Shown: positions 1 through 64,000 of the stretch, one piece after another
How the letters are laid out: each line of letters begins with the position of its first letter
Numbering within the stretch: the stretch's first letter is position 1
Assembly: GCF_020520425.1 (NCBI RefSeq)
Contig: NC_079489.1
Span: 16,640,001-16,704,000 of the forward strand
Source: Spinacia oleracea
Taxonomy: Eukaryota > Streptophyta > Magnoliopsida > Caryophyllales > Amaranthaceae
Length of the DNA: 64,000 nucleotides
Direction of reading: 5' to 3'
The notes under the pieces: generated by a model
The model's database searches: none
The model's input: only the letters and a program-made list of their open reading frames with translations
Told to the model about the DNA's origin: nothing
Translations under genes and position numbers: made by a program

Positions 1-330
1 TTTTTTACCATCTAAAAATAAAATAAAAATTGGCTTTTACCACCTCTTAACTAAAAAAATGAATGAAAACATTATGTAAATTAATGGGGAGTAAGGAAAA
101 ATGATAGCTTATATACATGAAAATTGAAAATCGTGGGAGAAGAGCGGGAAATGAAAAATATAGTCGTTGAAATGGGTCCGCATAACGTTTTCGACCATCT
201 TTCCGGTGAAAAGGTGGTAAAAAACAATTTTTATTTTATTTTTAGGTGCTAAAACACAATTTTTATTTTTTTAGGTGGTAAAAAACAATTTCTCAATTTT
301 TTTAGGTGGTAAAAAACAATTTTTTCTTTT
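1..330. repeat. MITE-like inverted-repeat element at the window edge
   Basis: The first ~45 bases, read in reverse complement, match the stretch at about 210-255 (GGTGGTAAAA followed by CAATTTTTATTTTATTTTTAG). The two ends therefore form inverted repeats around a ~160-bp core. On the right side the unit (GGTGGTAAAAAACAATTT) is repeated about three times in tandem up to ~325. The left end may run past the window, so the class and any target duplication cannot be read. No coding potential is seen. Confidence 0.6.
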
Positions 331-1089
331 ATTTATTTAATATTTTGAAAAAACACTGGAGTACTCCATATTATTTGTTACCTTTTACATTTTATTTGAT
401 TTTCCTCCTAAAATAGGTAATTCTTCATATGTTTATTCTATTCCAATTTGATCTGATTCCATTCCCGTACGAGTTGATATTCACACCAAGACCAAGACTT
501 CGGATATGATTTCTTTCCAAAAGAGTTTAGATTCAGTAATACCAAGAGTAAATAAGTGACTAGCAATTTATCCCAATCTCAATAAGCAATTTATCCCAAT
601 CTCAATAAGCAATTATCCAAAAATTACCAACCACAATCCAATAATCCACATAAGTTATACATAGTACAATAGATAATTGGGTTTTTTCTACCATGTCGTA
701 TTATAAATTAATTGTGTTTTTTCTGTATGATCAAATAAACTACTATATAAATTACGAATAGGAGCTAAACGCACGTAATAGCTACTATCTCTGTTTCAGA
801 AAGTTGTTTCCGCTTTGGAAAATGTGTCCAAAGTATGAAAACTCTGACCGTAAATTCCCACTATTATATACATCAAAATGCTACATGTAAGATCTTGTTA
901 GATTGGTCTCGTTATTCATATTCAGAATATCAACTTTTTATAATTTTTTCACATATGAAATTAGATATATTAGTAGTTAAATATTGCATTGGAGTCCGTG
1001 CAAACAATAACTGTAAAGAACTTTATGAAACGGAAGGTAATAATTAGTAATATTATGTTGATGGAGAAAGAACAAAATACACTACGAAT
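331..1089. other. Intergenic AT-rich DNA, no gene seen
   Basis: No convincing coding region is present. A direct repeat of about 20 bp (CAATTTATCCCAATCTCAATAAG) occurs twice near 564-612. The only sizeable open frame (835-1047) has no recognisable domain and looks fortuitous. Confidence 0.5.
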
Positions 1090-1241
1090 ATACTATAAGT
1101 GATATCAATGATGTCTTGGCCTAGTGGTTAAGACTGAGGGCTGTGTACAATAGGTCTCAGGTTCGAATCCCCCGCCCCCATTTATAATTTATATTGCCCT
1201 CGTGGCTCATTCGCACCAAAAAAAAAATACTATAAGTGATA
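1090..1241 (+). mobile_element. tRNA-derived SINE with 15-bp target duplication
   Basis: The body runs from about 1105 to 1226. It carries a pol III A box (TGGCCTAGTGG, ~1118) and a B box (GGTTCGAATCC, ~1160) at tRNA-like spacing, followed by a non-tRNA tail and an A run. The 15-mer ATACTATAAGTGATA flanks it at 1090-1104 and 1227-1241, so it is a retroposed insertion rather than a tRNA gene. A related copy with the same head lies at 30155-30250. The perfect target duplication suggests a fairly recent insertion. Confidence 0.88.
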
Positions 1242-1980
1242 GTATCTTGTAAGTAAAACGGTAAAAGTAGTAGTTTATACGTACTCCTTTACACTCCAAC
1301 AATCATAGATTCATAGTAACACTATTGTAGACATTAGACATACACAAATATTTCGTACAATAATATCCATGTGAATAATAAATTCATTCTTATCCAACAA
1401 TCCTAACATAAAATTCAATTAATTTGAAATAGATAAAACTACTCGGTATCCACAAATTTTATAGAATTTTCAGTCCTAAATGAATTAAAGTAACATTAAA
1501 CGTACTGAGTATGTAGAATTGTAGAGTGCATAATTGTATATTGATAATATGAATGCTAATTTCTTTTTCAACAAGAAAATCAAATATTTTGTTAATTGAC
1601 GAAATTATTACGGAGTACTAAATTAAAAAGATCCACCTCCCTTAATTGTAATCCATACATTAGTCAATATTCTAACTCTATCCACGGTAAATGTATTTAA
1701 TTGAGGTAAAATTTCACTAATTACAAAAAACTTTCCCTAATTCAATTCGATCTTTCTTAATTTTCGTTAACTTTTCCGTGGTAGTAATTAATCCTCATCG
1801 GATTAACGCAGAAAGGTGGTCCCCACTTTCTAACTTTCGTAAGATCCAAGTTTAAAAAACTACTCCTAATAAAATTAGAATTATTATATCCCAACCTCAT
1901 CTTACCCACTAATTTCTCCTATTTATACCCACAATTCTCACTAACCTTCCACAAATCAAAATTCAATTTTCTCCTTATAA
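1242..1980. other. Fructokinase upstream region
   Basis: AT-rich DNA without a supported coding region. It probably contains distal promoter sequence of the downstream fructokinase gene, but no specific cis element can be assigned by eye. Confidence 0.4.
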
Positions 1981-2102
1981 TATTTCGCTCTTTATATAGT
2001 CCCTCCCATCACCCTCCTTTCCCATCTCCTTATTTTCTCTCTCTCCAAAATTCAGCCTTATTTTTGTACCTCTCTCATTCTTTATTTTTCTCTTTCTCAA
2101 CA
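1981..2102 (+). promoter_or_regulatory. Core promoter and CT-rich 5' leader of fructokinase
   Basis: A TATA-like motif (TTTATATAG) lies at 1991-1999. It is followed by a pyrimidine-rich leader with CTCTCT runs that ends at the ATG at 2103. CT-rich leaders are typical of well-expressed plant genes. The transcription start is inferred to lie about 30 bases after the TATA box. Confidence 0.55.
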
Positions 2103-5100
2103 ATGGCTACACCCAACAATGGCGAACTTCCAAACGGTGCCGACACCAAAGGCTTAGTCGTAAGCTTCGGTGAGATGTTGATCGACTTTGTGCCCACTGT
2201 CTCCGGCGTATCCCTCGCCGAAGCGCCGGGATTCCTTAAAGCTCCCGGAGGCGCTCCTGCGAATGTCGCGATCGCGGTGTCAAGGCTCGGAGGAAACGCC
2301 GCTTTCGTCGGAAAGCTAGGAGATGACGAGTTCGGAAACATGCTCGCCGGGATCCTTAAAGAAAACGGAGTTTCCGGCGATGGATTGACGTTCGATAAAG
2401 GCGCGAGAACTGCTCTCGCTTTCGTCACCTTGAAAGCTGACGGTGATAGAGAATTCATGTTCTACCGTAATCCTAGCGCCGATATGCTTCTCACTCCTGA
2501 AGAGCTTAACCTCGATCTCATTCGATCGGTAATTTTTGATTCTCTATATCTCTATAATTTCATAAATCAAACATTTATAACACGGTATCGATCCGAGCCC
2601 GTGTGATTTTTTCGTGCATTCGGATTATTCGTGTAGATTTTCTTTGACTTTAATGCGTTTGTTATACTTTAATGCGTTTGTTGCGTTGGTGATATGTTTA
2701 CTTTCGATATACTCTAGACGGATAACTGTTAGTATCATGTCGGAAAATAAGGACTAAGACTAGGAATTCTTCATAGTTAGTACATACCACAAGATCTGGA
2801 AATATTAATCTTAATTCTGAATTTTAAAAGAATTCAATTTTATTATGTAACGTATAAACTATAAAGTGTTTTTGTATGTTCGTTTGGCATGATCAGGCGC
2901 CGATTGTTGTTATTATCTTGTAAGGTGTTTATCCATATAGTTTTGAAACAAATTAACGAAATGGTTATAAAAGGATTGGGGTATTTGGTAGGTGATCCTG
3001 CGAATGTGGTAGATCTTTTGTCGTTTTAGTGTTTTGGTGCACAAAGGAGGCGGACAAATTGGTACTTTGGTAGGATATTTGATTAATTAGATGAGTGTAG
3101 AATGAATTTGTTGTTTGATAACGCCCTCTCACGCCCTCAATTGACTGTAGGACCCATTGTACCAAGATGTTTAGAAATAGGCTCCACCTCCAAATCAGTA
3201 GATGGCAAATATTGAAATGGAATCCTTTGACTCTAAAATTATAAAAATGTTCAATAAATCATAATTTATTTTCCTCCATAAATAAATTATAAATAAATCA
3301 ATTGCATGAAATATTTATCAAATAATTTTTGGTTTAACATTGGCGTACGGAATGTTTATAATACTATTCTTAGAAATTGTCAAATTGGTGTAAAAGAATC
3401 AAATTTCACGAATTTTATAGGAAATCATGTGATAGGCCATCCTGTAACGAATACGGAGCATTAAATTACTCCGTATTTATAAATCAAGCTTTTTTCTCTT
3501 TCATTGAAGAATACTCCGTACGAGGTACGACTTGTATATACAGTATTTTCGGTAACTCCGCAAGTTGAAAGATGTATACCAGAAATTACTCCAATCCGTT
3601 TCACTACTGTAATATGTATAGGATCATCAACATGACTATGAGTTTCTTCAAAGTTTGTTGTAATAGTAAAAACATTACTCCGTGATTTATTGGAAAAAGT
3701 AACAAGATTAATGCTTTTAAGCTTATTGGATATCGTTAAATACGATGACCATTTACTAGAAAGGATGGGACCCACATCTTATTGAATTCAATCCCCGCCT
3801 CCTCTGCTGGTCCTACGCAGAGTTAAGGGGTCAGGAAACAAAAATTGACATCCTCTGTTCTCTTTATTAACGCCTAATTTTTAGATGCCATTTTTTTCCA
3901 ATGTTGGCCGTCCAATTTTGCTTTCGGATTATTCAATTCAATAATTAAATGATGTTTACTTAGATTTGGAATCAAAGTGGACTTGCAATATAATTTAATT
4001 TAGACAAGTTGTTTAGGTACAACATGCAGAATGACTAATGGGGTTGTGTAATGACATGATTAAGGAGTCAAGTTGCTCTTTTATAATTAGTAACTTTATT
4101 ATGTGAATGGATCACTTTCGGCTAATTTAGTAGTTTGTTTGCGTACATACTCTAAAATTGAAGCATTTGAAATCGTTATCCATTCACAAATTCTTGTATA
4201 AGACGGTATGAGTTTGTTTATAATTTGTCGTGGGAGTGATGCTAATAATGTAATTGTTATTTTTGTTGATATTTCAGGCTAAGGTTTTCCATTATGGGTC
4301 AATTAGTTTGATTGTGGAGCCTTGTAGATCGGCTCATCTGAAAGCAATGGAGGAGGCCAAAAAGGCCGGAGCTCTGCTTTCGTATGACCCCAACCTTCGG
4401 TTGCCATTGTGGCCTTCCGCCAAGGAGGCTCGTGAGCAGATCTTGAGCATCTGGGACAAGGCAGAGGTGATCAAGATTAGTGACAACGAGTTGGAATTTC
4501 TTACAGAAACCAACACAATCGATGATGCTACTGCGATGTCATTGTGGCACCCTAACTTGAAGCTTCTCTTGGTCACTCTTGGTGACCATGGTTGCAAATA
4601 CTACACCAAGGTAATCCCTTCCCTCACATAATAACCTTCCTTAATTTCAGCATTTGACACTAATTTACCAAAAACTTGGTAACTGTTTTGTCAAGCAGCA
4701 TGATTACTAATGCTTAATGTTTGCTTAGTCCTAAAGCATGGTTAGTGATGCAATTTATACGTAAAATAGCCAATTAGCAAACGGCATGGACCACAACAAT
4801 GACATTGCATGTGAGAGTGACGTTTTTATCCAATTTTAGATTTTAGATGTAGTCTTCTGCATGAGTTTCATAGAGATAAAGTCTTTCATACTTTAATGTA
4901 ATGTCCTTTTCCATGCTTCATGGCTTCATGCAGCATTTCGGTGTAATCCTTACTATAAATTGGAAATTTATACTTGCTTCTTCCCCATAGCTTTTGTGTT
5001 GAAACTTTTAATGTATACCAGAGGCCAGATATTTCATTTTCCTCTTCTGTTGTTTTAAGGGGCTGCATAAATTAGGAAACACCCGGGAAACCCCCCTGAT

Positions 5101-5795
5101 TAACACAAATGACACGTTAATGTTAACACATAATCTCTTAGCTATACATATTTGATGGTATAACCTGCTTTAATTTGATTGAGACATAGATAGTGTGATC
5201 CGAAATTACTAGGAGAATTCGTAGGGCAAGGGTTGTTGGGATGTCATTGTTGACTCATTTTAAATATTTATTCATCAACACTCATGATTCATGATTATGT
5301 ATAATTTAATCATTCATGTTTCATGATTATGTAGTATAATTTAATCAGAACAAACCCAATGTGTCTTAAATTTAATCACGATTCATTATAATTCTAGATT
5401 TATAATTTGTTTTATATCTACCAATATTGTAGAACTTCAAGGGAAGTGTGGACGCATTTAAGGTAAAAGCAGTTGATACAACTGGAGCTGGCGACTCCTT
5501 TGTCGGTGCTTTGCTAGGCAAGATGGTCGATGATCACTCTATTATTGAGGTAATCTCCTTTTCATGTTAAAATCTGAAGTCTAGCTATGTGTGTTTGAGC
5601 ACATTTATTTATTTTTGTTTCGGCTAGATTATTGACTAATCGTTTAATTAACATATTCAGGACGAATCAAGATTAAGAGAGGCATTGACATTTGCTAATG
5701 CATGCGGAGCTATTACAACCACAAAGAAGGGAGCAATCCCAGCTCTTCCTACAGTAGAGGATGTTAAGGAGCTCATTAAGAATGCGTCAAACTGA
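2103..5795 (+). CDS. FRK: Fructokinase (pfkB family), FRK2-like, 4 exons
   Basis: Encodes a fructokinase, which phosphorylates fructose to fructose-6-phosphate with ATP in the cytosol and feeds sucrose-derived fructose into metabolism. Exons are 2103-2528, 4278-4610, 5433-5549 and 5661-5795. All junctions are GT/AG and in phase 0, giving 336 aa (usual ~325-335). The chosen ATG gives a protein matching FRK2-type enzymes from residue ~17 ([15 protein letters not shown]); an upstream in-frame ATG at 2064 lies in the leader. pfkB signature 1 is at ~49-78 ([11 protein letters not shown]...GKLGDDEFG). The second signature DTTGAGDSF is at ~268-276, with catalytic Asp ~274 in exon 3. There is no transit peptide, so a cytosolic isoform is inferred. 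Nothing looks broken. The 1.75-kb first intron shows no recognisable mobile element. Confidence 0.96.
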
Positions 5796-7556
5796 TTTCT
5801 TTCTTGTTGTCATTCTTTGTTGTTAGATCTCTGTGTTTCTGTTATGGAGTTTGTGTTCATTTACCGGGATTTTATTAATTAGTGACTTCAAGAGAATTAG
5901 GGGTGTGTGGGGGAATAAATATGTTGTATTATGCGTCTTTTTGCAATTCAAAGAGGCAATTATAGATATCCATGGCGTGCACCTAGTTTTTGAGTTTACT
6001 TTGCCCCTTTCTATTTTTTATTCTGAATGTCTTTTACATTATTGTATGACTATATCACACGAGTATATGATGCCTTTTATATTAGCATTTCTCGAATCCT
6101 AAAATAGCAATGCTTTGTAATTGATTTTTTAGTATTAAAATGACAAAAGGGATAAAAAAAAAATGGGATTAACTTTTAAAAAGACAGATAAATGTGGGAT
6201 GCTTAAAATCAATTTTTCCTTACACAAATTTATTAAAGGTGGTTTATTATAAATCTGAGTAAAAGTTAAGGTAAAATGTTTAAAAGTTATTTTTTTTTTT
6301 TTTTGAGGGCAAAGCTTAGTGCATTATTAAGGGACAAAGTGTCCGAAAAAACATACGGGGCCACCTCACGGGAACAATGGTTAACCCAAACTTGTTCTAC
6401 ACCGAATGGCACTAATCTAGCGAGGTTAAACATAAGTAACTTTTTTTTTATATGTTTAAAAGTTACTTTAATATAATGAAAAATTTATATATTTTTTTAA
6501 TAATAAAATTTTTCGATTTAAATAAAACTATCCTTTTAAAATCACTAATAAAAGTGACTATGTAACCGTTTCAAATGTTTATTTATTAAAAAAAAATATA
6601 ATAAATTAACAAAATTAGGTAAAAGTCAATCAAAATATGTTAAAAATTAACAAAAACACGCAATGTACTACGGAGTATAAATTTATTGTACACCTTGTTC
6701 ATGCAAGATATTTTGTTTTCCTTATATTTCTAAGGAAAATGATATACACGAAACAAATATATTTAAAAGCGATTTCCAAAATCCAAACAAAGAGAATTTA
6801 GTAAAAAAAGTAAATAATTAGAATTTTAATACTGTATTTGGTTCCTGGTAAATACAGTACTTTTGGAGCGATGGATATCTGGATTTCAAAAATTCAAAAC
6901 AGGATTTTCTTGAACAATCGTGTAAATTACTCGCAGTTTTCAATTGACTCAGGCATATGCGCGATAGTTTACAGGACAAAAGCTACCATATTTTAAAAGT
7001 AAAACCTTTATTTTGCTTTTTGGCGAGGTGAGCTTCTGGTACAAAAGGTCCTACAAACTTTTACCAAGGCGTAGGCAGAATCTACAGAGGGGAGTATAAA
7101 GATCATAACGTGAGGTAGAGCAGACATTGAACTCCAAAGAAAAACAAGAAAAGAGTTTCATACAAATATGGACTCAATAATTCAGTGGTGCTGAATGCTG
7201 ATGTGAGAATCTTCAAACTCGTTGAAAGATGAAAAGGCGAAAGGTGGAGTCTTTGTCTATAACTTTAACCTTGTCGATGTATAAACGACTTGGCTTACAT
7301 ATATTCCGTTTTGCATCTTACATGCTTATGCTAATTTACTGTATTAGATATGCATAACGAAAAAGAGCTCTTCACGCAACTGGATTAAGATAAGCATAAC
7401 GAACTACCAACCATGACTTCAACTCAAGTCAATGGACTGAAACAGTGAAACCCAAAATGTAGTAGTACAGAAAAAATATTGTAACTACAATTGGCTTCAT
7501 GTGTGATTCTATGTGACTTTTAACTTGAACTATCATGATAAGGTAAACATTGGCTA
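5796..7556. other. Convergent intergenic region with a small repeat remnant
   Basis: This stretch lies between the 3' ends of the fructokinase gene and the minus-strand UPF0739-like gene. A T-run followed by GAGGGCAAAGCTTAGTGCA (6283-6440) has the look of an old retroposon tail, but I cannot name the family. The rest is AT-rich with no supported coding region. Confidence 0.45.
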
Positions 7557-10500
7557 TTACAATGCTATGGCTTGGGGATAGCATTCACTGACCTCCATTT
7601 TTAAGGACCTCCACATTTGTTTACATTTTTCTCTTTTTGCTTCTACCTGAAGCCAAAATGCTTCTGCCCACGGTTCATTGCGACCTTCCATACTCAAGTC
7701 GTAGGGTACTGAAAAACTGTAACCATCTTCATGTAAGCATAAGATTCCAAGAATTTGTGATGCACAGATGTAAAAAGCAGGTTCGTGGTACTAGACACTA
7801 GACAGCAATAACATATCAAGATTGCAGTTGGTTTCGTGTTTAATTCTATGTGGAAAAGGGAAAACTCTTCCACTACAAGAGAACTTCAACAACATCAAAA
7901 TGTCAACCAGTTGCAAATTTGCAATACAAGCTGTTAGAAGCAACTCTGACTTTTATGCATATAATTCCAAGTATGAATCAGTAAAGCTAAAACAACAACA
8001 AAAAGCTCCACGTATGACCACAAATACATACAAAGTTTTGAACTTGCCAATATGTCTATGCACATACCACAAAACTGCCACTGCTGGTTTAGACTTGGTT
8101 TATTGTAAGAAGTGTTAGGCACTAGGAAGATTGGTGCAAGAATGTAAGTGTACTTTCATGGCTAGACAGGTGTGAAACAGAAAATAAGAAATATGAGATT
8201 ACCTCATTAGCTCCTCCAATGGTGATGCATTGCTACACGGGGCATTTCTGCAGAGTTGCAACAGTTAAAATTTCTCAATATGCTTCAGGTCTACCACCAG
8301 AAACAGCATTATACAATAAGCAAATGTGTCAAAGAAAATAGACACATTTATTTCAGCACAATGCTATGTACAGTGTGTACCTTAAATGGTTTTATTCTTC
8401 AAGGTGTTACTGATGATAATCACATATATTTTGTGACAGAAGTACAACAAGGTAGTATACAGCTTCTATTCGTTCGAAAAAAAACAAGGAAGTGAAACTT
8501 CTAAAAATCAAGGAAGCACTGTTTCCCTCCCTGGTTTTTTATTTCCTATCTTCACATGTTCAGAAGGAAGAGCAAATGAAAGTTTAAGATATCAAGTAAA
8601 AACAATTTCACACTCTATTGGAATTTGGAAATGCTCTGTTTGAAAAGCAGCTGAAAAAGATGACACAGGATTAAGAAAATCAAGGCATAAACTGCAGGAT
8701 AAAAGACATAATAGTGGGAACAGAAAATCAAAAGGCAAAAAGGTTGGAATTTTCTTAGTCATCAGTTGGGGAATGTTGGTGGCATTAGATGCGTATGTGG
8801 CATTCACTGCCGGTCTCAAGCCCGGATAAAGGAGGAAGGTTGCGGTAGGTTGGTGGCGGCAAGCGGTAAAACTAAGTCCCATATCATGACATGAATCGAC
8901 AATGGAATATCATGGGGGAGTCCCCTTCTCAGCGACGCGCTAGACCTCTTAAGCCCGGGTGTAGTGAAAAATATGTGAGGGTTGCTAGGTTGTCTCCCAG
9001 AAGCGGCGCGCCACTCTACACCCGGGGGTGGTGTCAAATATGCAAGGGTGTGCTACACTTCCTAGGCCTGAATGTAGTGGAAAATATACAAGGGTTGCTA
9101 GGTCGTCACCCGGAAGCGGCGCGCCACCCGAGGGTGGTGTTAACTATCCAAGGTTTCATGGTAAGGGTAGGGGTAAGGGTAAGGATAGTAGGATGTGTTT
9201 TGGGACTTGGAACATTGGCTCTTTGACAGAGAGATCAGTCGAATTAGTAGAGGTTTATGAGAAGGAGGAGAATTAACATATTATGTTTGCAGGAGGCCAA
9301 GTGGGTTGGAAACAAGGCAAGAGAAATAGCTCCATGGGGTTATAAGCTTTGGTATTCGGGAAAAAATAGGGGTAAGAATGGGGTACGTATCCTTATTGAC
9401 CGAGAATATACTGATGATGTAGTGGACGTTTCTCGAAAGAGTGATCGAATTATGAGTATTAAGCTTGTGATAGGGGATGAAGTTGTAACTATTGTGAGTG
9501 CCTATGCACCACAAGCAGGACTAGATGCTACAACTAGACAAGAATTTGGGAGGATTTGGAAGAAGTGGTGCAACGCGTCCCTAGAAGTGAGAAACTGATC
9601 ATTGGTGGGGATCTCAACGGACATGTAGGCTCGAGTCGCAATGGATTTGAAAGCATTCATGGTGGTTTTGGGTATGGGGATCGGAATGAAGCGGGAAATG
9701 CTATTTTGGATTTTGCATTGGCGTATGACTTGGGTATAATGAACACTTGGTTTGAGAAAAGACACTCTCACCTAGTAACCTATAGGAGTGGAGGTAATAC
9801 GAGTCAGATCGACTTCTCTTTAGTAAGGATTGCTTTGAGACAGTGCTACACCAATGGTAAGGTGATTCCGGGTGAGAGTACATCAACCCAACATAGACTT
9901 GTGGTACTTGATTTTCAAGGTCGAAGTTATATAAGGAGGAGAAGACCACTAGTGAAGCCTAGGATCAAGTGGTGGAAACTTCAAGGGAAGCAACAACTAA
10001 AATTCGTGGAAAAGTTGGCAAGTGAAGGTATTCGGATCGGAGATATGGATTTGGATATAGACTCATTATGGACAAAAATGGAGCACACCATAAAGGGAGT
10101 GGCGAAAGAGGTCCTAGGGCAATCTAAAGGAATCATCCCACCAAGTAAGGACACATCTAGGTGGAACGAAGTTGTGCAACAAGCTATAAAGAGAAAACGA
10201 GAATGCTATAAAGATTTGGGAAAATGTAGAAGTGATGAGAGTTACGAGAAGTACAAGGAGGCTAAAGGGAAGCAAAGAAGGTCGTAAGAGAGGCTAGAGC
10301 AAAGGTGAATCAGGATATTTAAGCAATATTGGATACAAAAGAAGGGGAAAGGACATCTATGGACTTGCTCGAATGAGAGATAGAAAGCCGCGAGACATCG
10401 GGAAGATTAAATGTGAAAAATGTTGATCAACAAGTTTTGGTGGGAGGTAAGGAATCAAGGATAGATGGAGGTTCTACTTTGATAACTTGTTTAACGGGGA

Positions 10501-13500
10501 TCAAAGGCACGATATTGGAGATACGAATATCCCTCGGGATATGGTTAACCTAGACTTTATGCGAAAAATTCAAAAGAGAGAAGTCGAAATGTCATTAAAA
10601 AAGATGGGACGCAAGAGGGCAGTGGCCCCGACGACATACCTATCGAAGTTTGGAGATGCTTGGGAGAGAGAGGGGTTGTATGGTTAACAACTCTTTTCAA
10701 CAAGATTTGGGGAAGTAATAGGATGCCATTAGAGTGGAGGAAAAGTACTATCATCCCCTTGTACAAGAATAAGGGTGATGTCCAGATTGTGCCAACTATC
10801 GAGGAATCAAACTAATGAGTCATACTATGAAACTTTGAGGGCGGATTATTGAGCAAAGATTAAGGAAAACTGTGAAGATTTTGGAAAACCAGTTTGGATT
10901 TATGCCTGGGAGATCGACTATGGAGGTCATTCATCTTATAAGGCAACTAATGGAGAATTATCGGGATAAAAAGAAAGGTTGACATATGGTTTTCATTGAT
11001 TTGGAGAAGGCGTATGATAAAGTACCGAGGGAAATTCTTTGGTGGGCATTAAGTAGGAAAGGAATTTCGAGGAAGTATATTGATATCATCAAGGACATGT
11101 GCGAGGGAGTTAGCACGAGTGTGAGAACTAGTGTTGGTAACACCGAAGAATTCCTCATTACGATTGGAGTGTATCAAGGTTCCGCACTTAGCCGGTTTCT
11201 TTTTGCTATAGTCATGGACGAATTGACGAGGTTAATTCAAGATGGTATACCTTGGTACATGATGTTTGCAGATGATATTGTGTTGATTGATGAAACAAAA
11301 GGAGTGGAAAGTAAGTTGGAGTTATGGAGACAAACTTTGGAATCTCGGGGTTTTAGGCTGAGTAGAAACAAGACGAATTATATGGAGAGTAAGTTTAGTG
11401 GAGTCCAAGACACAGAGACAGGAGCAATTACCTTAGACGGAAAAATTGTCCAAGACTCTTAAATGTTCCGTTATTTAGGATCTACTATCCAAAAGGATGG
11501 AGAATCGGATGGCGATGTAGCTCATTGAATCAAAGTAGGTTGGTTGAAGTGGAAAAGTGTCACGAGGTTCCTAAGTGATCCAGGCATGCCCCAAAGATTG
11601 AAGGAAATTTTTTACCGCAAGGCAATTCGACCGACGTTGTTATACGGCACAGAATGTTGGGCAGTGAAACATTTCACATGCATAAGATGAATGTTGCGGA
11701 GATGCGCATGTTACGTTGGATGTGTGGGCATACAAGAAATGATCGTTTGAGGAATGAGATTATTAGGAAGAAAGTAGGGGTTGCACCGATTGAGTTTAAG
11801 ATGACGGAAAATCGTTTAAGATGGTTTGGGCATGTAAACAGAAGATCAAGTGATGCCCCGGTTAGGAAACTAGAAGGGTGGCAATGTGATTGAATTGCAA
11901 GGGGTAGGGGAAGACCTAAGAAAACTTGGAGGAATGTGATTAGCACTATATGAGCCTTCTTGGGATTGAGGAAAATATGGCGTTGGATAGGACAAAGTTG
12001 AGGGGGAGAATATACATTGATGACTTCATTTGACTTATACAACTTCCATTTTGACTGTTCTTACTCCCTTTTTTCTTTATTCTTTTCTTTTATATATATA
12101 TATATGTATATATAGAGAGAGAGGAAGGCTCTCGTGAGAACACTTACTTACGGTGAGAACACTTCCTTACGGCGAGAACACTTTCTATAATGGCATTATC
12201 GTAATTTTTATAAACAAATACCCAATTTGATTATTATTTCCCCTTTTTTTTCATATTTTCGGTGCTCTTTCTCTCTCTTCAATTCCTCTCTCTCTTCCGT
12301 TTTCGAACACCACCACCATCCGGCGATTTCCGGTCGTAGCCACCACCGCATTCGGCCATTGCAGCTCTACCTCCGACCGTTGCCTCTCGATAATCGTCGC
12401 TCGCAGGTCGTTATTTCATCATTTCTGGTGCTCATCATCTCTCTTCAATTCCTCTCTCTCTCTTTTTCGAACACCACCAACTTTCAGCCACGCCTCTCGC
12501 TGCCGCCGCCGCTGCTCCCTCTCGCCGGTGGTTGTGGTTCGCGAATCAGGTAAACACAATTTTCAGTTCAGCAATTCTCATTCGATCCTTCGAAATCGAA
12601 ATCGAGTTTAATCCGCTCTCTTCTCGATCTGTTTGGTTAACCTGATTCAAATAATTAGAAATTAAAATCTATTTCAAAAATTAGAAATTAAAATCGATTT
12701 CAAAAATTAAAAATTAAAATCGATTTGAATCGATTTCTCAATTCCAAAATTAAAATCGATTTTCAGGAGTTCCAATCTCGCCGGTCGTAGCAAGTCGGCG
12801 CCGCTCATACCTCACCGGCGACGTTGACGTCTCCTCCTTCCTCCTCCAATTCCTCAATTTATCCGAATTCATGTTTTAAATTTATCCGAAATTTATCCGG
12901 ATTCATGTTCTAAATTTCAATATTTATCCGGATTCATGTTCTACATTCCAATTCCAATTCCTCAAATCAGATTGATGTTCTAAATTTATACGGCGACTCA
13001 GTCGAATGAGGGTGGAGTGGCGGTGAAGATGGAGGTAGATGTTGAGGAGAGAGACAGAGAGACGACTGTGAGGGAGTTTGGAGAGCTGTACTGAAGTTTG
13101 GAGAGGTTTATGAGCTGGAAATTAAACAGGAATGGAATTGGAGAAGTAGAGGATAGAGTTGGCTAAAGAATTGGAGTTTTAGAGTCAGATTATGTTTGTT
13201 GATGCTCAAATTCTGCTTGAAAAAGCATTCTAACCAGAATCTGCCTCAAGAGGTCAGATTTTAAAGTTATTGGTTGATTTTGATAGTGTTGTTTTTCGAA
13301 CCAAATTTTGAACGAAGGCAACAAACTTATAATCGGACCAAAAAACGAACAAAATCGTGAAATTTTTAACAAAATCAAACCGGATTTTCGCAGGTGTTCT
13401 AGACATTTAGAACATGCTTTAACAAAATTAGAACATGCATGAATAAATTTAGAACACGCTTGAATAAATTTTGAAACACGGTTGAATAAAGTTATGATTG

Positions 13501-14706
13501 GATAAATTTAGAAAGCTTGAATATGTATCCCATGCTTGAATTGATTTAGAACATGAATTAACTTAAAACATGCTTGAATTAATTTATAACATGTTTAATA
13601 ATTTTAGAACATGCTTGAATTAATTTAGAACACGAGCTTAAATTTTTAGAACATGTATATATGTTTATGTGTTGACTAGGTTCTCATGTTCTAAATTTAG
13701 AACATGCTTGAATGGATTTAAAACATGCTTGAATAAGTTTAGAACATGCTTGAATAAATTTTGAAATACAATGAATAAAGTTAGAACATGCTGAAAGTTT
13801 GAATAAATTTAAAACTTGCTTGAATAAATTTAGAACATGTTTGAATGGATTTAGAACAAGCTTGAATAAATTTAGAACGTGGTTGAATAAATTTAGAACA
13901 TGCTTGAATAAATTTAGAACATCGTTGAATAAATTTAGAACATGCTTGAATAAATTTAGAACATGCTTGAATAAATTTAGAACGTGGTTGAATAAATTTA
14001 GAACTTGGTTGAACAAATTTAGAACATCGTTGAATAAATTTAGAACATGCTTGAATAAATTTAGAACGTGCTTGAATAAATTTAGAACATGAGCTTACAA
14101 AATTTAGAACATGGTTGAATAATTTTAGAACATGCTTGAATTAATCTAGAACATGAGGTTAAAAATTTAGAACATGGTTGAATAAAATTAAAACATGCTT
14201 GAATAAATTTAGAACATGGATGAACCAATTTAGAATATGGTTAAATAAGTTTAGAACATGGTTGAATAAATTTAGAACATTAGTTTGAAAATTTAGAACA
14301 TGCTTGAATAAATTTAGAACATGCTTGAATAAATTTAGAACATGAGCTTACAAATTTAGAACATGGTTGAATAATTTTAGAACATGCTTGAATTAATCTA
14401 GAACATGAGGTTAAAAATTTAAAACATGGTTGAATAATTTTAGAACATGCTTGAATTAATCTAGAACATGAGGTTAAAAATTTAGAACATGGTTGAATAC
14501 AATTAAAACATGCTTGAATAAATTTAGAACATGGCTGAACCAATTTAGAATATGGTTAAATAAGTTTAGAACATGGTTGAATAAATTTAGAACATGAGTT
14601 TGAAAATTTAGAACATTGTTAAACAAATATAGAACATAGAGAGTGTAAAAGTGTTCTCACCATAAGAAGTGTTCTTACATAAGGAGGTGTTCTCACCGGA
14701 TCCCTC

Positions 14707-14800
<94 letters not shown>

Positions 14801-17800
14801 TTTTACATGTTGTTTTGAAATGTACTTATTTTACTTATTTATTTTAAACTTTACTTATTTTTATTATCCCTTATAATATTTTGCTGTAATATATATTTAT
14901 TTATTTTTTCCTCTTATCTTACTTTCATTAATTCCACTTTCTCCCTCTTCCTTGTTTATTCTTTTAATTTTGCGCTCTCTTCTGGTTGGATTGGTGACAA
15001 TGACAATCTCCTACGACGATTTATGTTAGCCGACCCCAAAACATTTTGGGACTAAGGCTTTGTTGTTATTGTTGTATCAGATGGGGAATGTTAATGAAAT
15101 CTCACTGGATCATGAATTTTGCATGCTATTGTCGCCATGATATGAAAACTGCTTAGTGAGACATTTATTCTTAATAGTTTTCTGCTCAAAATCCACATTT
15201 TTTAATTTTCAACAGCTCATCGTCTTTTGTAAACTCTCAGAGCATAAGAACCGATTCAGTGCCACTAGTACCCACAGTTGGTTTCAAGGATGGATTTCCT
15301 CTTGTATTGGGGTAGACAAGGCATATGCCGCATATCTAGAGCTCAAAGCAAAACTATGAGATTCAGCCCTCATCCTACATTATTTAGTTCATGTTATATT
15401 ATATCAGTAAGCTAGATCTTTGAATACCCAAGTTCACTATTTGTCATACGTGTATTCAACAAGAACATAACTTGCTGTTAAAAATATCATTCTACCAGTT
15501 TCTAATTCAGTTGCATGATTACATCTCTTTCTCAAAGGTTTTGCATATAGTCTAAAACTCTACATACTCTATTTTAGCTCAATGTAAGCCACACAGTTCC
15601 TTCTTTCTTGCTTATGTAAGTTCCTATTCTGAAAAAGAATATAATGGATGCCTAAATAATAAAGACTGATTGTTAACAGTCTCGCGATTCCTCCATGTCA
15701 GTTAACTCCCAATTTCAGCTACACATGGAAAAAGTATACAGCAAAACAGAAAATAGAAAACAGAAGCATCAGGAACATATTAAAGGTTTAAAGGCAGCAG
15801 ACCTGTGAACTAGAACTTTGTAAAGGCGAAGAGGCTTGGTTGAGAGATTATAGATAGCATCTGATATATGGTCCTTGCCAAACAGGTACACCACTGGATA
15901 ACCAAGGAGCCATCTGTGTACAATATATAGTTACATTTACAAACGGTGCTTATCTTCTTAAGTTAATATCAAGGATTGATTCAAGCAAAGAGTGATTCTG
16001 GCGTGCACAGATTCTAGTCACCACCATTCATTATCTTTTTTCACATAGTACGTCTGACATATGAACATTACTTCGAGAAACAATGTTAAAATGCAGAGGT
16101 CACATATATTTTGAGTAGAGAAAGGGGGACGTATTATCCATATCTTCAAGTGATCTCATCCTCATATTTCCACAACCAGATTTTAGAGCAAAGAAACTTC
16201 GGGGAAACAAGAATAGGAAAAGGATAAAACAAGAATAGGAGTTGTTCTTTCATTTATTTAAGACTCGAATTCTTACGATAAAACAAGTTTATATTGTCAT
16301 TGATGAAATAGAGTCCATGAAATTGAAACAAACCTTGTTAATGACATACAAACAATAATCTTCAGACCTTTCAAAAGAATCTAAACTGTTGTATATTTGA
16401 TCCATCAGGAGCATAAGAACATTTTTATTTTTTGAGGGAAGGAACACAAGAACTTTCCATAAATCAAATCTGGTTAACAGGATAGCATCTGAACAAGTCT
16501 TGCATAAGTCATCCACTCACCCTCACTACAAGCATCTACTGAAAGAACCGTTAATTTAGTACTAGTCCTTACCGGATAATGACCGATAAAGAATGCACTG
16601 AGGATAACATACTTCTTGATCCACATATTCTACTATTGCAAGTGTTTGACACGTGATCACTTCATAGTAACTAGTAAAATTTAAATGAGGTCAGGAGTTA
16701 CCCATTTAAGGTCGGTATTGTAATCTGATTGTCTTGCATGCAGCTACTGAAATCAAGAGCTTCCGAGCCCTGGCAAAGCTTAGAAGAAGCTTTAGCATAT
16801 TTCTGGTAGTCTTCACTTTGTCCTGGGCCTCCTGGCAAAGCATCCCTATTAACACCATCAGAAGTAAAAACCAACAAGAACAGATTTTGAACTGACACCA
16901 ACTCCTTGATGGCTGAGCTCCCAGAATCTGTTGATATCATCTGAAATACGTAAAGTAAGGAAGTCAGAGAGAGGAGGAGGAAACCCATTAGTAACATGCA
17001 AACAGTTTTAAAAAATCGCTGTTTTATTTCAGCTACCTTTGGAGGATCCTGTTCAAGGTCAACAAAATACTGTTTAGCATCCGAGCTCAAACTCCAAATA
17101 ACGTATTCAGCAAACTCCCTGACATTTAACAGGTAGATCATATCTTCAATAACCATTACTCTTAACTGCTGGAAAATAGTAGACTCCTGAAAGAGGGCAT
17201 AAATATACAGTTACTGTTGATGGCAATATTAGAAATCACTAAATCTTTTCAGAACTTGTGTGAAATAGGTTTACAATTTGCAAGAAAGTCACATTGCATG
17301 CTGTAAGAATATGATGATAGGGTCAAAGGGGCTATGACTCCTTGACTTCTGGACTTCTGGTGCATAAGCCTTCAAAAACCTTTAGAAATACGAAGTGACT
17401 TTTTTCCCACTAGTATAAGTCCTCCCTTAAGATCCATGAAGAAGGATTTTGCTCCTACAATAACTTGCGCCTGTATTATTACATTTTTTTCAATATTAGG
17501 GATGGATGATTTTTTATAAGAAAACTACTCCCTCTTCAAAATAATTGACCATAAATCTTGTGCATTTTGAGTATTCTTTTCTATCATATGAAATGCATAG
17601 ATTATTCAGGCTAAATCTAGCATACACTAAAAACCTGCACAAAAATGTATGGGTACTTGAGACTTAATCTAGCAACAACTACGAACAAATCATAGACTAA
17701 ATAGTCAAATTCAAAATTTTCGCTCTTTATAGCACTTTTTTCATTTACCCAATCGGGAAGAATAGGTCAACTGATAACTCCAGTTCCAGTTTTTCATTAC

Positions 17801-18571
17801 CTTTTTGTGTAATTTCCTAGTTCTAATGTTATCTGTATCTTTTAGAGTTGGCTACTAGAATCAGAGAAGGGTACATGTTCAAGTGTCGGATTCAGCTATA
17901 TTACGAAATATTAAGGATCCGACATAGATACTTGAGGTGAAATGAAGGTTCGTGTTACATCAAATGCTCTCAATCAAAGGTGTTCAAAACTCTCGAGAAA
18001 AAAAGTAGCAAAAACCTTGTGAATAAGATCAAGAAGAGAACATAAGTGCTGTTGGAGCTCAGGCATCTTTCCACCATAGTCTACCATCACAAGAGGTCTC
18101 ATCCCTGAGCACAATGCCAAAACATCTACAACAGCAAATTCATTATGTCACTAATATTCTCCATTTCTTTTTTCTCTAATTTAATAAACTTTGTTACATA
18201 ATTTCAACCAATATGTTTACTGCCCAAATTCAACTAACCAATACACATAAAATCATAACTTTCCCCCCAAAAGATAATTAACCCAGCTCAAATATCAGAT
18301 TATCATAAATAAATTCATCAATACATAAAATCAATGAAATGAGATTATTAAACCCGAAGTGGGTGTGCAATCAATTGAACAAAAGTTGCAAAGAAAAGAA
18401 ACCTAGAAATGAAATTGAACTTTGAATGGGATTATATGCTAGGTTGTAATTAAAGAGGGGAAACAAACCAATTTCAAGACGGAGTTTTGAAGAAGGTTTA
18501 AGGCGCCATTTGATTTGAGAAAGGGCGAAAGTTAAGACATTCAATGCTTCTTCCATTTGCGCGCTCTCCAT
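7557..18571 (-). CDS. UPF0739/C1orf74-like (DUF4504) protein, 6 exons
   Basis: Six minus-strand exons join in frame: 18469-18571, 18016-18125, 17037-17186, 16702-16940, 15803-15913 and 7557-7716. All have GT/AG borders and matching phases (1,0,0,2,2), giving 290 aa. The product starts MESAQMEEALNVLTF and has a LCSGMRPLVMVDYGG block in exon 2. LLGYPVVYLFGKDHISDAIY in exon 5 resembles the conserved core of eukaryotic C1orf74/UPF0739 proteins (human ~269 aa), whose biochemical role is unknown. The last exon ends EVSECYPQAIAL. There is no signal peptide or membrane span, so a soluble intracellular protein is inferred. Intron 5 (7717-15802) is unusually long because a LINE and a TIR element sit in it. 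The gene looks intact. Family name is moderately sure; gene structure is more so. Confidence 0.83.
9190..11990 (+). pseudogene. RTE LINE ORF: endonuclease plus reverse transcriptase
   Basis: The single expected polyprotein is split over several frames, so it is inactive. The endonuclease (EEP) part shows MCFGTWNIGSLTE (~9193), LQEAKWVG (~9287), IIGGDLNGHVGS (~9598) and SQIDFSLVR (~9803). The reverse transcriptase shows FIDLEKAYDKVPRE (~10990), GVYQGSALS...MDELTR (~11167) and the FADDIVL catalytic box (~11266). A C-terminal LRWFGHVNRR block is at ~11815. Frame changes lie near 9265 and 9590, and stops fall after 10287, near 10687 and at 11461. FADD with an RTE-like GDLNGH endonuclease and no RNase H supports the RTE clade over L1. 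Confidence 0.87.
12110..14710. mobile_element. Non-autonomous TIR element nested in the LINE 3' region
   Basis: The left end (GTGAGAACACTTACTTACGG, then two more GYGAGAACACTT units, ~12134-12184) matches in reverse complement the right end (~14645-14710). There AGTGTTCTCACC-type units also occur three times. The imperfect inverted ends of ~60 bp sit against TA repeats, so a TA target is possible. The interior has a gene-like CT-rich segment with an internal direct repeat (~12257-12310 and ~12422-12480), AATTAAAATCGATTTC repeats (~12655-12770) and a 21-bp minisatellite. No transposase is present. The superfamily is not certain. Confidence 0.65.
13393..14640. repeat. 21-bp minisatellite, about 50 degenerate units
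   Basis: The tandem unit is close to TTGAATAAATTTAGAACATGC. It is most regular at 13800-14090 and more diverged towards both ends. Because 21 is a multiple of 3, open frames appear on both strands (LNKFRTC repeats on +). They are a property of the repeat, not genes. Confidence 0.92.
14710..14797. repeat. (TA)n microsatellite
   Basis: An almost perfect alternating TA run of ~88 bp lies next to the right end of the nested TIR element. A shorter TA run abuts the left end (~12089-12113). This fits insertion of the element into a TA-rich part of the LINE 3' region. Confidence 0.95.
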
Positions 18572-18709
18572 GGTTGATTGATCAGGCTTGCAGTTGCTCC
18601 GGCGGTCCGACCACCTTGCGAATTACGGGTATTCGGAAGTACGAAGGAAGCGATGTCATTAAGAAAAGAGTAAAATCTTTTCTCTTTTTTTTTAAGAGAA
18701 TGAGTTAAA

Positions 18710-19900
18710 GCAAATTTGTAAAATCACATCTTAATGTAATTATTTTTTGCAAAAGACAATTAAAGGCAAATTTTCGGCATTGATCGAGTTTTTTCGGCAA
18801 TGATCGAGTTTTTCCGGTCATTGACATGCACATAAGCAGCACGTGTGGCTTTGTTTGGTTATAAAAAAATCTTTTATAACCAAATTTTGCGAGCAAGGAC
18901 CTTATATCCTATTTTTTGCGAAATCACAAATTAATGTAAATTTTTATGCGAAAGACAACCAAAGGCAAGTTTTCGGCATTGATTGAGTTTTTCCATCCAT
19001 TGACTTGCACATGAGCAGCACGTGTGGCTTTATTTTGCTAACCACACCCAATTTCTTGGACGGTACTCCAAACACTCGCAGTTCCAAATTCTCTCTCCTC
19101 CCAAATCCAATAAAAAGTCTTTAAAAATGGTGGCATCAACCATGGTGCTCGATCCTAAACCAGTCCCACCACCACCCCAACCTTTAGAACCACTATCAAC
19201 TGACTCATTCACTCTCTAAGGCCGATTGAATTCCCTAGAAAGGCAAATCGCATAAACTTCCCTCATTTCAAACTCTGAACCCAAGAATCCCCTTTCTCTC
19301 AAACCAAAAAATGTCAGGCGAAGAAGAAGAGAACGCATCCGAGCTAAAAGTGGGCGAAAATAAATTAGATTTTTCCTAATTGTCAAAACGTCTGAGAAAT
19401 TTTATTTGTTGCTTGATCAATCAGAATAGTGTTTGATTTAAGAATTGGTGAAATCAACCCCTAATTATCTGGAGATTGGGTAGATATTAATTCACTCTTA
19501 TTTCCGCAATATTTCATTTTCATTATGCATCACTGTGTGCTTAGCAAAATAAAGCCACATGTGCTGCTCACGTACAAGTCAATGGCCAAAAAAGCTCAGT
19601 CAATGCCGGAAACTTACCTTTAGTTGTTTTTCGCAAAAAAGTTTACATTAAGGTATAATTTCACAAAAAAAATTGTATAAGGTTCTTTCTCGCAAAAATT
19701 GGGTTATAAAAGGTCATTTTATAATAAAATAAATCCCCACGTGCTGCTCACGTGTAAGTCAATGGCCGTAAAAGCTCAGTCAATGTCGGAAACTGTCCTT
19801 TGGTTGTCTTTTGCAAAAAAAAAAAATACATTAATGTGTGATTTCGCAAAGGTCCTTTCTCGCAAATATTGGGTTATAAAAGGTCATTTTTAGCAAATTT
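18710..19900. mobile_element. Inverted-repeat (pack-MULE-like) element with captured exon
   Basis: Both arms are built from the same ~200-bp unit in opposite orientation. The left arm is 18710-19045 and the right arm 19545-19900. Each arm has two units with TGCGAGAAAGGACC-like, TTCGGCATTGATTGAG and GAGCAGCACGTGTGGC blocks. The core (~19050-19540) is unrelated and gene-derived. A shorter member at 59135-59690 has a 9-bp target duplication, which points to a Mutator-type origin. The first left unit is truncated, so the exact left end and target duplication are unclear here. Confidence 0.72.
19126..19372 (+). pseudogene. Captured gene fragments, including NRPB4 exon 1
   Basis: At 19311-19355 the frame reads MSGEEEENASELKVG. 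This is nearly identical to the N-terminus of plant RNA polymerase II subunit 4 (NRPB4, MSGEEEENAAELKIG), and it is preceded by leader-like sequence. The similarity stops after GTGGGCGA, where unrelated sequence and a stop follow. Just upstream, 19126-19219 encodes MVASTMVLDPKPVPPPPQPL..., an unrecognised fragment with an in-frame stop before LNSLERQI. Two host fragments inside inverted repeats fit transduplication. The match is from memory of the protein, not a search. Confidence 0.62.
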
Positions 19901-20570
19901 GTCAATCTTAAAACCGTTTGGTGAAAATTCTTAGATACATCAGAATACACCGTGCATAAAAGGATAATTTTATGCACATTGATGGTTCTTATCCCATTTT
20001 CTCCTTACATGTGAGGAAAAATGTGAGAGCGTGCACCGTGCACTGGATGCATGTAATATATTCTAATTGTTTGGTACCACTATCAGTTCTATGTTTTTTT
20101 TAAGTCATGTGATTTAAATAGAAGTATATATGAGTCAAAACTCTCAATAACCTATTCAGGCTTGGACTTGGACTCGGAAAAAACTCATTCATGTTCATTT
20201 ATTTAGTAAGAGAACCGATCGAGCTTGAACAAATTTTGAATCTCGTTAAGTAAACGAGTTTGAACATGAACATATGCATGCTAGTTTATTTATTTTCATG
20301 AACAAACTCGTTTGTTGATATTTTATAATCAAAAGTATTACCATGTATATTTTTTTATAAATAAAAAACATATTTTTACTTTTAACTAAGAAAATTGAGT
20401 AGCTCAAAGTGTGGAGCTCTAAAACTTGTTTGTCAAATGGGCCTTTGTTAGCCAAAAAATGCAAAACATGCATTTTAGAAAACCTCGGTAAATTAAGGGT
20501 GGATTTTTTAAAACACGATATATGTGGTGAATTTTTTAAAATCTCATTAGAATAATTAACGTAGGATTAA
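19901..20570. other. AT-rich intergenic DNA, nothing identified
   Basis: No coding region, RNA gene or repeat boundary can be supported here. Confidence 0.5.
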
Positions 20571-20834
20571 CTAGTTTTTGATTCCGGGCGATACACCGGG
20601 TTATTATATGAAAAATCATATTTATGCCATTACATACAAAAAACGTGATTAAATGCATATATTATTATTTTTTCTTCACTATTTTGTTATTTGTTATATT
20701 TTGTTTGGAAAGAAAGAAATCAAATATGACATATAGCTTGGTGGATAAGTCTTTATTGTTTGAAACTTGAGGTCGGGAGAGCGCCACATGGAAGATGAAC
20801 TTGATTGTAAAAGCCTTTTAATATATAGTATAAA
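20571..20834 (-). mobile_element. Small Helitron-like element (minus orientation)
   Basis: Read on the minus strand, the right side begins TATACTATATATTAAAAGG. The left side ends with a CCGG...CCGG hairpin followed by AATCAAAAACTAG. CTAG (20571-20574) after a short hairpin is the classic Helitron 3' end. At ~260 bp it has no coding capacity. The 5' terminus is not a perfect TC, so the right boundary is approximate. Confidence 0.5.
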
Positions 20835-23800
20835 TCTCAATTACATAAGAGAAGAGGGGAGGGGTATTTCAGTAATCCCATTTTTGGTGTCCCCAATCAA
20901 AAATACTAATATACCCTCAGCTCTTCACAATTACATATTGGTAAAATTGTGAAGGGCATTATATAAAGGAACAACTGAAGTCTCTTTAGTAATTATGATT
21001 TTCGTGTCCCCCCATGTAAAAGAAGAAAATACCCCACCACAGTTCTACAGTTTAATTGTACTACATACCTAATTTGATTGAAATAATGTAACGCCCAAAA
21101 TCAAGAATATGGGCCCATTAGCTGTATTACCAGTTTTACCAAAGAATAAAATCCTCTCTATCTCAATTACTAAAGTTAGTGTTGATTGAGAGATTAAATC
21201 AGGAAAGAAATGAAAATTAGGAAAAGAAAACATTACAATTATTACAATTCCCAAATGAAACGAAAATTATTACAGACCAAGATAAGAATAATACAGCAGA
21301 AACCAAAAACATTCAAAAAATCTCCAGAAACCAAAAAACATTCAAAAATCTCCAGAAACCAGAAGAAGAAGAAAATTTCCAGAAATCAGAAGACAAAAAA
21401 CCTCTCCCTTACTGCAAATCTACTGCCGCACTGATTCTCAGTAGAAAACTAGAAGAAATCAGTTCTCAGAAGAACCACATCACCATTCTTTCTTCTTGAA
21501 GTCGCTCCCACACATAAGTACACTTTTCGTACGAATCCTTGCAAAAAAATACAAAAAGATTAAACAATTTTTTTTATAATAATAATTCATGAATTTTAAT
21601 ACATAACCATAAAGAAACAAACATTAAACAATTAATTTTTTAACAAATTCGTGAATTTCTAATTTAATTGTATGGACATATTCAACTTCAAGGTTAGAGG
21701 CCTTAGAGCCATTAAAATCTGTGTATGCATAAAAATACAAGGAATATTGTACGCATAACAATTAAATTTTTATGTATATAAGACTATATATAACATAAAA
21801 ACATAAATTAAATTCATGAATTTTTATGCATAAAACAAATGTTCTTTTCTAATATTGTTGCGTTTATTTATTTTGCAGATTTCAAAATATAAGGTATGTA
21901 ATTATCATGTTTATATAGATTTTAATTAATTATTTTATATTTTAATTCATGCATTTGGTTAAATAATCTCTGATAATTTTTTTAATTTTTAATTGCAGAT
22001 TTCAACACAGAAGGTATGTGTATAGGGGTTTGGGAGAGTGCATTAACTTCTGTTTGGGAGAAGAGGGGAGGCTATTAACTTCTGAAAAGACAATAACATA
22101 AATTTGTGTTATTAGAATTATGATTTAAAATATAATTGACTAATGCAGATTTTAATTGGGGTTTGAAGTTCATAAATAGATACAACGACCACCGACATAT
22201 GGTAAATTCGTAATTTTTAAAATCTGGAAGAAAAACTAAACCACTCATCTTTCTGATCTTTGCTTTGCCAAGTTAAATCTGAGTTTTTTTTTGCATTTTT
22301 TTTGTTACATTTATGAGTACTCTTGCCAGATGGGTTTGCATTTTTTTTTGTTAAAGTATGTAAATCAAAAATCTGAAATAAATTATGGTTTTGCAGGTTA
22401 TAATTTCGGTTTTAAGTTCGATTTTAAGTTGGGTGTTAAGTTCATCAAGGCATACAATAAACAATGGCATAAGGTATGTGGCCAATCAATCTCTTAAACA
22501 AAATAGTAATATGCATGCTTTTTATTGATTTTAATTAATTATTAAAGATTAATTTTCATGCTTTTAATTGAATAAGTTGTTATTTGATTTTAAAATACCC
22601 TTCTCAGTTTTAATTATCAAGTAACTCCGTTAAACATGTGTTCTATAAAATTAAAAATTGATTATTACATCTAGGTATAACTTATAAATAGCGAAAGGGA
22701 AAAAAATACTTAAGGTGTACATGCGTTTATTGATTTTAATTAACTATTACAGATTTTAAATCATGCGTTTAATTACATAGAACGAAAAGAAAATCATTAA
22801 ATTTGATTCTAACTAAATCAATAAATCAACCCATAACAACATACAATTATCACATTTGATCCAATAAAACCCAATAGTCTCATGGAAAACAGCAAAATCA
22901 GATGAACAAATAAATTAATAACATTAATCCCCTGCATAAACAAAACCCCAATTCAAAGTACTCCTACTATTACTCACAATCCCAATTTGAAATAAAGACA
23001 ATACACCCTAAAATTTATAAAACCCCAAACTTCACCCTTATTGTTAATACCCACAACTCCAATCTACACTTACTATACGAACCACAGATACCCACTGAAA
23101 CCATCTAATCGAATCTGCTAAAACCAAAAATAAAACATCAATAAAATTGAAATTAAAATCAGAATATAACCCCAACTTTTTAAGCTATAATCTTAAGTCC
23201 ATTAAAACATGTCTTAAACCCTAACCAACCATAATATCTTCCAAAAATAAATTAAACAAAAAAAAGTATCACTGTTATCACCAAATTAAAACATTTCAAA
23301 GATCTCTTGAGATTTTATGCATCACTGTTCTCTAACATATAATAGAGATAACAAAATCACATCACTGTTAATCAAATTGTTAAAGCTTAAACAAATTGTT
23401 AAAGCTTAACAACATACAGTCACTTCCTAAAGCTATTCAATTTTAATTTGTGAAGACCTATACACAAATTGTTCAGATAGTTAATTAATCCAAGTTCGGC
23501 AAGCAGTTCAGATATTCGGTCAAATTTGAACACTCGCAATTCATGATAACATCACTGTATGAAATTTGGACACTCACCACGTTATGATTAATTAGTCTAA
23601 TTTAACATCACTGTGATAACACTTGCAATTCATCAAATAGTCCAATTTTTAAATACACAAAATGAAATTCAATCAAATCTAAAAATTTGATCATAATTGT
23701 CAAACAATTTCAATAAATATTTAGTCAAATTTGATCATAATTGTAAGACAATTTCAATAAAGATCATAGTTTCTATCCAAACACTTAGATTTCATCACAA

Positions 23801-25338
23801 CAACACAAATAACAAAGAATAAACCAGCAAACAGTTGTACATTCATCATTAACTAGCTCACCACGTTATGAATATCAAAGACCTATAAGAACTATCTAAA
23901 CGAATGTTCAAGGGTCCATTCAAGTTGCATGAATCCAAGGTCGGCAAACAATTAGATAGCGATTTTCTGTACTTTTCACAAGGAACATAATTTTCATTAA
24001 AACAAATTCAAAGGAAGAAAACACCTAAAATCAACACAACCAGTCAAAGTTGAAGTGGTCACGCACATTTAATAACAAAGATTTATAATAAATATGTTCA
24101 AAATAGTAGGGAAAGGGGCTTCATACCATTGGAATTTGCCTAAATCCACAAAACACTAAGTTAAATTGCCTAAAACCATTTTAAATTCGGTTAAAATGAA
24201 TCTCAAACCTCCCTCAACTCCTTACATTTAGCCACTTAAAACATGGGAAACACATCAAAGGGGTCCTAATTACCACACCAAGAAAAATCAATATAAACCC
24301 ATAAATCACCAAAGAAAATTGGTATAAATTAACATGCGAAAACACTAAAAAAATGGGAAAAAAAACCTAATTAAAATAAACATCACCCAAAAAATTTAGT
24401 ACAAATTAAACAAAGAAATTAATACCAGCAAAAAAAAGTTTTCATTTCAGATTTTTAAATTTCGAAAACAAAAGAGAGATATAGCGAAATAAATAAACCT
24501 TATATTCCAAATATCAAGCAACGCAGATTGTGGTTACCAATCTATCGCCTCCGCCGTCGCCTCGGACAGCGCCTCGCCCAGTAGAACGCCTCGCCGCCCA
24601 TCAACCCCGCACCTTTCTCTCCAACGACATGCAAATTAAAAGTTCAAAAAAAAAATAGTTAAGCAATAATTAAGAAAACGAACCCCAATTAAAATTAATA
24701 AAGCAACCATTAATCCTTAAAATAAACCCTAAATAACCTGTATTCGCCTTTTTTTTTTTTGCAAAGATCTTCAAACTAAGTGGAAATTTGTATGTAGATT
24801 CCCCAGTTTTCATCAAAACAGAGAGAAAGGAAAGAGATAAAGGAAAGATAGGAGGAGAAACAAGCTCAAATAGATTTAAGAAGAGAGAAGAGAACGGCGG
24901 AGAGAACGGAGAGAGAAAGAAGAAACAGACTCAAATAGGTTTAAAGGAGAGAGAAAGAGAGCGGCTGCGAGGAAGGAGAGAGATGTTAGCAACAAAATGA
25001 AATAGGCTTAGAATAGAGAGAGTTGTTTGTCTTAAATTTCGATAGGAGGTGTGAATGAAATGGGCCGGAAAATTTCCATTTGGGCTTTGAGAACGTAATA
25101 GGCCTATTCTCCAAACTTCATTAAACGAAAATTAGTATCTCTTACTAACTTGATAAAAAATACTAAAAGTCATTCTAATAAAATATTCATTTTATTTTTA
25201 ATTAGAATTTTCGTAATAGCAGAAAAGAAAAATAAAAGACATCAAAATTAATTTTTTATTTTATTTTATATTTTGAATTAAAACTTTGTTTTAGTGGAAA
25301 AGAAATTCGATTATAATTTAAGTAAAAACTTGAGGTAC

Positions 25339-27600
25339 TGATCGAGGTAAAAACTAGGTCGTTACTAGTCTCTCCTAATCAAACAAATTACCTTAAATAA
25401 CCACTAAACACAAGTAAAGCGCTAAGCAAGGGTCGGAATCCACAAGGACTAAGGTGGGCTAATTTATGTTAATCGAACAACAAGCTAGGTCGGAACGAGG
25501 TTTTGGAAAATCTACTAGACTAAAACTAATTAAACTAAACTAAGAAATCAAAAGTAAATGAGATTAGGGGATGGGTCAAACAACAACAAATCATGGATTA
25601 AACCTAAGAGTATTAAAAACGGGAAAGATTCACAAGCACTACATGAATAAGCGTTGAATTCACAATTAGCTCCAACCACCTCCCGGTGCGCGAACAATTT
25701 CCCTAAGCATCAAGGACGAACTCTCGTTCTACCCTATCATACCCGAGGTAAATCAAAATTTCAATTCAACCAAATAATCAAGTTTAGGTCTTTAATCCCT
25801 TTCCAACCAGGGGCGGATCTTTGTTGTGGCTGGGGTAGGCCTGGCCCCCGGCCGAAAAATTTTGTAGTATATTTTTAGTTACGCCCCCCTAAAATTTGTG
25901 TATAATTGTACAATTATATAGTATATTGCTTAATTTGTTCTACCGGCCTCCCTCCTAAAACCACTCAAGGTCCGCCACTGTTTCCAACCCAACTAGACTA
26001 CTCCAAACAATCATAGAACACTTATTGATCAAGTTAAATGCAACATGTATTGGAAATGCCTAAACATGTAATAATTTAATCATGAAAATCCCTAATTCCA
26101 ATCACAAACACCCAAACCAATCAATGTTGAGTTTTCGCCAAACCCTAATCAATAAACTACTCCATAATCATAAAAACAAGAAATTTATAGAAATTAACAA
26201 CTAAAAACATGGTTCTAAACAATAATAACAACTAAACTAAACATGAATCATTAAGCTAAACAAAAATAATTAAACTAATTAAAACAATAAATGAAAACAA
26301 TAAATAAGGAGAGCGAGTAAGAAATTGCTCATTGATTAATTGGTTGATCATTTCATACAAGTTGTCACCCTTGAATTTCAAAAGCCCCAATTTCATTGAT
26401 AATTTCTCACTTTTCTCTCTCTAAAAGAACTAAGCATAAACCCTAAAAATGAGAGAAAAACCTAATTATTTACATGGTAATTTGTCATGACCCCAAATAT
26501 TGGGTATTTATATTACAAGTTAAAAGAAAATAAATAAAAAAGGAAAAGAAAAATAAGGAAAAAGAATTAAAACCAAATGAAAAGGGATTAAAGCAAAAAG
26601 AAAAAGAAAAAAAGATTAAAAAAAAAGGAAAATAAAAAGAACTAAAAACCCCCCCCAAACCCATCAAAATAATCAGACCCCCCATTTACAAGTCAGGCCC
26701 ACGAATTGTAAAAGAAGAAAAAACAAAGTCAGACCCCCTTATTTTTGTCTTCTTCGTTTCGTCTTCGTGCTCCTCCTTCAGCCCTCCATCCTCATCAATC
26801 ATCATAAATCATCCTCCATCATCCATCATCACCGTCGATCCTCAACAACAACGATCATCGCCGTCATCACCCAATACAATCCCACGGCCCAAATCACTAC
26901 TTATCATCATCAAATCGTGACCGTAGAATTTCATTAATTCCGTACATATTTGAGCGCTCAAATGTTCGGTCGAACATTAATGGAGGTTCGGGCGAACCCG
27001 TTTCTAGTTTGGGCGAACATACGGTGGGTTCGTCCGGACCCGACCATGTCAGGAACTTCAAAAATTCGGGTTCGGCCAAACTTAATACGGGTTCGACCGA
27101 ACCCAATTGCTCTGTTTTTTCCTCTATTTTGCGGGATGATTTTTAACTGTTTTGGGTTAATTTTGGTGTTTGTTGTTGCGATTGATGTTGATGGTGGTGC
27201 GAATTGGTATAGGGGAGGAGTTATGGGCTGCAGGTGGTGGTGTTGCGGTGTTGATGTTTGGAGGCTGCGAGTGGTATACAGTGAGGTGGGTCGTTGTTGT
27301 GAGGCGAGAACGCAGCTGCTTGCTGCTGACAGGGAAGAGGGTGTTTGGTATTGCTGTGGTGTAGGATAGGAGATGGAGTGGTGTAGGATAAGTAGTTGGT
27401 GGTGAGATGGAAGGAAAAGGCAGCAAATAAAAGTTGGGCTTTAGCAAATCTTGGGCCCAAAACACCTATCAAGATTCAAGAGGGACAAAAGAACTTGATT
27501 TTGACTCGCAAATCATCCCGATCTTGAAAACGCGTGCCTACAAAAATAATCAAAATAGAGTCAAAGACGAGTCAAAGACGAGGGGAGAAAGAAAATAAGA

Positions 27601-27631
<31 letters not shown>

Positions 27632-27893
27632 TAAGAAAATAAAAATAAAAATAGAAAATTAATAACGAAAACTAAAAGAATTAAACTATAAAATTATAAA
27701 ACAAATAAAATAAATAAATTACGGAATTAAGATCTAAAAACTAACAAAAATAGCTAAAAACGCTTAACTAAGATATAAATAATTAAAATAAGAAATTAAG
27801 GGAAATAAAGACTAGAAATACTAGAAATAGAATAAAACGACTCAAATGATGCATAAATCACTACCCTATGAGTGACATAAATGTCACTCATCA
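25339..27893. mobile_element. Solo LTR of an LTR retrotransposon (fossil)
   Basis: The sequence begins TGATCGAGG and ends CTCATCA (TG...CA). It is flanked by the same 5-mer GGTAC at 25334-25338 and 27894-27898. No second LTR or internal coding region is present, so this is a solo LTR left by recombination. Its length is ~2.55 kb, including a nested hAT MITE. A Ty3/gypsy-type family is likely from the size but not proven. It sits inside the Helitron-like element and is therefore younger than it. Confidence 0.8.
25808..25980. mobile_element. hAT-type MITE inside the solo LTR
   Basis: The ends CAGGGGCGGATCTT and, in reverse complement, CAGTGGCGGACCTT form terminal inverted repeats. The 8-mer TTTCCAAC flanks both sides (25800-25807 and 25981-25988). 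An 8-bp duplication with CAGNGGCGGA ends is diagnostic of plant hAT MITEs. The element is 173 bp and has no ORF. Confidence 0.93.
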
Positions 27894-27898
27894 GGTAC

Positions 27899-28053
27899 CT
27901 TTAATGCTTTTGAGAAATTCATGGGTGCTACATCCACCAATCGGAGATTTTAATCCTGAACATTCGTATACGGTTGGTTATGTGTTGCATATCGATTGGG
28001 CGGAGGAGTGCATGTGGTTAAACAAATATATTGCGAACAAAAGAAGAAAGTGA
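27899..28053 (+). pseudogene. Unrecognised exon-like fragment in the Helitron
   Basis: An open frame contains LLRNSWVLHPPIGDFNPEHS and WAEECMWLNKYIANKRRK, then a stop. The composition looks protein-like, but I do not recognise the family. The solo LTR inserted immediately upstream. It is probably a captured gene fragment, because it lies inside a Helitron 3' region. Confidence 0.35.
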
Positions 28054-28303
28054 TACTTACTATTTTATATGTTTAATAACCTTAATTCAGTACTTCAATT
28101 TTGATTTTTCGATGGGATATGTTAGTTATAACAAAATAATGTTAAGTTTTTTAATAGCTTTAATTGGTCATAAGATTTGATCATTCGTCAGTAAGGCTAC
28201 GAGTATTGTATGACCTCAATATCACAAAATATGGACTTTGCAAATGAATTTTAGTGCCTAATATTTGTAAAATTTCACACGCATCGCGTGCATAAAATAC
28301 TAG

Positions 28304-28872
28304 TACTTCTAATATTAATAGAATCCTAAGTCTCCTAGTATTTTATCTTAACATATCTCCTTACACCTTCCTAAGTTCTTCTCTCTCTATATTCTGGAAA
28401 ACCTTCTTATTTTTACGGTATGGTATTCGATCTCGTGATCTTAATCGCTTCGTCTTCCTCTTTCATTTATGATCCCCAGAATTAATAGAAAATTAATTTA
28501 CTAATGGAAACAAATATTTTATTACCTAATTAGGACAAATAGTATCAAATCATACCATAATTTGGAAGATTATATCATAAAAAAAAATTATACTCTGTAT
28601 AATGTCTTGATTATGATTGAAAATATAAGTTTTGTCAATTTGGTCAAATTAGTCTACCCAAACTAACCTGGCCCAACTGAGAAACTGGGTCATGGGCCGA
28701 ATTTTTAACCCAATAGGCAATGTCGTATCATACAGTATTAGCCCTTAATATATAATGTATTTGAGCAGCCTCCCGAGTTATTTAGTTCGATCAACAAATA
28801 TTTGATCAAATCGTATGACAATACAATGTACTCAATGTTTAAATTTTTTTTTTTTTTGAATTTTTTTTCTAG
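28304..28872. other. Intergenic DNA before the tandem small-gene pair
   Basis: AT-rich. The last ~130 bases (GACAATACAATGTACTCAATG followed by a T-rich tract) are the upstream part of the duplication shared with 29560-29621. No other feature is seen. Confidence 0.45.
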
Positions 28873-29149
28873 GTGCTAGTTCTCTGTTTGGTAGCAGTTC
28901 TAGCCATTTCCGAAGTGATGGGGCAGCCACCCCACACCATCCTAGCCGAGGAGGTTCGCAGCCACCACGAAAAGGTTGACCGCGTGTGCTACAAATACAA
29001 TGTCGATTATCAATATTGTAATTAGCAGTGTTGTTGTATTTTAGAACTTCTGTATGGGAATTTACTGTTACTGCTCAGGAAACAAGGCCAAGTTCCAGCT
29101 CGAGACCCCAACCCCATAATCATCATAATGGGCTTGAGATGGTCTAGTC
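28873..29149 (+). pseudogene. Upstream degenerate copy of small Cys-rich membrane protein
   Basis: After a T-rich tract and AG, the frame reads VLVLCLVAVLAISEVMGQPP and then diverges from its downstream paralog. It stops after DYQYCN (~29024). The region equivalent to the membrane span and cysteine cluster is scrambled, yet the far end (SSSRPQPHNHHNGLEMV, to 29149) is still recognisable. The copy is therefore likely a pseudogene, unless an unrecognised intron removes the gap. Confidence 0.55.
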
Positions 29150-29537
29150 ATTAGCAGTCTCGTTGGCTTCGTTCTTTTCACCTTAATCTTATTACTTATT
29201 AAATTAGATCAGAAAATCAATTCAGACCAGAAAAAGCAAAAAGCACTCGGGAGTTTAATATTTTAAAATATAGGTATCATATTTGTGTAATATATGTGCA
29301 ATATGTGTATAAAATATAATATATTTAAGCAACCTCCCAAGTTTATTTCATATGTTATTATGGAGGATAAATCTCTTTGAAACTCCCTTATAATCTCTTA
29401 ACTATTGATCTCCAGTTGAAACGAAGTTTTTTTTTTGTAATATTATAACGTGTTACAGAGTATTCAATTGTTTACAAATAATGTTTATGTCGCATTCTTG
29501 CAATAGAGAAAGTACAAGTTGAATAAATAAATAAAAA

Positions 29538-29885
29538 GTGAAATATTTGGGCAAGCCGTTTGACAATACAATTTACTCAATGTTTAAATATATTTTACTT
29601 TTTTGTGAAAAATATTTCCAGGTGCTAGTTCTTTTTCTTGTAGCCATTTCTGTAGTGATGGGACAGCCACCCCACACCTTCCCGGCCAAGGAGGCTCCCG
29701 ACCGCGAAGAAAAGGTGGACCACACCCCACTCGTCTTAGTTACGGCTATTTGTAGTCTCCTGATGTTTGCAGGATTGACTATGTATATCCGCTGCCGCTG
29801 CTGCTGCTGCTCTTCGAGAAGAGAGGCCCATCCTCCAGCCCAACACCCTCAAGCCTATAATCAAAATGGGCTTCAGATGGTTTAG
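29538..29885 (+). CDS. Small Cys-rich single-pass membrane protein (hypothetical)
   Basis: The conserved part begins at 29622, after a TTTCCAG acceptor-like site, and ends at 29885. It encodes VLVLFLVAISVVMGQPPHTF (signal-like), a charged segment (EAPDREEKVDHTP), a membrane helix (LVLVTAICSLLMFAGLTMYI), then RCRCCCCSSRRE and a Pro/Gln-rich tail ending NGLQMV. The cysteine cluster directly after the helix is a typical palmitoylation context. The frame is open back to an ATG at 29538. Because the upstream paralog shares the acceptor, however, the real start may be in an unseen first exon. Function unknown; secretory-pathway insertion is inferred. Confidence 0.55.
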   Translation: MKYLGKPFDNTIYSMFKYILLFCEKYFQVLVLFLVAISVVMGQPPHTFPAKEAPDREEKVDHTPLVLVTAICSLLMFAGLTMYIRCRCCCCSSRREAHPPAQHPQAYNQNGLQMV

Positions 29886-30135
29886 AGTTAGAGATAGAAA
29901 AAATTCAAACCAGACCTGACTGGATCAGAAACTAGAATGGACTTGTGTAATTCACTTTGTTTTCCTAAATGGACTTGTGTGCGATCTTTTAGTTGTTTTA
30001 ATTGACTCTTTCAATTGTGTTGTGGTTAATTAATTTTCGTATTTTGTGTTTTCATCTCAAATTTTAATGTTTATTTTCAAATTTTCATATTGCTTTCTTT
30101 CTAAATTATTATTTAAATGTTGAATCACAACAATC
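29886..30135. other. 3' flank of the small membrane-protein gene
   Basis: AT-rich, with no feature except the start of the diverged tandem repeat (TTTCTTTCTAAATTATTATTT, ~30092). Confidence 0.4.
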
Positions 30136-31255
30136 AACTATTACTTAGCAATACCAATTATGTCTTGGCCTAGTGGTTACGACTGAGGGCCTGTGTACAA
30201 TAGGTCTCAGGTTCGAATTCCCCCGTCCTCATTTGTTCGTACCAAAAAAAAACTATTACTCAGCAATACTCGGTACTATGTTTGTTGAAAAAGAATGGGC
30301 GGAAGTACAACAACATAATATGTTAGCATGACAATCATTCATAATATGCCAGCTCATTATCCACCAAACAGTATAGTAAGTTTAAGGGTTTAAAACGAAG
30401 AATATAAGCACACATACTTTTTTTCTATAATCAAAGGTATAGCAAATATAACTGGTATCACAGGGTAATAAGGTTGTATTTTCGAGTATCCAAGTGTCGA
30501 GTGTCGGTGTGTCAGGCACGTTTTGGAAACGGTTTATATTTTTGAAGTGTCCGTGCATCATAGAATATAAGCACAGGATCAACAACTTTTATAGTGGCAC
30601 AAAAAATTGGCCTAAGTTTGGCCCAACCCGACATGATACGCTGATTTTTTTTGCTCATGACCCTCTATTTTGGTCCGGAGTAGCAGTTTTGGGAACAAAA
30701 TCGGCCCAAAGTTTGTATATCAACCCGACATGATGGATTGAATCCAGCCAAGGCTTGACCCGACCCGAACCCAAATCAAACTCTCCTTTTGACCTAAACC
30801 AACACGATGGGCTGAATCTTTCTAAATTATTTTCGAAAATGTTTGGATTAAGTGATTAACCTTTATGTGTGAGCCATTAGAATCACACCAATTAACTATT
30901 ACTCGCAATACTCTGTACTGTTTTTACGTTGGCATGAACAATCATTCATATTTCATAGCAGCTCAATATCCACCAAAGTGTGGTAAGGTTAGTAAGGTTT
31001 GGTCCAACCCGCATAATAGGCAGAGTTTTTGTCACAAACCCAACCCAAAGCCCATTATTATAGTCTGAAATAGCGGGTTTTGGCAACCCGGAATTTGACA
31101 TGGCCCAACATGATTGGCTGATTTTTTGGTCACGACCTAACTCAAACTCGCCTTTTGACCCGGTCCGAGATGATGGGCTGAACCTTTCTAAATTATTTAA
31201 AAAATGTTTGGATTAACCTCTATGTGTGAGCCATTAGAATCACAACAATTATGCT
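30092..31255. repeat. Diverged tandem duplication, 2-3 units
   Basis: The block TTTCTAAATTATTT...GTTTGGATTAA...GAGCCATTAGAATCACA recurs near 30092, 30820-30885 and 31185-31245. The block ACTATTACT-GCAATACT...CAATCATTCATA...CAGCTCA-TATCCACCAAA recurs at 30251-30370 and 30895-30980. CCCAACCCGACATGAT-type stretches recur between them. The units are unequal and noncoding; they may be the arms of an unrecognised repeat. Confidence 0.6.
30136..30269 (+). mobile_element. tRNA-derived SINE, second copy, 19-bp target duplication
   Basis: The body (~30155-30250) has the same head as the SINE at 1105: TGGCCTAGTGG A box, GGTTCGAA B box, then a short tail and A run. It is flanked by AACTATTACTTAGCAATAC (30136-30154) and AACTATTACTCAGCAATAC (30251-30269), one mismatch. 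A paralogous segment near 30895 has the same flanking sequence without the insertion. Confidence 0.87.
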
Positions 31256-31578
31256 TTAATTATCATTATCACAGTTTTACCAAAATATAAGTTATGGCAT
31301 GTTCGATTGCAAATGGATCGAGATGCACGTGGGCAAGAGCTCTACACCCATAATCAGAGACGGGGAGGTTTGGGAGGTTTGAGAGTTGCAAAATTACCAT
31401 GGAGTTAGAGAGGTGAGAGAAAAGGTGATGCAGTTGAGAGGTGAGTGAGGGTGTGCGCTCAAACTCATTGAATTTCTGGGGTTTGGAACGAACGCTTGGG
31501 GTTAGATTAGGGATGAGGGTATTTCCGTCTATTCCTAGTGGACACAAAAAGCGTATTTACTCATTTACCCTCAAATGT
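31256..31578. other. Unassigned stretch before a Helitron-like end
   Basis: A 92-codon minus frame (31269-31547) has no recognisable domain. Part of this stretch resembles, in inverted orientation, sequence near 20950-21030 (TATATAAAGGAAC...GTGTCC...AATACC). It is therefore probably Helitron-related. Confidence 0.35.
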
Positions 31579-31720
31579 TCCTTTATATAATAGAGATAAA
31601 TCTCTATTACATAAGGGAAGAGGGGAGGGGTATTTCAGTAATCCCACTTTTGGTGTCCCCAATCAAAATACTAATATACCCTCAGCTCTTCACAATTACA
31701 TATTACTATTTAATGGTAAT
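31579..31720 (+). mobile_element. Helitron-like 5' end, second copy
   Basis: From ~31585 to 31705 the sequence closely matches 20815-20945: TATAATAGAGATAAATCTCTA, then GAGGGGAGGGGTATTTCAG and CTTCACAATTACATATT. Similarity ends near 31706. No matching 3' hairpin plus CTAG was found before 34396, so the element is truncated or its end is unlike the first copy. Confidence 0.5.
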
Positions 31721-32828
31721 CCCCAATCACAAAAGTTCAACGCATATAACATGCAATTATTCCACGGCAAAACAAAAAAGTCAACAACATTTAATCTGTC
31801 GCAACTCGCAAGTAAGAAAGTAAATTCCAAAGTCAAAAAAAATAAAAAAAATTTAGTAACAACTGTAAATCAAAGCCTGCAATCTCTCCCATTTTCCTTG
31901 AAAGAAGGAATTATAGTTATTACACAATCTTTGTAAAATTCCTCTGTTACAAATCTCTCCGTAAAAGTCCAAATAACATTCCAAATTATTAAAATTGTAC
32001 AAAATCTAAAAGTTCAAAATACGGAGAAACAAAATAAATCTTCTTTCTTTTGCCAATTTAATTTAATGTATTCTGCTGTGATTGATAATTCGCAAAAATA
32101 AACAGTAAGTCTAAGCAATTCAAAGAAAACAAAACAGAACAAATCAAACAAACATAATTTTGTGTTCATCCCCAAAAGCTCCATCAGCGTTGCCGCGCGA
32201 TACATGTAAGTATTCTCTTCTCCTAAAACAAAAATAGATTAATTACATTATCAACTAAATAATTCATGATGACATAGCTGATAGTCTAATAAATCAATTA
32301 TAATGCGAAAAAGTAGTGGAGTTCTAAAAAATTTGTTTAAGAATATAAATATTACACTTGAGTCGATTTTTATGCATATTTTATAGTTCGCCATTGCATT
32401 AACTTTCAAAAAAAGAAGTTTATTGAGTGATATGCAATAAAAGTAATGCGTGATATGCAATACATTATTGAGTTTCATTTGCAGATTTTATACGCAGTAG
32501 TTTTTTAAAAATACAATAAAATTTAGCTTTTTGTAAAATGGAACTCACGTCAAAATCAATAAGCCAAAAGCCAAACATCCAGAACCTTCAAAAACTCCAA
32601 TTCCCCCACAATTCTCATTATTAGCCTTCAAAAACACGGTCTAGCAAAAATACTTTTATAACCAACTACTATTTCTTATCTTTTTTTGCCTTTGGATATA
32701 CCAGTGAGCCGATTATACCTCTTCCAAACAAATAAACATGTGAAAAGGAGAATCTCTTCCTGTTTCATAACAATGACGGCTACCACTAATACGAACAAAA
32801 TTGCAAATCTTCAAAGAGAAACAACGTA
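31721..32828. other. AT-rich noncoding DNA
   Basis: No supported gene or repeat boundary is seen. Open frames here are short and compositionally biased. Confidence 0.45.
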
Positions 32829-33052
32829 CTCCCTATGTATTTATTTAAGGATACACTTGCTTTTTTCGGCCATATTTATTTAAGAGATACACTTGCCATT
32901 TTTAGTTACTTATCAACCCCACCATCTAATTAAATAATCTATGTACACCCCACCCCCACCTCCCACCCCTAAAATGACATGGTCCCCACTTATTTTACTT
33001 ATTAAAATATCAACCCAACCCCACTGTATCTCTTAAATAAATACGGAGGGAG
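32829..33052. mobile_element. Stowaway-type MITE
   Basis: It starts CTCCCTATGTATTTATTTAA and ends AAATAAATACGGAGGGAG. These are inverted ends of the Tc1/mariner Stowaway type, each next to a TA dinucleotide (32827-32828 and 33053-33054). The 224-bp element has no ORF. A partial internal repeat (TTTATTTAAG-GATACACTTGC) occurs twice near the left end. Confidence 0.87.
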
Positions 33053-33054
33053 TA

Positions 33055-34395
33055 CAACATATATATATTATCCCAATCATAAAAAATACACACCAAACAG
33101 GGGGTTAAAGTATAAATCAACCAAACTTGATTATATACACCTCATCTTCTTGAACTTGATTATTAATTTTAATTTGTTCTTCTAACTATTCTAGCTCAAG
33201 CTGCAACTCTTCCAATCATCTAATAACATCATCAACATTTTATACATGCTCCACAAATCCATACTAAAGTTGCAAATAAGTTAATAGAATTACTACCATT
33301 AATGTGGAATTGCCCAGAACATAAGAAAAATGCAATCAGCAAGTGATGCAATTCACCATCTTTCATTTTAATTGAACAAATTCAAAGTAGTAACCCATTG
33401 TGATGGATTTTTTCTAATTCCTTAAATCAATCCATTCTCAAATTGTACTTGACTAACCAAACTTAAATAAAAGTTGATAGAGAACAAAAGTATAGGGGAG
33501 AAATAAATATGGAGTAACATGCTTCATTACTCAATTTATATGTTTTAAACATAAATATTTCTTTTTTTATATATTGATGTTAAAGTGTGTAATTCTCTAT
33601 TTGTGATAACATCATCAACAGTTCAACACCATCACCACCTTCATTACTCAACTTAAACCCTTCGATCTTCTCCTCTTCGACACCACAAATCAACCTAGAG
33701 ACAAAACTCAAAATGTCTTTAGAAATCATTACAGAACCAACTTCAATAAGAAAAAAAAATAAAGGACTACACACTGTTACTAAACATAATATAAAGTAAA
33801 TCAGACGAATCAGAATTATTATTAAAAAAAACAAAAAAAAATCACACATAACAATTCATCAAGAAAATTCACCCAAAATATCAGAAACAAAAACAATAAA
33901 CATTATGTAAAGCTTCGAAATCAAAAGATTAAGACATGCAATTATAAATTTCATAAACCATCACCTACATTCAAGGCAAGAAATTTATAATCAAAATCAT
34001 CGCCATCGTCGACGGAGAAACGTGAGACAAAAGCCCTAATAATACGAAAATAGAAGAATGATATATTGGTTTTCCAATTTGTTTGCCGCCTATTACCGAT
34101 TTTTTCATCTAACGCTTTCTTAGAAATTGAATTCCAGGTCTGGTGCTTTAAACCCCAATTGCATCATCAAAGCTAACGGGCAATACCTAGACGGATCGAA
34201 TCTGAAAACTAGAGGAATTATTCATAGCTAGGCGTTGTGGTCGGCCCGATTGACGGAGAAGGAAAAAGTTAGATATTTGGTAGGAGAGAGATTGCGGTGA
34301 TAAATGTGGGAGGAGAGATGTATGTGATATTGTGATGAGATATTAGAGAGTACTCCGTACCAAGATAATGCTGAGAGGAAAAGGGTTGATAATTA
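33055..34395. other. Noncoding flank left of the large MULE
   Basis: No domain-bearing frame is present. The last ~300 bases have moderate GC and short CCTAATAAT/GAGAGATG tracts that resemble a plant 5' region, but no gene can be assigned. Confidence 0.4.
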
Positions 34396-34445
34396 AGCAA
34401 TTTCGATGGTGCAGGCGTGTGCACCTAGATCTAGTTGTACCGGGA
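34396..34445 (+). repeat. Left terminal inverted repeat of the MULE
   Basis: The segment GATGGTGCAGGCGTGTGCAC at ~34405 runs into CCTAGATCTAG. It matches the right end in reverse complement. The half-palindrome around TAGATCTA is degenerate on its right side here (TTGTAC instead of GTGCAC). Confidence 0.85.
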
Positions 34446-34685
34446 TTAAAACGCAAACATTTTAAAACAAAACGCGTATTTTCATTAATTCTGCAGTTAA
34501 AAAGAACAAGTCTCACAATATAAAAGAACATCATGTGCTCTGTTCTTCCCTGTTTAGTTTTCGCGATTTTTTTTGTTGTTCGCTCCTTTTTATATGTCTG
34601 GGCTTCATAATTTTGAATTCAAAAAGTGTGAATAGGAGAGAGAAAGCTTACATTTGTGCATAAATTTTTTTAGAGAGAGAAACTG

Positions 34686-37600
34686 ATGGAAAATTCTCAA
34701 ATATTCCATGATTTCTCTGTTTCAACATCAATTTCGAATGATTCTTCTTCTTGTCATCTGAATTCTTCAGCTGAAAATCAGAGTTACGAAGGTATTCTTT
34801 CAATTTGTAATAACGAGTTGCATTTTTCTTTGATTTTATGATTTCGATTTCATAATAATCGTACTTTTTATGTTTTTTGTGATTGTAATTAGTTTGATTA
34901 ATTTAATTTTGAATCTCATTCTTCGTTGATTTTGGTGATTGTTGATAATGAAGGTTACGAATTGGTTTTCTCGTTGATTTCGCATTTATTTCATTTATGT
35001 GGTGAAACTGATTCTGTAATAACTATTATATTTAAGGAATATACGTTGATTTTGTCTGTTTGCAGAAAAGAACATTGTATCATTTCAGAAGAACATTTTT
35101 CAGTATCAAATGAACATGTTTAGAATACGTATTGAGACGTTCCTTTTTATTATATTTAGCTTTTCAAATAAACACTGATTGTTCTTTATTGATTGTTCTT
35201 TTAACTCTTCATTGATTGTTCTTTAAGTCATAGTGTTCTTTTCGGTCACCTTTTGTGTTCGTTTACTCTATTTTATTGTTCATTTTAATAGTTACTGTTC
35301 CTTTGATTCTTTATTGGTTTTTTTATTATATCTGCACGGATTGTTCTTTTATGTTTTTATGAGTTTACATTGTTCTTTTGATTGACAAAACTGATTGTTG
35401 ATAATTATGCCGATATTGTTCTTTTAGGTTTTAATGTGTTCTTTTGATTGACAAAACTGATTGTTCTTTTAACTGTTTATTGATTGTTCTTTTAATGCGT
35501 AGTGTTCTTTCCAGTCTAGTTGGAGTGTGTAATTTACTCTTGATGCATTGTTCTTTTCTAATAGGTACTGTTGTTTTTTATTCTTTATTGGTTGTTCTTT
35601 TATATCTGCCCAAATTGTTCTTTTAAGTTTTAATGTGTTCTTTTGATTGACTAATTGATTGTTCTTTTAACTCTTCATTGATTGTTCTTTTCATGCCTAG
35701 TGTTCTTTTCAGTCTACATGGATTGTTCGTTTACTCTTGGTGCATTGTTCTTTTTAATGGCTACTGTTCTTTTAAGTTCTTTTGTTCTTTTCTTTTTCTG
35801 ATTTTTTTTATTTTATAAATTTCCAGATATATTAAATAATGCAGTTAATAATTCAGAACAAAATGATGCTAATGAGGATCCAGAATCCTATGTGGTTGTT
35901 GGCCAAGGTACATGAATTGTACTTTTACTTGTTTATCACAATGTTCGTTTACGTCTTGTGTTTGTTCCTTTATCATACTTATGATGTTCTTTGTGTTCTT
36001 TTTTATCGTCATGCAGATTTTGAAGAACCAGTTTCATTAGAGGGAAGTGTAGTTAAGGATGATGATGAGGCGTATGAGTTATACAACAGTCATGCATTTA
36101 GGAATGGTTTTGGTACTAGGAAGGGTAAAAAGGAGTATAGAAGTGGTACTAGAATAGTTCGACAACGGTTTTTTGTTTGTGCATACGAGGGGTTTAAAAA
36201 TCCAGATGGTGTTGTGCCTAAATCCTTTAAAAAAATTGATAGGAGAACTGGATGCAAGGCTTCAGTTCAGTTTGATGTTGATAAGAAAACTGGAGTGTAA
36301 GTTCTTTCTAAACATTCCCGTCTGCATAACCATTCAATGGTTCCTGCTAATAAGAGACACCTTATTAGGTCACATAGGCACATTTCAAAAGAACAATTGG
36401 CTTTTCTTACTACTTTTACTTGTAGTGGCACGAAGCTTGCTAATGTTCTTAGAGCTATGAGGAAAGAAGTTGGTGGTGAGGCGAATTTAGGGTTCACTGT
36501 TCCTGATGCGTATGATGCTGTTTTGGCAGAGAAGAAGAAAAAGTTGGATGGTTGTGATTCAAATCAGTTGATCAGATGGTTCGCTATGAGGCAAGCTAAA
36601 GAACATGATTTTTATTATGATTTTCAATTGAATGAAGAGAATCAGTTGATCAATTTTTTTTGGAGAGATGGAAGAATGCGGTCTGATTATGAAGCTTTTG
36701 GTGATTTATTGATTCATGATACAACTTATCGTACTAATAAATACGATATGATTTGTGGGCCTTTTGTTGGAATGAATCTTCACACTCAAAATATCATGTT
36801 TGGAGTGGGTTTTATATTGAATGAGAAGGCAGGTACTTTTGACTGGCTTTTTAATTCTTTTTTGACTTCAATGGGAGGGAAGCAACCTGTGACTATCATG
36901 ACTGATCAATCTTCTGCCATGGACAAGGCTATAAGGTAAAGTTCTTTTAGGTTGTTTGTATGTTCGTTCATCAAACACTTTTGTTCTTTTGTATTTTTGT
37001 ACTATTTTTTATGTTCTTTTTCTTTTGTCTTTCTGTTTAGTTTATATTTTTATCTATTTTTTTGGTTTATGGTTTTTTAGGGAAGTGTTTCCAAAATCGA
37101 GGCATCGTTTGTGTACATGGCACATTGGGGAAAATGCTGTTGTAAACATCAAAGGTGTTATGGCCAAAGAAGGTTTCAAACGTCGGTTTGATTATGTTTT
37201 GAAATATACTGACACAGTTGCTGAGTTCGAGCATCATTGGAATAGGTAAAAATTATTTTGCTAATAGACTGATTAGTATTTAAAATTTTGTTTTGTTCTT
37301 TTCATTCGACAACATGTTTTTTGTAATGTTAAATAGTGTTCTTTTCATGGTTGATGAAACTTGTTCTTTTAATCTGGTATTTTAATGTTCTTTTCTTTGT
37401 TTAATAGAGTCCATACTTCTTGAACTGTGATTGTGTGTACTTTCTTTTCAAGTTTTATTGTACTGTATATTGTTCTTTTTTTGTCTTCATTTGTTCTTTG
37501 TTTTACTCAGGGTGTTCGTTTTGTGTCTCTGATTGTTCTTTTGTTCTCCTTGTTTGTTCTTTTGTAGTCTTATGACTGATTACAATTGCAAGACACACAA

Positions 37601-39183
37601 ATGGATAGAGAGGTTATATGATTTGAAAGAGAAATGGTGTCCTGCATATAACAAAGAGTGGTTTTCTGGGGGTATTTTATCTTCTCAAAGGAGTGAGACG
37701 ACAAATCATTCTATTTCTAGGAGGTTGCATAAAACGAATGGTTTATGTGATTTTTATAAGTGTTTTTTAGATGTAATTGATGAATGGAGAAGTAAGGAGA
37801 ACAAGGGAGATTATAATTCTTCTACTGGAAATAGATATTACGCATGTGCGGATAACATGTTATGTTTGCATGCGCGGGATGTGTATACCATTGCAATATA
37901 TTTGATATTTGAGCAACGATTCATCAAAGCAATTGGTTTGAGGTGTCAACGCATTTCCTATGAGTTTCCAGTTTCTAAGTACATTGTTGGGCATCCTACA
38001 AAGGATTTTATTAGACATGTTGTGATGTTTAATGAGCAAGAGATGGTTGTTGATTGTACTTGCAAGTCATATGGAGAGATATGAGTTCTTTGTTCTCATA
38101 TTCTTCGAGTTTTCATTGTCCATAATGTTGAAGAGATTCCCAAACAATACATTATGAAGAGATGGACCAAAAAGGCTATGAACATGATTGTTGAAGAAGG
38201 AGAAGATAGAGATAATGAAGTAAGTGTTGTTTCTGCTTCAGTTTGGAGGATGCAAAGCATAAGAAATTGCATTAAAGTTATAAATGAAGCTCAACATTGT
38301 CCGGCTGCAAGGAAGCTTATTGATTTGGGTGTGTTGGATATGTCATGCAAAGTGAAGGAGTATATTGGTGGTGTTGAAGGGGATGGTAATGTATCAAACA
38401 AGTATGTGCGAGAAGAAACTCTACTTGATGTCATTGAGCCTTCAACAGACACAGTTTTGCCGGATGTTGTTGAACCGATTGCTGAAAAAGTCATTCCAAC
38501 AATGATTCAAAATCCACCAAAGCGAAAGAGGAAGATTAAGAACGGGACTGAAAAGGCTAATGAGAGGAATGTGAGACCTAAAGGAATTGTTGAGAAGAAA
38601 CGCAATAAACTGAAAGGTTGGAACAAGAGAAGAGAAAGACATGTTGATAATTTGAGGGAGGAAACTCAGTCTACTGATCAGGTAAACTGTTCTTTTTAAA
38701 CATTTATTTGTTCTTTTATTACTTTGGAATGTTCTTTTTGTTTATCATTGTTCTTTTTTCCATTTTTATGTTCTATTTATCCTTTTTGTTTATGATCTTT
38801 TAGTTTACTTTATTATGTTCTGTTCTTTTTAATAATCTATTTGTTCTTTTATTCCTTTAGTTTGTTCCTTTTGTTTATCATTGTTCGTTTTTCTTTCTAT
38901 ATGTTCTTTTGTCTTTTTGTTTATGTTCTTTTGCTAAACAGTTCATTTTTAAAAAAAACATCTATTTGTTCTTTTAATGTTTATTATGTTCTTTTTTATT
39001 ATCTATTTTGTTCTTTTTTCTTCTTTATCATGTTCTTTTTTTCCTTATTGTTTCTTTGTTCTTTTTCACTGTATCATAAATTTACCTGTTGGTGGGGTTT
39101 TGGTTCATCCAACATCTTCAAATTCACAATTGGAAGCATATGTTCCAGATGATTATTTTGGAGTACACATACAACATTTGTAG
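34686..39183 (+). pseudogene. FAR1-type MULE transposase gene with two premature stops
   Basis: In-frame exons are 34686-34791, 35827-35907, 36017-36935, 37081-37245 and 37568-38681 (phases 1,1,2,2), a ~795-codon frame. A further 3' piece is possible at ~39085-39183 (LPVGGVLVHP...). Order: acidic N-terminus; FAR1 DNA-binding domain (EAYELYNSHAFRNGFGTRKG); MULE DDE domain with LIHDTTYRTNKYD (first Asp) and TIMTDQSSAMDKAI (second Asp); RLCTWHIGENAV; and a SWIM zinc finger (CTCKSYGEI...VLCSHILRVF). A basic tail (PPKRKRKIK) is a likely nuclear signal. Two in-frame stops are visible: TAA at 36298 before VLSKHSR, and TGA at 38082 inside the SWIM finger. The element is related to the FHY3/FAR1 regulators, which derive from such transposases. 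Confidence 0.86.
35130..39070 (+). repeat. GTTCTTTT-rich noncoding DNA, sense orientation
   Basis: Introns and 3' part of the transposase gene contain dozens of (T)TGTTCTTTT words at irregular 15-40 bp spacing, especially 35160-35780, 37290-37560 and 38690-39070. The exons are largely free of them. The motif is on the same strand as the transposase mRNA. Confidence 0.9.
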
Positions 39184-41689
39184 ATTCATTTACGATTGGT
39201 AATATTTTTATTTTTAGTTTGTTGTGTTTTTAATCATTTGTTTTTGTATTCTCAATAATGTTCTTTTACTCTTTTGATGTATATTTTTACGGGCTACTGA
39301 TGTTTCGCTCAATCAATATTTTGAAATGAGAATTTTTAGTTGTATATATTCTTATTTTTGTTTTGATTTTTGTGCAATTAGGATTGCAAAATTATTGCAT
39401 AAAGGAGTATATGCTTAAATGTGAAAAGAACTTACTAAAAGAGAATAAAAAGAATTTTGGAAAGGAAAGAACATATCCCATGATATAGAAGAACATGGTC
39501 TGGGATTGAAAAGAACTTGAACCTTTAATTGAAATACTTGTTTAAAATATCCAAACTACTTATCTGCAACTACTAGAACATCTAATTGTTTCCAAAAGAA
39601 CACCACACATGTTTAAAAGAACAACCCATAACTCCAGCAATAACCATATCTACAAAATATACCATTGTTTTTTAAAGCATACTTCTAATAAAAGGTAACT
39701 ATTATTCTGCCTTCATGAAAACAACCAACTATTCAACTTGATTAGCTCTCTTCAATGCCAGATACATTAGCTCATGCCTTTTGTTCAGAACGGATAATAA
39801 GATTTCAGTACCGTACCGCATTCTCAGCTTGCAAATAAAGTCTTTCTGAAAACATAAAATAGTACATTAATAAAAGATTATATATTAAAATAATATACGT
39901 ACATATATTCAAAATTTACTTACATCTTCATCTGTGTTTTTGAAGCCACAATTCCAAGTCTGGTTGCCTTTGTAGGTCTCCATATGCCTCATTGCATATA
40001 CCCCACAATCAGTCTTGTTTGTTCTGTTCTTCCATGGCATTTCAAGCAACACAATTTCATATGCTGAAATCTGTGCCTTCCGCAAAGGATGTCCTTCTTG
40101 TTCAGAAAATATTGTCCATGCTTCAAACTGAAATAAAAAGAACATTTAACTTAGTAAAAGAACAAAGAACAAAGAACAACAAAGAAACAAAGAACAACAA
40201 AGGAAGGAAAAAAGAACATTTAATTTAGTAAAAGAATAAAGAACAACAAAGGAAAGAACAAATAAAATATATAAGAGGAAATTCTTCAAATAGACTTACA
40301 GTTCTTTCTGCAAATGTTTTATATTTATCATCATATGTAATTCCTTTAGGTAAGGAGAGATTGTCAATGATCTCCACCTTCTTCGCCTTTTGGTTGATTA
40401 CAATGAGATAAAAATGATCACCAGACCAGACTGGAAAGAACAACTACAAGCAGAGAAAAGAACATTAAACAAAGGAAAACGAACATATGTAAAAAAGAAA
40501 AGAACAATTTTATAATTTTACCAGATGGAATCCCTTCAAAGACTTCACACCAGCAGTTACATACTCATGGCGTACACTTAAAATAAAATTTTCTAAGCGT
40601 TTGCCCTCGGTTGCTTGACTATCCTGTGATCCACCATACGGTTCATTCTGGCAGAGCATATTCTGCACCGAAAAAAAAATAATTTTAAATATATGTTATA
40701 TAATAAAAATAACTGAAGAAGTACGAAAATATGATTTTTTAGTGATATTAAAACTTACGAAAGGGATTGTAGAGAAATAGAACTTCAAGTTACTCTTGAC
40801 ACTTTGATCTGGATCATCATTCAGTATTCTTGCAAAAGTGTCAATAACATTATTCATCACCCACACATTGGGAGCTGTTTTAAAGGAAAAGAACAAAAAT
40901 ATGAGTAAAAGGAACATCAACAGCATTTAAAAGAACATTTTAAATTCCAATAATTAAATATATACCTAGGGTTTGAAACTCTTCTCTGGTAACTATATTC
41001 CAATCATCAGTGTACAACACCTGACTGTTATAAGAATGAAAATAAAATTTCCATAAGAACATGTACAAAAAGAACATCTACATTCAAATACTTGTAATAG
41101 TATAAAATTCTTACGTTGGGCTTCCCTTTCCAAAGGCATAATCCAGTACGCATCGCATGTCCTTTTCCTTTTGATTCAACTGTTCTTCCCCAACCAGTAG
41201 GTGTGAATACTGAGTTAAGAAGGGTGACAGTAACTTGAGGGGAACATTTTTCTTTCTCTTAACAAGTTTAGGTACTTGTACGTTATCTGGATCCTCTTCC
41301 TCACTTATGAAAACAAAGACATTATAAAGTAAAAAGAACATATTAGAGGGAAAAACGAATTCAGACTAACAATAAAAAGAACAACAAAGTGAAAAGAAAA
41401 GAACATTTTATAAATGATAATGAAAAATAACTTGTAATAATAAACGAAAAATAACTTATAAAATAAAATGCAGTAGTCATACTCTATGTTCATAGATGTA
41501 GGTGCATTTTCTGGTTGCGAGTACACCGCACTTGGAGTGCTAAAAGAGTGGAAAGAAAAGAATATATTACTATAAATAAAAAGAACAAAAGCGAGAAAGA
41601 AAAGAACATTAAATTGAAGATTATGAAAATTATATTTTAATAAAATACAGTAGTCTTACTTCAGGAATATTGATGGAGTTTCCATTTCA

Positions 41690-41870
41690 GTCTGCGACTC
41701 AGCGGCAGTTGGAGTCTTAAACTCGGATTCTTCAGTTCTAACAGTTGGAGACATGGGGTTTCCATCTTCAGCTCCTTTGATTAAACCTTCCATAGTCTGA
41801 AACTCGGAGTCTTCAGTTCTAACGGTTGGAGACATTGGTTTTCCATCTTCAGCTCCTTGGATTAAACCTT
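41690..41870 (-). repeat. 27-residue tandem duplication in the protease
   Basis: The exon encodes two consecutive 27-aa units: MEGLIQGAEDGKPMSPTVRT... and MEGLIKGAEDGNPMSPTVRT.... They are offset by 81 bp (41731 and 41812) and differ at a few codons. The duplication keeps the frame. Confidence 0.9.
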
Positions 41871-44269
41871 CCATATCTGATCTCACATTTTCAGGTTCTC
41901 TGTGTATTACAAAAAAAAAAAAAGAACATGTGAGGAGGAACAAAGAACACAATGAGAAGAATTAAAGAACAAAAGTGCAATGAAAAAGAACATATAAGTT
42001 AATATTAAAAGTAGGAAGATATTAAAGTAAATATAGAAAGAACATAAAGAAATATATGAAAGGAACATTCCGAATAAAAGAAACAAAAGATCCATTAAAT
42101 AATTGTATAAAGACAGAGAATTAATAAAAAGAACAAATCAAACGAATAAAAAAACAAATAATTGTTTATAAAAGAACATTGTGAATAATGAAAGAAACAG
42201 TCACATATTTATTATACATGTGTATGTGAACTGTTTTAAAAGAACGCATACTCAGTTTTTTCTGTAGGTGGCTGTTGTTTTTCAGCTTCATCTTTGTTGT
42301 CCCCTGAAATTGTCTCCAAATCACGTTCAGTCAAAGTTTTGTTTGCCAAGATTGCTTCTAATCTCATTTCCTCTTCAAAGTCGTGTGCCTGAGGAGGAGG
42401 ATTTGAATCGGAAACCATTCCAAGCTTCAATGTCAAATCAGCAAATACATTAGGCTGGGAAGGCATGATCGGAGGTGTTAAAAATGGTGGCAAATCAAAT
42501 GGAACATCCTCAGATTCCTCGATTTCCTTTCTTTCATTTCCTTCTGTTGCCTTTCGTACTGCTTCCTCAAATAGTATTGTGAAGTAGTCTGAACTGAAAA
42601 ATTCTTTATCTTGACTGAGGATTGAACCAATCTCCTCAGTATTCCTTCCTTCTTGCCGCTCTTCTGTAGAGTTGCCCTTCTCAAAAGTAACTGGAATTTC
42701 AGTTCCAGAGCATGTTGACCACATTTTTGCCATATTGAATGGCAGACTTTTTTTGACATCAATAGTAGTGTCAAAGAACTTTCTAGACAACGACAATAAG
42801 TCGTTGAACTTGTTCATGACACTACTGAGTTCAGTAGTGGTTTTAGTGAATTCAGCATGGAATTCCTGTTTAACAATAACAACAATAAGGACTGGATAAA
42901 TAAAAAGAACATTCGAATGGAAAAAAGAACAAGAGAGATTCCTAAAAGAACATTCAAGTAGAGCTTAGAAACATTGTTAAAGATCGAAAGAACATGTTAA
43001 AGAGATAAATGAACATGTAAATAACATGCTTAAACATATAAAGAACATTCAAATGTAAAGAACATCTTTTTAAGAAAAAAGAACATGCTTAAATAACATG
43101 AATAAACATTTAAAAGAACATGTAAAGAACGTAAAGAACTAGTTTTTGATAAAAAGAACATAAACACAGAAAGCAAAAAACATGGTAGGAAAAAAGATTA
43201 TATTGAGTACGTAAAAGAACATTTGTTGGAGGAAAAAGAACATTACAACAAAAACGTTGAAAAAATAAATGCAATGGTTTTGTTGAGTGAATTTAATTTT
43301 TACCTCAATTGTAGAAGGGACTTTTGCTTTCTCACTGGGGTCTGCCTGTTGCTCTGGCAAATCTTTGTCATCCCCGAGTTGAGTCACTGGTGCACCTTGA
43401 TGTTCTCTGGGCACATCATTTGTGGACCAGTTAGGCTCTTGGTGTTGATGTTGCTGTTGTGGTTGCTGCAGTGGTTGCTGCGATGGTTGTTCATCATGTT
43501 GCTACTGTTGTTGTTGTGGGTGTTGAAGAAGAAGTGGTGGTGGTTGTTCGCTGAGTGCTTTTTGCTGTTTGAGCACCTCCATCTCCTCCCTGTACAGTTG
43601 TAGCTCAGGTGGACCTTGAATTCTGTCCAGAATCAAGCCATGTCCGAAGCCTGTAGCATTGTCATTGCGTACCCTGCTGCTTATCATATCTCTTGTCCAG
43701 CAAGAAATTAGGGGGAAGTTCCTTGGAGGGTACTCTTCCATGATCTGCACCCGATCGAAATAACATACCTAATTTAACAATAACAACATAATTTATTGTT
43801 AGTTAGGTGAAAGAAGAAGATGAAAGTAATATATATAACAAAGGGAAATGCTAGCTTAATGATTGAAATTTACCATTAGAAATGGTAGTGGACCAGCAAA
43901 CCATCTGCTACGGTCCACATTCCAGTACATAGCTGCCCCAAGAAGGCTGGTGTATGAATACTGGCACCAATTTAGATTCCTCACTTGCTCCAAGTCAACA
44001 GTGCTTGCTAGGAATCTGAAGTTTGGCTTTTGAAACAGAAAAATATAAAAGAAAAGAACATTAATTATGATTTTAAATAGAATAAGAAAATAGAACATTC
44101 AATAGAAAATAAAGGAACATTAGAGAGAATGAAAAGAACAATGAAAGAAGAGCAAAAGAATATTGAATACAACTGAAAAGAACACAACTAACATTCATAT
44201 AAAGGAAAGTACAACAATAGGACAGTGAAAGAGAAAGAAAGAACATGGAATTCGACAAACAAATAAAAG

Positions 44270-44690
44270 AACAATAAATATTAATAAACATTTAAAAGAA
44301 CATAATACGCAAACAAAAGAACATTAATGAGAAATAAAAGAACATTAATGAGAAACAAAGGACTTTTGATGTAAGAAAGAACATGGAATATCATACAGAA
44401 TAAAAGAACAGTGAGAAATATTTAAAAGAACATAATACGCAAGCAAAAGAACATTAATGAGAAATAAAAGAACATTAATGAGAAACAAAGGAATTTTGAT
44501 GTAAGAAAGAACATGGAATATCACACAGAATAAAAGAACAGTGAAAGAGAAAGAAAGAACATGGAATTCGACAAACAAATAAAAGAACAATAAAAATATT
44601 AATAAACATTTAAAAGAACATAATACGCAAACAAAAGAACATTAATGAGAAATAAAAGAACATTAATGAGAAACAAAGGAATTTTGATGT
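44270..44690 (-). repeat. Threefold duplication inside a protease-gene intron
   Basis: The block AACATAATACGC-AACAAAAGAACATTAATGAGAAATAAAAGAACATTAATGAGAAACAAAGGA-TTTTGATGT occurs three times (starts near 44298, 44428 and 44617) with small changes. The rightmost copy runs into the splice donor of the mobile-domain exon, so the intron grew by tandem duplication of its own 5' end. Confidence 0.85.
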
Positions 44691-46269
44691 ATACCGATAA
44701 ATTAGTAGTGGATTTAATGCAGGTGTTAACTGCAACCACTAGGAAAGATCTCTTCCAGTTATCATCAACTGGAGTCTCATCTTTGATCAGTTTTTCAACC
44801 ATTTCTTTCAATTTTGGGCATCCAGACTTCACTTTCCAGTATGCCCAAAATTCAGCAAAAACCCTCAACACTTCAGGATCTTGTTCATCAGTCCATTCCA
44901 CGACCGGAGCTCCTCCAATAGGTATACCGTACACCAGGTATACATCCTCTACAGTAATATCAAGGGAAGACTTTGGTAGATGCAAGGATCGGTCGGACGA
45001 GTTGAAATTCCTAACCAACTCGTACGGGAATGGATTTTCGTTTTGTGGGATGTCAAGTTGCAGAAGAGATCCAAAGCCTAACTCCACGATGGCTTGTTGT
45101 TTTCTTATATCATGTGGTTCATTAGATGCAATTCCCCTCAAGAATCGCATCATCAATTGCGGAGTTTGCCTTAGATTTAGTTTCCTTTCTTCAGGTTTTG
45201 GTTTGGCAACAACCAAAGATTTTGGTTTCTCATCATCCACCACCTCCATGACCTCATCAGAAACAACAATTTGTTTACTTCTTGTTGCTCTCTGGAAAAA
45301 AGAAAAAATATAAAGAACATTAGTCAGGGAGTAAAAGAACATTATATGGAAGAAAAAGAACAAATAACTTAAGAAAATTTTTGACCTTCTCAACTACTTT
45401 TTTCCCCTTCTTCATTAAGGGTTCACTTTCCTCTTCTACTTCACTACTACAAAAAATGGCAAAGAGACCCTTCCAAAATGGCTTAAGAGATCTCCTTTCA
45501 AGGGGTCTCTATCTCACAGGTCTCTTTGATAAAGAGACCCCCTCATCGAGAGGGGGTCTGTTTGTTAAAAGTTAGAGACCTCCACGTAAGAAAGGGGGTC
45601 TCTTCTGTAAATGTTGGAGAAAATATTTTAGAAGGGGAAGAGACCTCTTAATAGAGATGTGAGATCTGTTTGTTAAAAAGTTCAGACCCCATAAGTAAGA
45701 TATGAGGTCTCTTTGAATATTTAGTTAAGACCTCATATATAAGATAGGGGGTCTCTTTGTTATTTTTATTATTATTATTTTTCACAAATTAAGACCTCGT
45801 ATCTTAGATATGAGGTCTCTTTGAATTGTTTTATTATTATAACTAGAGAGCCTTTATTACACCTGACGGGTCTCTTTGCAACCTTATTTTTTTTAAAAAA
45901 AATCGATAATAGCAGAAGCCAGCTACGCCAATTCAGAATTAACATACATAATACACCTGCGTTTACACCTCTATAAATATCGGGCAGCAGGAATCAAACG
46001 CACAAAACCACAAAACCACACCTGCTAATCTGCTATAATACATAATTTGTAATAATTTGAGAACAATTCCATAACCCATATATTACCAAAAAAATATATT
46101 TCCCACAAGTAATGCTCAAAACGCAAGCTTTTGCATAAATTGTAATTTGCATAAACGTCAAAGATTTACATCGCAATTTCCAAAAACGTAAAACAAAAAT
46201 CAATTTCAAAATATAATCATTCATGCCAATTTACCAACAATTGGAACCGAAACTAGTGGAGTTATTTTC

Positions 46270-48000
46270 ATACCATCAACTTGGTTTTCTTCATCTGCTT
46301 CATGCTTGAGCAAATACTCGACCCACATGTCTCTAACCTCATCCTCATTTTCTGATGAATAAGTTTCTTCATAAAACTGTAATAAGTAGCATAATTAGTA
46401 GTTAAACAAAGGATAATTTGTAAAAACCGACTCATTTACCGATTTACGATAACATGAATGATGAGAAAAATATAAACAGTTAAATGTAACTTTGAATACC
46501 AACCAGCAATATATTAAGGGTAATTTATTTGGTTGCCTAAACTAAAGGGCATCAACATTAAGGCACCAAGAAAACTCCAAAAAAAAATAGCAGGTAGCCA
46601 TCCAACAACACCAACCAACTGAAATTCTAACAGGACTGCAATCCCACTGATCCACAACAAAAAAAACACCACCAGAGGCCTGTTGCAGCAGCAAACCCAC
46701 ATGACATCACTTCATACCCCATTCGGAACTCATAGAACAAACTGGATGTCCATTTATAAGTTTTCAGAGCCTGGTTTTGAGGTTCATAATTGGACTGTTG
46801 GTGGTCAAAACAATTGATGCTTGTTACAAATGATTGAGGATCAGTGGATATCAAAGTTAACTTTCCAAAGAACAATTTATTTCACAGGAAGTCATCTAAA
46901 ACGAGCAACATGGATATCTTGTTCATTCACCAGACACTAATTCACACATAATGGAATATGACAAATAACATAATCTTTCTAGTAAAACAATATCGTATCA
47001 GGATTCAAATATTGCAGAAATATGACATTTATAATACTGAGCACTATCTTTTCAGAAGCTTTCCATACCCCGAGTAGCTTGCACTATTAAAAGTTCCATA
47101 CTTCAGTTTACTGTATCCAAGTAAGAATGACAGATTACAACAACAGTGTAAGATTTAAGATGTACTTGTTTGCAATTCGGTAATAAAAGACAAACCTTTA
47201 TGAACATGGACGGTGAATTTATTATAAACAGACAAGTTCAAATTCAAAATTACGCAGCAACTATCAAAAGAAAATCAGCTAAAACTCAGGAATTAGGGCA
47301 ACACAAGTATACTTGAACAATACCCAAAGATCTTGCAGAAGCTCCACAAATTAGTTGTCATTTGGCTACAAGAATGACAGGGAATATTTTCGACTCGCTT
47401 TGAACAAAACTATTCGCCAAAAGACAAGATAGCAAGCAGTCTTGCAACTAAGTATGAAGAGATACGCAGAGAAACTAGCAGATTCTTCAAACCTACCTTT
47501 TACAGTGACAAAACGCAACCACGGTGCTGGTGCACAAGTCTGCCATAATATATGCCCAAGTGTGCGTGGTCTAGGTGGGTATGGAGCAAATCTTCATAGC
47601 AAGTTCATAATTCAGCTCACAAGATGTCAGACAAGATAAATGAAAGAAAACAATGTAGTCAAAGTACTTGAAAGAGAAGTGATCAAATACCAATAAGTCG
47701 CATACACACAAACGCAGACCACGCAACATACCATTCAGTAGCCAAACTCTGAGGCTCCGAGGCCCAACAGTAACGTTCTTAACGTTCTTAAAACATGACA
47801 TTCTTAACTTTCTCTTTCAGGCCAGGAAGAGGTCGCACAATTTAATTAGAAGTAGGAGATCTTGTACTTCGCCCGCCTGCTGAAGTGATACCCCCACGAC
47901 CACCAGCAGCCCCAATTGTCATCGAACCACTATCTGAGGTCTCTGGCTCCATGTAAAAGTGAGCATTAAATGCAACAAGATGGGTATACTATGTTTGTGG
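46270..48000 (-). pseudogene. Other captured exon-like pieces in the CACTA
   Basis: Two minus-strand stretches look like exons. One, at ~46275-46380, reads FYEETYSSENEDEVRDMWVE. The other, ~47845-47952, reads [16 protein letters not shown] and ends TRSPTSN with a stop at about 47845. Flanking sequence contains splice-like borders. I do not recognise either family. They are acquired fragments by context. Confidence 0.45.
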
Positions 48001-48139
48001 GACTGTGTTAATCAGAGGAAAAAAAATTAGAACCAAGACATTGGAAAACTGTAAATAACCACACAATCCAGGACAAACAGATCGGCTACAAATAATCATA
48101 AATTGCAGACACAAATATTTGGATATGATATTACTAAAA

Positions 48140-49741
48140 TTTTCATATCCAACTCTAAGCATTATCTTGCAAAGGGGTTCCAATGTTGGTGCCTTTTCCA
48201 ACAGCTGAAACTTATAACCATCAAGATCTTCTATAAAAGCAATAACAGAACTTTCACCATTGACTGGACCAGGTTCTCGTGTCACCTTTCCACCCTTTGC
48301 CTTTACAAGGCTTACTGTTTTAGCAACCTACATCAGAGAAGTATCCTTAATAACTGGCCATATTCTCATACCCTGGTAGTACATTCAACCAAAGACTAAT
48401 TTCTAAAGAACTCAAGACCTTCAACAAAGAAAAGAGTCCAAAATGAGAAGGAAATGAGAAATGTGAAAAGAAGCAAAAAAGGCTGCAGTGATGCTAGAAG
48501 CTTGCAAAAGATCAATAACTACTTTTCTCAATCAACTTGAATAAAAGATGTTCATTATAAGGCAGGTTATTCATATCTGATGCAATAGGAAAACATACAA
48601 GCCAAGAAGGCTCGTGATAGGAAAATACCCATATTTAAGTCAACATGTTCTATTTTGGGATGTTCCACATTTGAGTTAACATCTACTTTTGTAAGTTTTA
48701 TATCTCCACATTTCTCTTAAATTAGGATCCACTCACTGGCCCACTTTTTTTATTTGCTTTTCACTCTCCTTAATCAGTTAATCTCAATGCAAAACATAAA
48801 TATTAACGTAAATACGAAATGGAGGCAGAATACAAAAAATATCAACCCAGTAATTAAGCAAAAAGATATTGGGGGGGGGGGGTGTTGTGAGCTCTCAAGC
48901 AAACAAATTGACTTCCATGAAGATTTTGAGGTATAAATTCTGAATAGATATAAACAAGTTTCAACTTGTCTAAGATTATTCTTCATGAGGGTGATATATA
49001 ATGTATTGTAGTTTCTAGTTTCTACTCATCTTAGCGTAGAAGAAACTCCAGAGTACATAGTAATCAATATCATTTAGTGCAGGAAATTCTAAGAAATTCA
49101 AGGAAACTCACATCCTCAACTGCAACACCAAAGTGACCAAAACAAGTCCCAATATCATATTTGCCAACTCCATAGTCTGCAACCATTGTTTTAATTGCAA
49201 CACCTTGTTATTTAAGATGCACTACGCACAGAACAAAAATGAGCAAGTATACGGTAGCAAAGGGAAGTCAACAAAATGATAGGTCTATATGTTCATTGTA
49301 AAAAGATGGATTTAAAGCCAGATAGCTTACTGTGTGAAAGTTCAACCGTAAAATGTGACTCTTCGGGTCCAAAACCAAGAAAGGCAGTTGAATATCTTTC
49401 CTCTGGGATGTCTCTTTTCCGCAATACCTTCATGCCAAGGCACTCCGTACAGAATCTACAGTTTTCTCACAATAATTAGTCATCTGCTTCATAATAAGCA
49501 ATCTAAAATTTGCAGATGTTAAAATTGGAAATGTACTTTATAATCTTATCTAAATCTCCAACGCTATAAACAACATGAAGTAGTCTTCTCTTGTCATTTT
49601 TAGCCCACTGTACAACACTTTCCTCCGTAACAGAAGGCCTTGCTTGAGCTATATTGCCAACTGTACCAGCCTCCAGTGTATTCCTGTCTGGGCTTGGCTG
49701 TGTAGATTCCTTTATACCAACTAAATGCGGCTGTGAGACAA
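48140..49741 (-). pseudogene. Captured glyoxalase I (lactoylglutathione lyase) fragment
   Basis: Minus-strand exons with their introns kept match plastid-type glyoxalase I in order. At 49537-49741 is NDKRRLLHVVYSVGDLDKII; at ~49336-49455, ECLGMKVLRKRDIPEE and FLGFGPEESHFTVEL; at ~49107-49180, KYDIGTCFGHFGVAVEDV; and at ~48140-48330, GGKVTREPGPVNGESSVIAF and DGYKFQLLEKAPTLEPLC. The family makes S-lactoylglutathione from methylglyoxal. The second glyoxalase domain is missing after LRVGYE, so it cannot be a full enzyme. Retained introns show capture from DNA, not mRNA. Confidence 0.88.
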
Positions 49742-51219
49742 CTGTAGAATATGAAATACGTATTAGTGCAAAGTTGATAATATTTACATTAACTTCATGA
49801 GATCAACATACATTTCTCCATTTTCTTCATAAGATTCCCTCCAACACAAGAACATATACCAAAAGAATACTAAAACATAACACGTATTAAACTCCTGGCA
49901 GAACCACATTCTTCCGCAGAAAGTCAGAAACCAAAGTACAGTTATCCACCTAAGCCTTTCTCTTACGCAGTTCTACCTATTGTAATAAGCTCGTTCAATA
50001 GGAAAACTCTCTACATCATAAGTCCAAATGGACCAATAAGATGAACTAATAACAAGAATCAAAATTCCACATGGTATCGCTTCATTTGTTTTTAATTTCA
50101 CTTAAGGTTATTGTTAATCTGCAAAGAATCATCAACTCCACTGATCAAAGTCACTTTCTTCCCAAATTCATCGATCACCAGAACTCCCATTTTTTAATAA
50201 AAAATAAGACAAGACATATGAATTATACATCAACATCAGATTGGAATTGGGATTGTCAGATCAGATTGGAGAGTATCACCTCCACTTTTTGAGAGTGTCA
50301 TACACGAATTTTGTTGGTATAACCTTTGATTGCAAATGATACTTATACCCAAATAAATAAAATTCTTAAACAGTCACCAGTAAGAGCAAAACAGAACGAA
50401 AAATGACTACCAATAAGAGGAAAACAGAATTGAACAAACTAGGAGAAGGAGCAGAACCAAAAACACTCCAATGCTAACCAGCATACCCAACATGATATCT
50501 TATAACAGAATCTAAATCAGAAAAATAAATGTACTCTTCTGCAAGACGAGAAGTACCCACCACACCAAACTTTAATAAGGAACGTACCAACTACAACTAC
50601 AATCATAAAGTAAATTGTTAATTTCTATTTTCAAAACATTAACCCTTAACTTGAAACCTATGACCAAATCATCATTATTCATTACCTCCCCTATTTGGCT
50701 CAAGCTCTACCAATTTTCATAAGCCTTTCCTAGTGGCATTAGAGAATAAAATTAGACAGTTCCATTTGACTCAAGTTGGGTACAAATCCAACATTTGTAG
50801 AACTAGTAGCAATACGGAATTAGTAGATTTCACAATTCACATCAAACAAAGAAACTAACAAAACCAAGTATGACTAGTCACATTACAACAATAGTTCTTA
50901 AATTCACACACTACATTTCGTAGAAGAAACACACAAAAATAACCAAATTCAATCATATTCCGATCAGTTCCTCGATTAACTTTATACCCTGAAACATTTA
51001 AACCAATCTGAAATCCAAATTCCGCTCAAATCCTCCCGAAGATCGATCCCTCAAAACCCTAATCTCACAACACATAACCATAGAATTAAAAAAAACCCCT
51101 AAATTCCGTGAAATCAATAACAAACAAGAAAAAACGCAACACAGTTGCAGCAAAATCAACATGAAATTCAAATGAAATCGACAAAAATATCACAAAATCA
51201 GAAATTAAAGCTAAAAAGT

Positions 51220-51300
51220 TACAGACCTGGAAAATGGCGAGAGCGATGAACTTTTCGAGGTTGAGCATAATCAGATGCCATAGGTTCTTCTGGTTCAGAT
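51220..51300 (-). pseudogene. Captured first-exon-like fragment in the CACTA
   Basis: A minus-strand frame starts MASDYAQPRKVHRSRHFPG and runs into a GTCTGTAACTTT donor-like site at ~51229. It lies upstream of the glyoxalase exons and could be the start of a chimeric transcript. The family is not recognised. Confidence 0.4.
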
Positions 51301-53099
51301 ATGCGAGTGTATTTTAGCTCGTTGAACTCTGGATGTTCGCTTCTAGGTGATTCGATTTTCACACCCTAGTTGATCAGATCGAGAGGTGCTCGATGGAAGA
51401 GAGATGGAAAATCTAGCCCTTGATTTATTTATCTTTCAATGAAACATAGTTGTTGGAGATTTTTGAAGAAGGAAAAGCTAGAGACCCGGCAAACAAAAAA
51501 AGGTCTCTTCCTTTTCTTTTTCCTCCGAAGTCTTGTGGGTCCATGAAAAAGAAAAAGCTAGAGACCCGTTAAATTAAATAACAGATCTCTAGCTTCTTCT
51601 ATTTTATATTCTGCAAAAAAATTGTGGGCCCTCTAATAAATAAGAGACCCGTTAAATTAAGTAACGGGTCCCTTGCTTTTCTAATTTTATTTTTCCCACC
51701 TTATTTCACTCATTACAGATCCGTTATCTTTAATATTGGATCTCTTGTATTAAAGAGACCCGTTATCTCAACCAAAGGGTTTTTTCTTAAGGGTCTCTTT
51801 GCCCATTTTTGTAGTAGTGCTTCTTCACCTTCTTCTACACCTCCTTCTTCATCTTCCTCGTCTTCATAAACCTCCCTCACAACTATCTGATTAACTTTGC
51901 TACCCCTCTGAATGAAAAAAGAACATAAATGATGATGTAAAGAACACAAGACAGGAAAAAAAGAACATTCTTTATTTAAAACACAGCATTTATCTCTATT
52001 ATAATATAACATTAAGGTAAATAAAAAGATATACAAAAAGGGTAATGTGAAGTTTACCTTAAGTGCTGCAGTCTTTTTCAAAGTAACTCCATTCCCCTTC
52101 TTAGCATTTGGTGCAACTTTTTTTGTTGAAATTTTCTCAGCAGGCAACAAGCTCTTCTTCTTATGTGCCTCTTCCAATTCCTGCTTTACCTCTTTGATAA
52201 GATCGGGAAATTCTTCTTTCAGCAATTGACTTCTGTTGACCAAAACAATAGAACATAAGTAGTAAAAAAAAGTAAAACACAGAAAATAAAAAGAACACCA
52301 TTTATGTAAGTTACCTTGTCCTTTTCCTGTTTGGTATTGATTTCCTAGACTTCCCCTTTGCTTTTTCAGGTTCCTCACCAGCTTCTTCTCCGTCTGTTTT
52401 CTTTCTAGTAAAAACATAAATGCAAAAGTATGTTTAAGAAACGAAAATAACAACTACAATGTAAATATGAAATAGTATTAACAAACACAGATGATACCTC
52501 AAAGTAATTTTTAAGTTCGTTTTCTTTTCTTTTCTTTCTGGTTCATCCAGCTCTTCTGGAACTTTTACCTCAGCCTCCTCTTTTTTAGGTTCTTTCACTT
52601 CTTCATGCACTTTTACTTCATGCTCTTTCTTTTCAGTTTCTTCCTACTTTTCAGGATCTTTGCTGGAATTTTTTTGTCCTTCTCCACCCTTCTTTTTTTG
52701 TTCAATCAGATCCAGCTGCTTTTCCTGTTGTAGCAGCTTTTCCTGAAGTGCTTGCACCATCTTCTGTTGTTCTTGCAATGCTTTCCTTTGTTTGGAAAGT
52801 CTATAATGAAAAAACATATGTCATGAAAAAAAGAACAACACCAAAAACACATGTTATGAAAAAAGAACAACAGAAAAATGTTTGAAATAACACATGTAAT
52901 GGAAAAAGAACAACATGTCGTGTACAAAAGAACACAGCTATGCTTTTGGAAAGAACACATATTATGAAAAAAGGAACAACACAAAAAACAAGTGCACAGT
53001 TCTCATCCTGCACCCTTGTACAATATCTTATTCATCTGATTTTTTTATTTTTTCATATACAATATATAAATAATGTTTGTCCTCCATATTCTCATTCAT

Positions 53100-54110
53100 T
53101 CATCATTGCATAATTTTAGCAACACATTTTAGAGAGAGAAAAATGAGAGGTTTTATTTTCTCTCAACAGAAGAGAGAATTTAAGAGAGAGAAAGAGTGAA
53201 ATGCGATTATTTTCTCTCCAACTTTTCGCATTATTGTTCCTGTTTTTTTGAGAATTAGTGAATTAATCAGAATACTAATTCTCAGGAGATGAAAAAATAC
53301 AATTTGCTAATTTTCGTAGAAAGAAAATTGAAGGAAATAATGAAATTCAAGAGGATTGTGATCATTTGCTGAGGATTTATGTTGATGTTGTTGATAAATG
53401 TTGTTCAACTGTTGATCAAGGTATGCTTATATGTTCCTTTTCTTATGTTCTTTTTATTAAGTGTTCTTTTACTGTGTGCTAACAGTTTTAGGTTTGTCTT
53501 TTAAATGTAGATGGTTTGTTCTTTTATCCGTGATTGATTGTTCTTTTTTTTTTAAATACATTTAAGAACAAGTAAAAAGAACACCATCTCATCAAATCTA
53601 AGCACATTGTTCTTTTTAATTTTCATTGATTGTTCTTTTAATGCCTAGTGATCTTTTAAGTAGACATGGACTGTTCTTTTCTTCTAGATGCATAGTTCTT
53701 TTTAAGCCTACATTAATACTGTACTGTTCTTTTGAGTGTACATTGGTTGTTCATTTGAGTCTACATTGATTGTTCTTTAAACCTGCACAGTTGGTTCTTT
53801 TAAGTTTTTATAGATAAGAACATAGATAAAAAAGAACATAGATCAAATTCAATAGATAAGAACAAAATTATAGATCTAGGTTTAAGTTCGTCAAAATTGT
53901 ACTGTTCTTTTTAGTCTATTTGTTGTTCTTTTAACCTGGGCGAATTGTTCGTCAAACAGTAGGGCTAATAAAAAGAACAGACAGTAAATAAATAAAAGAA
54001 CATAGATCTACTTATTTAATTTAAATTTCCACTGTTCTTTTGAGTTAACATTCGTTGTTCTTTTAAATCTATACCATTGTTCTTCTAAGTGTATGATTCA
54101 GTGACTTAAA
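53100..54110 (+). other. Orphan 5'-gene-like segment plus GTTCTTTT tract
   Basis: Within the protease gene's second or third intron, the + strand has a leader-like AGAGAGAG region (53130-53230). An open stretch (DEKIQFANFRRKKIEGNNEI...) then ends at a GTATGC donor-like site (~53420). GTTCTTTT words follow in + orientation, opposite to the surrounding gene. The layout copies that of the transposase gene's 5' end, but the sequence differs. It may be a remnant of another related MULE gene. Confidence 0.45.
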
Positions 54111-54859
54111 ATACATTTAAAAAAAACATAAATGTAGATCTTCTTTTAAATTCGTTAAAAAATGTATTTGGTTTCGTTATTGTAATTAGAACATTAAGGA
54201 AAACAAAAAGAACAAACAGAAGGTGTAAATGAACCAAGGTTTTTGTTTAAAAAATCCACTTACTCGCTCTCTTCTTCTTCTTCCGTTTCTGAAACTTCTT
54301 TGTTGATATCTTCCAACAAATCCGCATCAATTGTTGGTGTAATTTCTTTCTCTTTCTTCTTTTTGTTTCTTAAGTTCAATAAAGTCGTTGTCAAAGGAAC
54401 ATCATCCCTTCAAATGAAATTTTATAGAAAATTAAAATTCATGGGAAATTCTCTAAAAATTAAAATTAAACTGAAATTCAAGAAATAGAAAAGAAAAATA
54501 AAGTTGAATTCTTACTCAATAGAACATTTCGCATCAACTTCTTCTCCTTTTTTCGATTTCCCCATTTTCAATTGTTAGGGTTCAAGTTTTTGTAACCAGA
54601 TTATCACTTCCAAAAAACAAATTGGGGAAGTTTTTAGAGTGAAAATAGTAGAATTCCAAATTGGGGAAGTTCGGATTTGCAAGAATTTGAAAGGTTTTGC
54701 ACTGTTTTTTTGATTGTTGGTGAGTGAAGGTTTTGCATGTAGGTTGAGTGTGAAAATGAAAATAAATGTCGCATTCAATGATGTATTTATATATGATAAA
54801 TTGAAGAGAGAGAAAATAACTGCTACAGTATTTTCAAATTTAAACTTCCTTTTTTTTTT

Positions 54860-55750
54860 GTTGTTCTTTTCGTCCGCTCTTTTGTTCTTTTGGCCTATAA
54901 GTAAAGAAAATGATGTTCGTTTGAGTCTCCTTTGTGTTCTTTTTATTATCTGTTGTTAGTATTTTTAAATTTGTTTTTTATTACTGTTTTTACTTAAATT
55001 ATATTTTTTTATTTTTTTTATTTTAAACAGTAATCTATTTTTTAATTTTTTAAAATACAAAATGAAAGACAAGTAACTTATTTAATTTTTTTTTTATTAA
55101 AAGATTTTGAGGAGAGAGAAATTAACTGCCACGTTTTATGTTTTCATAGGAAAACTTCTGTTTTGCGGTTTTTTTCTTGCCACGTTCATTATTTCAATAA
55201 AAAACTTCTGTTTGGCGGTTTTTTTCACTTTTTAACGTTTTTGTTGTTCTTTTCGTTGGTTCTTTTGTTCTTTTGTGCTTCTGGTGTTGCATTTGCCATG
55301 TTCTTTTTAAAAGTGCAGAGAAATCGTTCTTTCCTTGTTTTAACCTTTCTGGTTTTTAATATGTTTGTGTTTTTCTTTTTTTCTTTTTGTTCTTTTCCTT
55401 TACTTTCTGATCTTCTCTCATTTTAGTGTATTATGTTCTTTTACGTGTTTTAATCTTTTTGGTTTTTAATATGATTGTTCTTTTCTATTTGTTCTTTCGT
55501 TTAATTGCTGATGTTCTTTCTTTTTAGTGTTTTATGTTCTTTTACGTGTTTTTACTTATTGTTCTTTTACGTGTTTTTACTTATTTGTTGTTTTAACCTT
55601 TTTTGGTTTTCAATGCTATTGTTCTTTCCTGTTTTACTTATTGTTCTTTTGGTTTAATTCTTGATGTTCTTTCTTTTATGTTTTTGTGTTCTTTTATGTT
55701 TTTTGTTGCTTTTTTATGTTTTTGCGTTTTGTTCTTATTTTTCTGCGTTT
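54860..55750 (+). repeat. Right-end GTTCTTTT tract of the MULE
   Basis: GTTCTTTT words on the + strand (for example ~54860-54950, 55245-55270 and 55430-55740) fill the region between the protease start and the right inverted repeat. It is upstream of the protease gene, and the motif is antisense to it here. Confidence 0.85.
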
Positions 55751-55754
55751 TGGT

Positions 55755-55803
55755 GCAGGTGCACCTAGATCTAGGTGCACGCGCCTGTACCATCCGCGCG
55801 TTG
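55755..55803 (-). repeat. Right terminal inverted repeat with perfect palindrome
   Basis: It contains a perfect 22-bp palindrome (55759-55780) centred on CTAGATCTAG, followed by GCGCCTGTACCATC and then the 9-bp target duplication. It is the inverted counterpart of the left end and is better preserved. Confidence 0.85.
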
Positions 55804-55812
55804 TGATAATTA

Positions 55813-56018
55813 TTAAGATTTTGTACATAGGGGTTGATAATTTATTAAGGTTTTGTGAGTTTGGCTCCGTTCTCTTCGTCTGATCTGGTCTGGTCTGGTC
55901 TGGTCTGGTCTGATTTTTCATTTTGCTGGTCTAGTCTGGTCTGGTGTGGTCCGGTTTGGTCTGGTCTAATCTGATCTGGTCTGGCCTGGTTTGACTTTTC
56001 TGAATATTATTATATACA

Positions 56019-56075
<57 letters not shown>

Positions 56076-56130
56076 GTAAGTAGACATGTATGATTAGAAG
56101 GTGATTTTGCACAAGCTTATACATTATGAT
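55813..56130. repeat. GGTCT minisatellite and (ATT)n microsatellite
   Basis: A degenerate 5-bp array of TGGTC/TCTGG units spans ~55880-55995. A near-perfect ATT run spans ~56020-56075. Both lie just outside the MULE's right target duplication. No coding region. Confidence 0.9.
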
Positions 56131-56262
56131 ATATGGCCCTGGGGAAGTGATAAATCCAAGGAAAATTTTACTTCTTCCAAGGAAATCCACATTTTTTTAA
56201 AGGTGATTTCCTTGGAAGAAGTGAAATTCTTCCTTGGATTTATCATTTCCCATGGCCCTGAG
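56131..56262. repeat. Hairpin-forming inverted repeat, ~50-bp arms
   Basis: The arm GGAAGTGATAAATCCAAGGAA...CTTCTTCCAAGGAAATCCAC is followed after ~12 bases by its near-perfect reverse complement. The arms end in GGCCCTGG and ATGGCCCTG. It looks like a foldback MITE. No target duplication can be fixed. It lies close to a PIF/Harbinger transposase remnant. Confidence 0.75.
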
Positions 56263-56519
56263 TTTGTTACATGTGGAAGTTTATTACCGTTATTGTTATA
56301 CCGGCAAAATTATTATTGTTATTGTTATCCTAATAATTTTTTATTGCAATAAATGTCACAACACTAATGATAAAAAAAAATTATTTAATAATTGTCTCAT
56401 AAAAAAATAAAAAATAATAAAGATACTAGAGAAAGCACAACAACTTCATTACTTGTTCTATGACATAAAAATGTAACTTAATTTTCAACTTGCATATTAT
56501 TATCTTCTTGCATGATTCT

Positions 56520-57590
56520 TGTTAATATGATTTTGTTCTTCGGATTGAATGCCAAATTCTTCTTGCTACCTTCGTTCGTACCTTTTCCATTTTTTTCTTG
56601 CGGTTGTCATCGAACATACTAATTCTTCTTGCGGTTGGTATATGGTATCTTGTATCTTTATCTTCTATTAAACTTAGGTATCCAAGAGTATTTGGATATC
56701 CGGAATCCACCAAATAATATTTCCCTTGAAAATAAAACAAAAATTGGAGATATAGAAAATATTGTTGGATTAACTTACACAAACTTATAACATGATATAT
56801 ACCTGTAGGTGGATGTGAGAATTTAAATTTTGGCTCCGGTAAACTGTGAATCCATACAGTTACATCGTGATCACTTCCCTTGAATCCCACATTAACAAAT
56901 GTGAATAGTCTATCAAACGAACATGATGCAAAAACATTCCATGTTTTGCTCCCTTTTCTTCCACGAAATGCCACGCCTTCATTATCAGATATAACCGCAT
57001 TTATGTGAGTTCCATCTTTCGCTCCAACACAATCCTAAGTACACAATATTACATATAATAAGTATAATCGTCAATAGGAAAAAGAATAAGTAGATGATAA
57101 ACAAACTACATAGTACCTCAAAAAGGGCCAGTACTTTGAGTTGTTTGCTATTTTTTCGGGATACTCGTTCAAATGTTGAAATGGTTTGATAACCTCTACA
57201 GACATACTAATAAATGCTTCTAGTGCACATGAAAATAATTGTTGATAGTATCCAAACCATGTTAAAATTTATCAGCTGTTACGCGATATGAGACTCCGTG
57301 TGCCATCATCCATAAGGCAATACCTAGTTGCTCCGCAATTGCTATGAATCTACCATATGATAATAACTTTTTGTCCTCTACATACTTGATTAGCTTGATA
57401 ATATATCTCCATCTAATCTTATTTGTTCTTTGCATAAATCGGAATGTGTGTACAATAGTCTATTTATAAAATCGCTACCTTGTTCTCCCCCAACCCTCAA
57501 AGGCCGCCTTTTAAGCGGTGTAAGTAGTTTCTTTAACTCTTCTAACGCAATGATCATTGAACAACTTCGAACCACGTCGATATTCATTCT
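56520..57590 (-). pseudogene. PIF/Harbinger (HARBI1-like) transposase remnant
   Basis: Minus-strand reading gives DCVGAKDGTHINAV (~57034-56990, first catalytic Asp), FRGRKGSKTWNVFASCSFDR (~56970) and GSDHDVTVWIHSL. KYYLVDSGYPNTLGYLSL (~56720, second Asp) and RYHIPTARR follow. The 3' end departs from the family, and the third catalytic acid (the usual TIEQTFG block) is absent. An intron-like gap splits HPPTGIYHV from GKYYLVD. The upstream part (57390-57587, ELKKLLTPLKRRPLRVGGEQ) is followed by a stop-ridden stretch. A DDE nuclease family member, clearly inactive. Confidence 0.82.
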
Positions 57591-58133
57591 ACATTATAAC
57601 ATGAACAATACCATTACTTCATATAAAACATATTATAGATAGATGAATCAATAAATAAATTTAATTAGACATGTACGTAAATTCAAACATTACACGACGA
57701 AGAATAAGATATACAACGTAGCATGTTTCAAAGAGATAGTTGTGAATATATGCGTCAATAACAAAAGAAATTCTATAGGAATGAATATATCAGAAGCATC
57801 TTCATCCTTCAATAATATTAACTTTGAGAGTTTCTGTTTAGGGGTAAGTATTAGTATAAAATCTTAATTTCCTTCACTTCTTAGTACTAGTTATAAATCC
57901 CTTAATGAAAATACTAATCATTTCTTAGTGTTGTTATGGATTTGTTTCGTGAAGACATGTGCGTAAATTCAAAAATTACACGATAAAGCAAAAGATATAC
58001 AACGTAGCATGTTCCTTTAAACTTTAATTAATTAATTAACTTCCTTCGTACTTCATAGACTATTGTCATTAAAAAGTTATATAAGTAGCATCATTACATT
58101 ACACCAAAATAGAGTACGCTAATTAAGGCTTCC
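57591..58133. other. Intergenic DNA with a ~60-bp direct repeat
   Basis: ACATGTACGTAAATTCAAAC...GATATACAACGTAGCATGTT (57669-57729) recurs with a few changes at 57954-58013. Otherwise no feature is seen. Confidence 0.6.
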
Positions 58134-59125
58134 TGTGAGGGGGTCGAAAAAGCACGAGGCTAATGCGTGACCTCGTCCCTCGTGGGTGTGACGATTCTTT
58201 TTATTCAATCAAGTGTAATTGGATTTCCTGTGAGTTTACACCCAATTGACTAGTAATATAGGAGTCGCCATTCAGTTTTTAACGACAATGAGAAAAACTG
58301 ACAAAACCCGGTTATCCTGACATAAAGGGAGTGCAATTATGTTTGACCACGACGGCCGTAGGTTCCCTTGTGATCCCTGGTGTGGGGATCTCTCAACATA
58401 CACCCGCAAGGTAAAGATTGAGGGTTCGGGGGACTGTAACTATCGAGAGGAGTACTTCGCTCGTCGATAACTCCAGAGGCAGGATATCCTTACTAGTTCA
58501 GCATAAATAATTGAAGGGACATGCGTTAACTATGAAACTAATCTGAGTTGATTTTAGCAATATGCAACATATAATACTAGATCGATCGTGATTATCTGAT
58601 TTAAATAGTATTAAGGGACCTAGTATGATAATCCGATTTCCCAAAAATGTTATATTTGTCACTACTACAAAAACTAGCAAAGAGACCCTTCTGAAAAGGC
58701 ATAAGAGACCCTCTGAGAGGGGGTCTCTTTCTCAAAGGTCTCTTTGATAAAGAGACCCCCTCATATGAGGGGGTCTCTTTGTTAAAAATAATAGACCTCT
58801 TAAGTAAGAAAGGGGGTCTGTTATGTAAGGCGTGGGAAAATTAATTCAGAAGGGAAATGGACCTCATATCTAAGATATGAGGTCTCTTTGATCATTTCAT
58901 GGAGACCCACTAGGCAAGATAACAGGTCTCTTTGTTTATTTCACAAAGACCCACTAGGTAAGATAACAGGTCTCTTTGCAATTATATTTATTTTAAAAAA
59001 TAATAATAATACCCTGCATCTCTACAACTACATAAATATTTCCGCTGCTGCATACTAACTACTATTATTATGTTTCAATAATGCACTAAAAGTAAAACTG
59101 ACCAAATACTTTTATTAACAAACAA

Positions 59126-59699
59126 ATAAATAAAGGCAAATTTGCCAAAAAGGACCTTTTATAACTCAAATTTTGCGAGAAAGGACCTTATATAATTTTT
59201 TTTGTGAAAACACACCTTAAATTATTATTTTTTGCGATAAAGGACCTAAGGGAAGTTTCCGGCATTGATTGAGCTTTTCCGGTCATTGACTTGCACATGA
59301 GCAGCACGTGTGGCTTACGTTGGCTAAAGACATTGATTTTCCCGAGTCTTGAATTTTCAAACTTGACTTTATTTCGATTTTTTTTTTCAACTTTAGGTTT
59401 TAAAGCTTAGAATTTTGGAGGAAAATTGGGTGTGATTAGCAAAATAAAGTCACACGTGCTTCTCACGTGCAAGTCAATGGCCGAAAAAGCTCAGTCAATG
59501 CCGGAAATTTACTTTTGGTTGTCTTTCGCAAAAAAAAATTACATTAAGGTGTGATTTCACAAAAAAAAAATTATATAAGGTCCTTTCTCGCAAAAAAATT
59601 TACGTTAAGGTGTGATTTCACAAAAAAAATTATATAAGGTCCTTTCTCGCAAAATTTGGGTTATAAAAGGTCCTTTTTAACAAATCGGCCATAAATAAA
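59126..59699. mobile_element. Inverted-repeat MITE nested in the CACTA, 9-bp TSD
   Basis: The element 59135-59690 has ends GGCAAATTTGCCAAAAAGGACC and GGCCGATTTGTTAAAAAGGACC (inverted). It is flanked by ATAAATAAA on both sides; the flank is itself repetitive, so this is suggestive only. The arms share the TTTCCGGCATTGA and GCAGCACGTGTGGC blocks with 18710-19900, so both belong to one family. The right arm has duplicated units. No captured gene is visible in this copy. Confidence 0.82.
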
Positions 59700-59824
59700 T
59701 AAATAAATATTACATCAAAATCTTCTACAACTTGTGTCACAATAAAAACCTTCTACAAAAACAAATAATTTATGACTGGACATACTTTTAGACTTAAAAG
59801 TTTACATTTGTAAATCTAAAAGTT

Positions 59825-60106
59825 CTAGATATTGAGAAACTGTAATAAGATGTCTTCAATTAGAGGAATAAAACTTGAAGAATGAGCAACACCAATACCA
59901 GGCCTTCCAAGCTTTACATGCTTATGTGAAATAAAGAATGCCATGTAGTGGGAAATGAATTCGAGTTTTGACTTTGACTTGGTTAAATTTCTATCCGCCG
60001 TAGACACCATGATGCTTCCAACCACCTCAGGAACAATGATTATGTGCGTAGGTGAGTCATCACTCCTCAGTGGCTCGGGTTTCTCACCACGTGGAGCGTC
60101 ACATTT
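59825..60106 (-). pseudogene. Captured ribosomal protein S15 exon
   Basis: After a GAAACAG acceptor (60107), the minus strand encodes KCDAPRGEKPEPLRSDDSPT, then HIIIVPEVVGSIM and HVKLGRPGIGVAHSSSFIPL. This aligns with the C-terminal half of cytosolic RPS15 (APxGEKPEPVRTH, MIIVPEMIGSI, KHGRPGIGATHSSRFIPLK). The middle is diverged and the frame runs on to another stop at 59825. The fragment is non-functional and sits inside a CACTA element. Confidence 0.85.
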
Positions 60107-60359
60107 CTGTTTCAAAATAACAGAGATCCCGATAAATTTTCCAAAAAAACGCTTATAGACCGGTGTGAACCACACATTATTAGAGCACTGAGGCAGTAAG
60201 AAATATCATCAAGAGGGAAGATATACTCAGTTCAGACCATAGAAAATGCACAAGAATAGAAAAGCATGATTTCAGAAATGCGCAGAAATGCAACGCCTCG
60301 TAAGGATTACTGAATAAATACAACATTCTTAAAAGAAACTAATTATAGCATGGAAAATC

Positions 60360-62300
60360 AAACATGAAACAAAAAAATTGATGGCTTGCAGGTAATTGAT
60401 CCCAAAATAGGCCACAAGATTTCTACCAGAACAAACAAAAGAGAATCTAGAAACACATCAAACATATTATAGTTTAGCAATGGATGATCCCTATCCCCTT
60501 CATTCCCTTTCTGCCTCCCTCTCCTAAGTGAATCTATTAGAGTATCAGTCACTCTTGCGGTCCTGCCATTAGAGACCAGCAAATTTAAGGTAATCTATGT
60601 TTTTATCTTTAGTCTTGAGTCCCGACACTACAACACTGCTTGGATCTTGGATGTTAATTTGTTGTTTTCTCTTATTTTTTTTATTTCATTTCTTAGTACT
60701 AACAGTAAGTTTAATGCACTATTAAGTACCATTAAAACAAGAATACAAGAACCTAGTACTATCTAGTGATGTCTAATAATCTAACGCCATATATACTGAA
60801 TGTTTTAAAAAAAAATTATTTATTTTTTAGCCTTTGACCTAACTTTGGGTTAACTAGCCTAACTGCATTGTTGGGGTAAGTGGGTAATATACTAAAAGTA
60901 TAAAATCGGTAGTTGGATCTAATAATCAAGTAATTAGCGAATCTTAGTTTAAATTGTAATCAAGTAATGCCAACCAATCACATACACCAACCCCATGATC
61001 ACATGCTAATCATATCAACAACAGAAGCAACAAATCCTTCATTCTGGAATCACTACATGACTCTCAAGTATTGAACATCAAATCATTGAAAACCTCAATG
61101 AAGTTACAAAGATTAAAAGAGTAACCAGCAACCCCTGGTTATAAAGAATCAAAAGGATTCCTTCAAATAAAATGATCACACATCTGTTTCCAATACGATT
61201 AGAAAATTAAAGAAGTGATTTGACAAACCCAGATAAAACTATAAACTCAACAGAATGGTAAAGCATGTCACAAAATATTGTAGAACATCACAATTAAACA
61301 ACAAAAGTTGTTGCAAACGAAACATCTTATTCACAGAACTTGAAGTTCTAATCTTTAAACAGAATCACAATAGGCTGGAACCAACAATTTATGCCAACCA
61401 AACTAAAGTTTAAATTGTTCAAGGGATACTACTAGATTCACAAAGCATAATAGAAACCACAAGACATAAATCCTTTCAATCCAACACCATTGAAAGAAAA
61501 TTAGAGAGAGGTTCGTCTCCTCACCAAAATCATCATAAAACTCATCTACTATTCAATACCTTTCAACAACTCAATTTATAGATGCAAATAAACATAAATA
61601 AAATCACATCACATCAATTCACATCCGTCAGATCTAATCCCAAGTTTTTTCAAATCGAAATTAGAAGGGGTTCATCATCCCTCAAATAAATCCCGTTCAA
61701 TCTAAAAGCCAAATTGAAATAATAAGCAAAATATGAAATTTGAGAAAGGGGGAGGAGAGAAAAAAGAACTTGGACAAGATAAAGGCCTCCGGTCGCGGCG
61801 GCGGCTTTAATATCGGTTGTTTGAGGTCTCATTGTTGCCTTCAAAAATTTGAACATTCCATGAAGAGATAGAAAATTAGCTTCGCAGAGTCGTTACCGAA
61901 ACTTTCTTGAACTTTTCTTTTAGCTTGAGATTCATCCCTTGCTTTGTTAGCTGTTGTTTGAGCTCCGCGCCTTGACTCACCATACGAAACCCCCAAGGCT
62001 GATACACTTTTCAATGGAAAAATTGGGAACTATTGTATCAATTATAGTCGAAAATTGAAGGTTAGATTTCGAAAAATAGGGTTCTTTTATTCAATTTCGA
62101 TGAGCTGCAGAAATTGGTGATCTGCAAGAATATAAATTGGGGGTTTTTAATAAGAATAAAGGAGTGATAAGTTTGAGATGAATGAATTCGCTGCGAATTC
62201 AATTAGATCTGAAATTGAGGGACTGAGGTTTTATTTTCGCTGTACGAGGGAGAAAGAAGTAGGTTTTGGTTTCTTCATTTTTAAGGGAGAAAGAAGTATT
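60360..62300 (-). other. Interior of the second CACTA, gene-leader-like sequence
   Basis: A minus-strand segment around 61790-61860 (MRPQTTDIKAAAATGGLYLV) is followed by a donor-like site, and ~61870-62010 also looks exon-like. This resembles the 5' part of a captured gene, but I cannot name it. The rest is AT-rich intron-like DNA. Confidence 0.35.
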
Positions 62301-64000
62301 CCATAATAGTAATTTAATTGAGAAGCAGACCCGTTATAGGAGATAACGGGTCTCTTCATTTTTCCTTAGTGGACCTCGTCTCCACGAGAGACCTCTTCAT
62401 TGCGCTAACGGGTCTCCTCATTTTTACTTAGTGGACCCCGTCTCCACGAGAGACCTCTTCACTACGCTAACAGGTCTCTTTTTTGGGGTTATGATAACAT
62501 AAGAGACCTCTTATTTGTAATATGAGGTCTTATTAACTAAAGAGACCCGTTAAGTACTCTAAAAGATCTGTTTTTTTGGGTCTCTTTGGATATTTTTGTA
62601 GTAGTGTGTTAGGCGTGATAGAACAATCAGATAAGGTTAGTTTAATAGTTCATAAAAATGGCGAGGAAAGCAGTTAAATCATCGAAAAGGGACACATTAC
62701 GACGCACCCTTGAGAGGTGCGTCACGGTTCTCAGAAAACTAACCACTTTGACTTTGCTATTTCTCCTTTTTATTTAACGAATCTCAATTATGGGACAGGA
62801 TACGTTCTGTTCGATTTATGGATCGATTACGACAGAACGCGTGAACAGTTTCGCAGCGAGAGGCTTAGGCTAAGGGTTGGAGTCAATACTCAGAATATAA
62901 TTGTGTGTTGTTGTGTGTTCTTTTCACGTCGAATTTAAGGGCCTATTTATAGGGAAGAGTTCGTGGAAAGATAGAATTGCAGAGTTCTAATCCACAAAGA
63001 ATTAGGAAAAAACACGTACCCAGGTATTTTCAGCGCCCAGGCCTGGGCGCCGAAGATTTTGGCGCCCAGAGCCAGGCGTCGAAAATAGGGTCTGGGCTGT
63101 TTTCTTTAGTCAGATTCGGATTCCTGAAATCCGTAGAGTTTGAGACTTAACCGAGTCTTTTAGCGCGTATCAATTTTATGACGGAATGCGTCTGGGCCCG
63201 TTACGAACTCTAGGCTCGTCATGATTTTAATTAATACGTAACTCTTATTTCCAAATCATATTAGGAATAGGATTCTCGTAGTTTTCTATCTCATTTAGGA
63301 TTTATGTTGGAATGCAACACCTAATTCTGACAGGTTTCTATCTTTTATGATTTGCCACTTTTAGAAGCTACCTTTTACGGCAGTTACTATTTTTAGCAGG
63401 TTTTCATAAATAGCAGGTTTCGGGTGAAATAAAAAGGGGAATTGAGATTCATTTATTTCATAGGAGATGCGTTGTCAAGTGGAGATTTACGTTTTCATCA
63501 TCGAACCTTTCCCTTGCGGGAATGGAGACAAAAGTAGGTGTCTACAGTTAGCCCCCACTTTGACTGAGTCTTGGAGTAAGACGATGGTCAAAGTATTAGA
63601 CGGAGTGCGTCACACAAGCCATGGTGTATTATGACCTGTTTTGCGAGGGTCTCACGAGCCCCCGAGTGATAACATTTGACTTAAGGGTCATCACTTGAAG
63701 TGTCGACATATCCCTCACGTGTCATTGGGACTTGTCAACTGATAGTATAGAAACTTCCTCACTTTGTCATTGGAAGGATCTAAAGGTGCGTAGAAACTCC
63801 CTCACTTTGTCATTGGGAGTAGCTACAGATGTTTTCGAAATCAAAGCTATAAAGTGTAATTGGGCCTGGCCAAGCCCAATCACGAGGTAAAATGTTTTTT
63901 TTAAAGATTCTCATTTTCAGGGCTAGCTAAACGAGAAAACCCCCTTGTTTTTATAGGACGTAAAACGAAGGAAAATCCAGCACCCTTGTTTTTATAGGAC

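Follow-up and report, generated by a model that had tools for sequence, protein, structure and literature searches.

For the Arabidopsis VANDAL transposons, which are Mutator-like elements (MULEs), the accessible part of Hosaka et al. 2017 describes that the proteins VANC21 and VANC6 bind distinct short words, which are densely packed and share one orientation across non-coding parts of these elements, and demethylate them; how the silent marks are removed after VANC binding was named an open question there (PMC5735166). According to the available part of a review, VANCs bearing a Ulp1 domain act likewise and recognise words in the non-coding DNA of their own kind (PMC13317346). Here, we analysed a window of 64,000 nucleotides from Spinacia oleracea (NC_079489.1, positions 16,640,001 to 16,704,000), in which a preliminary description had noticed a MULE with a strand-switching lattice of a short word, an architecture for which it knew of no precedent. 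This last point has to be revised, since VANDAL and VANC are, as far as the accessible part of the Arabidopsis paper goes, built very similarly (PMC5735166); in Spinacia oleracea, no description of such a lattice was found in the literature searched, with most subscription papers outside its reach.

The host element and its two genes

The host is a MULE with terminal inverted repeats (TIRs) that is split by a nested CACTA-like insertion. Including this insertion, the element covers 34396..55803 (21.4 kb) and is flanked by a 9-bp target site duplication of the MULE type (TGATAATTA, window positions 34387-34395 and 55804-55812). The same end sequences are found in 10/10 other copies, with flanking repeats of 9-11 bp in nine of them and of 8 bp in one. 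The two TIR arms (34405..34475 on the plus strand and 55724..55794 on the minus strand) are complementary, here over 71 nt at 80%. The nested insertion at 45442..51819 has terminal 31 nt that are 94% complementary and CTT at both borders, lies outside the lattice system with zero GTTCTTTT, and is missing from 10/10 other fetched copies. We therefore rejected one continuous element, as the insertion accounts for the word-free DNA at 45.4-51.8 kb. The extent of 35130..55740 given earlier is not borne out: the element runs from 34,396 to 55,803, and 45,442-51,819 is foreign. Four full-length copies are mutually 99.97-99.99% alike and, therefore, the element has been mobile very recently. The plan of this element (family A) recurs in the genome at loci of four related families, B, C, D2 and E.

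The transposase gene (34687..38660, plus strand) encodes a FAR1 (Pfam, 2.3e-10) and a MULE domain (PF10551, 1.9e-17, above cutoff). Its approximate exons, with splice sites set by eye, lie at 34687-34793, 35827-35909, 36058-36936, 37086-37260 and 37571-38660, and the window copy contains two in-frame stops. The second gene (39729..52790, minus strand) opposes it, is split by the nested insertion and combines an N-terminal PMD-like part, a variable middle carrying an 81-bp tandem repeat and a C-terminal Ulp1 protease. In its joined exon translations, Pfam gives Peptidase_C48 at 1.2e-5, above cutoff, and PMD at 9.9e-7, below cutoff; the preliminary description was right to see a MULE that carries a protease gene. 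The Ulp1 domain, a feature of KIU-type elements, is also above cutoff in B (3.1e-6) and D2 (1.6e-5). Within the Ulp1 exons (39729..40875, minus strand), GDHF, IIDN and TDCGV contain apparent His, Asp and Cys residues, which we assigned by eye as the putative triad. The Ulp1 region of B had one hit in the PDB, a Ulp1-like SUMO protease with E=0.18. Neither DUF1985 nor DUF287 appeared in Pfam scans of single pieces or of the joined pieces of A, B and D2. Homologues of the second-gene exons are present in B, C and D2 and weak in E, and between A and B the gene is conserved (dN/dS 0.21, with dS 1.2).

Distribution, strand and phasing of the words

The lattice reported for 35,130-55,740 is genuine: GTTCTTTT occurs there 133 times (72 plus, 61 minus) compared to nine in the 42.6 kb that flank the element, and three additional sites in the left end of the element before 35,130 bring the whole-window totals to 77/68. 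The counts are 44+/1- in 35,130-39,390, 0+/48- in 39,391-45,441, 0/0 in 45,442-51,819, 0+/7- in 51,820-53,400 and 28+/5- in 53,401-55,740, which is in line with the orientation flips already seen near 39.4 and 53.4 kb. For the better-supported core TGTTCTTT, the block in the sense of the transposase gene (34794..39390, plus) has 47+/3- sites, the block in the sense of the second gene (39391..45441, minus) 0+/63-, the block at 51820..53400 (minus) 0+/9-, and the right-end block (53401..55723, plus) 30+/5- when counted over 53401-55806. However, the claim that the word is always in sense has exceptions: 34,794-39,390 has 50 cores, of which three lie on the minus strand, and the right-end block at 53.4-55.7 kb runs against the sense of the protease gene or lies upstream of it. 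We considered whether 53.4-55.8 kb might hold a third, plus-strand gene, which would render this block sense, but saw no convincing exon in the translations. A further 5' exon of the second gene is tentatively placed at 54262-54405 (minus strand), with no match in family B; if it belongs to the gene, the gene span in the element copy c7 would contain 14+/71- sites, and the sense rule would be weaker still.

Exons are almost free of the word, in agreement with the preliminary description. With the approximate exon model, the core TGTTCTTT is present 154 times in the 8,898 non-coding nt of the element versus 5 times in 6,135 nt of exon, once in the 6,378-nt nested insert and 5 times in 42,589 nt of flank, and in 200 dinucleotide shuffles no single one of four blocks gave more than 5. 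Using a second exon set, consisting of tblastn matches on copy c7 with the window's own frames as queries, we counted 8 cores in 6,049 nt of exon versus 150 in 8,759 nt of non-coding DNA (Fisher p=3e-25). We propose that coding constraint keeps sites out of exons. The CpG observed/expected ratio of lattice DNA (0.60) is higher than that of exons (0.39) and of the insertion (0.48) but lower than that of flanks (0.75), and is not decisive for the anti-silencing reading discussed below.

A simple satellite was rejected, as the lattice blocks sit between exons and spacer lengths vary. In contrast to the irregular spacing assumed before, same-strand gaps are phased: in family A, 54 of 131 measure 20-23 bp versus 7.8 expected from an exponential distribution, with a peak at 21-22 bp and a second group at 41-45 bp (16/131). 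About 21 bp corresponds to two turns of the DNA helix. Across the five families, with A first, gaps of 20-23 bp make up 54/131, 74/159, 34/85, 50/104 and 66/133, where 7.8, 9.4, 4.3, 5.9 and 7.3 are expected. Genome-wide, triple TGTTCTTT arrays number 3,166 at 20-23 bp versus 29 at 25-28 bp, and the reversed-pattern control at 20-23 bp gives 34; triple TTAGTTAAC arrays number 885, with a control of 0. Together with the counts in the window flanks, these arrays bear indirectly on the density in unrelated introns of this genome, which the preliminary description had named as a refuting condition.

Such a register could also stem from neutral tandem-repeat growth, that is, slippage of ~21-bp units tolerated only off coding sequence. 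Some blocks, including L037, do hold true tandem repeats, and coding constraint alone would yield the avoidance of exons. However, arrays occupy most non-coding blocks and not just one, three word types share one period, and A and B have a word in common in spite of the dS between their second genes; moreover, positions next to their core are mixed, whereas the core itself is fixed, with the caveat that the site collection itself fixed the core. Neutral growth is therefore, in our opinion, quite unlikely to explain the lattice.

Words and strands in related families

The five families use three word types, TGTTCTTTT, TGTTCA and TTAGTTAAC, mostly 21-22 bp apart, and in 5/5 families DNA homologous to exons is nearly free of them (Fisher p 3e-8 to 7e-27). 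Counts in A/B/C/D2/E are 127/170/4/12/0 for TGTTCTTTT and 0/0/1/0/150 for TTAGTTAAC; given the 12 TGTTCTTTT in D2, word exclusivity between families is imperfect. For this table, D2 (L035-L036) replaces family D (L033-L034), whose locus matches D2 to ~6.7 kb only, with other DNA beyond, and shows only a weak enrichment of TGAACATT (12 vs 1.6 expected).

The earlier proposal of a U-rich splicing or RNA-binding signal in introns fits the families A, B and E, where, a few sites excepted, the word is on the sense strand inside both genes, and the T content of 42-56% on the sense strand of sampled introns (hand-picked from three families). Family C does not follow this pattern, as its TGTTCA runs 8+/102- across both opposing genes, i.e., on one strand throughout. 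Besides, the right-end block of A is out of sense with the second gene, and two short relatives with no recognisable transposase or Ulp1 gene retain arrays of TGTTCTTT in both orientations (13+/11- in L039, 12+/28- in L040). The trait in common is the 21-bp register, for which splicing offers no rationale, and not U-richness. We therefore rejected splicing within introns as the main role of the word and rate this explanation as very improbable. The flip in strand is probably a secondary effect: introns keep a T-rich sense strand, as splicing would require, a constraint suggested by the same hand-picked introns.

A proposed family-specific reader of the words

A second proposal, dispersed binding sites for the transposase, came close with regard to binding sites as such, but the PMD-like/Ulp1 protein is the likelier reader. 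The transposase contains a DNA-binding domain with FAR1, two sites (34501, 34523) lie ~105-130 bp from the left end, and comparison of the FAR1 piece gives 92% identity for A and B, which use the same word, and 43% for A and C, which use different words. However, the left TIR arm has no TGTTCTTT inside, and the sites are dispersed through introns to mid-element instead of being clustered at the ends. A role of the words in transposition or own-gene regulation via the transposase is, therefore, unlikely.

Our favoured explanation, to which we assign a probability of roughly 0.7, is that the lattice provides helix-phased sites for an element-encoded, sequence-specific anti-silencing protein, most likely the VANC-like product of the PMD-like/Ulp1 gene. 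Short sites in double-stranded DNA, about 21 bp or two turns apart, would mark the non-coding stretches of the element as the target, and protein molecules could line up side by side on one helix face. Once bound, the protein may remove or block silencing marks across its own family, including short non-autonomous copies, with a presumed loss of methylation at the arrays, and leave the remainder of the genome untouched. As the site would be read as DNA, a T-rich word could follow gene sense, and a near-neutral word would be free of that rule. More tentatively, and with rather low confidence, the protein may be a SUMO-protease fusion that reads a helix-phased address code in which three or more words sit on a constant 21-bp scaffold, with the PMD-like/Ulp1 product stripping SUMO from silencing factors on word-bearing DNA only; the word would be replaceable, the scaffold kept, and the strand set by gene orientation only for T-rich words. 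If true, a MULE lineage that bears TIRs and has no detectable DUF1985 would use sequence-addressed deSUMOylation as its anti-silencing step.

The 21-bp register and the short relatives fit a picture attributed to Sasaki and colleagues (2022), in whose Arabidopsis experiments targets are said to act via sequence, density and helical periodicity. Eudicots reportedly show turnover of both words and domains (DUF1985, DUF287, Ulp1), and non-autonomous copies reportedly participate. In spinach, a family-specific word in dense same-strand runs in non-coding DNA, as known for VANC-type systems, is found in all five families, and the helical periodicity reported for these systems is evident from the 20-23 bp excess in 5/5 families and the genome-wide arrays. 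One genome holds several families of the same plan, which use three word types at a single helical period, together with short riders and four near-identical copies. Such a series lends itself to studying what determines the word and the 21-bp period and whether the Ulp1 domain does the work, and it suggests a simple detection rule for raw sequence: a word at a two-turn period confined to MULE non-coding DNA.

In comparison with known systems, the spinach MULE shares a Ulp1 domain in the second gene with the KIU-type VANDALs, which the available part of the review describes as non-TIR (PMC13317346), and we do not file it as KIU because of its 71-nt TIR arms. Melon, rice and grapevine MULEs likewise carry Ulp1 genes, with a lattice unmentioned in that part of the review (PMC13317346). 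VANDALs in general are noted for absent or degenerate TIRs. Unlike VANC, the spinach second protein is PMD-like plus Ulp1, and because DUF1985 and DUF287 were not detected by Pfam, its gene is not filed as VANC. The words also differ from those of Arabidopsis, given in the accessible part of Hosaka et al. as YAGTATTAY and AGTTGTCC/AGTTGTAC (PMC5735166). Apart from this, and to the extent of the same text, the likeness to VANDAL and VANC covers the dense, one-orientation word of a MULE in its introns and in intergenic and terminal non-coding stretches, words that differ between related families, tandem repeats, and a fast-varying second protein with tandem peptide runs (PMC5735166).

The host element and its genes

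The repeated word is carried by a MULE at 34,396-55,803, which is bordered by a 9-bp duplication (TGATAATTA) and has TIR arms of 71 nt with 80% complementarity. Ten other copies of the same family (family A), all taken from this genome, show flanking repeats at the same place, 9-11 bp long in nine of them and 8 bp in one, and match the window copy with 98.6-99.2% identity over 34,397-45,442 and 96.1-99.4% over 51,820-55,803. The DNA between 45,442 and 51,820 is missing in all ten copies fetched. Based on this absence, on its CACTACTAC ends, which show 94% complementarity across 31 nt, and on CTT at both borders, we assign 45,442-51,819 to a CACTA-like element that sits nested within the second gene.

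The left gene encodes a transposase with FAR1 (2.3e-10) and MULE (1.9e-17) domains, and the joined exon translations of the right gene, on the opposite strand, matched PMD-like (9.9e-7, below the Pfam cutoff) and Ulp1 (1.2e-5, above it). The window copy is broken, as its transposase has two in-frame stops and its second gene is split by the insertion; none of the ten other A copies has a stop at those two transposase positions. Four of them (c1, c2, c3, c5) are mutually 99.97-99.99% identical over ~15.3 kb, counting mismatches only, and family A has therefore moved very recently. Elsewhere in the window, plus-strand frames at 9538-11462 resemble a LINE-type endonuclease and reverse transcriptase and a minus-strand frame at 56522-57034 resembles a PIF/Harbinger-type transposase fragment, both judged by eye from motifs. 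A GTCTG pentanucleotide repeat (55878-55990, ~22 copies) lies just beyond the right end of the MULE.

A phased word in non-coding DNA

The strand-switching GTTCTTTT lattice proposed in the preliminary description is indeed present in the non-coding parts of the MULE, with 72 plus and 61 minus sites in 35,130-55,740, three further sites in the left end of the element and nine in 42.6 kb outside it. The best-supported core is TGTTCTTT, the most frequent octamer of the element, with 154 sites in 8,898 nt of non-coding element DNA and five in 6,135 nt of exons (approximate, with splice sites placed by eye), next to one in the nested insertion (6,378 nt) and five in the window flanks (42,589 nt). 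Plus and minus counts are 47/3 at 34.8-39.4 kb, 0/63 at 39.4-45.4 kb, 0/9 at 51.8-53.4 kb and 30/5 at 53.4-55.8 kb; across 200 dinucleotide shuffles per lattice block, the maximum for any block was five. The spacing had been called irregular, which missed the main point: sites stand two helical turns apart, with an excess of 20-23 bp gaps.

Related families, their words and strands

A search with a 212-aa transposase query, in which 150 of 1,252 candidates were scored, yielded groups at ~97-100% (A), ~91% (B), ~60% (C and D) and ~44% identity (E), plus partial and intermediate matches. We compared one locus each for B, C and E and two for D; B, C, D2 and E thus stand for a single locus apiece, and the A copies are not independent of one another. 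Second-gene homology is present in all families and weak in E (PMD-like 4e-5, Ulp1 0.003). The enriched word is TGTTCTTTT in A and B (totals in A/B/C/D2/E of 127/170/4/12/0; 2 in 42.6 kb of flank), TGTTCA in C and D2 (14/17/110/127/25; 33 in the flank) and TTAGTTAAC in E (0/0/1/0/150; 0 in the flank). The first two share TGTTC, and TTAGTTAAC is unrelated to both.

All five loci avoid their family's word in exon-homologous DNA compared with the remaining DNA, which takes in unrecognised exons: 8/6,049 nt versus 150/8,759 nt in A (reference copy c7), 3/4,626 versus 181/9,719 in B, 1/2,787 versus 109/13,242 in C, 3/3,069 versus 124/11,374 in D2 and 0/2,448 versus 150/11,688 in E. Gaps of 20-23 bp make up 54/131, 74/159, 34/85, 50/104 and 66/133 in A, B, C, D2 and E, against expectations of 7.8, 9.4, 4.3, 5.9 and 7.3, and the most frequent single gap is 21 bp in every family except C, where it is 22 bp. 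Genome-wide, there are 3,166 triples of TGTTCTTT at 20-23 bp, compared with 34 of the reversed pattern and 29 triples at 25-28 bp, and 885 triples of TTAGTTAAC with none of the reversed pattern, although these counts take in overlapping triples and near-identical copies and are not independent events. Among the matches listed, at least three E-type transposase matches on C1 lie inside triple-TTAGTTAAC clusters. A 21-bp tandem array of TAAATTTAGAACATGCTTGAA with the lattice period and a GAACATG core also occupies window 13405-14637 (~45 copies in 13692-14637); no homology to the proteins of the MULE was found near it, and it could be another array of the target type, belonging to a short element.

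The rule that the word follows gene sense fails in part of the five loci. It holds in B (plus/minus 20/1 in the transposase span, 2/62 in the second-gene span) and E (30/2 and 0/25). The counts in A are 33/3 and 14/71, the 14 plus sites coming from the 53.4-54.2 kb block if a tentative upstream exon is counted; C has the word on the minus strand throughout (8 plus, 102 minus), and D2 has 2/3 within the transposase span, 1/44 across the second gene and 30/36 outside the two. Hand-sampled introns are 42-56% T on the sense strand in A, C and E alike. We infer a need for introns to remain T-rich, which would bind a word to gene sense only when the word itself is rich in T.

When A (c7) is compared with B, pieces of the transposase gene give dN 0.025 and dS 0.231, and those of the second gene dN 0.250 and dS 1.214 (ratio 0.21). 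The second gene appears to be old and under constraint. Despite this distance, the word is identical in A and B. Identity is 96.5% over one stretch of the transposase gene and 85.2% over a second (c7 versus L029-L030), and both elements look like mosaics.

Two short relatives, L039 and L040, were looked at out of six places picked from array matches. L040 is similar to both B ends, L039 to A and B at their left end and in inner pieces. Beyond exon 1 they gave only short weak protein matches, one of them FAR1-like (30 aa in L040, E=0.001), and no match to MULE, PMD-like or complete Ulp1. Both carry TGTTCTTT (plus/minus 12/28 in L040, 13/11 in L039). Arrays thus persist in the absence of genes, as expected for the target of a protein supplied in trans.

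A putative anti-silencing target array

Most likely, the lattice serves as target for an anti-silencing protein that the element itself encodes, putatively the PMD-like/Ulp1 product, which would bind the array and thereby bring about demethylation of the element. Two roles had been suggested earlier, a signal for splicing or RNA binding and scattered sites for the transposase. The second comes close in that it proposes protein-binding sites, with the PMD-like/Ulp1 product as the more likely reader. Our reading draws on the word arrays of the VANC and KIU systems and on helical periodicity, which a 2022 paper cited in a 2026 review reportedly names as a determinant together with sequence and density.

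VANCs, the anti-silencing proteins of Arabidopsis VANDAL MULEs, bind short words that stand densely and in one orientation in non-coding DNA, be it intronic, intergenic or terminal, with different words for VANC6 and VANC21, and make members of their own family lose DNA methylation (PMC5735166). RdDM silencing is aimed at regions of this kind (PMC10398659), and Ulp1-bearing VANCs (KIU) act likewise, as a 2026 review puts it (PMC13317346).

After its PMD-like part, the second protein has family-specific tandem peptide runs, with an 81-bp exon repeat in A (window 41713-41880), a Q/P/E-rich run in B and a PQENV-type run in D2; variable tandem regions are likewise reported for VANC proteins. The window element has the features of a TIR-MULE. 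The VANC domains DUF1985 and DUF287 were not detected in its second protein, and KIU is a non-TIR element, whereas the window element has TIRs. For these two reasons we class it among TIR-MULEs that carry an Ulp1 gene, although the element is predicted to work like the VANC system.
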